From: Antedon mediterranea
Lineage: Eukaryota; Echinodermata; Crinoidea; Comatulida; Antedonidae
DNA length: 64,000 bases
Assembly (NCBI RefSeq): GCF_964355755.1
Contig: NC_092672.1
Location: forward strand, 2,852,001 to 2,916,000
Reading direction: 5' to 3'
The notes beneath the pieces were generated by a model. That model saw nothing but the letters and a program-made list of their open reading frames with translations, was not told the DNA's origin and did not search any database. Both the position numbers and the translations under genes were made by a program. Each line of letters begins with the position of its first letter. Position 1 is the first letter of the stretch. This document shows positions 1-64,000 of the stretch, one piece after another.

Positions 1-175
1 CACTTTAGTCACTAACAACAACAAAATTGTTCAGAGGGACAATATATTTTTAACCGACCGATTATACATGCTTTTATTGGTTACCGCAAAATATATTAAA
101 ATGATTTTTTATAATTATTCATTTTCCTTTTTATGTCATTAGTATGAAATGATTTTACCTCTTTAATTAATACAG

Positions 176-678
176 GATTATGAGACAAGTTGGTGTCAAC
201 ACAGCGGTGCCTGTATACGTTGTTGGGATATATTGCGATAAAAAGTTACTTGGATGGGGTACGTAGTTTGTGTTTTGTCACCCAATGATGACGATTCTCT
301 ATCAGGAGTGCATTCCTGAATAAGAGTGTCCCCTGAATAAGAGTGTCTCCTTAATAGTAGTCTCCCTTGAATAGGAGTGTCCCCTTAATAAGAGTGTCCT
401 CTGAATAGTAGTCTCCCCTGAATATGGTTGGAGAGTCTCTACTCTATCTCAAATCATCTTCATCACTAGTAACTGATTTTTTTTTTTACATTACAGCGGC
501 AGGAGAATCTGTTTTAGTCGCTGAAGACGAAGCTTCCAGAGTTGTGTTGCGTAAAATGTTTAGGATAAGCGAAGGAAGTCCGCCCCTACCGTTAGATACC
601 AACAAACATCCGCAGATTAACTCAACAGTTGTACAACATTTACAGATTTCACAGCGAGCACAGATTGCTGCGTCATGA
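176..678 (+). CDS. mrpl44: Mitochondrial large ribosomal subunit protein mL44 (MRPL44), C-terminal two exons
   Basis: Two exons are visible, 176-258 (after a TACAG acceptor, ending at a GTACGT donor) and 497-678 (after TTACAG, ending in TGA at 676-678). The split codon is in phase 1 and joins cleanly. The joined frame contains VYVVGIYCDKKLLGW followed by GESVLVAEDEASRVVLRKM. From memory this matches the C-terminal part of MRPL44, where the double-stranded-RNA-binding-like domain ends with a KLLG..GE(S/T)VLVAE(D/E)EA.R.ALRK signature. MRPL44 is an RNase III-fold/dsRBD component of the mitochondrial large ribosomal subunit, needed for its assembly and for mitochondrial translation. The RNase III-like part must lie left of the window. 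The tail after the domain (about 35 residues) is unremarkable. The gene ends about 1.2 kb before the next start on the same strand. The family call is firm; the partial state is due only to the window edge. Confidence 0.85.
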
Positions 679-774
679 TCAATGTATTTTTGGACTTTTA
701 AATGCTGGAGTGCTCAAGTTAATGAGTAATGTTATAAGACGACCTCTTAAATATAACAAAAGGATCGATATGTA

Positions 775-907
775 GTGGAGCTGTAGCTTGGTAGTTAACA
801 TGATTGCCTTCCGATACCAAGGTTCAGGGTTCAATCCTGACCTAGTGCCAGGGCTGTAATTCTTTCAACTCTGGAGACCCACTTGATAGTTTGATTTAGT
901 TCGCTTT
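775..907 (+). mobile_element. tRNA-derived SINE head
   Basis: The stretch contains an A-box-like TGTAGCTTGGTAG (782-794) and a B-box-like GGGTTCAATCC (827-837), spaced as in a Pol III tRNA promoter. A second copy of the same head (CTTCC....CCAAGGT..GGGTTCAATCCTGACCTAGTGCC) is found inverted near 49.6 kb. No cloverleaf with paired acceptor ends can be drawn, so this is a SINE head rather than a working tRNA gene. The 3' limit is uncertain. Confidence 0.55.
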
Positions 908-1904
908 TGGGAATCCTGTCTCTCTCTATTGTTTTTAATTTTTTTGTTATAATTATGTGAGACGAAATAAATGAAACGAAATGAACTCCACTCCACTTGA
1001 AGATTTGCTCGCTGTTGAATGCATATGAAATTAAAAATATGTAGGCAATATTTTGCATTGTGCTAAAAAAAAACAGCCACAGCATCCATTATGCACCACT
1101 TAACATCCCATAATAAACTCTCCGAAGCTACAGAAAAAATGTCTGCTTTCTGTAAAGTTTGATCTTTTTAGAATACAATTAAAAGAGTAGAATCAGAATC
1201 AGTGGGATAGTACCTGGTTTTTTTTTTAATGCTGGAACAATAATATTATATTAAAGTTTATATACTAATGATAGAGGGCAGCATATGATATTTTAAAATG
1301 TTAAAACAAACTATTACGTCAACAAGTCGAGTGGCGTTTTTGTAAGAAATATTTCTTGTTGCTGGAACATAAATAAAAGTTTACTTATATACTAATGATA
1401 GAGGGCAGCATAATACATTTAACAGGTTTTAAAATCTGAATACAATGTGATAGTTTGACTCGTTTAAATGAAATCAGTGATGATTTTACTGTCTGGAATC
1501 CTTGCCAGATTTCTTGTCTGCATTTTTATATATTGATGTTTCAAAAAATTGAGTTTACTTACTTTACATATGATTGAAACTTTACAAGAGGTTTTTAAAA
1601 CATTGCATATTTTCTTTTTTAGTAATAAATTACTTTACTTAAAATTTAAAGAATTTAAATTATTGCTGTGTAGAAGTTATTCATAGAAATCATATAAAAG
1701 AAACGGTCTGTTTTTACATAATTTCTTATATAATTCCAACGTCGTCATATCAGAAATTGCGTAAAGGGCGTTTCTTAACGATAAATGCGTGAACCGCGTT
1801 CCATACTATCTCATAAAAGAAAGAGGGAAATTCCATTTCTAATTTCATTTTGGTCGTTTCCAGTAATTTCCTACGATTTAAAAAGCTGGTTTCTTGTTGT
1901 AGCC
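908..1904. other. Intergenic stretch before the first FN3-like gene
   Basis: AT-rich DNA with no convincing exon. It contains a short direct repeat (TATACTAATGATAGAGGGCAGCATA at about 1261 and 1388, 25 bp, given here in two parts: TATACTAATGATAGAGG and GCAGCATA). The promoter and 5' UTR of the downstream gene must lie near the right end, but no TATA box or initiator is convincing. Confidence 0.5.
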
Positions 1905-4453
1905 ATGTCGATACAAAACAGCAAATACGTTTTCTCTGTATATTTTTGTTTATTGTATTTACTAGTAGGCATACAACAAGGATCTGCAGGTGAGTAGGCC
2001 TAGGCTGTCCTTATTATTTATTTTAAATGATGATGTAGGCTAGATGTATTGTACTAATTGTAGGCCTAGGCTAGTCTTAGTAGCTAGGCCTATTACTCAG
2101 CAGGCGGCAGGCCTAGCCCAGCCCATATTACGTTTGTAGATTTACGAATAGAGAAATGATGTCAACACAGTTATGATTGGTTGGTTAAAATGCCTACGTA
2201 AAATATTATAGTGATATTAAATAATAATATCTCTGGTAAAAGGAACTAGGCCTAGGCCTACTAGTACTAGGCCTATAATAGGCCTATATATTAGAGGCCC
2301 TAGTCTATAGGCCTATAAAAGGCTATTAATTAATTAAGTATTATGCTAGTCGAATGGCTCTTGAGAAAAAACCATAAAATTAAAAACACTAAGAATTTAT
2401 TAGTTAGGCCTAACTAGATAGATAGTAGGCTAGGCCTATTAAGTTTTATATTAATATATTAGTATTAGCTGTAACTAGGTCCAAGGACAAAAGGTACTAC
2501 TGGCTAGATATAGGCCTACCCCCATAACGTGTCCATTTTTATTAGTGACTGTTGGGTTGAAAAATACTTTTCAGTGTGGCTCAAAAAGTCATACTAAAAG
2601 CCATATTGAAGAAAGTGTTTTAAAAAAACTACATCGCACGAGACTAAGTAATTTTTTTAATAAAATTTCTATGTAAATTCAGGATCAGATATTACATATT
2701 CTGTAACAGCTTCAAGCATTGACATTCAGTTGAACGGCAATGTGACGGCATCCTTAAGTGAGGTAAGTTGCGTCACTTTATTATTAAATTATGCGTATAT
2801 CTATAAATTATGCGTATATCTATAACTTAATATAAATTGTATTAATCTCATTCTTGTGCACATAAAAATAACATAATAATAATAATATAGAAGATTTCTA
2901 TAGCACATACCATGCAAGAGTGTTCAAGGCGTGTTAAAAAAAATAAATATAAAATATTAATTGTTCTCAGATTATGTACACTACTAACGAGTCACCTGTC
3001 ATCACCATATTGCGTTTCCCTGATGAAACATATTCGTCGTACAAGATTAATGACTTGGAAAGCAATGTAGAGTACACGTTTAACATCATAAAGCGGATAC
3101 AAGGTCAAGATTCCCCTAAAACAGTTCTTACACTAACTACAAATGCGGAAGGATCAACAAATGATAACTCAGATGGCGTAAGTAAAGGTAGGTGTGGCTA
3201 GATTGTGTTGTGGCTTGGTGGTTATGATGCTTGGCTACCACTCCAAGGGTCATGGGTTCAAGTCCTGTCACATGTACTCCACTCCCAAAGACTTTATAAG
3301 ACTTTGTTTATGTAGAGCATCTTGTGTATATGTTTGTCTTGTGAACCTAGGGTCCCTAATGATCAGCAATTACTGGATGGATCACCCTCATTAAATATGG
3401 TAAGAAAAAAAAAAAAGTAAATATGGGTTCCTACCCACCATAGGTACCGATATTAGTACCCATACAACCAAACTTACCCAGGTTTCTACCTTTGGTGGGT
3501 AGTAACCAATTTACCCAGGTAAATACCTTGAACAGTCTTTTAATTCGTGATTCATAATCATATCCATAGAGTAATAACATAGTATTTGAGAAAAGAAATT
3601 ACACAAAAGCTGTTTAATACTACTGTAATAGTATTATTTTTAAAAACTCTACTCTGCTTTATACATTTATTGGTCTATTATTGATTATTATTATTGATTA
3701 TTATTATTGATTATTAATGTTCAATAACTCACTGTACTGGTTTTTTCTCCTTTTTTTAGCGTTTCGTGGTGCAACAATTGCCCTAAGTGTGTTTTTAGTT
3801 ATAGCACTCATTGCTATAGTAGTCATGGAATGGAAGCTGTCCAAGATGTAAGGTACTTCTATAATTATTATGTAACTATGTAGATTCTTGTCATTTGGAT
3901 GATTGTGGATCATATGACATTCAATAAATACTCCATTGAACCTACATCAAGAGTGCAATTTTTTGTTATATGCATGTGAAAATATGTATTTTGAGGGTTC
4001 AGGCACGTTATATACAGTGAACCCTTCAACCAAATGTCAGACATCTATTTATATAAAACATCGATTTTTATCTGTAAAACTAATATATACTAAAACATTT
4101 TTATTTGGTGAAATGTTTTATTTTTACCCTATGAAAATATTTGTACCATTGTACTCATAAACATTCATTATTTGTACTGTATAACATCTCACTGAATTTT
4201 CCAATGTACTGCTCATGTCAAAGTGCATTTTCACTAAATTATGATGTAGGCCAATAGTGTGTACTTTGTTTGTTATCCTTTTATCACAGAATAAGTATAA
4301 ACTTTTTTTTTTTTCAGTTCAAATTCAACAAAGGATGCCGCAAAATCCGCCACAAAGTTGTCAAATGAAAGAGATGACAATGAAGCATCCAAAGAGACGG
4401 ACAAGTTGAAAAAAGCATTTGAGATGAAGATATCCCCAAATGATGCAACTTAA
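1905..4453 (+). CDS. Small single-pass membrane protein with FN3-like ectodomain, paralog A
   Basis: Five exons: 1905-1989, 2683-2762, 2971-3187, 3760-3847, 4318-4453. All have GT-AG borders, and intron phases are 1, 0, 1, 2. The product is about 201 residues. It has a signal peptide (residues 1-28, hydrophobic VFSVYFCLLYLLVG), one beta-rich domain of about 90 residues resembling fibronectin type III (YKINDLESNVEYTFNI is the typical E-F strand region), a transmembrane helix (TIALSVFLVIALIAIVVM) and a Lys/Asp-rich cytoplasmic tail of about 45 residues. NVT and NES are possible N-glycosylation sites. A second gene with the same exon lengths (80 and 217 nt), phases and sequence lies 4 kb downstream on the same strand, so the model is supported by paralogy. 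I do not recognise the family; adhesion or receptor function is only inference. A SINE begins within a few bases of the exon 3 donor. Confidence 0.75.
2020..2520. repeat. AGGCCT-rich intronic tract
   Basis: Intron 1 of paralog A is packed with the palindrome AGGCCT, usually as TAGGCCTA, often adjacent to CTAG. Single copies of the same word occur throughout the window, but nowhere else this densely. No ORF or fixed period is apparent. Confidence 0.5.
3189..3419 (+). mobile_element. tRNA-derived SINE with A-rich tail, just inside intron 3 of paralog A
   Basis: The head contains an A-box-like GTGGCTTGGTGGTTA and a B-box-like GGGTTCAAGTCC (3253-3264). The body ends with CCCTAATGATCAG....GGATCACCCTCATTAAATATGGTAA and an A-run at 3403-3417. 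The 3' part recurs at 18.7 kb (+) and 20.16-20.21 kb (-). It starts essentially at the splice donor of exon 3 (3188). Confidence 0.6.
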
Positions 4454-5718
4454 TCCTAATTAAAGATGTATTGTCCCCCTGAAAAACTCTGAACACAATT
4501 TTGTTGAGTATGCCATTTTAATGTAACATAACAGTTATCTACTTCAATTAGCAAAAATTGGTCAAATTGGCTGCCAGCCAATGAGTTTTTGGTTGAATTT
4601 AACCATTTATTTTGTCATTTTATAAGTGAAAACATTTTTTTTTTCAGTTTTTTTTCTACTGAAGTGATTAACTACAAAATAACATATTAAAAGTGGTCTG
4701 ATTTAATTAATCTTCATTTTTAATGTTTTTGGGGGACAATATATCTTTAAGCCTACTAAAATGTACAAATGGCTTGAGCAACATGTTTTGGTATTAACTC
4801 TGGTTTTCAATAGAAATCATGTAACATAATCGCTTGCTGATTTCGTTGCCTTTGAGTTTTATATAATATATATTAATCATGATTTTGAATTATTTATACT
4901 GTTGACCTAATGTAAATTTATACTGTTATCCAATTGTTTTTTAGTTTTATTTACTATGTATAAGTTTTTTTTTTCTGTCAGACATTTTGTAATGTGTAAA
5001 GTGTATTTACTACTGACCTATTGTATCTGTATATTGATTGAATTGTTATACAAATGTTTTTTTTAAAGTATTTCATCAAGTGTACAATTACTACTGTACA
5101 TTGTATTAGGTTTTTTTTTTTTTTGTTCAATGTAAGTAAATTATGTAAGTTTAATCATCATTTACCTTTTATATGTTGTTGTGTATATTTGTATGGACGC
5201 ACCACTGAAAGGTGTGTACCACTGATTCGAAAGTGAGTACCAAGTCTTTAAGCTGGACACAAAATAGCTTAATATCTTTTTTGACACAATATAACAAAGA
5301 TAACACAAAATTCATATGACTATAACACATTATGTTATATAGATGTAAATACTTATAGCTTATCAAAAATACTGTAACAAACGGATTGGTCTGTTATAAA
5401 TGGTGCCAAATTATTTATTTGTTTTTTTATAATAAGTCTAAAGCTAGACATAAAATAGCTTAGTTTTTTAAAGGTTATTCGCGATACTAGCAAAGTATAG
5501 TACCATTTATTTTTTTATCACCAGAATAATTATGTATATACCGTATTTCTTGTACAAGAATATTTCTATAAGTTTAATCTAAATCATAGTGAATGGTATT
5601 TGACTCAATGCAGGTGCTTTGTAAAATGTGAATAGCATCTACAACAAAAATTCACTGTTTCAAAGCTTTTCAATTACAGCAAAATATATGTTGTAATGTT
5701 TGCATAGTCAACAAAATG

Positions 5719-5724
5719 AATAAA
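5719..5724 (+). promoter_or_regulatory. Candidate polyadenylation signal of paralog A
   Basis: AATAAA about 1.27 kb after the stop codon of paralog A, followed by GT-rich sequence (GGTTTGTGG). It lies immediately before the 42-bp minisatellite. The long 3' UTR this implies is inference. Confidence 0.4.
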
Positions 5725-5756
5725 GGTTTGTGGTACATCATGTGTTTTTTGAAAAA

Positions 5757-7120
5757 ATAAGAAAGTTGAGAATACTGTATCTCTCAGATTCTGAGGAAAT
5801 CAGAAAGTTGAGAATACTGTATCTCTCAGATTCTGAGGAAATCAGAAAGTTGAGAATACTGTATCTCTCAGATTCTGAGGAAATCAGAAAGTTGAGAATA
5901 CTGTATATCTCAGATTCTGAGGAAATCAGAAAGTTGAGAATACTGTATATCTCAGATTCTGAGGAAATAAGAAAGTTGAGAATACTGTATCTCTCAGATT
6001 CTGAGGAAATCAGAAAGTTGAGAATACTGTATCTCTCAGATTCTGAGGAAATAAGAAAGTTGAGAATACTGTATCTCTCAGATTCTGAGGAAATCAGAAA
6101 GTTGAGAATACTGTATCTCTCAGATTCTGAGGAAATAAGAAAGTTGAGAATACTGTATCTCTCAGATTCTGAGGAAATAAGAAAGTTGAGAATACTGTAT
6201 CTCTCAGATTCTGAGGAAATAAGAAAGTTGAGAATACTGTATCTCTCAGATTCTGAGGAAATAAGAAAGTTGAGAATACTGTATCTCTCAGATTCTGAGG
6301 AAATCAGAAAGTTGAGAATACTGTATATCTCAGATTCTGAGGAAATAAGAAAGTTGAGAATACTGTATCTCTCAGATTCTGAGGAAATAAGAAAGTTGAG
6401 AATACTGTATCTCTCAGATTCTGAGGAAATAAGAAAGTTGAGAATACTGTATCTCTCAGATTCTGAGGAAATCAGAAAGTTGAGAATACTGTATCTCTCA
6501 GATTCTGAGGAAATAAGAAAGTTGAGAATACTGTATCTCTCAGATTCTGAGGAAATAAGAAAGTTGAGAATACTGTATCTCTCAGATTCTGAGGAAATCA
6601 GAAAGTTGAGAATACTGTATCTCTCAGATTCTGAGGAAATAAGAAAGTTGAGAATACTGTATCTCTCAGATTCTGAGGAAATAAGAAAGTTGAGAATACT
6701 GTATCTCTCAGATTCTGAGGAAATAAGAAAGTTGAGAATACTGTATCTCTCAGATTCTGAGGAAATAAGAAAGTTGAGAATACTGTATCTCTCAGATTCT
6801 GAGGAAATCAGAAAGTTGAGAATACTGTATCTCTCAGATTCTGAGGAAACAAGAAAGTTGAGAATACTGTATATCTCTCAGATTCTGAGGAAATCAGAAA
6901 GTTGAGAATACTGTATCTCTCAGATTCTGAGGAAATCAGAAAGTTGAGAATACTGTATCTCTCAGATTCTGAGGAAATCAGAAAGTTGAGAATACTGTAT
7001 CTCTCAGATTCTGAGGAAATCAGAAAGTTGAGAATACTGTATCTCTCAGATTCTGAGGAAATCAGAAAGTTGAGAATACTGTATCTCTCAGATTCTGAGG
7101 AAATCAGAAAGTTGAGAATA
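5757..7120. repeat. 42-bp minisatellite, about 32 copies
   Basis: Near-perfect head-to-tail units of 42 bp beginning AAGTTGAGAATACTGTATCT. Each unit contains two odd-centred palindromes, ATAC-T-GTAT and CTCAGA-T-TCTGAG. Because 42 is a multiple of three and one frame lacks stops, the array reads as a 14-residue repeat (EEIRKLRILYLSDS) over 391 codons. A two-base insertion near 6871 breaks that frame, and a second open stretch continues to 7129. Variants are limited to AATCAG/AATAAG and TATCTC/TATATC, which suggests recent homogenisation. It is probably non-coding: it has no homologous flanks, no splice context, and lies after the paralog A polyadenylation signal. Confidence 0.9.
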
Positions 7121-8440
7121 TCCCTTTAGAATTCTGGGATTGAGGAAATGTTCTTACCAAAATTTACCATCATCTTTATCTTGGAGATCTAGAGCTTTTT
7201 TGTTATCAGGCTTTACTCTGTCCCATGAATTTTCTAAAAAGAGTGCTCTATAAAATAACATACTAAAATGTATATAACAGAAAGTAGAGGAGTGTAATAT
7301 CCAGTCCTTAGATCTCTTCTGACTAGTTTGATAGTGTAGACAGAGCTCAGGTACAAGCATACATTTTAAATATATTATCTGGTTAATTGTACATAAATCA
7401 AATATTTGTAACAGAAATCAATGACGAAAAAACAAGAATTTCCCTTAAAATGGTCAAATACAAAATTTGGCAAAATTTTGCTATAAAAACCAGGAAGACT
7501 TTTTTTTCAGAAGTTAATTAATGTAATAACATGTCTGGTGACTTCCTAGAAGGTGAAATAAGATGGTGGATAATTTTTGCTATAGCATGAAAATAAAACA
7601 CTGAAGTTGAATAAAAATACCAAAACGTAAAATTGAAGTTATATTTTTACCACACCGTTTATTTTTCATAGTTTTTTTAGAAATGCCTCTCTATTTACAA
7701 CATTTGTGTACAAAAGAATAGAGATTATAGGCCTACTGTGTAATTAGAACTATCCCCCACTAATAATAAAGTGCTTATTTTCAACAAGCTCCTGTAATAC
7801 AAATAAAATCCCAAAAATTATGAAACATAGGGGAAACTATAGATCGGTAATTATTGGAGTGTATAATCAATAGACATTTTTTTTCCCGCATCTGACCTTT
7901 AGCGAACACTTTCAACATTGGGAAAATAAATATGATTCGTCCCGAAAATCTTCCCCTTATTATCATAGCTAATCCGGTAAAGATATACGCCTCTTACTCA
8001 TTGTATTATTATTGTAAATTCCGGGTTTACGTTTGTTTCTATAAAAATATAAATACAATGAGTGGGTTTATGAGTCCTTATTGTCTATAATGTTGTTCTA
8101 TATACAAAGCAGCATTTCACACCACTGAATCGATGTTTTCTGAAACGTAATAATTCGTTGCATACACGTCCACAAACCAGAACTGGGTTTTGTATTAAAT
8201 TTTCAAGTTCACCGCCGCCAACGTGTTTTTAATAATCATCAATAGTCGTCTGCTTAGAAATCACAACCCGGATGTAAAGATCGCTGAAGAAGGAAATCAT
8301 TAAACTAGAGTAGATATTGGAATAGATTCCATAAAATCACAAGGCTAAATAAAAGCTGATAACTCGGTGAAAAGCTACATTTTAACCAACCGAGCCTTTA
8401 GTTTCTGATATTGTCATTCCCCAGTTAGTATGTTGTGGTC
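7121..8440. other. Intergenic region between minisatellite and paralog B
   Basis: AT-rich DNA with a fragment of MITE family I at 7321-7348 (GTTTGATAGTGTAGACAGAG) and no supported exon. The promoter and 5' UTR of paralog B should lie in the last few hundred bases; CpG-containing sequence from about 8100 to 8440 fits this, but no core promoter element is clear. Confidence 0.4.
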
Positions 8441-11234
8441 ATGGCGACGCAGAAGTATCAGTGTATCTTTGTATTGTCATTATTTTATTTATTCAAGGGA
8501 TCTTACGGTGAGTCGAGTTTTACTGAAATCTAGTTATTTCTAATTTACAATAGAAAAGGCATGTATAATAATTAGTTAGCCGTCCAGCATAGTTATCGAT
8601 TTTGTGTAAATGTAGATCAGTATATAGGCAATGTAAACAAAATATTCAACGCCGCCGCCGATGGTAGGCCGAAACTAAGTGGTTTTTGTAGAAAATATAA
8701 TTTTTTTTCTTGTTTTAAACACACCGAATTACTCTTAAAGTTGTTTTGTTTATAGAAAACCATTATCGCAAGGACCTAAATCCACTTGAATGTCTACAGT
8801 AAGTAGGCCTAGTAGGCGCGGCATACTTAAACATTTGCGGGTCCGTAATCTCTAAATTCCTCTTAACGTCACTAAATATTAATTAGTCATATTTTACAGC
8901 TTCAATTATTTTGTAAAAGTTCTTATACAGTTACACAAAGTCATATAAATGAAGTTATGAACTAATGATTTAGGCGCGCATACACGCGCATACACACGCA
9001 TTTACATCAAGCTCTACAAGTTTATCAAACTAGTTTGGCAACAAAAGTTTGATGTGTCCAAATATGGTATTGATATGCCCAAATGTGGTAGTGATATGGA
9101 CATCATCATGTCCACATAGGTACATCACATTTATTGTCACATAAAGTTTGATAGTGTAGACAAGGCTTTATTCATTTTTCTTCTTTTTCTTTTTAGGAGT
9201 GTCAGATATTACCTATTCTGTAATGTCAACAAGCATTGGTTTTCTTTTAAGAAATGATCAAGCGTCGTTAGTGGAGGTATGGCTACTTTCATGGTTCATG
9301 TATTGACTCTATTAAAGTTGATAACGGCATTATATATTACTACTACTAGGAATGTGCTATTACTGCCATTTGCTTTCTCGAACCATGCTGTAACTTTATG
9401 TTTGAACAATGTGAAAGATTAAAAACCATAATGATATGCCTGTAAATAAAAGTAAAGTTTATAAACAAATATTTGGTTTTGGTCATTATGATAATATCAT
9501 TTCTAGACTTCAAGTCTGTATTTATCGTCTTTCTGTATGTTTTTTGTCTGGAAAGTAACAGCTCAAGTAGTATATGTATGAAACGCCATATATGCCAAAC
9601 ATTTATCTTTTTACTTATATTTTTAAGTCAAAACTCCGTCTGGGACCCAGACTAATCATTGTCATGATTTCTTCCAGATAACATACAGTGTTGACGCGTC
9701 GTCATCCGTCATCCTTATATTGCGTTTTCCTGTTGAAACATATTCAACATACACGATTAACAATCTGAAAGCGAATACACCCTACACGTTTAACATTACA
9801 ATGCGTGTACAAGGTGATGACGTAAACGAATCGGCCATTCGCCTAACTACTCTTGAATATGGTTCGGTAGACGATGACGAACGAGTACATGCAGGTACTG
9901 TAGTTTTGGTTGTCTGTGACGCTATAGAGGGCGCTACTTTGTTTTTGTTTGGCAGACAAATGTTTGTTGGTGACGATATAGAGGGCGCATTTGAAACTTG
10001 AAACTTATTGTGTGTAGATATATATTACATTATGTAATATGTAATTAATTTGTCTCTTGTGACCCACAGTCGGTTATGCTTCAAAGCCCAGAATGGTATT
10101 AAAGTCCTTATTTGACCAATACTTGTCCAATTTCCCTTCAAAAACGTTTACAGATGTTGCGTTTACTTAGTCATATGGCAATGTGTTCCAGTGATTCGGC
10201 ACTTCTATTTAAAACGTCAACTTAAAACTTTTTAATTAATTACTAAGTATTGTTAGGCTCTCTATTCTTTGTAGAGGGCCATATAAAAACTTGTATAGAA
10301 TAGTGATTAATTATTCTCAAGCTAAAAAAGTCTCAGTTACAAGCCCTTCTTCATTTGTCAGACATATTGTTTGTGTTAATATGCAATTTATTGTTTTCAT
10401 TTTCACTCACTGAGCATGGTTTGATATATGTATTCACTCATCATCCATCGTTTTTTTTTTGTTTTTTTTCTAGTATATCTTTACCTAACGATCGTCATAG
10501 GTACGATGTTTGGTATCTCACTCATCATCCTTTTTATCATGACATACACCGGATGCTGCTGCACACGGTATGTTTAATGTTTATGTTTAATCGTCGGTTA
10601 ATGGTATTGTAAATAGGACTGGCTATACGTCCAGCTGCTGTACGTATAACTATCTTTATCCTCGTCCATTGTAAATAGCCACATATAAATATCAGATCTC
10701 TAGTTAGTTTACCCCAGCTCATAAAGTGTTATCTATCTGCAATAAAGATAGGTCTAATTAATAAGACGTTGGTTCCTACTTGAGTAACGCAAGCACCCTA
10801 AACGCGACACAAGTATTTTGACCAATCATGGCGACACGATGGATCATCCGAAGTGTCTCTTGTGATTGGTGTTGTTGTGCCAATACGTCGATACGTCACC
10901 AACCAGCTTTCTACTAATAGCGAAAACGCGCGAATAGAAAAACCGGCAGCATGCGTATTTGTGATTTGGAAGATCGAAACACGAATACGCATGTGTATAG
11001 GCTGACGCTTTATATTTGCGCGAACAAATTCGATTAGTGGAAAATAAGATTAATTTGCATTTAACATTTTCTTTCAGCCAAAAGCCAAGGGCGCACAATG
11101 CAAAGTCGAGTAAATCAAGTATTGTACAACGAATGAGGAAACGGCAGAGGGATCGAGACAGACAACTTGATAATGTTCCAAGTGAAGATATCACCAATTA
11201 TACAAACAGTATTCCAGGATGGAACGCCAAATAA
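8441..11234 (+). CDS. Small single-pass membrane protein with FN3-like ectodomain, paralog B
   Basis: Five exons: 8441-8507, 9197-9276, 9678-9894, 10474-10567, 11078-11234. Intron phases are 1, 0, 1, 2, and exons 2 and 3 are exactly 80 and 217 nt, as in paralog A. The product is about 204 residues: signal peptide (MATQKY then CIFVLSLFYLFKGSYG), FN3-like domain (YTINNLKANTPYTFNITMRV), a transmembrane helix (LTIVIGTMFGISLIILFIM), then TGCCCTRR, which could be palmitoylated, and a very basic cytoplasmic tail (RMRKRQRDRDRQ). Ectodomain and exon structure are conserved with paralog A, but the cytoplasmic tails are unrelated, so the two may signal differently while binding similar partners. An AATAAA overlaps the stop codon (11230-11235). 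Function unknown; alternative exon use cannot be judged from sequence alone. Confidence 0.75.
9010..9167. mobile_element. MITE family I copy in intron 1 of paralog B
   Basis: Terminal inverted repeats related to AGCTCTGTCTACACTATCAA, with the family core (AATATGGTA..GATATG, CATCATCATGTCCA). Diverged left end. Confidence 0.7.
9564..9653 (-). mobile_element. Copy of the CAGACGGAG/GGCGTTTCAT repeat, intron 2 of paralog B
   Basis: Contains ATGAAACGCCATATATGCCA and ACTCCGTCTGGGACCCAGAC. The same sequence lies inverted at 11789-11876 and diverged at 32343-32425. Fragments sharing only the GGCGTTTCATA part occur near 24950, 28870 and 31280. Confidence 0.5.
10767..10908. mobile_element. Degenerate MITE family II-like sequence, intron 4 of paralog B
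   Basis: Starts GTTGGTTCCTAC, carries ACGCAAGCAC, TTGACCAATCA and TGTGATTGGTG in the family II order, and ends near CACCAACC. The match is weak compared with the other family II copies. Confidence 0.35.
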
Positions 11235-11788
11235 ATCTTAAACACGTCGTGTTTAGTTACAGTGTGAACAGCACTCATAGTTGTAGTTGGATGTGGAATA
11301 CAGTACTGTAGTAGTATAGAGAGATTATTAGAGGAATATTTAAGAGTTATGTGATAGCGTTCAGCAGACACTGCGTGATGTTTGCTAGGAAACGATGGGG
11401 TTTAACAATACTAATTTGGATCAAGAAGATACCTAAAGCTCAGCGCGCACACTATAGCTATCATATTAAACACGATAGATATTTTTCCTCAGCGGCACGC
11501 GTGGCCGATTCCTTACGAATTGTCTGGCGCACACATACTGTGAGCAAAGTGTGTTACTTGTGTCAGCAGTTGGGTCATCAGACGATAGAGCAGACCTAAC
11601 TTATAAACAATTGGTTCGCGCGCGCACGTACGTCCAAACGCGTAGTCTGTGTCCAATCTGATGGATACAAGCAAGCGCCTGCTCTGCTTCAAAAGACATG
11701 TAATGCAAGTTCAGCTGTGATTGCGGCACGCCTCTTCTAATCTATCAATTTTGAATTTATTAATTCATTACCTACACATCTTCCATCG
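11235..11788. other. Region downstream of paralog B
   Basis: No supported exon. CpG-richer than its surroundings (GGTTCGCGCGCGCACGTACG near 11612). It presumably contains the 3' UTR of paralog B. Confidence 0.35.
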
Positions 11789-11898
11789 TAGTCTGGGTTC
11801 CAGACGGAGTTTTGTCTAATATTAGTTAAAAGATAAATATTTTGGCACATATGGCGTTTCATACGTATACTACTTGATTTTGGATACTCCGTCTGGGG
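11789..11898 (+). mobile_element. Copy of the CAGACGGAG/GGCGTTTCAT repeat
   Basis: GTCTGGGTTCCAGACGGAG at one end and ATACTCCGTCTGGGG at the other form inverted termini around TTTGGCACATATGGCGTTTC. Sits just outside the long inverted-arm element. Confidence 0.5.
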
Positions 11899-12005
11899 AA
11901 ACACGCACAAGTCACGTGGTTTGACACCAAGAATTCTTGGTGCATACGATTATCCGGTTGACTAGTTTCAGCTGCATGCGATTGGCTACTCTCTCGTACA
12001 CCGTT

Positions 12006-15000
12006 TAAATATTCAGAGCCATTGTCTGTAAGAATCAAAGAAATATCAAAAAGAGTGGCAGACTCAAAAAAATGGATTTCTTTCAAATTTTGCACATGGC
12101 TATATGTGTTGAGAGAAATCAAATATGAAGTATTTTTTATTCCACACGTATATTTCCATGGCAACGGCCAAATTTGTGTTTTTGACAAATTTTGTCCTTT
12201 TTTAAGGTTTTTTAAAATGGATATTGGTACTACTTTGATGAACGATATTTTTGTTTTGTTCATTTAATTATAAAAAATAATTAGTGTATGCATAATAACA
12301 ATGCATTGTGCACCTGTTTCAAATTTTTTTTATTTTTTTATTTCATACTTTGGGAGATACCATTTATTTAAAAAGGGGTGTTTTTCACTTTTTTTTAATT
12401 GTTCAATGCAACTAAACTTTACTTCACCATAACGCCCAAAGTGGTGTATTTTTTTAGCTGATTTATTACAAATAGGTAGTTCCAATGTTTAATAATTGAT
12501 TTCTAAAATAAAATACTGGGGTAAATTTAAAATCTGCAAGCAGTGTTGCGAGAAACATAGGCATTTTTATATTAAAAAAAACATGGTATATTAGTAAAAA
12601 CATTTTATTTTCTTTGATTATTTGATTTGAAACTCATTGGTCAGAAAAATTCTTAATGTTTTATATAGTTCTAGTTGTGTTGTGAGAAAAAACTTTTTTT
12701 TTTAATTATAGATTCTGTAATTCCCAGTTTTAATGTCATTTTATAGGTTATATCCTCGGGAAATTTGAATAAATTATCAGATCGTTGTGAATTTTAATCT
12801 TTGCAACAGATTACTCCTCTCTTATTTTGAAGCTCCTCTTTCATTTGTTTACTTGTTTTATTTGCTAACCTAAGCAGATCCCACATGCCCATCAACCACC
12901 ATTTTCGACTACCATCCCTCCCCTCCCCCCCGCCCCCCACCCCGACTATAACCACAAAAAGATAAACTGCAACACTTTGGTCGATCATCCACTATAGAGT
13001 GTCAAATGCATGCATTCAAGCACCACCCACACTGCCGCTACTATCGCCCCAATGAATAGACAGATTCAAACTCCTTCATCCCACCCCCTCCTCCTTTCTC
13101 CAAGCCCCACCCACCCCAAGTTAACAATTGCAATGCAAAAGATAGAACATAAAGTTAAGTTTTTAGACCCTCGCCTTCAACCTCCTAACTATTTAAAAGT
13201 CCTGGATCCACCACTTTTCCCTCCCCAAAATAGAACCAATCAAAAGTCAATGATATACTCAGGTATGTTAATGCTACATAACAAATATAGAAGCCCTGAT
13301 TTGAAATTTCATTTCATTTAAGGTCAGCATGTAAAATATCACACTTTATTATTAAATATTGGTTTTAAATTCTATATTTTTTTAACGGTGTGTTTGGATT
13401 CAGTATTAATTATTAATTAATAATTATCTGATAGTTATTTAATTTCCCTTAGTTATGCATAGCAACAGTTACTATGGTAACTAAAATTGAGATATTCTTT
13501 AGATTTTGCATATTTATCTTATACAAATTTAATTTTAATTTGTAGATTATTAGCAGGCAATACCTTATTTGCATTTTTAAATTACCGTTTCACAAGGTCA
13601 TATTCGTAAGCACTTTCTTCTGTGATTATTTTTATTCATGAAAACCCCATATTTTATTTACAGCGGCCACCTCCCTTAACGGACGCACTTTGAAAAGCCT
13701 GTTTGTTCTTCCTATCTAATTAGTGCATTTGGTGCTTACCGTAAGCAGCTGCGGGCACCTTTTTATACAAAAAATGAGATTTTTAGTAAGCGGCCAATCG
13801 AAAAATGCAATACTTATTGCATGGACCTATGAATTAGAGGTGCATGTTTATTGTATTTCTTTATATATTAGCTTTATTTTGAAGAGGTTTTAAAAACATT
13901 ACTGTGAAGAGATGAGAAAACTACACTGATTTTGACCGACCATTTTTCATATGATAAAAGTTTTTAAAATTTGTCTGAAAATGCTAAAAAATACTAAACC
14001 ACCTGATTATAAATAATAATAGGCCTACAATTATAAGCGGCCACTTTTCCAGGTCCCGAGGGTGGCCACTTACGGGAAGTTCTTGAACTGTATTTAAACA
14101 AGAATATTTCTTACAAAAAACGCTGCTTGCTTATTGTTATTGCTAAGGTCAAGTCTGGGGGTCACTTCATCAAGCCTAGATACTTCAGGTATCCTATTAC
14201 AAACAAAAACTTCAATGGACTGTTTTGATAATAATTCAATGATTATCTGACAGTGAATTATAGTAATATCATGGGACTCATAAATACCAGAAATGCTTTA
14301 TGATTTGTCATTAGACTCTTTTCTCAGCCGTTTTTTGGATTCAACAGGTGGTAGGCCTACCTATAAATTATAGTCGAGTTTCCATTTTTAACAAAAATGT
14401 CAAAGTGTAGTACTATACTGCTGCTTGATTTCATCTAATGAATGAGTCATCTCGTGTGACGTAGCGGGCTAGAGCAGCAATTATCCTTAGTTATGCATAG
14501 AAACAGGTTCTAAGATAACATAAATAATACATTTTGACATAACTTGACCCAACAAATGACCCTTTCACATGGTCAGACATTTTCTGGGATTCAGTAGATA
14601 AGTAAATTTGGGAAAAGGTAGTAAAGCTATGTAATCAAATGTTTGTAGTCATGAAACCCCATATTAAAAATATTGTACTTAGTTAGTATAGAAACAGTTG
14701 CTACAATCAATACACTATAGGTAAAATGTTGATGTCATTTGACCTCAATATGTAATTTTTTTTTTTCATGAAAACTCCATATTTTATTTTGTTTACCTTT
14801 ATTCATATTCGTCAAGACTTTCTTTCTGAGATTATTAGGATTCAGTATTTAAAGTAAATTTGGCAAAAAGTAGAAATGTAAAACTATGTAGAAAAAATGT
14901 TTTGTATTTATGAAAAACCCCTTTTCGCATAGAAACAGTTGCTATGGTAAAATGTTGAATGAATTTACAAAGTCAAGTTTGTCATTAATGGAATGCAGTA

Positions 15001-16138
15001 GAAGTAAAATTGAGAAAAATTACAAATGCAATCAATTCTTTGTATTTATAAAAACGCCATTTTTTACATTTTTTTAAAAATTACTTTCCTTAGTTACACA
15101 TAGAAATGGTTGCTAAGGTAACACATTAGGTAAAATATTAAAATTGTTGAGAATTGTTATGAACTATCTTGTAAATGTTGATCAAACATTAATAGTTGTA
15201 GTAAAGTGGAGACCTGTCCTGTTTTGCATTCTGACCCCTTTTGACCTTAAATGACCTATTTACAAGGTCAGATTTTTTGGGAGGTCTTTCTGTATCTCTT
15301 TACACAAAATAGATTTAAAAATTTATAAAAACCATTGACGCAATTATTTCCAAGTTTAACATTATTTTCCATCAACTAAATATTTCAATGCAAAATACTG
15401 TTTTTCTGGCAATTAATTGAAATAAACCTGGCAACACATTCTCCTATTTTATCTAAACTATTCGTATGACTCTAGTAGCATTATCACAAGCCACATATAC
15501 ATTTTATTATTGGATTAGCCATATTTAAATTGTGTTTCATGTGTTTTGTTTGTTGATATTTTATTATATTTTTTGTATTTTTCGTATTTTCCTGGCAACA
15601 CAAAACCTATGTACGAAATTTACCCCAGTGTTTTTTCCGTGATTATTGTTGACAAACCTATTGACTATCAAATTAAAAAACCTCATTGATTTAAAAACAC
15701 CACTTTGGAAGTTATAGGTACGTTTATGAGGTATACTTTTATAAAAAAAATATTTTTTAAAAACACCCCTTTTTAAAATAATGGTATCAACCAAACTCCA
15801 TTTTGTATTTTTTTTTTTTTTTACATTAAATGGAACTCAATACATGTTGTTTACACTGCTACAAACAAAAACTGTATACTGTAAGTATTTTGGTTAAAAT
15901 AAGTATACAAGTTTGTACTTTTTCACTATAGAAAATCTGTGAAAAATGGCAAAAACATCAAAATTTGGATAATTGACCGTTGTCATGGCAACGGAGGCTA
16001 AAAATTCAAATGAATGATGTAGATATGCTTTTTAGTGAAATGTCTATTCATGGTAAAAATTTGAGAGAAATCCATTTTTTTACATCTGCCACCAAATCTT
16101 TGATTTTTACAGACAATGGCTCTTCATATTTAAGAATT
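12006..16138. mobile_element. 4.1-kb foldback-like element with ~550-bp inverted arms
   Basis: Left arm 12006-12560 and right arm 15588-16138 are inverted copies of each other. Shared blocks, read on opposite strands, include AGAGCCATTGTCTGTAA, AAAAAAATGGATTTCT, AAAAAGGGGTGTTTTT, CCAAAGTGGTGT and ACTGGGGTAAATTT. The arms are diverged and gapped, so the element is old. Between them no transposase-like or reverse-transcriptase-like ORF is seen. Instead there are degenerate internal repeats built around a CTTAGTTATGCATAG-AACAG-TTGCTA-GGTAAC motif (13449, 14483, 14683, 14930, 15091) and TGACCT...CAAGGTCA. This fits a non-autonomous long-TIR or foldback transposon; class unknown. Confidence 0.6.
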
Positions 16139-17171
16139 TCAAAGACTCAACAACTAAGATGATGCGCATGCGCTATGTTACGTTTAGACAATGTGTACTT
16201 GGGTACATTTATGAAAGTTCTGAAGGCTAGAAATTATTTTATATGCCTAGTAGTCTGGTAAACATTTGATGGGATCTTTGAAACATGAAAACTCGTCTTG
16301 ATATATGATAGGCTAGCTTCTCCGCAAATCAAACATTGAATGGATCATTTATTACGCGGAGATAATTTTGATTTAATTCCCACCCAGACCCTGTCCTGTT
16401 CTGTGTGGTGGTGTAGCCCTGTTGTGTGCCGGTGGTATGTAGGCCTACTTCATTGGCGTTTTATTTGGCAGGTCATACGTGCGAGTTGAGTAGGACCTAC
16501 GAAAGAGGCCTAGGCCAAGGACTAAACAATTAATAAACAAAACAACTTGGCATTACTATTTTATATTTCAACAGTCTCGATCGTACATTAAGCACTGGTA
16601 GGCCTACGTACTCGATCTCTTTCATTTTGAAACAAAATGATCATTGGTTGATTCGAAATCCATATTTACATACCGCCCGCCCCATATAGCCAAATACGGT
16701 ATGATAACCTACGTCATTCTTATCGTATGTTTGCGGTCTGCAAATCGATTTCTATACGTGTTTCACAAGTCTGTATTTTCAGACAAAAATCGCGGTCGAA
16801 ATAAAAACAAATAAATAAAAAAAAAAGATAATACAGACTTGGGGCAAGTCTACTTCCATCGTAACATTAAGTATTTTATTACACATAAGAATATATTATA
16901 GTAATGTAAAAAATAAGTAAAAATACATTGAATAATTATACATTTTATAAAATTAATACATTTTTTAATAGTTAAAATACATACTTTTATTCATGCGTGT
17001 AACCCGACATATAAAGTAGTACATTTATAGTTTGTCTGTTATTTGCATTGATTTTAAAACTGTACACTGTATGGTACTACAATCAGGATAAATCGTATCT
17101 TATTTTAAGCTTGAACCGCCAAACGAAGCACGTACGTCACAAAATACCGCCACCATTCACATTAATCACGT
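16139..17171. other. Intergenic, 3' side of the sulfotransferase gene
   Basis: AT-rich; contains AGGCCT words and a minus-strand AATAAA at 16986-16991, about 180 bases after the sulfotransferase stop, which is a good polyadenylation candidate for that gene. Confidence 0.45.
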
Positions 17172-20100
17172 TCATAAAACAAACTTGTCGAAATTTAAAT
17201 CTGTTTCTTGTAACTTGTCTTTGTATAGGTTGTTAAATATCTCATTTTGGGCTACAGTAAGTTGATTCTTCCAGTCTCCAACTTTTCCTACAAATAATAA
17301 CAATATAATATGTGTTAATGATAAATCACGTGCTATTTAATATTTTGGCCCATATTGAAGATACAAATAACTCGAGATTTTTTTATAAGTTTTGTAACCT
17401 CACTAATATATTACTTTTCCTAAAAATCATTAAATATCATTCTTACTGTTGGTATAATAGATATTTGGAAAGGAAAACAAAGTTTCCTGCAACCAAAAAC
17501 GTGCTTATACACAGAGCAGCAAGTAGTATACTTGGCAAATGGCATTTTGGCAAACCCTGTTTTACACCATTAATGCGTCACGTGTTATGGCAAGTAGACG
17601 CATGCGCATGCTTACCCTTTCTCATAAACTGCACAGTATTACCAGTGTCGCCATTAACCGTGTCTTTCATTAAATTCTGTGATTTATTTGCTTGTGGGTT
17701 TTTCTTCATTTTACCAAATGAACAATGATCTGCAATGCGTTCGATTGTTTCTTTATCTAAGTCTTTGCCCAGGAATTTGCTAACATCACTAACAACCTTA
17801 ACCAAATCCTGCAGTATGGAAAATACATGAATTAGAGACATTGTGAATTGACATTTTGTGGTAAATCGTTCTTACACCTCTAGTGGAAATGGAAGTTGGG
17901 ATAAATAAGTATAAGTATAAAGCATTTCAACAATAATTGTCATTTTTCTTTTTGTACATAAGTTGGGGACCCGTCATGAAACGTCACAAAATAAACATGA
18001 ATATTCATTTAGTCATGTCTATAAGGCGTGTGACGTAAGGATTGGCCCAACTACAATATTCTAATGCAAACGCTTTCCGTCGAGCCGTCTGTGTACTAGG
18101 GTCTATAAATGGACTTTACATTTCGATGTATGGGGTTCGAATCCCAACGAACTTATTTTTACATTATAATGACAGAATAATTTGTTTAGAGGGTTAGGTT
18201 TAGTTATATTTAGGAAGTAGTTCAGCTATCTTTCACAAGGATTGCACAACTTATGTACGAAAAAAAATCTGGGCCCGCGTCACACTCTCATTGAACAACG
18301 TAGTAATTTTTAATAATAGGTCAGTTGCCAGACACTGTACTAAATGAGCCGACGCAGAAAAACAACACAATTCAGTAAGAGTAAACGTTATACACATTTA
18401 AGATTGTCTAAGATTATATTAATTTAGATATAAGTAGGGTATCTGGAAGAAGGTAAGCTAAGTACATGTTCATAGTTTAAAACTGCAATATATGTCGTTT
18501 TGGTAGGGCTACTAGTAAGTAACTAAGATTTACAGCCAGCAAACGGCGATTATACGTGTACATGTTGATTTCACCTCGCGTCTTTTGTTTTCTGTCACCG
18601 TGTCTATTGTCTCCGTGTCTATTGTCACCGTGTCTATTGTCACCGTGTCTATTGTCTCGATTGTCTATTTTCTCGATTAAGTACCTTTTTATGCTTTACA
18701 TTCTTTCTTTGTATACAACGAGGGCCCTGAATGATCAGTTCTATTAGGAACTGGATAGGCTACCCTCAGTAAATATGGTAATAAACATTCTTTGCTTTTA
18801 AATGGCCGTTTTAGGTTTTTGAAAAAACACCGCAAGCTCCATAACAGAAGAAGAAGCATTTTTTTTCTGTATTTTCGATTTCGGAGTTATTCCTCTTTCC
18901 CGTTGTTTATTTTTACCGTACTTATTATGCTAGTCGGCACTGGGATTCGAACAAATGGGATTCGGCAGCTGGACTCTCGGAAAATTGGAATTTGGTACAC
19001 TTGGATTCGGCAAACTGGAGTCGTGGCAAATTGGAATTCGGTACACTTGGATTCGACAAATTGGAATTCGGTACACTTGGATTCGGCAACCCTTAGTCTA
19101 GTCCTAATTAAACAATAGCCATTAAGGCCTGTTTTACTACCTGTTTCATTTCTTCAAATGTAACAAACATAACGTGAGATTCGTGCCTCCTATTCCACCA
19201 GTATAGATTGTGATCAAACCAGGATCCCCATGGAACTAAATAAAAAAACAAAACAAAATGACAAGTTGTGAAATGTGTCGTGTGCATTAATAAAAGTATT
19301 ATAAAAAGGCGCATTTTGCTACAAGATGTCTACAACAATAACATTTTATAACAATTATTGTTTATTATTATTTAGTTCAATTTCATTTCATTTAGCATAA
19401 TGTGTTATTTGTGCAAATCTATTATAGTATTGACCAATATGGCGAGTCGGGCTAATTATGAAATTGTTACGGTGAAATTTGAATAATGTTATGTAGGCCT
19501 TATTCACAATACAATTATGCCTTATTCATAATAATATTAGGCCTTATTCACAATAATAATAGGCCCTATTCACAATAATATTAGGCCCTATTCACAATAA
19601 CATTAGGCCTTATTCATAATAATATTAGGCCTTATTCACAATCATATTAGGCCTTATTCACAATAATATTAGACCTTATTCACAATAATATTAGGCCTTA
19701 TTCACAATAATATTAGACCTTATTCACAATAATATTAGGCCTTATTCACAATCATATTAGGCCTTATTCACAATCATATTAAGCCTTATTCACAATCATA
19801 TTAGACCTTATTCACAATAATGTTAGGCCTTATTCACAATGCAATTAAGCCTTATATTCACAATGCAATTTAGCCTTATATTTACAATCATATTAGGCCT
19901 TATTCACAATCATATTAGGCCTTATTCACAATCATATTAGGCCTTATTCACAATAATATTAATTAGGCCTTATTCTTATATCTAAATATAACTTTTAATC
20001 CGTGAGTTATTTCACACTTCCATGCATATAACTGAACTTGCTTTAACAACAAATCCCGTAAGTAGTTCTTTGTAACTCGCAGTTAAGGTTCATCAGACTG

Positions 20101-22469
20101 GAACGTATCTTACGTTAATTGTTTTTATTATTTCTTAAGCTTTTATTTTATTTTTTTTGGACCATATTTAATGAGGGTGATCCATCCATCAATTGCTGAT
20201 CTTTAGAGACCAAAACTTGGTAACCACTATGACGCAACGCAAGAACGTAAACGCAACGCATACGTGTTGATCAATGACAAGCGACAGTCGAATAAATCCA
20301 TCGCTTGTGATTGGTAAAATCACTTACGTTGCGTTACGTCCTTGCGTTGCGTCTCTAGTGGGAACCAAGCTTTACTCTCAATCGGGGGATTTTCAGCATT
20401 GTACATTCAATACTGTACACTGCTTACATTCACAATGGATACTATTAGAATCTTAATTTTGTCAGTATTGGGACTAATAATAATACAGATGAATGTTTCA
20501 TTGTTTTGATTCTTTTACCGAGCATGTAATCCCGTTGAGCGTTCTTAAGAAGTGACGTAAGATAATCGAATTACTCTTTTTAGCTACCCTGGGATTAGTC
20601 CTAGAATAGCCCCAGGGATTATCCTTTCTTAGATAGAAGATAATTAGATTTCAAACTGTCTTCAAACAGTATTTATTAATTGATTTTTATTTCGTACACA
20701 GCACGTTTTTTTGTGGCTTATGTTATTTGTAATTTTGTCTGTAAAATGGATGCACCATTGACTGATTAATGTGTGCCACCGATATAGGCCTAAATAAATA
20801 AAATAAAAACAAATCGGATAATTATCGGATAAATGCGATAATTTTTACCTGAACAACAAATTGTTGCGATACGATTAGGCATCTGCGTTTTTTGGCAATC
20901 CCTAATGACTTTATTGTTAAAATTATTATTTATTTAAATTAAGCGATAATTTTGTTTGGGCTTCAGAAACACGGCCCAAGTATTAACAAACATACCGTTA
21001 TTAGTAATAAAATGTTGAAAGAATTCATCCCATTTAACTTTTGGTGCGTTTCGAACGAATGCGTTGTAGAAATGAAAACACGAAACCATGACGTCTTTCG
21101 GATTACGTGCCACATAGATTACCTGGAAAAGATTAAGAAATGAACAATGTTACATTTATTGTCAAAGCTATCTTATTCTTAAGCTCCGTCTACACTATCA
21201 AACTTTATATGACAAAGCAGTGTGAACCCTAACCCTAACCCACCTCTATCACCCAAATATCACACTAACCTTTGGATTCTTTGTTAAAACACCTTGAGGA
21301 ATCAGTTGATGCGGAAAATGAGTTTTGATGAACCGTGGCGAAGCTGCTTCTTCAAGTTCTTGGAATCGCGGTCTTATATCAAATGGGAAGATGCAGTCGA
21401 TGAATGGAATACGATCATCTAACGACTTCTTACTAATCGACTCTAAATCGCCGTCAGCACTCACTGCCGAAACCATCTCTTGCATCCACGTTGTGCCTTA
21501 GAGTGAAAAGAGTTTATGATGGTAATACAGTAATTCGTAGGGCTCGAAAGACCCGCCCCGCTCCATCATTTTTTTTCTTGAAGTGTCCTTTTTAAGGTTT
21601 CAAGAGCAGTGTATGTACGCCTAAGGCCAACTCAGTCAGCACCGTACGACGAGGCCCGACAAAACGTCTTGACTCGACTCGTCGGTGCTGCTGTCTGAGT
21701 TGAATCCCGACGAGACGAATCACCGGGCGTAGTTTTTAGCTCGTCGCGAAAACTTTAAACATGTTTAATTTTCTCCCGACGAGACGACTCGTCGTACTAC
21801 TGTACGCTTTCTGAGTTGGCCTTAATACGAAACTCATGAATCCCGACGTGAGACGGGTCATGAGATAGCGCGTTTTTAGCCATCGACGTCGTCGCGAGAA
21901 CTGTAAACATGTTTAATTTTCACCCGACGAGACTACTTAGTCGTACGACGTTGTCTCTTGACAAGTTTTTGGCCAGCTGGAAAATTTGTTTTAATCTTAA
22001 TTGGCTCATGATGATGGATATATTGAAATTAGGCTAGGCCTTTCCTAGATGTTGCTTAACAATCCCCCTGTAAAATTTGTTGCGGCATTATTGATTGTAT
22101 AATCATATACTCGTGAATCTCATTTTCACCGTACGATCGATCGGTATGATGTATGCATACCTGTTAATATTAATAAGCCATAAATCGTTGTCATATACAT
22201 TTCAATTGAGATGTACCTGTTAATAGGCCATAAATCATAAATACGAATGAAGTTAACTTATTATCTTTAGGCTTAACGCAATGTCATGAAACATTGAAAC
22301 ATCAACTTATTATTACGGTATCTAAAATATTACCTGATTTAGGATATGTTACGATCCAGACGTCATCATCTCTTACTTCGAACGTCTTCATAGCGTCTAT
22401 AATTTCTGTAGACGTTGCATAGTCTAGTGTGAATCCACTTTCCTTGTGGAACCAAGTTATTGTCTCCAT
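17172..22469 (-). CDS. Cytosolic sulfotransferase (SULT family), complete
   Basis: Six coding exons in transcript order: 22469-22334, 21496-21270, 21122-20996, 19235-19141, 17808-17616, 17287-17172. All have GT-AG borders and consistent phases, giving 297 residues, the usual size for cytosolic SULTs. The enzyme transfers sulfonate from PAPS to hydroxyl or amine groups of small molecules. Diagnostic parts are in place: the 5'-phosphosulfate-binding loop YPKSGTTW (residues 42-49), the catalytic histidine in KTHFP (His105), the 3'-phosphate-binding [10 protein letters not shown] (from 126), SWFDH with the WW region, and the C-terminal [10 protein letters not shown] (258-267). No signal peptide or membrane anchor is seen, so it should be cytosolic. 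The substrate cannot be read from sequence, and I would not assign SULT1 versus other subfamilies. The introns hold a 22-bp satellite, two short minisatellites, SINE tails and MITEs, but the coding sequence is intact. Confidence 0.9.
18595..18660. repeat. 15-bp tandem repeat in sulfotransferase intron 4
   Basis: About four units of (T/A)CCGTGTCTATTGT with CACCG/CTCCG variation, fading into CTCGATTGTCTATTTTCTCG. Confidence 0.8.
18715..18786 (+). mobile_element. SINE 3' tail fragment
   Basis: GGGCCCTGAATGATCAG...GGAACTGGATAGGCTACCCTC..AAATATGGTAA matches the 3' part of the SINE at 3189-3419. The head is missing or unrecognisable. Confidence 0.5.
18985..19095. repeat. 30-bp tandem repeat in sulfotransferase intron 4
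   Basis: About three and a half units of GGATTCG(A/G)CAAATTGGAA then TTCGGTACACTT, with one unit altered to CTGGAGTCGTGGC. Confidence 0.75.
19493..19973. repeat. 22-bp satellite (AGGCCTTATTCACAATAATATT), about 21 copies
   Basis: Regular 22-bp units in intron 3 of the sulfotransferase gene, with AATAATATT/AATCATATT alternatives. Each unit carries an AGGCC(T) half of the common AGGCCT word. Confidence 0.9.
20157..20214 (-). mobile_element. SINE 3' tail fragment, minus orientation
   Basis: ACCATATTTAATGAGGGTGA then TCCATCCA...GCTGATC is the reverse complement of the tail of the SINE at 3189-3419. It directly abuts a MITE family II copy. Confidence 0.5.
20215..20371. mobile_element. MITE family II copy in sulfotransferase intron 3
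   Basis: Inverted ends CTTGGTAACCACTATGACGC and GCGTCTCTAGTGGGAACCAA. Internal ACGCAACGCAAG/CTTGCGTTGCGT arms, and a TGATTGGTAAAATCA segment with an inverted CCAAT motif. Confidence 0.75.
21182..21268. mobile_element. MITE family I, left-end fragment
   Basis: AGCTCCGTCTACACTATCAA is the family I terminal repeat. The copy is cut short and runs into CCCTAACCCTAACCC before sulfotransferase exon 2. Confidence 0.6.
21621..21966. mobile_element. CpG-rich inverted-repeat element with a second partial copy
   Basis: AAGGCCAACTCAGTCAGCAC at 21622 is mirrored by CTTTCTGAGTTGGCCTTA at about 21807-21824. The interior repeats CCCGACGAGACGA and ACTCGTCG on both strands. A related segment (AACTTTAAACATGTTTAATTTT versus AACTGTAAACATGTTTAATTTT, differing by one base) follows to 21966, so a second, degenerate copy is joined tail to head. 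Lies in intron 1 of the sulfotransferase. Confidence 0.55.
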
Positions 22470-25400
22470 GACTGGCGTTTAAAAATCTACAGAGAAATAA
22501 ATTAATATTACTATTGGCCTACATAACAAAAGAGAGGAGTTTTTGTTTTACAAATCACCGTCATGTGAACGGAGAATATACATTGTGGGCGAGAGGGCGC
22601 GGGGGGGGGGGGGGTGTGATCGCGTGACCCCCATCTTTATCGTGCTACGTTTTACCATGAATTTGACACAGAATACATTTTTGAAATGCTCAAAATGGTA
22701 TTCGTTGATTCGGAATCCGCGATAGTAATATTTATTTTGAACTAATTTATTCTATAATGCAACGAAATGCGTGGTAATTGCTGTACTGCGGAAAGCATGA
22801 CATATATTTTCAATTATAAACAAACAAGCATTAGGCCTATGCTAGTGACTACTTACGTTTAAGATTGTGATCACCAGTACATTGTACAACTGGGACTACT
22901 TATTACTGCAGTGGTTTTATGAAATGCATCAAACCCACCTTGAACCAATGTTTCAATAGAAATGGCTAAACGAAATGCTAAACAAAACAGGGTAGGATCG
23001 CTATTATAGGCTACTAATCTCTACTTCTTTATACAACGCGATAGATTGTATTGCTTTTGGCTATGTAATGGAACATCGAGTTACATAAGGTTAATTATTC
23101 ACCCAGGCGTGAAATTACCTTGGGGGAAGTATGAATTTTGAATACTTCAAAATTACAATAGTTTATTGCGTTTCGTTCACCAGGAGACGAGAGACGTGTA
23201 AAGCATTTGTTAAAACAGCTGTTTCTGATACAGTATATACAGTATGATGTTTAGTATGAGAGGCGATACTCGATTCGCAAAAGAATTTATCATACATACG
23301 GACCGAGCAAAAAACCTAGATGTTAGTCTGTGTATGTTTAAGAGAGACAAATACGCGTTACTTAAATTTAAACCAGTTGATATGATCCATGGTTAAATAA
23401 TAAACATTATGATTTGTCATGGACCTACTGTTGCCTGTGTAACGCCAAATTAAGTGAAATTTCCAAATTAGGTTCGCATGGTCTGTATCACGCAAACCAA
23501 GGCAAGGCACCACTTTTGCAGTGGAAACTAATTTGGCGTGAAACCTGTCCAGCAGTTAAAATAGCCAAATCAAGAACCGAATGAGATAATTTGGTTGTCC
23601 TTATTACAACTACGTGTACCCCATAGCTTTTGGAGGCGTGCCTTTATAACTATGCCTTTTGTTTGTTAACATCTTTGATTGGCTGATTTGTTTTATTATG
23701 TAATTTTGTGACTTATATATGTTATCCTTTGTTACAATTCTTTTCACCTGATGATGGGCTATGCCCGAAACATGTCGTTAAAATAAATCTATATTGAGGC
23801 AGTTTTAACTTATTTGATCTTGATTTTTTTCTATATCCTGCCTATGCAGCTCTTTGATTTATATGTATACGTGTATATGTATTTGTCTACACGATGGTTC
23901 AAAGCCGTCTATACAGCGACAAAGCCTTTTCTTTTAACAAGGTTTTTTCAATCCTATAATGAACATTTACATAACAAAACAAAGTCATGCATGATACAAC
24001 AACATCTAATCGGATGATCTTTAAATTCTTTACAAACTTGAATTGATAATTGATAAGACTAAGACTAACTAAGAGGCTAAATGTGAATGACCGAGTATAT
24101 AAAAAAAAACAGACTGACTTTTAAAAAACAAGTTATAACATTTGGAATCAGATGACCTAAATTTATAATTATTTAAAACCTGGAAGCGGAACGGAATCAG
24201 GTGAAATTTGGATGAGTAGGCCCACCTATACTATGTAGGCCTATAGTCTAGACTGTAGAATAAATGAAATTTGGAAGAGAATCCCTGACTGTATAACACT
24301 TAAAATGATTACGAGAACGTTATTACAGGCTAGCTGACTTGAAATTTAGTAGACCTTAGTAGAATCAGAATCAGAAATTACTAACTAAGGAGAAATTGGA
24401 ATACGACAAATTTGGAAAACTTCAGAATCCGTTATCATTATACATAGATAGGGCGTTATACCTCCATGCGTTATGTGTACAATACTATCCATCCGAAGGT
24501 GTAGATATCATAACAAAAAATGTCCAAACGAAAGACTAGAACACTAAATATACTTACAGTTACATGTGCAGCAAAAAATGTGACGCGCACTGTAGGCCTT
24601 CGATGCAACGGCCAGTAGAAAATGTCCTTATAACTTCGTTGTTTACCGTACAATTTAAAATGCTTCTGCTGGTTATTTAGGCCTACTGTGCTGCACTGGT
24701 GATTTCCGATAGACCTATTAAATAATACTGTATTGACATTTCGGTTTGAATTATGCAAATGAGATAAGGAATCTGGAAATATCGTTGACCCGAACATTGT
24801 CCAATGTCATCAATCCATTCGTGTTATAGCTTCCGACGTTTCATTGGCTGGATTCCTATTGGCTCAGAGTGATTGGTGTATTTTCGTTACGGAATCATTT
24901 ATTGTTGTCTATGGTTCTAGACGACGATTACAATAATAAATATGTTGACACATGGCGTTTCATATAACTAGAGAGCAATTTTTAATTATGCCTGCTCCAA
25001 TAATGTAATTGTCTAAATTGTCTTCTAGTTACGTTTGATCATTATTTCTTCATGGTTTGATTGAAATTTAATTTTGGGCGGTGTGTAGACCCTTGCTGTA
25101 TTATTGAGCATGCTTCATTATCGATCGTTACAGTACTAAAGTATTGTGTAATCCAATTATCAAACATCTAAAATCAATTAATGGCAAATTAATTGCAGTA
25201 CAGGAGTAACACATTTCTCATTAATTGCCCCTTGATGCTATAGACCATGCTGTTAAATGATCTTGCATATAATAGCTCTCGTGGCTTTGTTTCTACTACA
25301 CCAGCTAAAAACTCAGAAACATCATGAAATAGAAAAATATCGTCACCCTTACCCAATTACAATGTCCCTAAAATTCCTCATTTTGTTTTGTTTACTTTTA

Positions 25401-25776
25401 GGACATCCACCATTGTCTTTGGTTATTTGCCTCCTAAACTTTATACCAATTCTTATTAAAAAGAATGTTTCAGCTATATGTTATAGGCCTAACATTTAAA
25501 TCTAAATTTAAACTATATATTTTACTAGGCCAATATTATTATAAAACAAACTTATATTGTAAACTATGTTCTAGCACATTAATGTGTATTTTTTATTTGA
25601 ATTCAAGAGGACCACTGGATATCAACTGACATTTTTATCCCAACTGGCACTTGGGATAACCTCTGTAAACATTGAAATAGAAAAACCAATCATACCGTAA
25701 AGAAAACTAACCATGCCCTCTCGATGAAATGCATTATTATCCTATTTCTCTTTATAAAAAGTTAAAATACAGACTC
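22470..25776. other. Gene-free stretch upstream of the sulfotransferase
   Basis: No exon supported on either strand. Contains a run of about 15 G at 22600-22614, AGGCCT words, the hammerhead-like repeat (listed separately), and three CCAAT/ATTGG words within 24820-24885 (CATTGGCTGG, CTATTGGCTC, GTGATTGGTG), which might mark an unannotated promoter. Confidence 0.35.
23707..23870 (+). mobile_element. Dispersed repeat with hammerhead-ribozyme-like core, copy 1
   Basis: About 165 bp nearly identical to 34443-34608. At 23748-23777 it carries CTGATGA, a GGGC-TAT-GCCC hairpin, GAAA and then CATGTC. That is the order of conserved parts in a hammerhead ribozyme with a very short stem III, as reported for Penelope-like retroelements. 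An AATAAA-like ATAAAT follows. No reverse transcriptase is nearby. Confidence 0.5.
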
Positions 25777-26455
25777 ATGTTAGTTGGGGAGCCAGGGTTC
25801 TTTTGTTAGACCCAGAAACGTGATTTATATCAAGTTTAGACACAGTGCCGGTTTTAAGTGGATCCGCTCTATAGGCTACATAGTTAAAATCAAAATTAAA
25901 GGTTTATTGACAGTTTTATGATTTCTATTACATTAGAACAAATATAAACATATACTTTGCGAGTAATTTGAGACCACAATTGTCACTTTCTGACCAGTGG
26001 TTGCTGAGATACATAATATGTATCTCAGCAATCACTGGTCAGAAAGTGACATATTATTATGTCCAATTTCTTGACCAGTGGTCAGAAAAGGGGTTTACGT
26101 TCACTTTTCGCAAAAGTTGCCCATTATAGTGAATAGAAATATGAGAGTTGTTTGGCCAAAAAAATATTCCAATACACCCAGTAGTTACAAAGTTACAAAA
26201 GGTCTTAACTTTGACCATATTGACATTTTGGCCCCTGTTTTGACTAAGCATCCCAATTTGTTTCGGCCAACAGCAAAAAAATTGATTTGTATTGATATAA
26301 GGAAGCAATAAAACATTGTTGGTATAGTTTGCTAGAGGGTGCAGGTGAATCCTTTCTGGCTCCCCAACTATGTAGCCTATAGAGCGGATCCACTTACCGG
26401 GTACTAAACTTGTCGATATAAAGAATCACGTTTCTTATATGGGTCTACAAAAGAA
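25777..26455. mobile_element. Inverted-repeat transposon with ~95-bp arms and central palindrome
   Basis: Left arm 25777-25881 and right arm 26357-26455 are reverse complements with few differences (GTGGATCCGCTCTATAGGCT and its complement are intact in both). Inside, 25981-26014 and 26018-26051 form a 34-bp near-perfect palindrome with one mismatch and a 3-base centre. Open frames on both strands in the interior look like by-products of low stop density. Confidence 0.7.
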
Positions 26456-28249
26456 CCTGGATTTTAGACGCCGACTATTAAACTCGTTTTTGGTTTTTAT
26501 GACAGATTTATTTCCGGAGATCCAATGCGTTTACAGTATAGTAAGATCCAAATACTATTAAGGCCTTGGAATAAACAGCATCGTAAAACTTAATGAAGTA
26601 ATACAATTATTCGCTGGTAGGGCCTACTACTTTAAATTAGCTATAGGCCTACATTAATAATCAATTATTCAATATGATTTTTTTTTTAAAGTCGTTTTTA
26701 TTTTTGTAAAGTCATGATGAAAAAATACTGTGAGAGAGAAACGTGTTATGTATAATCAAAGCCAGTAGAATGTTTTTTTGTTTATTAGATTATTCGTAGT
26801 GACGTTAGTTGGGCCTAAATATTATTGTTTTGATTTTGAGAAAAACGGATTCGGACGCCTCTAAAAATCACCACAATTTAGTGCATGTAAACAAACATAT
26901 AAATATGCATTTATAATAGCTTTTATCTGCTGCCAATCGGGCACTAAATGTTAGTATACCGTATGTAATTGTTTTTGTTTTTAATTTATCTGGTTGTTTT
27001 TGTATATCTCGGAGCAAACATAATTTCTATGTATATTTTATATCATCATCATTTACGCTATTCGTCTTGCGTAGACATTGCGTACGCTAATCGTCTTGCG
27101 TAGACATTGCGTACGCTAATCGTTTCCATTACTCTCTTTCGGTGGTCTGATGGTCTGTCATTAATTTTGCGATCGATGTATTTGCTTTTTTTATTCTTTA
27201 TATTTTATATGCAAATGACAATAAATGAAAGTAATTTTCAACTGATGAATGAATGAATGAATACGAAAAACATGAATAAACGCACAAAATACAATCAAAT
27301 GTTTTCATTTATTCGTTTAAAATAACTATACTTTATAGTACAGTATTTAATTTAACAATTACAAAATAATTATATAAATAGTGGTGTAGGGTTAAACACA
27401 CAATATAAACAAATTGTTGAACCTAATATTTAGGCTATAGTCGTTTTGTAAGAATTTGATACAATCTTACTACTTAGTAATACATTTAATTGCAAGCGGT
27501 TAACGTTTGTAATATTGTATTACCTGCGTTCAATAAATAACTTACTTAATATAAATATAATAAATTACTGAATGCTCATTATTTACAATAAGAAATTCTA
27601 AACCAGTATTTCCAAACTGAAATATAAACTTTTGAGGCGATAAGAGTGATAAATCAAAGTAGAAGTGAGAATATTTTGGATAGTTTTTGTAAAAGCTACA
27701 TAAAAAGAGCATGGACAAGTAAATTGAAAATGAGTGGGAGGAGGACTGTGGGGAGGGGGATGTGGGGAGGAGGGCTGTGGGGAGGCGGGATGTTTTATCA
27801 GTTGATTTTATTTAACACACTAGTACTATATTTTGTTTTGTATTCATTTGTGTAAAGTAATGATCTACTGTATTTATCGATTAAAATTGGTCGGGGTGGT
27901 GCGGAGGGGTTGGGATAGGATAGGGGTTGATAGTTGTTTTTGCCTGCCTTTTACTTTTCTGTATTTAAATTAATTAATTGTTATATTTTATATTGTGAAG
28001 GATGCACCTTGGTGCTAAGTGTGCCACCGATCTAAAGGTGTAATTCCAAATAAATAAATAAATAAAGAGGGCGCAATGAAAACTTTTAAGGCGACGACAG
28101 CAAAGATCTTTGATGACGATACAGCAGCGATAATTATAGAGGGCGCAATGTTAGAAAAATGTTATACTCTACTACTTAACGAGTTTAACTTTTGTATTGT
28201 TTGTTTTCAATTGACTGGTTTTATAAAAAGTAAGAGTACAGTGGAATTT
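26456..28249. other. Intergenic between the long-arm MITE and MMP gene 1
   Basis: No supported exon. Holds a 29-bp direct duplication (27061-27123, containing CGTCTTGCGTAGACATTGCG) and a G-rich repeat at 27738-27792. The 3' UTR of MMP gene 1 lies at the right end; a minus-strand AATAAA near 27806-27811 is a possible signal. Confidence 0.35.
27738..27792 (+). repeat. G-rich tandem tract with quadruplex potential
   Basis: Repeats of GTGGGGAGGAGG/GTGGGGAGGGGGAT place at least five runs of three or more G within about 55 bases, each separated by 1-7 bases. Confidence 0.6.
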
Positions 28250-31200
28250 TTACAAACAAATCCACCCTCTTTTTATTGGTCTGGGATATTCCTCTGCAAC
28301 CTTTCCAAGGATTTTATCAAACTTATAAAATTTGTCCTTTTTAAAGAAATATGTGTGGTCATTTCGCCAAGTTAGCGCGCCGTTAGTTCCTTTTGGCACC
28401 CCAGGGAACGTGTGTTGAAGTTTGGTACTAGTATGTTTAAAAGTTTTTTGTTGTTCTTCATCAAATATGTACACTTTTTTCTTCTTTATTATGTAGATGT
28501 GGCCGTCTTGTTCGAATGCACTATCTACGTTATCTGGCAATCCAGTTTCGATTATCAGTTTTGGGTAATCTTTGTCCATTTCAAAGTTGCTGTTGAATCT
28601 CCAAAATTGGTTATCTGTTAAACATAAATAATATTTATACATTATAAAAATAAATTATAAATAATAATAAACTATATTTAGTCAATTTGAACATTTGTTT
28701 GTTATCATTAAATCATGTTTTTCCCGCCAGTTTTCTTCTTTCACCTCTCCAGACTAATATGTTAAAGTTACGGATCATCATCTGTTGTTGGCTATCTTTT
28801 TATTAATATTTCGTCGTGAGGTGGTTTTCGATTAATCGTACGATCAAAACGGTAAATATATTGGCACACATGGCGTTTCATATGTATAAACAACGCAAGA
28901 CAATGAACATTTTTTATATATTATTATTATCGCCATGCTCCTCTTTGTATTACGTCATTGTTTATTGTGTTTCGCTACATTAAAATAAAGGGCCCGGTTA
29001 TCCACTCTGATCTAATACATCACTGTGCATTATCCATTTATTTTTTAATTTAAAAAACACATACTGTACCTTTAAAAACGTAAATTTTTTTGGTATTTGA
29101 AGAAAAGACAATGGCATCCATACCAGTCATCTCTTTTGCTTCTTCAACGTCCGGAAAAAGTTCGAAAAGAAGTTTGGGATAGCCTTGCTTGATTCCTGAT
29201 GACACGATTTCCCAGTAGTAGATCCCTGAGAAGAAGTATGTTCTCTCTTGCGGCCCTAAAGGAAAATTAAATAACAACATTAGTTCATTAGTTCATAGTT
29301 CACATACAATTGCTTAAAATTAGTTAAAGTTTAGCAATATACAGAAAAAGAAAAAAGCATTTGAAAAATACAACAGTTACAATATTACTCTGATAACAAT
29401 GAATTAACTTAATTGATTAAAAAGTCTGAATGTGGAACAAAAGAATTAAGGTAATTAATTATTTATGTGTTGGAGAGACACACCTTACCAGTGACAGCGT
29501 TTGTTTAATGCTTATTGTCTTTCCTCGGCCTCGTGTCTTGTTTTTCATATATATATATATATATATATATATTTTTATGTTTTTTTTGTAATTATTATTT
29601 TATGTTTATTGCCGAAATGAATAAAATAAAATAAATAAATAAAATAAAAAAGGAAGCGTTTTGTTCTACACCTCAAGCAGTCCTCAATCGCCTTCCAGAT
29701 CTTAACCATTGATAATTACTATATGGAGTGATTGGGCCTTGTCTTTCATTATGCTACTAACTTTATCATAAACTTTAACTTCAGGGCTGACCAATATTAT
29801 TTGCAATTGTGTTTGGTTCTCACCGCAATAATAGAGTACTAGATGCAACAATAGAAGGGAGTATTTATGTTTCGAATGTCTGTCTATATTTGAATTTCTG
29901 AGTCTATTTAGAAAATAAATTAATCAACTTACCTTGGAGTACTGCATCAAATTTTATTTTGCTTGTATTACATAAATCCAAACGCATTTCGTTCTGTGAA
30001 TTTCCTAGAAATAAATAAACACACGTTATTTTTTTTTTGGTTAACATTTTTTTTTCTGCTTGGATTCGTTGTTATGTGATTGGATGAAAGTTGTTCCGTT
30101 AATTGTCATTATTTAATTTGTGATTAGAATTGCTACTAACCCTAGAAAATTACCAATGATCTCTCATGTCTATACTTTAAAAAACTAATGGTTATATAAA
30201 CGGTTGAAAAACTACTACAGTACTTACTGTATAAGGTTTGAATTGACGTGATGTCATCGGATGGCAGTTCAAAGTTCTTATAATATTTTACTGGCCATGG
30301 TTTCATTATTGATTTGGTTTCATTAGACGTGTGTTCTAGGCCTAGGACATGACCGATCTCGTGAGCTGCAAGAACCATGATGTTGTATTTCGTTCCACTA
30401 GGATCGTGATACTGTTTCGGGCCTAGCCAAGTTTCGGCTTCGTCGAAGTGAACTTGTCCGCGTCTTTCTTCATTTGGAAAGAACGCGTGGGCTAAAACTT
30501 TCCCTATATAAGAAAAAAAATAAATGTTTTCACTTATAAAATTACAAAATAAATAGTTAAATTCAACCAAAAACCCATTGGCTGGCAACCAATTTGACTA
30601 TTTTCTTTCTTTAAATTACAGTTTTTTAGGTAAATACATTTTTCAATCCAATTTTTGGTCAAAGTGGCGAACTATAAAGTGACATTAAAATGGCATATTC
30701 ATCAAAAAGAATTATAATTTCAGGGGACTTCAGGGATACATCCAAAATAACGAAAAAACGAGTATTACATTTAGAACGCAGACAAGATTATTTAGATGAT
30801 ATATTAAGCCAGTTCCAAATGTCTTTCTTTTTGTTTAACCGACTTATTCAAAACAAAACCTTACCTGGTCCATCGAATTCCTTCTGATCTCCGTGGATCT
30901 TGTTTACAAAATCAAATCTAACATCTGAAACAGCGGCATCGTCTACTTGCGTGAATGTCAGTCCACTATTGTCAGACCATAGCTTCACAGCATACTCAAT
31001 ACCATCCTGTATTTCAGATGGTTTTAGATCAGTCGTTCGATTACCAATGTAATATTTCAGATTTCTTTTCTCCCATGCTGATCCTTAAAAAATGACTTAG
31101 AATTAGTTTTTTGTTATCAAGCTCTGTCACAAAAAAAGTGTGATATCCCCAAATATCGTAGTAATATGACATCATCATGTCCATACATTTTTTGTCACAT

Positions 31201-32730
31201 AAAGTTTGATAGTGTAGACAGAGCTTAAAAGCAGATTCACATTTGTTCCGATTATCTTACAAAACGGAACAGATGTGAATGGCGTTTCATACGTATAAAC
31301 AACGCTAGACGATGGTTTGTACAAACATGTAATGTAATAAACACGTTTGTTTAAAACTTTAGTTTAAAAAATAATTAAAAAAAATAACTTGGGGGGAAAA
31401 GTATAACTTCAGTGATGGCCTTTAGACCGCTAATTTCATTATAGGCCTAAACTAAATTCTTGATAATTATTTGATTAATTTTGCATATGCTGCTTTTCAA
31501 TTTAAATTTAAGAAATAAATGTTTTTCTCAATGATATATCGCAAGTTCGTAGGAGAAAAGAAGACACTTCTCTGTCGACAGATGCTTTAGTTTACTTTGG
31601 GGGTAACTCTAAAGCTCTCTCTACATTATCAAACTAGTTTGACATCATGTCCATATATGAGCACATCACGTTTGATAATGTAGACAGAGCTTTAGAATAC
31701 ATAAAGGCTTTTTAAGGCATATTTACCTTGAAAGGCGTTTCGTCTTCTACGTGTTGAATGCGCTTCATTTCCGGATATTTCGTCCGGAATGCCGCATCGT
31801 GGAGCTTGCATCTTAGAAATTGTTGGTTCGTCAAATTTACCAGTCACTTTTAATCCAGCAAATTCTTGAAATTCTCTATAATAAATTGTAAAAAAAAAAA
31901 ATTTTAGCTAACTAAATAATTATATAAAACGTATCTTTCATTCGTAGAGACCTAAGTTTACTAAGTATTTATAATTACAATTATTACTTACTCAATTTTT
32001 AAACTTAATTCAACATCATCATCAATATCGTCTGTCCCTCCACTGTACCAACCAAACTGTTTAAGGTACTCTATATTAGGCTAAAAGAAGAAAGAAGAAA
32101 GCACACGTTTTGTTTTACATATGTGTACTGTATTTAATTATTTTAATTTGTTCTTTCTTTAAACTGAAATACACTTTCAATACAAATGTACTGATTTTAA
32201 AGTGGTTACACAACATATACAAAAAACAAATATTAAAATTTAAAGAAAAACAAATAAAGAAAGTCTGTATTTATTTCTTTTTTTATGTTCCACCAGTCGG
32301 CGTTGCGATTTTTGTCGGGAAAATTTATTGAGAGCTAAAGTATTATACGTATAAAACGCCATATGTGCCAAATTATTTAGCTTTTGCTAATATCAATTCG
32401 AAACACGGTCTGAAACCTAGACTAACATATAAAAACTCATAATTAAATGTTGGTATGTGATAAACAGACCGTAAAATGTTTTTTATAGCATGAAGGATCT
32501 GATACGAACCTGAAGTTCAATTGTTCTTTTAATCGGAATTACGGAACGACATCAGCCTATAATATTATCCAGACTCACTGGAATATTCTGATGATTTGGA
32601 TAATTATCAATAGAAAAGTTTAAACAAATAAAAATGTACTTACATTTTCACCAGTTCCATCGTGTGTTGCTATTGGTAACGCATAACAGCAGTGAAACAT
32701 TAAAAGTATAAACACAAACATTTTTTCCAT
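28250..32730 (-). CDS. Secreted matrix metalloproteinase with hemopexin domain, MMP gene 1
   Basis: Eight coding exons in transcript order: 32730-32644, 32080-31992, 31875-31727, 31083-30865, 30503-30228, 30004-29933, 29255-29070, 28614-28250. Phases are 0, 2, 1, 1, 1, 1, 1, giving 480 residues. Parts in order: signal peptide ([12 protein letters not shown]), propeptide with cysteine switch PRCGIPD (84-90), a furin-type site TRRRR (100-104), catalytic domain with zinc motif [12 protein letters not shown] (229-240) and Met-turn SIMKP, a very short hinge, and a four-blade hemopexin domain bounded by cysteines in LDLC and at RGWICL at the C terminus. It is predicted to be a secreted zinc endopeptidase cleaving extracellular matrix, activated in the secretory pathway by a furin-like protease rather than outside the cell. 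No transmembrane or GPI segment. All catalytic ligands are present. A paralog with the same intron phases lies 6 kb upstream (in transcript direction) on the same strand. Confidence 0.9.
29547..29571. repeat. (AT)n microsatellite in MMP gene 1 intron
   Basis: About 12 AT units between hemopexin-coding exons 6 and 7. Confidence 0.9.
31120..31225. mobile_element. MITE family I copy in MMP gene 1 intron 3
   Basis: Left end shortened to AGCTCTGTCAC; right end GTTTGATAGTGTAGACAGAG intact; core GTAATATGACATCATCATGT. Confidence 0.7.
31613..31691. mobile_element. Short MITE family I copy in MMP gene 1 intron 3
   Basis: 79 bp, with ends AGCTCTCTCTACATTATCAA and TTTGATAATGTAGACAGAGC and most of the core deleted. 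Confidence 0.75.
32343..32425 (-). mobile_element. Diverged copy of the CAGACGGAG/GGCGTTTCAT repeat
   Basis: ACGTATAAAACGCCATATGT then ACGGTCTGAAACCTAGAC; intron 1 of MMP gene 1. Confidence 0.4.
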
Positions 32731-33982
32731 AATAACAATTATTCAAAGACTCTAATTCTAGCAGATGTTTTTTTTTATCAAGTCAGTCAATATCTGAAAC
32801 TATGTATTGAAACTTTTTATTTATAGTCTGCAGCACAGTGTGACAAAATGTACCAGGACTATTCTTGGGAATTACATAAGAGGATTTGATTGGTTAATAT
32901 CTGGCGCGGATTTCCTGTTCCTTGGCAACGGGGCTACTGTACTTGTCCTTTTAGCTGCATCACGACCTTTACGTCGTAACAAAATATTATGAAAACGTTT
33001 ATTTAATATTATATAGATATATTCTATATCATAACTATCATCATTATTATTATCATCGTCCTCGTGGTTGCCATCATCTTTCATAATCATATCGTCATAA
33101 TAATCAGTAATATGGTCACTAATAATTTAAAAATAAAGATTCTTCAACTTCATTGCCAGAAAACAACAAAGAAATTAACAGATATGATAAATTAGAAGGT
33201 TGAAAACACATTTATCTGGTCTAGTTTAACCCTCTTTAAATGAAAAAAATATATAATTGAATACAAACTTATTTTCATTATATCCATTAATCAAGTTAGT
33301 TAAGTTGTATTATAAATAATTCTATAGCTCTCAGATAAATAAAATATATATTGTACAATAATAACATAAACATTCATGCATTGATGTTTTTTTAAACTTA
33401 AAAATAACTGTTTCGAATGCCTTAAGGGTCTAGACGTTCGTTGGTGGAGAGGGACGATTCTTAGAAGTCTTGTTATATAATACGCAGAAACAACCAACAA
33501 CTCAGAAAATAAGACAAATAGAGCATAACGTTTAACCACTGGAAATCTAATTTTAAATAACACTTCCTTTATTTATGAATTAATCTCCGAAAAAGCAGTC
33601 AAAATCTGACCAAAATGACGATTTCAATTAGTTTTATCGTCATCATTGTTGACGTTTTTCTTCGAAAAATTCTCTGACAATTAGCCTAATAACAAACAGT
33701 ACGTACGTGTTTATATGTATATACAAATATTTATTCAGCCATAGTAACAGTAACAAACATTTATTACAAAAATTCCATCTTGTTTATTTTATTTTAGGCC
33801 TAAAACGATTTATAATAATGTTATTATTCATTATTATTTTCCGTTTTTTATGATTTTCTTCCAGGAAGAATAAAGTAACAAGATAAAGGTTGCCAGAATA
33901 CAACTTGTTTCCCATAATCCATCACTCCTATGTACGTTTTCGTAGTTACAGTTCAAATGAGTTCATATACTCTTCTTAAGTA

Positions 33983-34114
33983 AGCTTTGTCTAACAAGTT
34001 TGACAAAAAAAAGTGTCATGTGCTTTAATATGGTAGTGATATGACATCATCATGTCCATATATGGACACATCACATGTTTTCGTCACATAAACTTTGATA
34101 GTGTAGACAGAGTA
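33983..34114. mobile_element. MITE family I copy
   Basis: Ends AGCTTTGTCTAACAAGTTTG and CTTTGATAGTGTAGACAGAG, with core TAATATGGTAGTGATATGAC. Confidence 0.75.
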
Positions 34115-34442
34115 TCACAAGAAAATGGTATTCCGAATGAAGTATAGCTTGTTTCTCCATCACATTTTTAAGTAATTTTTATAAGTTATTAAAGCTCAAA
34201 TGACGTCATAGTCTTTAGCCTAATTGATCAAATCGCGTCGTGGTAAGCACTCCAAACATTTCAATTCTTTGCATTACTATAATATATATAAGATATAGAA
34301 TAAATTTAAGTAGTATAAATACGTTTTTAAAGCATAGGCTACTTTTATTGCATTCAGGATACAGTATATATAAGTGATTTTAACTACTTTATTGAATTGT
34401 CCTGTGTCTATATTTTTACATATATGTATAATATAGTATATA

Positions 34443-34608
34443 TTGTGACTTATATAAATGTTATCCTTTGTTACAATTCTCTTCATCTGATGATGGGCTA
34501 TGCCCGAAACATGTCGTACAAATAAACTTATATTGAGGCCGCTTTAACTTATTTGATCTTGATTCTTTTCTATGTCCTGCCTATGCAACTCTTTGATTTA
34601 TATATAGT
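34443..34608 (+). mobile_element. Dispersed repeat with hammerhead-ribozyme-like core, copy 2
   Basis: Nearly identical to 23707-23870. The core CTGATGA...GGGCTATGCCC-GAAA-CATGTC lies at 34487-34516 with no change in the conserved bases. Confidence 0.5.
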
Positions 34609-35939
34609 ATGTATTTGTATAATGTACCATTGTATGGCAAAACAAAAAGAATAAATGCAGGTGAACCCAGCAAAAATATCTTTTGCATTATACTATTGCC
34701 TCTATTGGATTAACTAAGAATTAAAGCGGAACCCATGACATCCGTTATCATTGCCTAATTGTACACCGACATAAGCCTAATATCCTACTATAAAGTACAA
34801 CTTAGAGTCACGTAGGATACAAATCATGGTTTTTATGTCGGAAGAACCTTGCCAAAATACCAATAACACTTTTCTAAATCCTGTTATAAGAACATTTAAA
34901 TGTAGAAACAGATGAGGAATGTGGATTTTCCTTGCCACAAAACACATGCCGCAAAAACAAATGACGTAATGGTTGTGTACATATTTTCCAAAGATTTTAG
35001 TATAAAATATTAAGGTACATGTGCACTTACTGTAATAATAAAATGAACGCGTCTACTACCACGAGTAGATTTATGTTTTATTTTTATACTCGATAAATAT
35101 TTAAGCAGTTACTTCATATATTAATAACAATTGAACAAACACAAACACAAATTGAGTTTCTTCTTCCTAGAACTTTTTGTGATTGCTTTCTTTGTATCAG
35201 TTTGCTTTGTCATCATCGACGTCTCAAATTAAACCCGCATGTCTACAACAACCATAATAGTGAACTAATAAGTGTAAACACGTGAGTCGTTTCCCTTCAA
35301 CAGGTAAAAGAGAAAACAGTAATTACGATGAACATCAAGGCCTCCTCTGTTTGGTCAAAATGACTCACTAAGATCCGGGGACCCCGTTGAATAATGTTAT
35401 TGTTTATTAGTTGATTTTAGCAAAGGAATGTTTAATAATAATGCGTCATAAACACAACAAGAATGTCATGGTTATAAACTATATTTACAATGAGGTGTAA
35501 AACTATGCACAGTAAAGAAATATGTATTTACTCTGCGTAAACATTGTGGGGATAATACAGTACTGTATCTGTTTTCAAATTAGACGGAGGACCAGGTGCG
35601 TCGCAAGTCCATATTTGAGAAAATTCCATGTACAGGAACATTTTTGAAAAATGGCCAACTTCGATCTTTCCTTTATATATATTGATTACCATGACTCTAT
35701 AAGAGTGGTAAAACAATATAGGCACATTACCAATTTTATTATCGCATTTTAATTTAATTTAAAAGTTTAATTTTTTTTTTTAAATTTCGAAAAATATATT
35801 CTTCTTATTTTCTTGTCTTGTTGGCAATGGCATTATGTGCGTCTGCGCATGCTAATTTATGTTATATATATGTCAAAAAATAAAAAGGTCAACATTTTGC
35901 CAGGGTTTTTGGTCTTTTAAAAACAGGCCTATATATTGA

Positions 35940-38170
35940 GGTAACATGCATTATGTGCGTCTACGCTTGCCAATTTATGAATGGTCAAAATATCAGGTTT
36001 TTAAAAATTAAATTATTATGCGATAATATTGCTGTATATGACCATATATTGCATAATCATCATCTTATAGTGCCATAGAAACCAATTTTGTCACAAAATA
36101 AAAGGTACGAAATAATATTGCCATTTAAAAAAAATCCCTGTACTATACTGCCCGTCATGAAAGAACGACTCAACTGCATAAAGCAAAGTTTTGAGATAAT
36201 CAACAAAACGTGTTCTTGTTTTAGCTCTTCACGTGTGTAGATAATATTATTTTGATTAGCATAATAAACATGCGCAGAGGCGAATAATGGGTTCTGCGCA
36301 TGTCAATTTTGCTATAGTAACCAGTTTTATCGAAAAATAAAAAGGTCGAAAATTTGCCATTTTTTGAAAAATGGCCGATTTTCGACGCTTTTATTTTTTG
36401 ACATAAATGGTTACTATTGCATAATAAACATGCACAAAGTCGAATAATGGGTTCTGCGCATGTCAATTGTGCTATCATCCATAACCATATTTGACATAAA
36501 TGGTTACTATTGCATAATAAACATGCGCAGAGACGAATAATGGGTTCTGCGCATATCAATTGTGCTATAGTAACCAGTTTTGATATAAATGGTTACTATT
36601 GCATAATAAACATGTGCAGAGACGAATAATGGGTTCTGCGCATGTCAATTGTGCTATAGTAACCAGTTTTATCGAAAAATAAAAAGGTTGAAAATTTGCC
36701 ATTTTTTGAAAAATCCCTGTACTATAGTACATGGAAATTTTCGAAAAATGGCCGATTTTCGACCCTTTTATTTTTTGACATAAATGGTTACTATTGCATA
36801 ATAAACATGCGCAGAGTGGACTAATGCGTTCTGCGCATATTAATTGTGCTATAGTAACCAGTTTTATCGAAAAATAAAAAGGTCGAAAATTTGCCATTTT
36901 TTGAAAAATCCCTGTACAATAGTACAGGGAAATTTTCGAAAAATGGTCGATTTTCGATCCTTTTATTTTTTGAAATAAATGGTTACTATTGCATAATAAA
37001 CATGCGCAGAGACGAATAATGGGTTCTGCGCATGTCAATTGTGCTATAGTAACCAGTTTTGACATAAATGGTTACTATTGCATAATAAACATGCGCAGAG
37101 ACGAATAATGGGTTCTGCACATGTCAATTGTGCTATAGTAACCAGTTTTATCGAAAAATAAAAAGGTCAAAAATTTGCCATTTTTTGAAAAATCCCTGTA
37201 CAATAGTACAGGGAAATTTTTGAAAAATGGTCGATTTTCGACCCTTTTATTTTTTGAAATAAATGGTTACTATTGCATAATAAACATGCGCAGAGTCGAA
37301 TAATGGGTTCTGGGCATGTCAGTTGTGCTATCATAACCATTTTTGAAAAAATCCCTGTACTATAGTGCAGGGAAATTTTCGATTTTCGACCCTTTTATTT
37401 TTTGACGTAAATAGTTACTATTGCATAATAAAGATGCGCAGAGTCGAATAATGGGTTCTGCGCATGTCATTTGTGCTATAGTAACCATTTATGTCAAATA
37501 TGGTTTTCGAAAAAAAACTTGAATGGGTTTCCTATGACATAATAGGTGTTAATATGTCAATTGAGTGATTCTGTCATGGCATTTGTAGTAGAGGTGTATC
37601 ATTCCCTAAATAGCCCCAAAAGCTAAACAAAGTGATTTTTTAAAAATGTGTCAGTTGAGTCGTTCTTTCAGACAGAGCAGTATTACTGCTTTTACTTTTT
37701 TTTAATACCTTATTCATTTGTTTTATTATTGATTGAAAGAAAGAAAATAAATGTTTACGTTGAATTGAATTGAATTGAGTATAGTACAGATATTTTTATC
37801 AAAAAATGGTTAAAATATCAATTTTTTTTTAATTCAATTATTATGCGATAATATTGCTATATATTAGCATATATTGCGTTATCATCTTATATTGCCATAG
37901 AAACCAGTTTTGTTAAAAAATAAAAGGTTCGAAATTTGGACATTAAAAAAAAAATCCCGTACTATAGTACAGGGGTTTTTCGAAATTGGCCAACATATAA
38001 AGTTTTTTTAAATTCAATTATTATGCGATAATATTGCTATATATATGATCATATATTGCGTTATCATCATCTTATAGTGCCATAAAAACCAGTTATGTCA
38101 AAAAATTAAATGTTTGAAATTTGAACATTTAAAAAAAATCCCTGTACTATACTTTGTCTAAAAATTGCCA
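35940..38170. repeat. Cluster of nested inverted repeats, unit about 240-290 bp
   Basis: Units repeat in tandem with variation. Each combines AAATGGTTACTATTGCATAA, ACATGCGCAGAG, TTCTGCGCATGTCAATTGTG, CTATAGTAACCAGTTTT and, in longer units, the palindrome CCCTGTACTATAGTACAGGG (copies near 36714, 36905, 37192, 37354 and 37967). GGTTACTAT/ATAGTAACC and ATGCGCAGA/TCTGCGCAT pair to give a hairpin of about 90 nt per unit. The flanks (to about 35.9 and 38.1 kb) carry a second, related unit with GCGATAATATTGCTATATAT. Open frames on the minus strand here (36221-37065) repeat with the DNA and are not genes. Confidence 0.75.
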
Positions 38171-38773
38171 AAATATCGACATTAAAACAACAGGCCTATA
38201 CATTATATTGAAGAAGAATTTTACGGAAAACGGTCAATTTTCGAATATCGAAAAAAAAAATTCCGAAACATTTTTTCGTCACATCGATCAAACGGTAAAC
38301 ACGTCAGTCATATACATAATGGTTTTGAAAATGAAAGCTTGGCATAATGTGACAATAACTAAATATTTACATTTCGATTTAATTATAAAAACAAGCTACT
38401 TACTGGTATAAAATTGGTTCAATTTTAATTCTAACGTGTGTGTGAGCATTTTGAATTAGTATTTTCACTGGTAGACGTATATTCTCTATAGTCTCTGCCT
38501 CATTGGATTGTATAGTACGTTCATTTTCTATTATTTACATCGTTCATAAATTAAAGTGAAAAAGGTCGTTTTATTTTTCTAGCTACGGATTATATGGTTA
38601 GAACATTACGACAAAGAGAAGAGTGACTATTTCGTTCACTATAGAAACATCATTTCAAACAAATATTATTTTAAAAAACATTTCCCAGGAATGTTAGATT
38701 TAATTTATATATGTTTAGTATTAAATTAATATAAATTAAGTGTGGGATAACGTCAAGTAACGACCACGTGTGT

Positions 38774-45102
<6,329 letters not shown>

Positions 45103-46132
45103 CTTGTTCGATCGCAATCTCTAATGCGTGTTTCCTCTAACAAGACTTCGTTTATATATTGTTGTTTGTCTCAGCTGGTTACTAATTAATACTTGAAACT
45201 GTATACCAAGCCCCGTCAGGCGAACGCTGAGAGAAAAGTCAAACTTGAATCTTGTTATTCGTAAGATAAACCTGTGTACCTTACGAGACCATAAACCGTT
45301 TGCTTGTTCCCTCTTTGTGTTTTGTTTGAACTGCACTTGATTGAGAATTCCATTGGTTTTTTATAGGCTATCAAACTTTGTTGTGACGTCATTACACTTT
45401 CTAAATAAGGAGTGATAAATGTATTGTTTTTCTTTCAACATTTAAAGGCGTCAGTGGTGTGTAATTTATTCATTGTTTATGAGGCAGTTTCCTTTATTTG
45501 ATAGTAGGGAGAAGAATCATTCTTTTATGTCTGAATGACCAGGGTTGATTACTTTCACCATCCGTTTGTCAATAAACTTACCGGATCTTTCGTCTTCGTC
45601 TGTTGCTTTCTTAACGATGTAGACTTCCTCTGCTGGTCATCATGATCATCATCATAACACGGACATTGTATGGAACCCGGTTAGATCACAGACACAACTT
45701 TGCGCTGATTACTATAGCTGCATTATGGGAGTTATGTTTCCATACATGTTTGATCAAGAAACATGACTGGGGTAATAATGTTCAGCGCTTTATAGTTTCA
45801 CATATTAGGCGCTATATAAATCAAGGATATTATTATTATTATCATTAAGTTCATTATTACTGTATTAAGTTTATAAAATGTTATTCTGCAGTTAATGAAT
45901 TTATAAAAAATACTTTTCATTCTTTGAAATTAATATTTGAATATTATTAATATCTCTGTTTCAACCAACCTTACCGTTTATACGTAATTATTTAATTTAC
46001 ATTCAACACGAGGATTTATTGACAGCGCTAACTTAGGGATTTCCATAGTTTGCGACCTGTATTGTTATGGTTAAAATAGTTTTAATTGGTTGTGATGGAT
46101 GTAGGTTATATGTAAATATCAAAAATCGATTA
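45103..46132. other. Upstream of MMP gene 2
   Basis: No exon seen. At about 45785-45846 there is a GGCGCTATATAAATCAAGGA sequence followed by (TTA)n, the type of 3' end shared by many invertebrate SINE/LINE families. A related GCGC-containing stretch in opposite orientation sits near 58610-58640. Confidence 0.35.
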
Positions 46133-46291
46133 AGCTTGGTTCCCACTAGACACGCAACACAAGGACGTAACGCAACGTAAATGATTTGACCAATCACAAG
46201 CGATGGATTATTTGAACAGTCCCTTTCATTGGTCAACTCGCGTGTGTTGCGCGTACGTCCTTGCGTTGCGTCTCTAGGGGGAATTTACGCT
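46133..46291. mobile_element. MITE family II copy with TTA target duplication
   Basis: AGCTTGGTTCCCACTAGACA to a right end in ACGCT, flanked by TTA at 46130-46132 and TTA at 46292-46294. Interior: TTTGACCAATCACAAGCGAT and CATTGGTCAACTC. Confidence 0.8.
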
Positions 46292-46441
46292 TTACTTGTG
46301 CAGTTATTGTGAATTGAGCTATTATATTTGATGAGATTTTTACAAACATTAGTAGGTAGAGAATAGAATTTAAGGCGGCATAAAAGAATGTACGTTGTGG
46401 AAGAGAATTAATGTAAGGCTTTTTGAGGATGAGTATGGAAT

Positions 46442-46985
46442 AAAGGCCAATTTGCACAGACGAGCGGTAGCGTTAAGCTTGTCCAACGTAAAATCTGTAT
46501 ATATCCTGAGCGGAAACCGGCTGTCCGCTCTGCGTTGTGTGAAATGGTCATAAGAAATAACATAGATTCTATAATTATTTCTATTAGTGTTACCGCTCGC
46601 TTAACGGTAGGCGGAAAACCGCGTAGCTTGTCGTGTCACCCGTAAAATAAGTATCTAGCTATCATGAGCGGAAAACGCGCGTAGCTTGACCCCGTAAGTT
46701 CTTTATTCTGAGCGGATCGGAAACTACCCGTCCGCTCCGCGGTGTGTGTAAATGGCCATAAAGCTTGGTTTCCCGTAGAACGTAACGCAAGGACGTAAAC
46801 GCAACGCAAGCGTATTAACCAATAACAAGCGACAGTTCGAATAATCTATCGCTTGTGATTGGTCAATTCAGTTACGTTGTGTTACGTCCCTGTGTTGAAT
46901 CTCCAGTGAGAACCAAGCATTAGGAATAACACAGATTCTATATTTTGTATTACGGTTGCCGCTTATCTGTGTAAATTGGCATTAC
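46442..46985. mobile_element. MITE family III, interrupted by a MITE family II insertion
   Basis: Outer ends GGCCAATTTGCACAGACGAG and CTGTGTAAATTGGCATTACG, with GAGCGGAAA/TCCGCTC words inside. The interior is interrupted at 46762-46920 by a complete family II element. A second family III copy is at 57803-57977. Confidence 0.6.
46762..46920. mobile_element. MITE family II copy nested in family III
   Basis: AGCTTGGTTTCCCGTAGAAC to CCAGTGAGAACCAAGCA, with ACCAATAACAAGCGACAG and TTGTGATTGGTCAATTCA inside. Confidence 0.8.
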
Positions 46986-47502
46986 GGTCAAACTGCACTT
47001 GTACAAACACATGAGTATATAAAAGAAATAATACCCAACGTCTAAACATTATTTATTCACTGGATGGCACGGTATTATAATTAACTAATCAGTATCATAG
47101 GCAAGTTCTGTAATACAGTGTCACATAAGGGCCTTTTATTATGTTACAGTATATGGTTGGTTATGTTATGCTTATGTACTAACATACAGGCGTCAAATGT
47201 AATACACTATGCGAAACTATTACATCATTTTCCAGTGATACTCGTCAAACTAAAGTACCGAGAATAGGCTAATATTATTATTTAATTTTATTTAATCAAA
47301 GTTGTGACTACATTACATTTATTGCGACAACAATTACTATATATAATAACACATTCTTAACACTGTGCGTCATTAGGTTAACATACATACAACGTATAAT
47401 ACATCTGAATTATATTTATATCTTTAGAATTTGTTTTGGTGAAGATTTTGTACGAATCCACTTTGAAGCCGTCACACGAGTACAGTAACTGTTCAAGAGT
47501 CA

Positions 47503-47650
47503 ACTCAAGCGAGTTGACCAATGACAAGCCACTGTTTGCATAATCCATCGCTTGTGATTGGTCAAATCAATTACGTTGCGTTACGTACTTGCGTCGCTAG
47601 TGGGAACCAAGCTTTAAGTTGCGTTGCGTCTCCCATGTGAGAACCAAGCC
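47503..47650. mobile_element. MITE family II, left-truncated, with duplicated right end
   Basis: Begins inside the element (CAAGCGAGTTGACCAATGAC) and has two right ends in a row, CTAGTGGGAACCAAGCTTTA at about 47597 and CATGTGAGAACCAAGCC at about 47633. Confidence 0.65.
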
Positions 47651-47659
47651 TAATGCAGA

Positions 47660-48573
47660 TCAAGAGTAACACGCAACGGTTCTTGTAATGGTTCTTCGAA
47701 AACCCTCTCGAAACGCTTTCAACATAAAATTATAAATAATGGGATTTATTGACAAACTTAAAATGCTTGTAACTTCTGCAAATGTTCTAAATATATTCAT
47801 AGGGTAATTTGTAGGTTTATACCCAACGTGAATCGCCATATATAACAACATTGGCGACCAGCATACGAAAAAGCCAATCACCACTGTCATCGTAGTCTTT
47901 ATAGTTTTACGCAGCGACGTTCTCGCTCTCCACTTGGCATATTTTCATCTTTAACTTTTTCCGAAATAGAAAATATTTTTCTGTAAATCACTGCAATAGT
48001 ACAAAATGTCAATACGATACCGCAAATTCTCATTACTTCGTAAACACGGTACGCTGAATAGCTGTATGTTTGACAAACGCTTGGATGGCTGCAATCCTGA
48101 TCTTCCTCCAGGCCACCGAATAGGAGCACGAGACCCCAAATCACTCCGATTGTCCACGAAAAAATACCTACATAAACCGCGTAAATAAGACGCGCATGCT
48201 TTTTGTATTTATACGGATATGAAATGGCAAAAAATCTATCAAGTGTGATAAAAAATAGATGCCATACTGAAACTGGACAGCAGATATACAATGGGATGTA
48301 CCAGATATCTCCCTTTAAAGCAGTGTCGCTAAAACTTGTTCTGGAATATATATTAACGTATACAGCCAGCGGTACACCAATAATCGATGATAAAAAGTCC
48401 GAACACGTCAGGCTCGCGAGAAGTATTAAAATGACTAATAAGTTACCAAAAGCTCCAACAAATGCGAATAAAGATGTTAGTCCACAACAATTGAATAACA
48501 TATAGTAATAAAAACTGTCCGATTCAATTTCTTTCGTGCGTTTTTCCTCCATTATCCTTTCAAAATAAAACAT
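47660..48573 (-). pseudogene. Rhodopsin-like GPCR, decayed (loop deletion plus frameshift)
   Basis: The N-terminal part (48573-47899) encodes transmembrane helices 1-5, with LDRFFAISYP (DRF in place of DRY) after helix 3. The rest (to 47660) encodes helices 6-7 with FFVCWSP and NPIIYNFMLKAF, in a different frame. Frame 1 ends at TAA 47899-47901; the second frame is open from just after a TGA near 47944, reading KYAKWRARTSLRKTIKTTMT, so a single shift within about 20 bases separates them. In addition the region after GNLLVILI runs straight into LLASLTCSDFL. The usual distance from the helix 1 Asn to the helix 2 Asp is about 32 residues and is only 15 here, so intracellular loop 1 (about 17 residues) is gone. 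No intron fits either break. A sequencing error could explain the frameshift but hardly the in-frame deletion. Ligand class unknown. Confidence 0.75.
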
Positions 48574-49390
48574 GACAAAATTAGGAACCGAAATGTATTG
48601 ATTTCAGAAGCAATATAGGTCTACTATAAAATATAACTTCGTGGTTACATTAATCAACAACAATTGTTTTGTAACAGGGGTTTCTACTTATTATAAGCTA
48701 TGTTTCAGAGATTCCCCTTTTCCATTCTTTTGTTTTGTAATAACTAATATGATTATGTGTGTATCATTTTGTGAATGGAAATAAAGAAAGAAAGAATAAA
48801 CTCTCACGAAAGTGTAAAACTATGACCGAGAGACAAATCAAGTATGAAAAGACTAAATCACCTAACTGATATCTGATTTGATATTTTTAAGCCTATGCAC
48901 TGCAATAATAATAATCTCCTAAAGTCGATGCGCAAGTAATACAATATAAAACGTCTACCAATGACAGAATAAAAGTGATGAAACCAATGTATGACAAAAA
49001 AATGTCTTTTTTATATTTTCAATAATCAATTTCTCATTATATTACTCGATATTACAGTTAAAACTTGCCTAGCAGAAACAAATCAAAAAAAAAAAAATAG
49101 AAAAAGAATTACTGTACTTCAAAAACGTTTGACGTTCCAACTTGCCTTAAATTATGTTAAATTGGCCCTCAGAGACTTTCTTTACAGCAGCACTCCTGTA
49201 CATAAATAATAATATAACTTATCGACAGTACATGTTTACACTTGATGCCGTTACCATCCAATTGCTGGACTTAAGAACATCTGAGGAGCACAGTGTATCT
49301 ATGACAGCGCATCGATCAGTGACTAAAGGCAATCCTATTGGTACCAACCAATCAGATTATGTTACAGGATAACAATTTCCAATATTTTGT
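48574..49390. other. Intergenic, no feature seen
   Basis: AT-rich DNA upstream of the receptor pseudogene; short open frames only, none with a family signature. Confidence 0.4.
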
Positions 49391-49551
49391 TTGTCACATG
49401 AAGTTTGATAGTGTGATAGAGCTCTGTCTATCTACACTATCAAACTTCATGTGACAAACAAATTTGATGTGCTAAAAATGGACATCAATGATGATGTCAT
49501 GATGGGCACATCACACTTTTTTGTCAAACCAGTTTGATAGTGTAGACAGAA
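49391..49551. mobile_element. MITE family I copy with an extra right end
   Basis: A fragment (GAAGTTTGATAGTGTGATAG) joins head-on to a full copy starting AGCTCTGTCTATCTACACTA and ending TTTGATAGTGTAGACAGA. The two copies of CATGTGACAAA/TTTGTCACATG around the junction make a short perfect palindrome. Confidence 0.7.
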
Positions 49552-49585
49552 TAGGATCGCCCTTTCAAACAACGTATACGTACGT

Positions 49586-49678
49586 CTCATTTGAGGCTTA
49601 GGGAGTGAAAGAGTCGGGATCATCGGCACTAGGTCAGGATTGAACCCGTACCTTGGGAATGGAAGGCAAGTTTGTATC
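49586..49678 (-). mobile_element. tRNA-derived SINE head, minus orientation
   Basis: The reverse complement carries CTTCC.TTCCCAAGGTACGG and GGGTTCAATCCTGACCTAGT, as in the SINE at 775-907. Confidence 0.5.
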
Positions 49679-49907
49679 AATTTATCAAAACTAAATAGCG
49701 GATGCTAGTTTTGTGTTTCCATAAACTACACAAAAGCATTAAAAATAAATGATCGATTGATAAATTCTGTTTTCCTGTATTTCTTATACCACTAACATGT
49801 ATGATAATTGTAAATAAGAATGTCAATATTGAAAAAAAAATAACTATCTATTCTATCTAACAATAACAAACAGAAACACTAGACATGAAACTCGTCACTT
49901 TGACGAG

Positions 49908-51131
49908 TTAGTTATCCGCACCACGACAAACGCCACGTGCACGTCATACGTTGGAATATTGCACACAGATAAAGATTATGGCATTATGACAAGAACTGAA
50001 GAATATGATATGCTGTTAGTGCTGAATTCTGTCAATTTTGTGTCATATAGTATATACATGCAAACACTACAGTATAATCTGTATACATATTACATACAGT
50101 GTAGAATAGGTGAAATTACGGGACCCGCCATTTATTCCAATTTTTAACATGGCGACGGTATCAAAATGAAACACTTAGATAGCAATTTCAGAAGGAAATT
50201 ATCTTAGGAACAACATATTAACGTGTAGAAGAAATTTGAATACGTAAAATATAGATGCGCACCCTTTTAAATGTGATGAACTATTACGCAAAATATGAAA
50301 ATACAACTTTTTTTATTCAACTGGCCATATGATGACGTCACAACATCCGATTGGCAAAATGTTTACATGAATTCGTATCTACAATCCAATAGCTTCCAGA
50401 AAACGTTTTAATCGTGATTATCACATTTTATTCCTACGAGCTATTACAGAATAAAATTTACTGTAAAGATGAAATTAATGACCCACGTAATTGAAATTTT
50501 TAGGCATGATGACGTCATAAAAATTAAAATATTTTTATCTCATGCTAAAGAAAGTTGATTGACCTACACAATATATAAATGTAGGAGAAAAAGGAATACA
50601 GATAAGCGTGATGCGCTCCATTGAATGTGATGAGCAATAACGAAACAGACAAAAATCCTATATTTTACATTCGTGTGGCCATACGATGACGTCACAATGT
50701 TTTTTTTAGCCTTATCGATGCATGATCCGTTATCTACAACTCATCAACTTCTAGATTTTGTAATAAAAATAAACGGTTCACGGTTTACTTTAGAAACTAT
50801 GACTGTTTAAAAAAAGACAAAATTTTGACGATTTTTTAAGCTTTTTCATAAAAAACGCGCATGAAATGTTTAATTCAACGTGTTCGTATGGCGTTATTTA
50901 AATTGGAAAAGGTCTAAATTGTTTTCAAAATTACTAGGAAAGGCTTGAAAAATATAATTCAATTCGTAAATGCCCATATATTGTCAAAGTTATGAAATGT
51001 TATGTGTACACATTTTAGAGAAACGCGATCCACAAAAAGGAAGGATGGAAAGAAGAATAATACAGAAAAAAACTGTTGATCTCATACAATAACAAGGAGT
51101 TATCCGCTTGGTATACCAAGCGGATAACTAA
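49908..51131. mobile_element. 1.2-kb element with TTAGTTATCCGC inverted ends
   Basis: TTAGTTATCCGC at 49908-49919 and its exact complement GCGGATAACTAA at 51120-51131. The right end contains a 32-bp perfect palindrome (51098-51129) built from the same end sequence. The interior shows diverged units about 350 bp apart, with GGCCATA(T/C)GATGACGTCA at 50325 and 50679 and another TGATGACGTCAT at 50507. No transposase is visible, so it would be non-autonomous. The proposed termini rest on 12 bases. Confidence 0.45.
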
Positions 51132-51455
51132 TTATTATTGTCTTATATAAGTCAAAAATGCTCTCCAGGTGGAATGCCATCCTGAGATGAGTAGTAGTAA
51201 TTAGTACAGTCTTCTTTTTTATTTTTTATTGAATTAAACAATCATATCTTAATGGAGATTCATGTCCTAAATTTAGGTAGTTTTCTGACCTGTGTCTTTT
51301 TGAATTTTGATTGTATTTTAAAATTGTACATACATTAGCATGTTGAACATTACCTTTGTATATATGTTGGTGTAGGGATTCTGCTGTAATTTTTCTTTTA
51401 AATTTGTTCTTTCTTTTTCGTATTTATATGGTGTTGGATTATTTTGTAATATCTA

Positions 51456-51567
51456 CACTCTACAATGTCTACATCTACAGTTAAGTTGTCGATTCATCAA
51501 ATTCTACAACTAAACCACTCGTCGAACACGTTTAATACAGTACCTGCGGAGACTATACACATCATTT
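51456..51567 (+). pseudogene. Broken 5' fragment of the 52.4-kb receptor gene
   Basis: About 110 bases match 52457-52567 at roughly 85 percent by eye. Matching parts include CTCTACAATGTCTAC at the start codon and AGTACCTGCGGAGACTATA. Relative to the intact gene the copy has a small deletion after ATGTCTAC, and the Trp codon before YSTCGDY has become TAA. It stops abruptly at a T-rich run. It encodes only the extracellular N terminus and is certainly non-functional as a receptor. Confidence 0.8.
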
Positions 51568-52463
51568 TTTTATTTCATTATTTTTAAATTAATTTAATAA
51601 CTTTATACGTATTTATTTTTTCATAATTTTCTATTTACAAGTAATTTATAAAGGCAATCTCGTCACAAGATTCACATCTTTTTGGGATCTGCCTTGGTCC
51701 ATTTTCTTCTTTATCTCTTGCCATTGTTGTTTTTTGTTACTTTTTGTCTTTTGGACGTTAATAAATGTTCTTTGAATTGAATTGAAAATAATTAAATTAT
51801 TTGGAATTATCTAGCATCCATTGTTAATCGTCGACAAAAGCAGGCACAGTGAATACTGTAAACATGACAAAGGTTGATCGTCGCAAATCGAAAGCTAGTA
51901 ATATAATACGATGTCAACTCTTCCCATTGGCTATATCTTTTTGTATACGATTCTCTAGATGTACAATCACCGCGGTCTTGTAGGTATAATTGACTAAACG
52001 TCAACGTTCAAGATGACCTGACATTTAATATCGAATTCTCATTCCAAAATATATCACTAAATAAACATTAATATCATATATTGCTACTCTTGAGTGTTGC
52101 GACTTGTAAGCCAGGTTTAGTTATGTTTTTGACACCACCAATAAGGAACGACATTATCATGCTTTACGCGAACACAAGAAGACTGCTTGGCTCACGTATC
52201 AATTATACACAATTTAACCGCCGATTATTTTATAATATATAATTTTCTATAAACGTTTGGACAGTGGCGTAACGCAGAGGCCCCTGGATTAGGAACCATA
52301 AGGAGTCCTCCAACGCTAGATGTTTTTAGCCTTTTTCGACATATTTTAATGCCTGTTTTTTCCTCTGGGCACACTCATAAGCCCCTGGGTTTAGCCAGTG
52401 AGCGTTCATAGACGTTACACACACACTGCGTTTGGACGAAGCTGCGGTGTAACCCTCTCTACA
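51568..52463. other. Region between receptor fragment and receptor gene
   Basis: No exon seen. If the receptor is single-exon, its promoter lies here. A frame in continuity with the receptor opens at 52398 and would add 22 residues. Confidence 0.35.
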
Positions 52464-53369
52464 ATGTCTACTACGTCCACTACAGTTTTCGATTCTTCAA
52501 ATTCTACGACTAAACCGCCCGTCGAACACGTTTGGTACAGTACCTGCGGAGACTATATACATCTGTATATCCTGACAATAGGTTATGCTATTTGTTCGAT
52601 AATAAACTTATTATTTTTGCTAACAATCGCGAGATCTTCACAGCTTCATACAAAAACAAACGTATTCGTATCAAGCTCAACTATTTCCCGAATTATTTGC
52701 TCAGTTATGGGCTGGATGTACATAGGACTGTTTTTATCAAGCGCAATACTATTTGATTTTCAGATTGTTGTTTTATGGGAAAATATGGTGACTATAGAAA
52801 TAGTTCATATTATAACAATTGCGTTAGACAGATACCTAGCGGTGTTTAAGCCCGTGTTGTATATTAGAATCAACCCAATTCACTATAGACGCATTTGCTA
52901 TGCACTGTGGCTTGGAATGGCGGCAAACATGTTGTTGGGAATATATTACGAAGAAACTGGACTCGTTACAATGTGCTCCTTGGGTTTAATTACTATAATA
53001 CCGTCTAGTATTATATATGGTCTCGTCTACAAAACGTTGATCAAAAAAGAAAAACTGTGTACGGAACAAAGTAGGAAGACACGACTTATAAAATCACGCA
53101 AAGTTTCACTGACATTATGTCTGGCTGTTACGACAAACATGTGTTTCCTTTTTCCGTATGTCGTTTATATCATCGTTGCCGCCGTTATATCTTCATCGCT
53201 CGATTATAAAGATCATTATTCGATTATATATATGTGTTACACGGATTGGTTTTTAATTATGTATTTGGTATGCACGCCTATTGTATTTTGGATACGTTTA
53301 CCGGTATACCGCAACTGTACAAAAAACGTATTACGTTGTAGACAACGAAGTTTAACGGTTAACCCTTAA
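52464..53369 (+). CDS. Seven-transmembrane receptor, class A-like, single exon
   Basis: About 301 residues from the Met at 52464. An upstream in-frame ATG at 52398 would give 323. I prefer 52464 because the duplicated fragment at 51.46 kb aligns only from a few bases before that ATG, and the added residues are not signal-like. The N terminus is Ser/Thr-rich with NST glycosylation sites. Seven hydrophobic segments follow. Helix 3 ends in ALDRYLAVFKP, the class A DRY box. Other landmarks are weak: helix 1 has SIINLLFLL where Gly-Asn is usual, helix 6 has FLFPY rather than CWxP, and helix 7 ends CTPIVFW rather than NPxxY. This resembles the fast-evolving, intronless receptor families expanded in echinoderms. 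Ligand unknown. The cytoplasmic tail is short (about 20 residues) and the stop codon directly abuts a MITE. Confidence 0.8.
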   Translation: MSTTSTTVFDSSNSTTKPPVEHVWYSTCGDYIHLYILTIGYAICSIINLLFLLTIARSSQLHTKTNVFVSSSTISRIICSVMGWMYIGLFLSSAILFDFQIVVLWENMVTIEIVHIITIALDRYLAVFKPVLYIRINPIHYRRICYALWLGMAANMLLGIYYEETGLVTMCSLGLITIIPSSIIYGLVYKTLIKKEKLCTEQSRKTRLIKSRKVSLTLCLAVTTNMCFLFPYVVYIIVAAVISSSLDYKDHYSIIYMCYTDWFLIMYLVCTPIVFWIRLPVYRNCTKNVLRCRQRSLTVNP

Positions 53370-53575
53370 AGCGTGTTCCCACTAGAACGCAACGCAACGA
53401 CGTATTGACGCAAAGTGCTGTATTTCGTAATCACAAGTGGGAACCGACGACGCAACAGTGATGCAAACATCGCAGGTTTGATTTCACGCAGGCGGGGGCA
53501 AACACAATTACTGGAAGGGCATTTTCTTACATTGCGTCGATTGCGTTACGCTGCGTCGCTAGTGGGAACCAAGCT
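53370..53575. mobile_element. MITE family II copy starting at the receptor stop codon
   Basis: AGCGTGTTCCCACTAGAACG to CTAGTGGGAACCAAGCT, with a longer, CpG-rich interior than other copies and an internal ACAAGTGGGAACC end-like sequence. Left flank TAA (53367-53369) is the receptor stop; right flank is TTA (53576-53578). Confidence 0.75.
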
Positions 53576-53942
53576 TTAAAGCTTGACGCCACCAGAGACG
53601 CAACCGCGTTCGCCAACTGTTGCGGCGTTTTGTTATGTCGCGAATTTTTTAACGACAAATTACTATCTATAAAGCACCTTAATACAAAAATCGGTTATAC
53701 AAATAGTTTAACATAAAATGCATTTAATTACCGTACTTTAGATATTAAACATTAATTACAATTGGATCTGACCTCTTCGATAATTTAAAATCTGATTCTA
53801 GTACAAATGGTGTAAACATTTAATTATCCTTAATATCAACATACATTTTAGTACTGTACTAGTCAGTATTAAACATCGTAGTATTTACTTTAAACTTGAT
53901 TGTCAGTATTGGTATTGAGCTAAATCATAAATCATAGAAATA

Positions 53943-54103
53943 AGCTTGGTTCCCAATTAAAAAAAACAATGCAATGATGTAAGCGCGCCACGTACAATTT
54001 GACCAATCACACCGCGGTGAACAACTGAACTGTCGCTTGTGATTGGTCAACTCACTTGAGTTGTGCCTACGTCATTGCGTTGCGTCCATGTATAAACCAA
54101 GCT
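53943..54103. mobile_element. MITE family II copy
   Basis: AGCTTGGTTCCCAATTAAAA to CCATGTATAAACCAAGCT, with TTTGACCAATCACACCGCGG and TGTGATTGGTCAACTCAC inside. Confidence 0.8.
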
Positions 54104-54456
54104 TTATAAAGAACAGAAATTCATAGTATTTTGACCAAAAGAAACAATGGTTTGGTCAAATTTATAATAGAGTTGAAATTTCTTTTAGAAAAAATTATAG
54201 AGCATATTATTAAAAATAAGCAGAAACCATATTGTGGTATTTTTTCTTCATGGTATTATACTACCATATTGATCACATTTTAAAGTGAAACAGAATGAAT
54301 TTAATAATTTTGTTCAATGTTGGGGAAACAGTTTAAAGTGGTTTTCTTACAAAAGTGGCACAATAATACCATGGAATGAGGAAATTGGCTCAACATACTG
54401 TAGGCTTATCAACACTTTTACAACATGCACAGTCAATTTAGTGAACACAATCTTTA

Positions 54457-54583
54457 AGCTCTGTCTTCACTATCAAACTTTGTGACAAAAAAATGCGATG
54501 TGCCCATATATGGACATGATGATGTCATATCGTTACCATATTTGGGCACATCACACTTTTTTTGTTTGATAGCGCAGAGAGCT
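54457..54583. mobile_element. MITE family I copy with TTA target duplication
   Basis: AGCTCTGTCTTCACTATCAA to GATAGCGCAGAGAGCT, flanked by TTA at 54454-54456 and 54584-54586. Core CATGATGATGTCATATCG. Confidence 0.85.
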
Positions 54584-55031
54584 TTAGATTTTGTTACTAC
54601 AATTTAGAAACATAGAAATTGCACACGTAATAGTGATAAATAAAGCCCATGATTGGGTCATCATAATATATACAGGACACACACACACACAGTCAGCCAG
54701 GCTGGACACCTTATGAGCCGGCACCCGGTTAGCTTCAAACTCAACAAGACCTCTGCAGAGACTGATATTTATAGGTCACAAAGTGTGATTTGAGGCCTAG
54801 AAAAATTGTCTACATAAATCCTACTTTTAAGCTAATATTTAGAAAAAAGATATTAGAAACCGTAATATTATATTGAATCTTACTGAAATTTATCCCTAAT
54901 TATTAATAAAAATGTTATCACACTACTTAACAAATACTGTGTATTATCAAGCTAACCAGGTGCCACCCATAACTACAAATATATTTTCAATTTAGCATTA
55001 CAAATTTAATAAATAAATCGACAGCCTGTTG

Positions 55032-55191
55032 TCAATGCCGATGCGTGCTATCCCTACTCCAGCTGCGACTGTATCGTGTGAGTGAGGGCGTCCTGCTGCT
55101 ACGTGAGCGACTGGTATATGAATAGTAAGAACTGTCAGATCCTGAGGGGCTTGTGACTGGTCTCGAGTATGGTATTGGACGTTTTCTGGCA
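55032..55191 (-). CDS. eMIC-completing terminal exon (isoform 1)
   Basis: Acceptor TTGTTCGCAG ends at 55192. The exon supplies ARKRPIPYSRP, the second half of the eMIC signature, followed by about 40 Ser/Arg/Tyr-rich residues and TGA at 55032-55034. It completes codon AG|T (Ser), giving RRITS-ARKRPIPY. It is reached only by skipping the nearer terminal exon across a 5.3-kb intron. Confidence 0.75.
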
Positions 55192-58100
55192 CTGCGAACA
55201 AAAATGATAAATTAGGTGTTAGAACATACAGATTGTGAACTTTATACAAAATCACATATGCCTACTGTAATTTCTGGAAATACTTTTACTTTTTATCATA
55301 TTCTCTTTTAAATAATGTACAAGTAATATGATTTGGCCTTTATTTGTTGTTGCTGTTGCTACTAGATTTTATGGTACTAATCTCACTGCAATACTGTATA
55401 CATTAATAACTAATACATATGCTACTTTAGCGGTTAAAGCCTGTTTTCCTGTCGACGTTATTCGACGCTATCGTCGTTGATAGTTAACAGTTCAACGACG
55501 ATCGTTTGAAAACGATCAAGTTGAAATGATAACGATAGCGAGTACCTTTTCCTGTAAATCGTTACCATTTCAATGTTTACGTAGAAGATCGCCGATTATT
55601 GTTAACGATAGCGTTGAATAACGTCGACAGGAAAACAGGCTTAATGAATCAATTTTACCTAAAAAATTCCCTATATTCAACTAAACATGCTCTATGTTAG
55701 TTAATTCTATACTTTATATTAGTAGTGTGTAAATAGAGAGATAGCTGAATTATTGATTGTGAAATTTAAAAAAAATTAGTTTATCTATATATTTCTGAAT
55801 AATAGACAGGCATTCAGTATTATTCAACCAATAATTTATAAAATATTAAAAAAATTAACATTGTTAATAGTAAATTATAAATGTGTTATTCAGATTGTTA
55901 GCAAAATAATACACCAGTAAAATTAGTATTAAAAGCATGATTTTAAACTGATTGTAGTAGCATTGACAACAAAACAATAAGTAAAGTTATTAGTATGATA
56001 ATTGTTAGTTATTAAACATGATAATCTGTAAAAACAGTGAAATGCGTTATTTGATTAAATACATAAAAAAAAAGAACTCGGAAACGCTGAAATGATGATT
56101 AAATGTTAATAGATAATACTCTAAAAAAACAATATGTGATGAGATCAGTCTTTTACATAAGTAGCAGAATAAGAATGATCAGATTGTTTTCAACAAATTG
56201 GAATTGAAAATGTAATACATTAACATTTAGTAAGTGAAGCATAGGAATTGATTAAAGGTACAGGGCGACAGGTACAGGGCGACAGAACAAGCGGATAGAA
56301 GGGCGTCCGTCATGAATTTAACACAATAGACTGATTTGATATTTTATTGAAACATTAGTAAAGCTCTATCAACACTACACTAGTTTTAAGTGTGATATGG
56401 CCGAATATGGTAGTGATATTCCTAAATATGGTAGTGATATTCCTAAATATGGTAGTGATATTCCTAAATATAGTAGTGATGTGACACAGGTCACAACACA
56501 TTATTTTGTCACATAAAGTTTGATAGTGTAGACAGAGCCTTAGCTTCTAGATTGTATATAATTGGGAGTATTTAACTTGGGATGACATATGACCTCAACT
56601 CAAACACACAATAAATTAATGTGATGTCACAGGTCGTAGGTCATCCCAAATCACTAAAATCCTTAATAAAACAAACACTTCAAATATTCTGTCTAAAGTT
56701 ATTAATAAACAAAGCAGAAGATTCAAACAAAACATCACAAATACAAACTCTACAAGCTCAAACATAACATCTCTTAAGCTCTGTCTACACTATCAACTAG
56801 TTTGACAAAAAAGTGTGATGTGCTCAAATAGGGTAATGATATGCCCAAATATGGTAATGATATGACATAATCATATCCATATATGGGCAAATCACATAAA
56901 GTTTGATAGTGTAGACAAAGCTTTAGTTAAAGATTGTTATACATAATGAACACATTTCATTGCATACAATATGAAAACAGACAGTACACTATATTACAGT
57001 AAAATAAAACAAATAATCACAATACAGTATAATACCAACAGAGAAACAACACAGTATATCAATAGCGTTGTACAATACCACCATGATCACAAATACTACA
57101 TTTTAAAGTAAAATGAAAACGTTCATGTAAAGAATGGAAGACATTAGCAAGATAGATAGATGTAAACCATTGATCGCAAACTTTACAGATCAATTAAATA
57201 GCAATCAATTTTTCTCTCAATCTATCAATCAATCATCAACCAATCAAGGATCTAATTACACCACACAAAAATTAACGAGGATCGCTAACACTTACTGCGC
57301 AATCAGTGTTCTAATTAGCCACATGGCCATGTGGCTGCTTGATTAATGAAGCTATTATTATGACTGGTGAGCATGTACAGATGTTATGCTCTCCTTCTTT
57401 GTAGTATGTTTTGCATATTGAAAGTTCCACGACAACATAAAAAATGAGTAATGCAATTTGTTTGAAATAAAAAAAGCCAATATAAACAAAGCAATATATA
57501 GAGATATGAAACGGACTAAATAAAATGATTGATGCAACATGGAAAACACCAAAAAATGTGGAAGAGAGAGCAACGTTAACAACACCCAAAAGTATGTTTA
57601 AAAAGCTACAAAAAAGCAAGATGCAATAACAAATACAAAGAAGCCACAGATCCCATGCAAAAAAACAAAATTATATTCCATTCTAATGCAATTCAAAGTC
57701 TATTCCATGGCATGCATGTAATAGTACAGCAACTATTTAGTTATAGGGACAATGTCAAAATTGTTCTACTTCACTTACTACTGTACATTTTACTCTTTAA
57801 GGCCAGTTTACACAGACGAGCGGTAACGGTAAGAAAAAAAAAAGAATCTATTCCTAATGACTATTTATACACAACGCGAAGCAGATATGCGGTATCTGCT
57901 CAGGATACAGATTCTACGTGGGACAAGCTACTCGGTTTTCCGCTTACTATTACTGCGTATCTGTGTAAACTGGTCATTCAATTATTAAGGCAGCTTTTCT
58001 TGGTAAACATACACACTGTATATGCAGTTCTGCAAAAACTAAAATCATGTTTTTCTAGTTGAAATAATATAGAATAATTTTGACATGATCACTAATAATT

Positions 58101-61100
58101 TAATATGAAAACTCATTCTACACGGCAACGTCATCTAGCAATGTTTTAACGACGTGTGATAATCTGTGCCATTCCATACTGGCACCCTGTGTAATGTATT
58201 AACATGGGTTTGCTGTTGTGAAACCATATCATATTGTCATGCTCAGCTGATGTTCACATGAGATGTTTTTTTATGAATCAAAATTACGTCAAGAACACAC
58301 AATGTATTGTGCTATCATAATAGGTATGGAATGTGAACTGAAGGTAATTGCACCAATTTTAGTGTACCTACAGTAATACCAATTGTCGTAATAATTAAAC
58401 GATAAGGGTTTAATAACACAAGACAAAGATAATGGCTGTATTAAGGAAAATTATCACTTTTATATGTTGTTATTCGAAAATGTTTTCTCAATGGAGAGAA
58501 CTTCTCTTAGATTAATTGTTTGCTATTAATTTGTTTAATTTTGCTGTTTAAATTTGTTTATGAAAATCAAATTCCTTTTAATTCTGAAACAATATCAATC
58601 AATCAATCAATCAGACTTATATAGCGCCGGTATCCATAAAGGTGCTAAACAAAGTTAAACAGGAAATTAGATATGAATTGAATTTGAATTAGATTTGGTT
58701 AATGTGTTGACCTATAGGAACAATAAGCTTATAGGGTTCTAGATCCAAGGAGATGGGTCATATATATTACTGAGTACAATATTTGCAAGTTTAATATTCA
58801 TTTAAGAAAACCAAGAAAACGATAAAATTAATAAGAAATAAATTGTCAGGACTACTGCAGCGTATGTTATATTTCTAAAAGCGGGTAGTGAAATGCATTG
58901 TTGGTAATCTAGTGTCCGACTTAGACCTTAGTGAATAAATTAGAATATGTGTTAGTAAACAACAATATCAAGCTATGACAAATAGTAAATTTCACAGATA
59001 ACAATATTATTAATGTAAATGTTGTATCTAAAATCAATATTTCAGATGCAAAGTCAACCTTTGATTTGGAATATTTGCAGATTATATATATATTACTTTT
59101 CTTTCTTGTTATACTATTTTTTTGGAAATTAAAATGGTTTATTAAAAAAAGTAAAAAAAAAATATAGTTTCTCATATGGATAGCTGACAGATAGATAGCT
59201 ACAGTTGTAGGTACCAACATTAGGTGCCACAGTCCTTTATACAAGCATAGGAAAATAAATGTTGATTGAATATAAAACAAAGCATTGTCACTGGGATGTT
59301 TTAGAATTGTGTCTATTGCTTATCATCATCTAATTATTAATCTTTGCTCATTCAATTTCTTATTAATGATTGACAGATGACAATACAAGATGATGGCAAA
59401 GAAGACGATAGTTCATTAAACATTGACTGCACAATTTATTGATTGTTATTATTATCTGTGTTTAACAATTTGTTTCACTATAGCTTGAAATTGTTATATA
59501 TGTTATATATATATATTTATATATCTTCTACATTAGTGGAACAAAGAGAAAGGGTTTTGAGGGACAATATGCAAATTGATGTTAGAGAGAAATATGGTGA
59601 CATTAGCGAGAAATTTGATGACATTAGGGAGAAATTTGATTACATTAGAGAGAAATTTGATGACAGCGAGAAATGTACAAAGGAACTTCTCAGTAAATAA
59701 TCAATGTAGAGATATATACATATATATTTTAAAACATAGCCTTATATGTAGCTGAATGTGAGATTGCATTTAGATGCTTAAAACAAGCTGTCATACACAC
59801 TGATGCGATGGCTCAACGTCTGTAGTAGTCCCGGTTCTCTTCACGGTGATCCCTGCGATCGGGAGAATGATGGCGATCTCGATGATCACGAGATGAGTAA
59901 TCTCGTGAGGAGTGCACATGGCTACGGTGCTCACGACCCCTATATCTGTCAGGTGATCTTGAAAAAATGGTTTGCAAAAATACATTTATATGCATATATA
60001 TTATTCACAATTGTTTACCAAACATTGATAAAATAAAAGTATATCTACCATCGAATTAATCTTTTCATTCACCAATTCCCAATATTTTGGGGTTGATAGA
60101 ATTAAAAGATTATCACCATGACTACTAAATGATAATTACATGATAAAAATATTAAAAATCATAAATTTATTGCAACATTAAAACTTAAAAAGCCATTATA
60201 AAATTTCCACCATGACAAAATGATTTCCCAAAAAATATAATTCAACATATCATGCTTAAAAATGGCGGACTCATGCATTCGATAATGAATAAAAACACGA
60301 ACAAAAATTTGCTTATATTTAAATTTAACTATCAACATTTAAAGAAGACTGCCTTACAACACAAACATTGAACAAGTTTAAGTTGTGCTTTCATCTTTAT
60401 ACACTGCAAGTATACGTTACCATATATTGCCTTCATCCTTATTTTTCTGAAAGCAGATACTTGGGAAAAATCAATTTGTTTATATATTTATCAACATCTT
60501 TTCAGATGTGATCTGTACCTTGTTATTCTACGGGCATCTAAAAAGCTGGGCGAGTCCCGTCGTTTGCGGATTGGAGACCACTGCTTGCCGTTTTCTTTGC
60601 TGTTACTACGTGAATGCCTTCGTTTTTCCTTGTCTTGTGAGTATGATCTTGAACGACGATAAGTTGGGCTGAAGAAGAAAACAAACTTTAATTAAATATA
60701 ACAAGATAAGTAGTAAGCGCAATAATTTTTATATATTTCAGGTGATGATATTTTTTTGGGATAGAGTTACTTGTGGTAAACTGCATTCACAGTTGAATAC
60801 AGTTATTAATGGTTAACATAAAAATCACTGAACAAAAACTTTTTGAACTCTTCAATTCCAGAAATTTAAAGACTGTATTATTTCGTTATTTCATAATAGA
60901 ATGATACACATACCTATTGCTTCTAGAACGAGAGAAGCTTCTGGACTTTGAACGTCTACTGGGGCTATCAGAATGTCCGCGAGACCTGTAAATAATAATT
61001 AAACACAGGTAAAAAAGATTTAATTCAAATACAGAACAAAATAAATCAAAGCATTTTATTACCATAGAAACTACTGACCTATGCTTCTTGCGAGGTGTAT

Positions 61101-62715
61101 GACTACGACTATGTGATCGGCTTGACTCGGACGAGTAATCGGACACGGGTGAACGGGATTTGTGCTTTCTTCTCCTCTCATCAGATTTGTTGTAATCATG
61201 ATGCTCCTTTCTGCGGGATCTTTTGGATGACTGCGATTTTTGATGATCGGAAGTGTGGTCTACCTCGTGGGCAGAATCAGCGGCAGATTCAGACTCGTCA
61301 TCGTTTCTATGATGTTTTCTAAAGATACAATAAACAACAACAAATTATACATTTGATTGATTGTATCTGAATATAATATATTAAACACCTCAGATAAATA
61401 TATAGCAGTAAGTGTCTATGTTGAATACAGCAAGTGTCGAAGTTGAATATAGTAAGTGTCTAAGTTGAATATAGTAAGTGTCTAAGTTGAATATAGTAAG
61501 TGTCTAAGTTGAATACATGTGTCTAAGTTGAATACAGTAAGTGTCTAAGTTGAATACAGTAAGTGTCTAAGTTGAATTCAGTAAGTGTCTAAGTTGAATA
61601 CAGTAAGTGTCTAAGTTGAATACAGTAAGTGTCTAAGTTGAATACAGTAAGTGTCTAAGTTGGATACAGTAAGTGTCTAAGTTGGATACAGTAAGTGTCT
61701 AAGTTGAATACAGTAAGTGTCTAAGTTGAATACAGTAAGTGTCTAAGTTGAATACAGTAAGTGTCTAAGTTGAATACAGTAAGTGTCTAAGTTGAATACA
61801 GTAAGTGTCTAAGTTGAATACAGTAAGTGTCTAAGTTGAATACAGTAAGTGTCTAAGTTGAATACAGTAAGTGTCTAAGTTGAATACAGTAAGTGTCTAA
61901 GTTGAATACAGTAAGTGTCTAAGTTGGATACAGTAAGTGTCTAAGTTGAATACAGTAAGTGTCTAAGTTGAATACAGTAAGTGTCTAAGTTGAATACAGT
62001 AAGTGTCTAAGTTGAATACAGTAAGTGTCTAAGTTGAATACAGTAAGTGTCTAAGTTGAATACAGTAAGTGTCTAAGTTGAATACAGTAAGTATCTAAGT
62101 TGAATACAGTAAGTGTCTAAGTTGAATACAGAAAGTGTCTAAGTTGAATACAGTAAGTTGGTAAGTTGAATACAGTAAGTGTCTAAGTTGAATACAGTAA
62201 GTGTCTAAGTTGAATACAGTAAGTGTCTAAGTTGATTACAGAAAGTGTCTAAGTTACTCATGTTATTTAAATTATTTATATATTCATCGAGCAGATACTA
62301 GTATTTGATTGAATGCTCACATGTAAACAATACATTTAAATATTCTCTTTGAAACAATTATTTCCATTTTGCCATAACAATTTTATATCTTAATTCACTG
62401 ATTTTTACACAAACTGATCACATGAAATAAAAAAAAATACTAGTGCTTGAATTTTAAAGTAAAAATATATCCATCCATCATTTTAAAAGTATAAATAATC
62501 ATTTTTGTAAAAGTAAATGTTTTCCACTGACGCCAAAGAAATGTGATGCTTGTAGGCGACTGTTTTGGAAATTGCTTGAAGGAATTTACATAATGACGTG
62601 CAAGTTTATTAGGAATTTGAGAATTCATTTAATCAGCATTCATTAAATTATGAAATGTCAAGTGTATTAATGTTCTTACCTTCTATGGCTTCTATGCTTT
62701 TTACTTCTATGTGAT
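55032..62715 (-). CDS. srrm234-like: SRRM2/3/4-like SR splicing regulator with eMIC domain, 3' exons
   Basis: Exons in transcript order: 62715-62680 (36 nt), 61318-61079, 60985-60914, 60668-60519, then terminal exon 55191-55032 ending in TGA. All internal junctions are phase 2 and GT-AG. The exons encode an Arg/Ser-rich region (SHRSKKHRSHRR, KSRSPVSDYSSESSRSHSRS, RSKSRSFSRSRSNR), then RRDSPSFLDARRITS joined to ARKRPIPYSRP, then a Ser/Tyr/Arg tail ending RDSTHRH. The RDSP-LEARRITSARKRPIPY-RP signature is, to my recollection, the eMIC (enhancer of microexons) domain at the C terminus of vertebrate SRRM3/SRRM4 and of the single invertebrate SRRM2/3/4 gene. This domain is sufficient to drive neural microexon inclusion. 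The N-terminal cwf21-type region must lie right of the window. An alternative terminal exon lies between the two eMIC halves (listed separately). Nuclear, spliceosome-associated by inference. Confidence 0.75.
55435..55644. mobile_element. PIF/Harbinger-type MITE with TAA target duplication
   Basis: Termini AGCCTGTTTTCCTGTCGACG and CGTCGACAGGAAAACAGGCT are perfect complements, flanked by TAA at 55435-55437 and 55642-55644. The interior arms (ATAACGATAGCG, CGATCGTTTGAAAACGATC) also fold back. Only copy of this family in the window, and well preserved. It lies in the last intron of the SRRM-like gene. Confidence 0.85.
56362..56540. mobile_element. MITE family I copy with triplicated core
   Basis: Ends AGCTCTATCAACACTACAC and GTTTGATAGTGTAGACAGAG. 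The core AATATGGTAGTGATATTCCT is present about three times in tandem. Confidence 0.75.
56777..56922. mobile_element. MITE family I copy with TTA target duplication
   Basis: AGCTCTGTCTACACTATCAA to TTGATAGTGTAGACAAAGCT, flanked by TTA at 56774-56776 and 56923-56925. Confidence 0.85.
57803..57977. mobile_element. MITE family III copy
   Basis: GGCCAGTTTACACAGACGAG to TCTGTGTAAACTGGTCATT, matching the outer ends of the element at 46442-46985. Open reading frame across it is accidental. Confidence 0.65.
59560..59690 (+). repeat. 21-bp repeat with heptad coding potential
   Basis: About four units of GAGAAATTTGATGACATTAG(A/G). One frame reads EKFDDIR repeats, i.e. a 7-residue period typical of coiled coils, within an open frame 59443-59700 that begins in AT microsatellite. 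Opposite to the SRRM-like gene, in its last intron. No splice or homology support for a gene. Confidence 0.5.
59813..59957 (-). CDS. Alternative terminal exon of the SRRM-like gene (eMIC-less isoform 2)
   Basis: Acceptor ATTTTTTCAAG ends at 59958. It continues the phase 2 codon as AG|A (Arg), giving ARRIT-RSPDRYRGREHR, then about 30 Arg/His/Asp-rich residues (DHRDRHHSPDRRDHREENRD) and TGA at 59813-59815. Splicing exon 60668-60519 to this exon removes ARKRPIPY and truncates eMIC. Composition is SR-like, so it is a plausible coding exon rather than noise. A minus-strand AATAAA around 59436 could serve as its polyadenylation signal. Use of the exon is inferred, not shown. Confidence 0.6.
61400..62257. 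repeat. 22-bp minisatellite (TAAGTGTCTAAGTTGAATACAG), about 38 copies
   Basis: Highly uniform array between SRRM-like exons 62715-62680 and 61318-61079, ending about 80 bases upstream of the acceptor of the latter. The gene-sense strand reads CTTAGACACTTACTGTATTC in every unit. Confidence 0.95.
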
Positions 62716-62995
62716 CTGAAATAAAAATTTCAAAAGTAATATTATTATATAATGGGTTTATCATAAAAAATAATAACTAGTCTATATAAATACGTAGTAA
62801 GCTACTAAGAAAAAAAAACATAAAACCTTAATTTACTGAATCTAGATTTGATGTAAAAACAACATAAAGATTTATTTCGTATGTTTATCTAGGTACTTTT
62901 TTTTATTTCTACTAACATCATGCACTATGATATGTATATACTGACTATTTCTATTTAAATGTGTCAAATTTTGTTTCTAATATACCAACAACTAC

Positions 62996-63505
62996 AGTAC
63001 TGAATAGGGTATGAGGTCACCTAAAACATGGATCAATGAGGGGTATGTACAGTACTGACTAGGGTATGAGGTCACCTAAAACATGGATCAATGAGGGGTA
63101 TGTACAGTACTGACTAGGGTATGTACAGTACTGACTAGGGTATGAGGTCACCTAAAACATGGATCAATGAGGGGTATGTACAGTACTGACTAGGGTATGA
63201 GGTCACCTAAAACATGGATCAATGAGGGGTATGTACAGTACTGACTAGGGTATGAGGTCACCTAAAACATGGATCAATGAGGGGTATGTACAGTACTGAC
63301 TAGGGTATGAGGTCACCTAAAACATGGATCAATGAGGGGTATGTACAGTACTGACTAGGGTATGAGGTCACCTAAAACATGGATCAATGAGGGGTATGTA
63401 CAGTACTGACTAGGGTATGAGGTCACCTAAAACATGGATCAATGAGGGGTATGTACAGTACTGACTAGGGTATGAGGTCACCTAAAACATGGATCAATGA
63501 GGGGT
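62996..63505. repeat. 55-bp minisatellite, about 9 copies
   Basis: Units of GTACTGACTAGGGTATGAGG-TCACCTAAAACATGGATCAA-TGAGGGGTATGTACA. One copy is interrupted by an extra 20-bp partial unit near 63112-63131. Confidence 0.95.
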
Positions 63506-63511
63506 ATGTAA

Positions 63512-63651
63512 ACCTTTGTCTACACATCAAACTATGTTGACAAAAAAAGTGTGATGTGCCCAAATATGGTAGTGATATGACATCATCACGCTCATATATG
63601 GGCACATCACATTTTTTTTGTCGCATAAAGTTTGATAGTGTAGACAGAGCT
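63512..63651. mobile_element. MITE family I copy
   Basis: Ends CCTTTGTCTACACATCAAAC and TTTGATAGTGTAGACAGAGC; abuts the 55-bp array. Confidence 0.8.
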
Positions 63652-63910
63652 TTAGAGGATCAAAAATAAGTAGAGTGACCTATAAATAATAATAATTTAT
63701 TATGAATTTGGAAGACTGGCTTACTGTATATACCAGAGTGGGCTTATATTTGAAATATAAAAAGGATGGGCCTATACCTGGGTCAGTAAAGTAATAAAGA
63801 AAGTGAGATGAGTTTAATGCCCAGGGGGGGGGGGGGACCCATCAAAAACAAACACACATACATAGAATACAGTTAGAATAGAAATACCAAATACCAAAAA
63901 CCATAGATAA

Positions 63911-64000
63911 AGCTCTGTCTACACTATCAAACTTTATGCGACAAAAAAATGTGATGTGCCCATATGGACATGATGATGTCATATCACTACCACATTTGGG
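63911..64000. mobile_element. MITE family I copy, cut by the window edge
   Basis: AGCTCTGTCTACACTATCAA and the family core up to CACATTTGGG. A run of 13 G lies nearby at about 63826-63838. Confidence 0.8.

Follow-up and report, generated by a model that had tools for sequence, protein, structure and literature searches.

An alternative-last-exon eMIC choice as the probable design of the 3′ end of the single detected Srrm234 gene of Antedon mediterranea

The window analyzed here is a stretch of 64 kb from an A. mediterranea chromosome. Only one Srrm234 (ancestral SRRM2/3/4) gene was detected in the animal, and the window, judged from its sequence, holds the 3′ end of this gene on the reverse strand. 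Beyond the window lies the 5′ half, and the gene is complete once the window is extended into the chromosome: it starts with MYNGIGL and has nine common exons followed by either of two endings, the model being frame-consistent throughout and giving products of 428 or 433 aa. A cwf21 domain was found in the product by a whole-protein Pfam scan (54.4 bits, cut-off 23.2), and residues 1–357 matched the SRRM2 chain of PDB 5mqf (chain S, which we take to be human SRRM2) at E=1.8e-52; six sequences were matched overall, including CWC21 (2.3e-6) and cwf21 (4.4e-8). A first, sequence-only reading of the window had proposed an SRRM2/3/4-like gene, and the cwf21 and SRRM2 matches bear this out. In the genome (354 Mb, in which masked or missing stretches could hide further copies), cwf21 was found at one place at E ≤ 0.001 and the exon 9 peptide likewise at one place, while the distal exon peptide had one strong place, its only other match at E ≤ 10 having E=1.34 and 35% identity. 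Searches of the genome for lineage markers gave no COX1, GH6 tunicate marker, annelid linker or mollusc haemocyanin domain; the last three gave no signal in any of 14 control genomes either and so rule out no lineage.

Table 1. Features of the 3′ part of the Srrm234 gene, in window positions.
Feature	Position	Strand	Description
Exon 6	62680..62715	-	36 nt, in-frame, RS/KH-rich; splice sites ttatttcag/ATC..AAG/gtaagaac, frame-consistent
Exon 7	61079..61318	-	240 nt, RS-rich; frame-consistent model
Exon 8	60914..60985	-	72 nt, RS-rich; frame-consistent model; last few residues under the first SRRM_C columns
Exon 9	60519..60668	-	150 nt; first main eMIC-encoding exon; shared donor AAG/gtacag
Proximal terminal exon	59813..59957	-	48-residue RD/RS/H-rich tail including the split Arg codon, stop; product 428 aa, eMIC incomplete
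Distal terminal exon	55032..55191	-	SARKRPIPYSRP completes the eMIC, then S/R-rich tail, stop; product 433 aa
Candidate poly(A) signal AATAAA, proximal exon	59435..59440	-	starts 373 nt past the stop; first AATAAA there
Candidate poly(A) signal ATTAAA, distal exon	55005..55010	-	starts 22 nt past the stop

The two endings diverge at the 3′ end of exon 9 (...RRDSPSFLDARRIT-AG/gtacag). The proximal exon, 561 nt from exon 9 and preceded by ...ccattttttcaag, translates with the split AG codon to RSPDRYRGREHRSHVHSSRDYSSRDHRDRHHSPDRRDHREENRDYYRR and a stop, and the distal exon, 5.3 kb from exon 9 and preceded by ...tttttgttcgcag, translates to SARKRPIPYSRP...DSTHRH and a stop. Both joins from the exon 9 donor are in phase 2 and open, so that sequence and phase confirm the three exons, the one donor and the two same-phase joins that had been claimed. 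A candidate poly(A) hexamer follows each ending, although such hexamers are common in the AT-rich intron that holds the proximal AATAAA at 59440. The sequence-only reading had mentioned neither this AATAAA, nor the weakness of the shared donor, nor the 5′ half of the gene.

The eMIC was assessed with the Pfam profile PF15230 (SRRM_C; 67 columns, cut-off 27 bits), which the shared donor cuts between columns 55 and 56. When short pieces were scanned, exon 9 by itself gave 33.6 bits (columns 13–55), and exon 9 joined to the start of the distal exon gave 59.0 bits, the distal exon supplying columns 56–67 (14.3 bits when scanned alone). The corresponding values were 27.6 bits for exon 9 with the start of the proximal exon, 32.5 bits with the retained intron and 33.7 bits with a scrambled distal start used as a control; among these short-piece controls, neither the reversed join nor the RS-rich body gave an SRRM_C match. 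C-terminal pieces of 126 aa (distal) and 121 aa (proximal) gave 53 and 24.2 bits, respectively, and the match began at residue 19 of the exon 8–9 piece. The eMIC similarity expected of the joined C terminus is therefore present, and it is only the distal join that completes the profile, as had been proposed. These short-piece controls were made in response to whole-protein scans in which both forms fell below the cut-off of 27 bits (distal 18.4 vs. proximal 23.6), a result that we tentatively attribute to the composition correction of HMMER over the RS-rich body. The proximal join lies at or near the cut-off (24.2 and 27.6 bits), so that the profile alone does not call the proximal form eMIC-less. 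A six-frame scan of the genome with PF15230 gave no match, this locus included, as expected because the domain is split over exons, and the genome was searched with exon peptides instead. A domain split by a shared donor is thus easily missed, the genome scan for the eMIC being empty where the spliced join scores 59 bits.

The proximal exon does not owe its open reading frame to chance. When the 239 closed-frame AG sites in phase between 60518 and 54900 were ranked by the product of length and excess in SR-type residues, position 59957 came first, and 94% of the 48 residues of its tail are R/S/H/D/E/Y/K/P, in agreement with the SR/H/D-rich tail described in the sequence-only reading. Elsewhere in the 92.5 kb, one of 8326 background AG sites gave at least 40 aa with at least 70% SR-type residues, and this sole exception runs through exon 4 of the Srrm234 gene itself. 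In first-order Markov shuffles of the region, a frame of at least 40 aa was reached in 0/500 cases at ≥85% SR-type residues and in 5/500 at ≥60%. Both terminal coding exons have a GC content of 52% as compared to 26–30% in the adjoining introns and trailers, all six arginine codons are used in the proximal tail, and the proximal exon was found at one place in the genome. RD/DR steps number eight in the proximal tail vs. one in the distal tail.

Splice sites were scored with generic matrices. With these matrices, the shared exon 9 donor was the weakest of nine donors in the gene (1.12), and the proximal acceptor, which ends in AAG, scored −2.15 as compared to 6.18 for the distal acceptor. This places the proximal acceptor second lowest of the ten acceptors scored and, among all AG sites of the same strand between 54500 and 92000, at the 73rd percentile; the acceptor of exon 2 (85067), within the conserved cwf21 region, scored lower still. 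The weak shared donor together with a proximal acceptor weaker than the distal one is compatible with a regulated choice. By the same generic scores, no donor in 59950–58900 equals the weakest donor of the gene, and the only one there reaching at least 0.5 (59935, 0.81) lies upstream of the proximal stop. Use of the proximal exon as an internal poison exon is unsupported, as no donor after the proximal stop reaches 0.5 in this interval.

An alternative-last-exon choice of the eMIC at the Srrm234 locus is very probably the best explanation of this gene structure. Exon 9 and the end of exon 8 would provide the first 55 of the 67 SRRM_C columns, after which the transcript would end in one of two ways, both mRNAs being made. 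Splicing to the near exon and cleavage after it would yield an SRRM2-like protein of 428 aa whose tail is RD/RS-rich and whose eMIC is incomplete; if the near exon is skipped and the far exon joined instead, the protein would have 433 aa and the complete eMIC. By analogy with Drosophila, neurons would be expected to choose the far ending, under ELAV/Hu-type control, and its protein would be expected to activate neuronal microexons. Disorder is to be expected in RS-rich tails. We tentatively suggest, as a possibility that is itself rather doubtful, that the proximal ending is a second effector tail giving the eMIC-less form partners of its own and not a mere eMIC-off stub; if so, the switch would trade one C-terminal activity for another, unlike the on/off control of the eMIC through the four-residue fly ending.

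Both endings could also be made with the choice between them set by proximal poly(A) cleavage or by transcription rate, as a general and not a neural event. The AATAAA past the proximal stop is consistent with this, as is the lack in 59950–58900 of a donor matching the gene's weakest on the generic scores, so that the proximal exon would be a simple either/or terminal exon. Around the proximal 3′ end, a stretch of 883 nt contains seven copies of the ELAV motif UUUNUUU (mean of shuffles 1.44, sd 1.44), and the motif density there (7.9/kb) is no clear outlier among the introns, with 6.4/kb in the rest of the intron and 4.8/kb in the upstream introns. We dropped an argument for ELAV control from this motif: five of the seven copies fall within two T runs, and shuffles are likewise exceeded elsewhere in the intron and in the upstream introns. 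We nevertheless consider a general choice unlikely, since the genome contains an ELAV/Hu-type gene (C6:3847130–3860719, five exon matches, best 140.4 bits) and the same choice in Drosophila is described as neuron-biased and driven by Elav/Fne, with ectopic eMIC being harmful (PMC8797185).

It is improbable that the proximal exon goes unused, which would make the distal eMIC ending constitutive and 59957–59813 a relic or a never-spliced RS-like stretch. The AAG acceptor, second lowest of ten on the generic scores, points in this direction, but the exon 2 acceptor scores even lower with the same matrices, a relic would be expected to gain stops or frameshifts, and a proximal terminal exon is already described at the same place in the fly. 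The 48-aa frame in exact phase, its SR-type composition, its GC content and the AATAAA downstream also argue against disuse. A third ending in which the intron following exon 9 is retained, for which there is a short open read-through (RYRSHLKRC, then a stop) and an AATAAA at 60171, is very unlikely to matter, as it adds just nine residues and leaves SRRM_C incomplete at 32.5 bits.

The alternative-last-exon arrangement looks real, and its design is one already known from flies and, according to a review, inferred for the bilaterian ancestor (PMC10551640). The cut inside the eMIC that the first reading had placed here stands, at columns 55/56, whereas the novelty it implied is not supported, given the fly precedent. 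With this gene, the Srrm234 eMIC switch has a clean example that could be modelled in full from genomic sequence alone.

As in the chains of SRRM2 (PDB 5mqf chain S), CWC21 and cwf21, the product has an N-terminal MYNGIGL...cwf21...YVDGSSFDP region; SRRM2, as presented in the review PMC10551640, is without an eMIC, unlike the distal form described here. Vertebrate SRRM4 and SRRM3 resemble the distal form in that their SRRM_C (eMIC) is complete and lies close to the C terminus. However, eMIC expression in vertebrates is reported to be set by transcription of Srrm3 and Srrm4 (PMC8797185), whereas both forms would come from a single gene in A. mediterranea. The eMIC is also reported in Drosophila Srrm2/3/4 (PMC8553928), and the 3′ end of Drosophila Srrm234 (CG7971), as described for isoforms A/G vs. 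C/F (PMC8797185), has a distal terminal exon encoding the eMIC and a proximal exon that lacks the eMIC and can serve as the last one, an arrangement like the one predicted here. The last three exons and two introns span about 1.2 kb in the fly vs. 5.6 kb in A. mediterranea. Transposon-like insertions occur within this 5.6-kb region. In the described isoform G, the fly proximal exon also serves as an internal poison exon, whereas here no donor was seen after the proximal exon. The feature differing most from the fly is the proximal tail, with 48 residues as compared to the last four residues of fly isoforms A/G (PMC8797185). The comparison suggests that the proximal ending can carry an RD/RS tail of substantial size and is not necessarily a poison exon, a point relevant to the role of the ancestral non-eMIC form.

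The Srrm234 gene (ancestral SRRM2/3/4 type) was built with 28.5 kb of adjoining chromosome added to the window (C3:2852001-2916000; 92.5 kb in all), its 5' exons being located through short SRRM2 sequence patterns. A limited enumeration yielded 96 chains with a consistent frame; the model was picked by eye among the chains listed because its conserved regions were intact and its splice sites looked good, and its frame was then confirmed to be open. It has GT-AG at every intron and a frame open from MYNGIGL to the stop, giving a product of 428 aa with the near (proximal) ending and 433 aa with the far (distal) ending. The protein scores 54.4 bits for the cwf21 domain (cut-off 23.2), and residues 1-357, including THQLAE...YVDGSSFDP, match the SRRM2 chain of PDB 5mqf (E=1.8e-52), the later part of this match being RS-rich and of low information. 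We took the locus to be a single Srrm234 gene, the condition of non-vertebrates, because searches of the genome (354 Mb, 18 contigs) found cwf21, exon 9 and the near exon each at one place and the far exon at one convincing place. From exon 2 to exon 9 (extended coordinates 85067-60519) every exon length is a multiple of three and the introns are all in phase 2, so that any of these exons could be skipped without a frameshift.

Exons of the Srrm234 model and the inverted-repeat element in its last intron (coordinates above 64,000 continue the window numbering beyond its end)
Feature	Coordinates	Strand	Length (nt)	Remarks
Exon 1	85707-85469	-		frame-consistent model
Exon 2	85067-84966	-	102	frame-consistent model
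Exon 3	72769-72611	-	159	frame-consistent model
Exon 4	71944-71864	-	81	frame-consistent model
Exon 5	69128-69066	-	63	frame-consistent model
Exon 6	62715-62680	-	36	frame-consistent model
Exon 7	61318-61079	-	240	frame-consistent model
Exon 8	60985-60914	-	72	frame-consistent model
Exon 9	60668-60519	-	150	frame-consistent model; then either ending
Near exon	59957-59813	-		ends in stop
Far exon	55191-55032	-		ends in stop
Inverted-repeat element	55437-55642		206	terminal inverted repeats of 38 nt (97%); lies ~245 nt before the far eMIC acceptor

Exon 9 ends in ...RRDSPSFLDARRIT followed by AG, two bases that begin a codon, and the donor gtacag. In the same phase, the near exon completes this codon as arginine (AGA) and continues with SPDRYRGREHRSHVHSSRDYSSRDHRDRHHSPDRRDHREENRDYYRR to a stop, and the far exon completes it as serine (AGT) and continues with ARKRPIPYSRPVTSPSGSDSSYYSYTSRSRSSRTPSLTRYSRSWSRDSTHRH to a stop; the sequence-only reading had placed and read both endings correctly. 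A generic splice matrix ranks the shared donor last of the nine gene donors (1.12; best 6.41) and puts the near acceptor second lowest of the ten scored (-2.15), against 6.18 for the far acceptor. Candidate poly(A) hexamers, weak alone in AT-rich DNA, lie 373 nt past the near stop (AATAAA at 59440) and 22 nt past the far stop (ATTAAA at 55010). As no donor in 59950-58900 scored as high with this matrix as the weakest donor of the gene, the near exon appears to be exclusively a terminal exon.

The eMIC, the domain driving neural microexon inclusion, was followed with Pfam SRRM_C (PF15230; 67 columns, cut-off 27), which we take to cover the region so named in the literature. Exon 9 alone scored 33.6 bits (columns 13-55), rising to 59.0 bits (columns 13-67) with the far exon start but giving 27.6 bits (columns 11-56) with the near exon start, 33.7 bits with a scrambled far-exon start and 32.5 bits with the retained intron. 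The far exon alone scored 14.3 bits (columns 56-67), and neither the reversed join nor the RS-rich body was matched. These piecewise scores show that the last 12 columns come from the far exon and that the near exon is no substitute. In a longer C-terminal piece, the far form reached 53 bits (columns 1-67) and the near form 24.2 bits (columns 5-56). The claim that only the far join restores the eMIC is thus borne out at the joined C terminus (53-59 versus 24.2-27.6 bits), although whole-protein scans reverse the order below the cut-off (far 18.4, near 23.6). The low whole-protein values probably reflect the HMMER biased-composition correction over a long RS-rich protein, since shorter pieces of the same far-form sequence score 53-59 bits. 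A PF15230 scan of the whole genome gave no match. In pieces, the near join scores level with the cut-off or slightly below it, so the profile by itself is not enough to call the near form eMIC-less.

The interval 60518-54900 holds 239 AG sites whose frame, read in the required phase, is closed. When these were ranked on length multiplied by excess of SR-type residues (R/S/H/D/E/Y/K/P), 59957 came first, with 48 aa of which 94% are of this type, followed by nested same-frame sites and the far exon. Elsewhere in the 92.5 kb, one of 8326 AG sites gave at least 40 aa at 70% SR-type or more, and it reads through Srrm234 exon 4; first-order Markov shuffles gave at least 40 aa at 85% or more in 0 of 500 and at 60% or more in 5 of 500. 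The near and far coding exons are both 52% GC against 26-30% in adjoining introns and trailers, the arginines of the near tail use all six codons, and a tandem repeat scan reported none over this tail. Together these features indicate that the near exon is very probably coding.

Most likely, the locus works by a weak-donor choice between the two acceptors. The exon 9 donor would pair with either the close weak acceptor or the distant strong one; near choice with cleavage would yield a protein resembling SRRM2 that ends in an RD/RS tail, and far choice a complete eMIC. An 883-nt stretch around the near 3' end contains seven copies of UUUNUUU, the putative Elav motif named in PMC8797185 (shuffle mean 1.44, sd 1.44). 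This excess was dropped as ELAV evidence, as two T runs hold five of the seven and the motif also exceeds shuffles in the rest of the intron (24 vs 10.8) and in upstream introns (109 vs 47). The genome carries an ELAV/Hu-type gene at C6:3847130-3860719, matched in five exons with a top score of 140.4 bits; scored exon by exon, no match would be expected to reach the cut-off of 279.1 set for whole proteins, and none did.

All 40 scored places of the 206-bp element (40 of 393 candidates, itself included) hold a near-full-length copy at 94-100% identity, which points to a young MITE-like family. Other short inverted repeats, whose ends are similar (TTGATAGTGTAGACAGAGC-type), occur in and after the far intron (56773-56926, 56520-56543, 54461-54581), and about 39 tandem copies of a 22-bp unit occupy 61406-62255, in the intron preceding exon 7. 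A 42-bp tandem array at 5755-7120 (32.5 copies, 98% match), whose two strands both carry long open frames (393 and 379 aa), is probably satellite-like rather than a gene. The window also holds matrix metalloproteinase-like exons at 28250-42122 (-), in which Peptidase_M10 matches two pieces (118 and 90 bits) and Hemopexin one (96 bits), and two rhodopsin-family GPCR-like genes at 47899-48603 (-) and 52395-53369 (+) (7tm_1, 71 and 41 bits). At C9:6113010-6115877, three guanidino kinase domains share a single uninterrupted 1124-residue open frame with no intron between them, resembling a three-domain flagellar creatine kinase.

The sequence-only interpretation of a switch cut inside the eMIC was right in kind, but both the switch and the in-domain cut are already described in PMC8797185. 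The Drosophila near exon supplies no more than the final four residues of isoforms A/G and can be a poison exon, whereas that of Antedon encodes 48 residues including the split arginine codon, with eight RD/DR steps versus one in the far tail, and shows no poison-exon donor in 59950-58900. The last three exons fit a 1.2-kb minigene in Drosophila but span 5.6 kb in Antedon, where the long last intron holds the inverted-repeat element.
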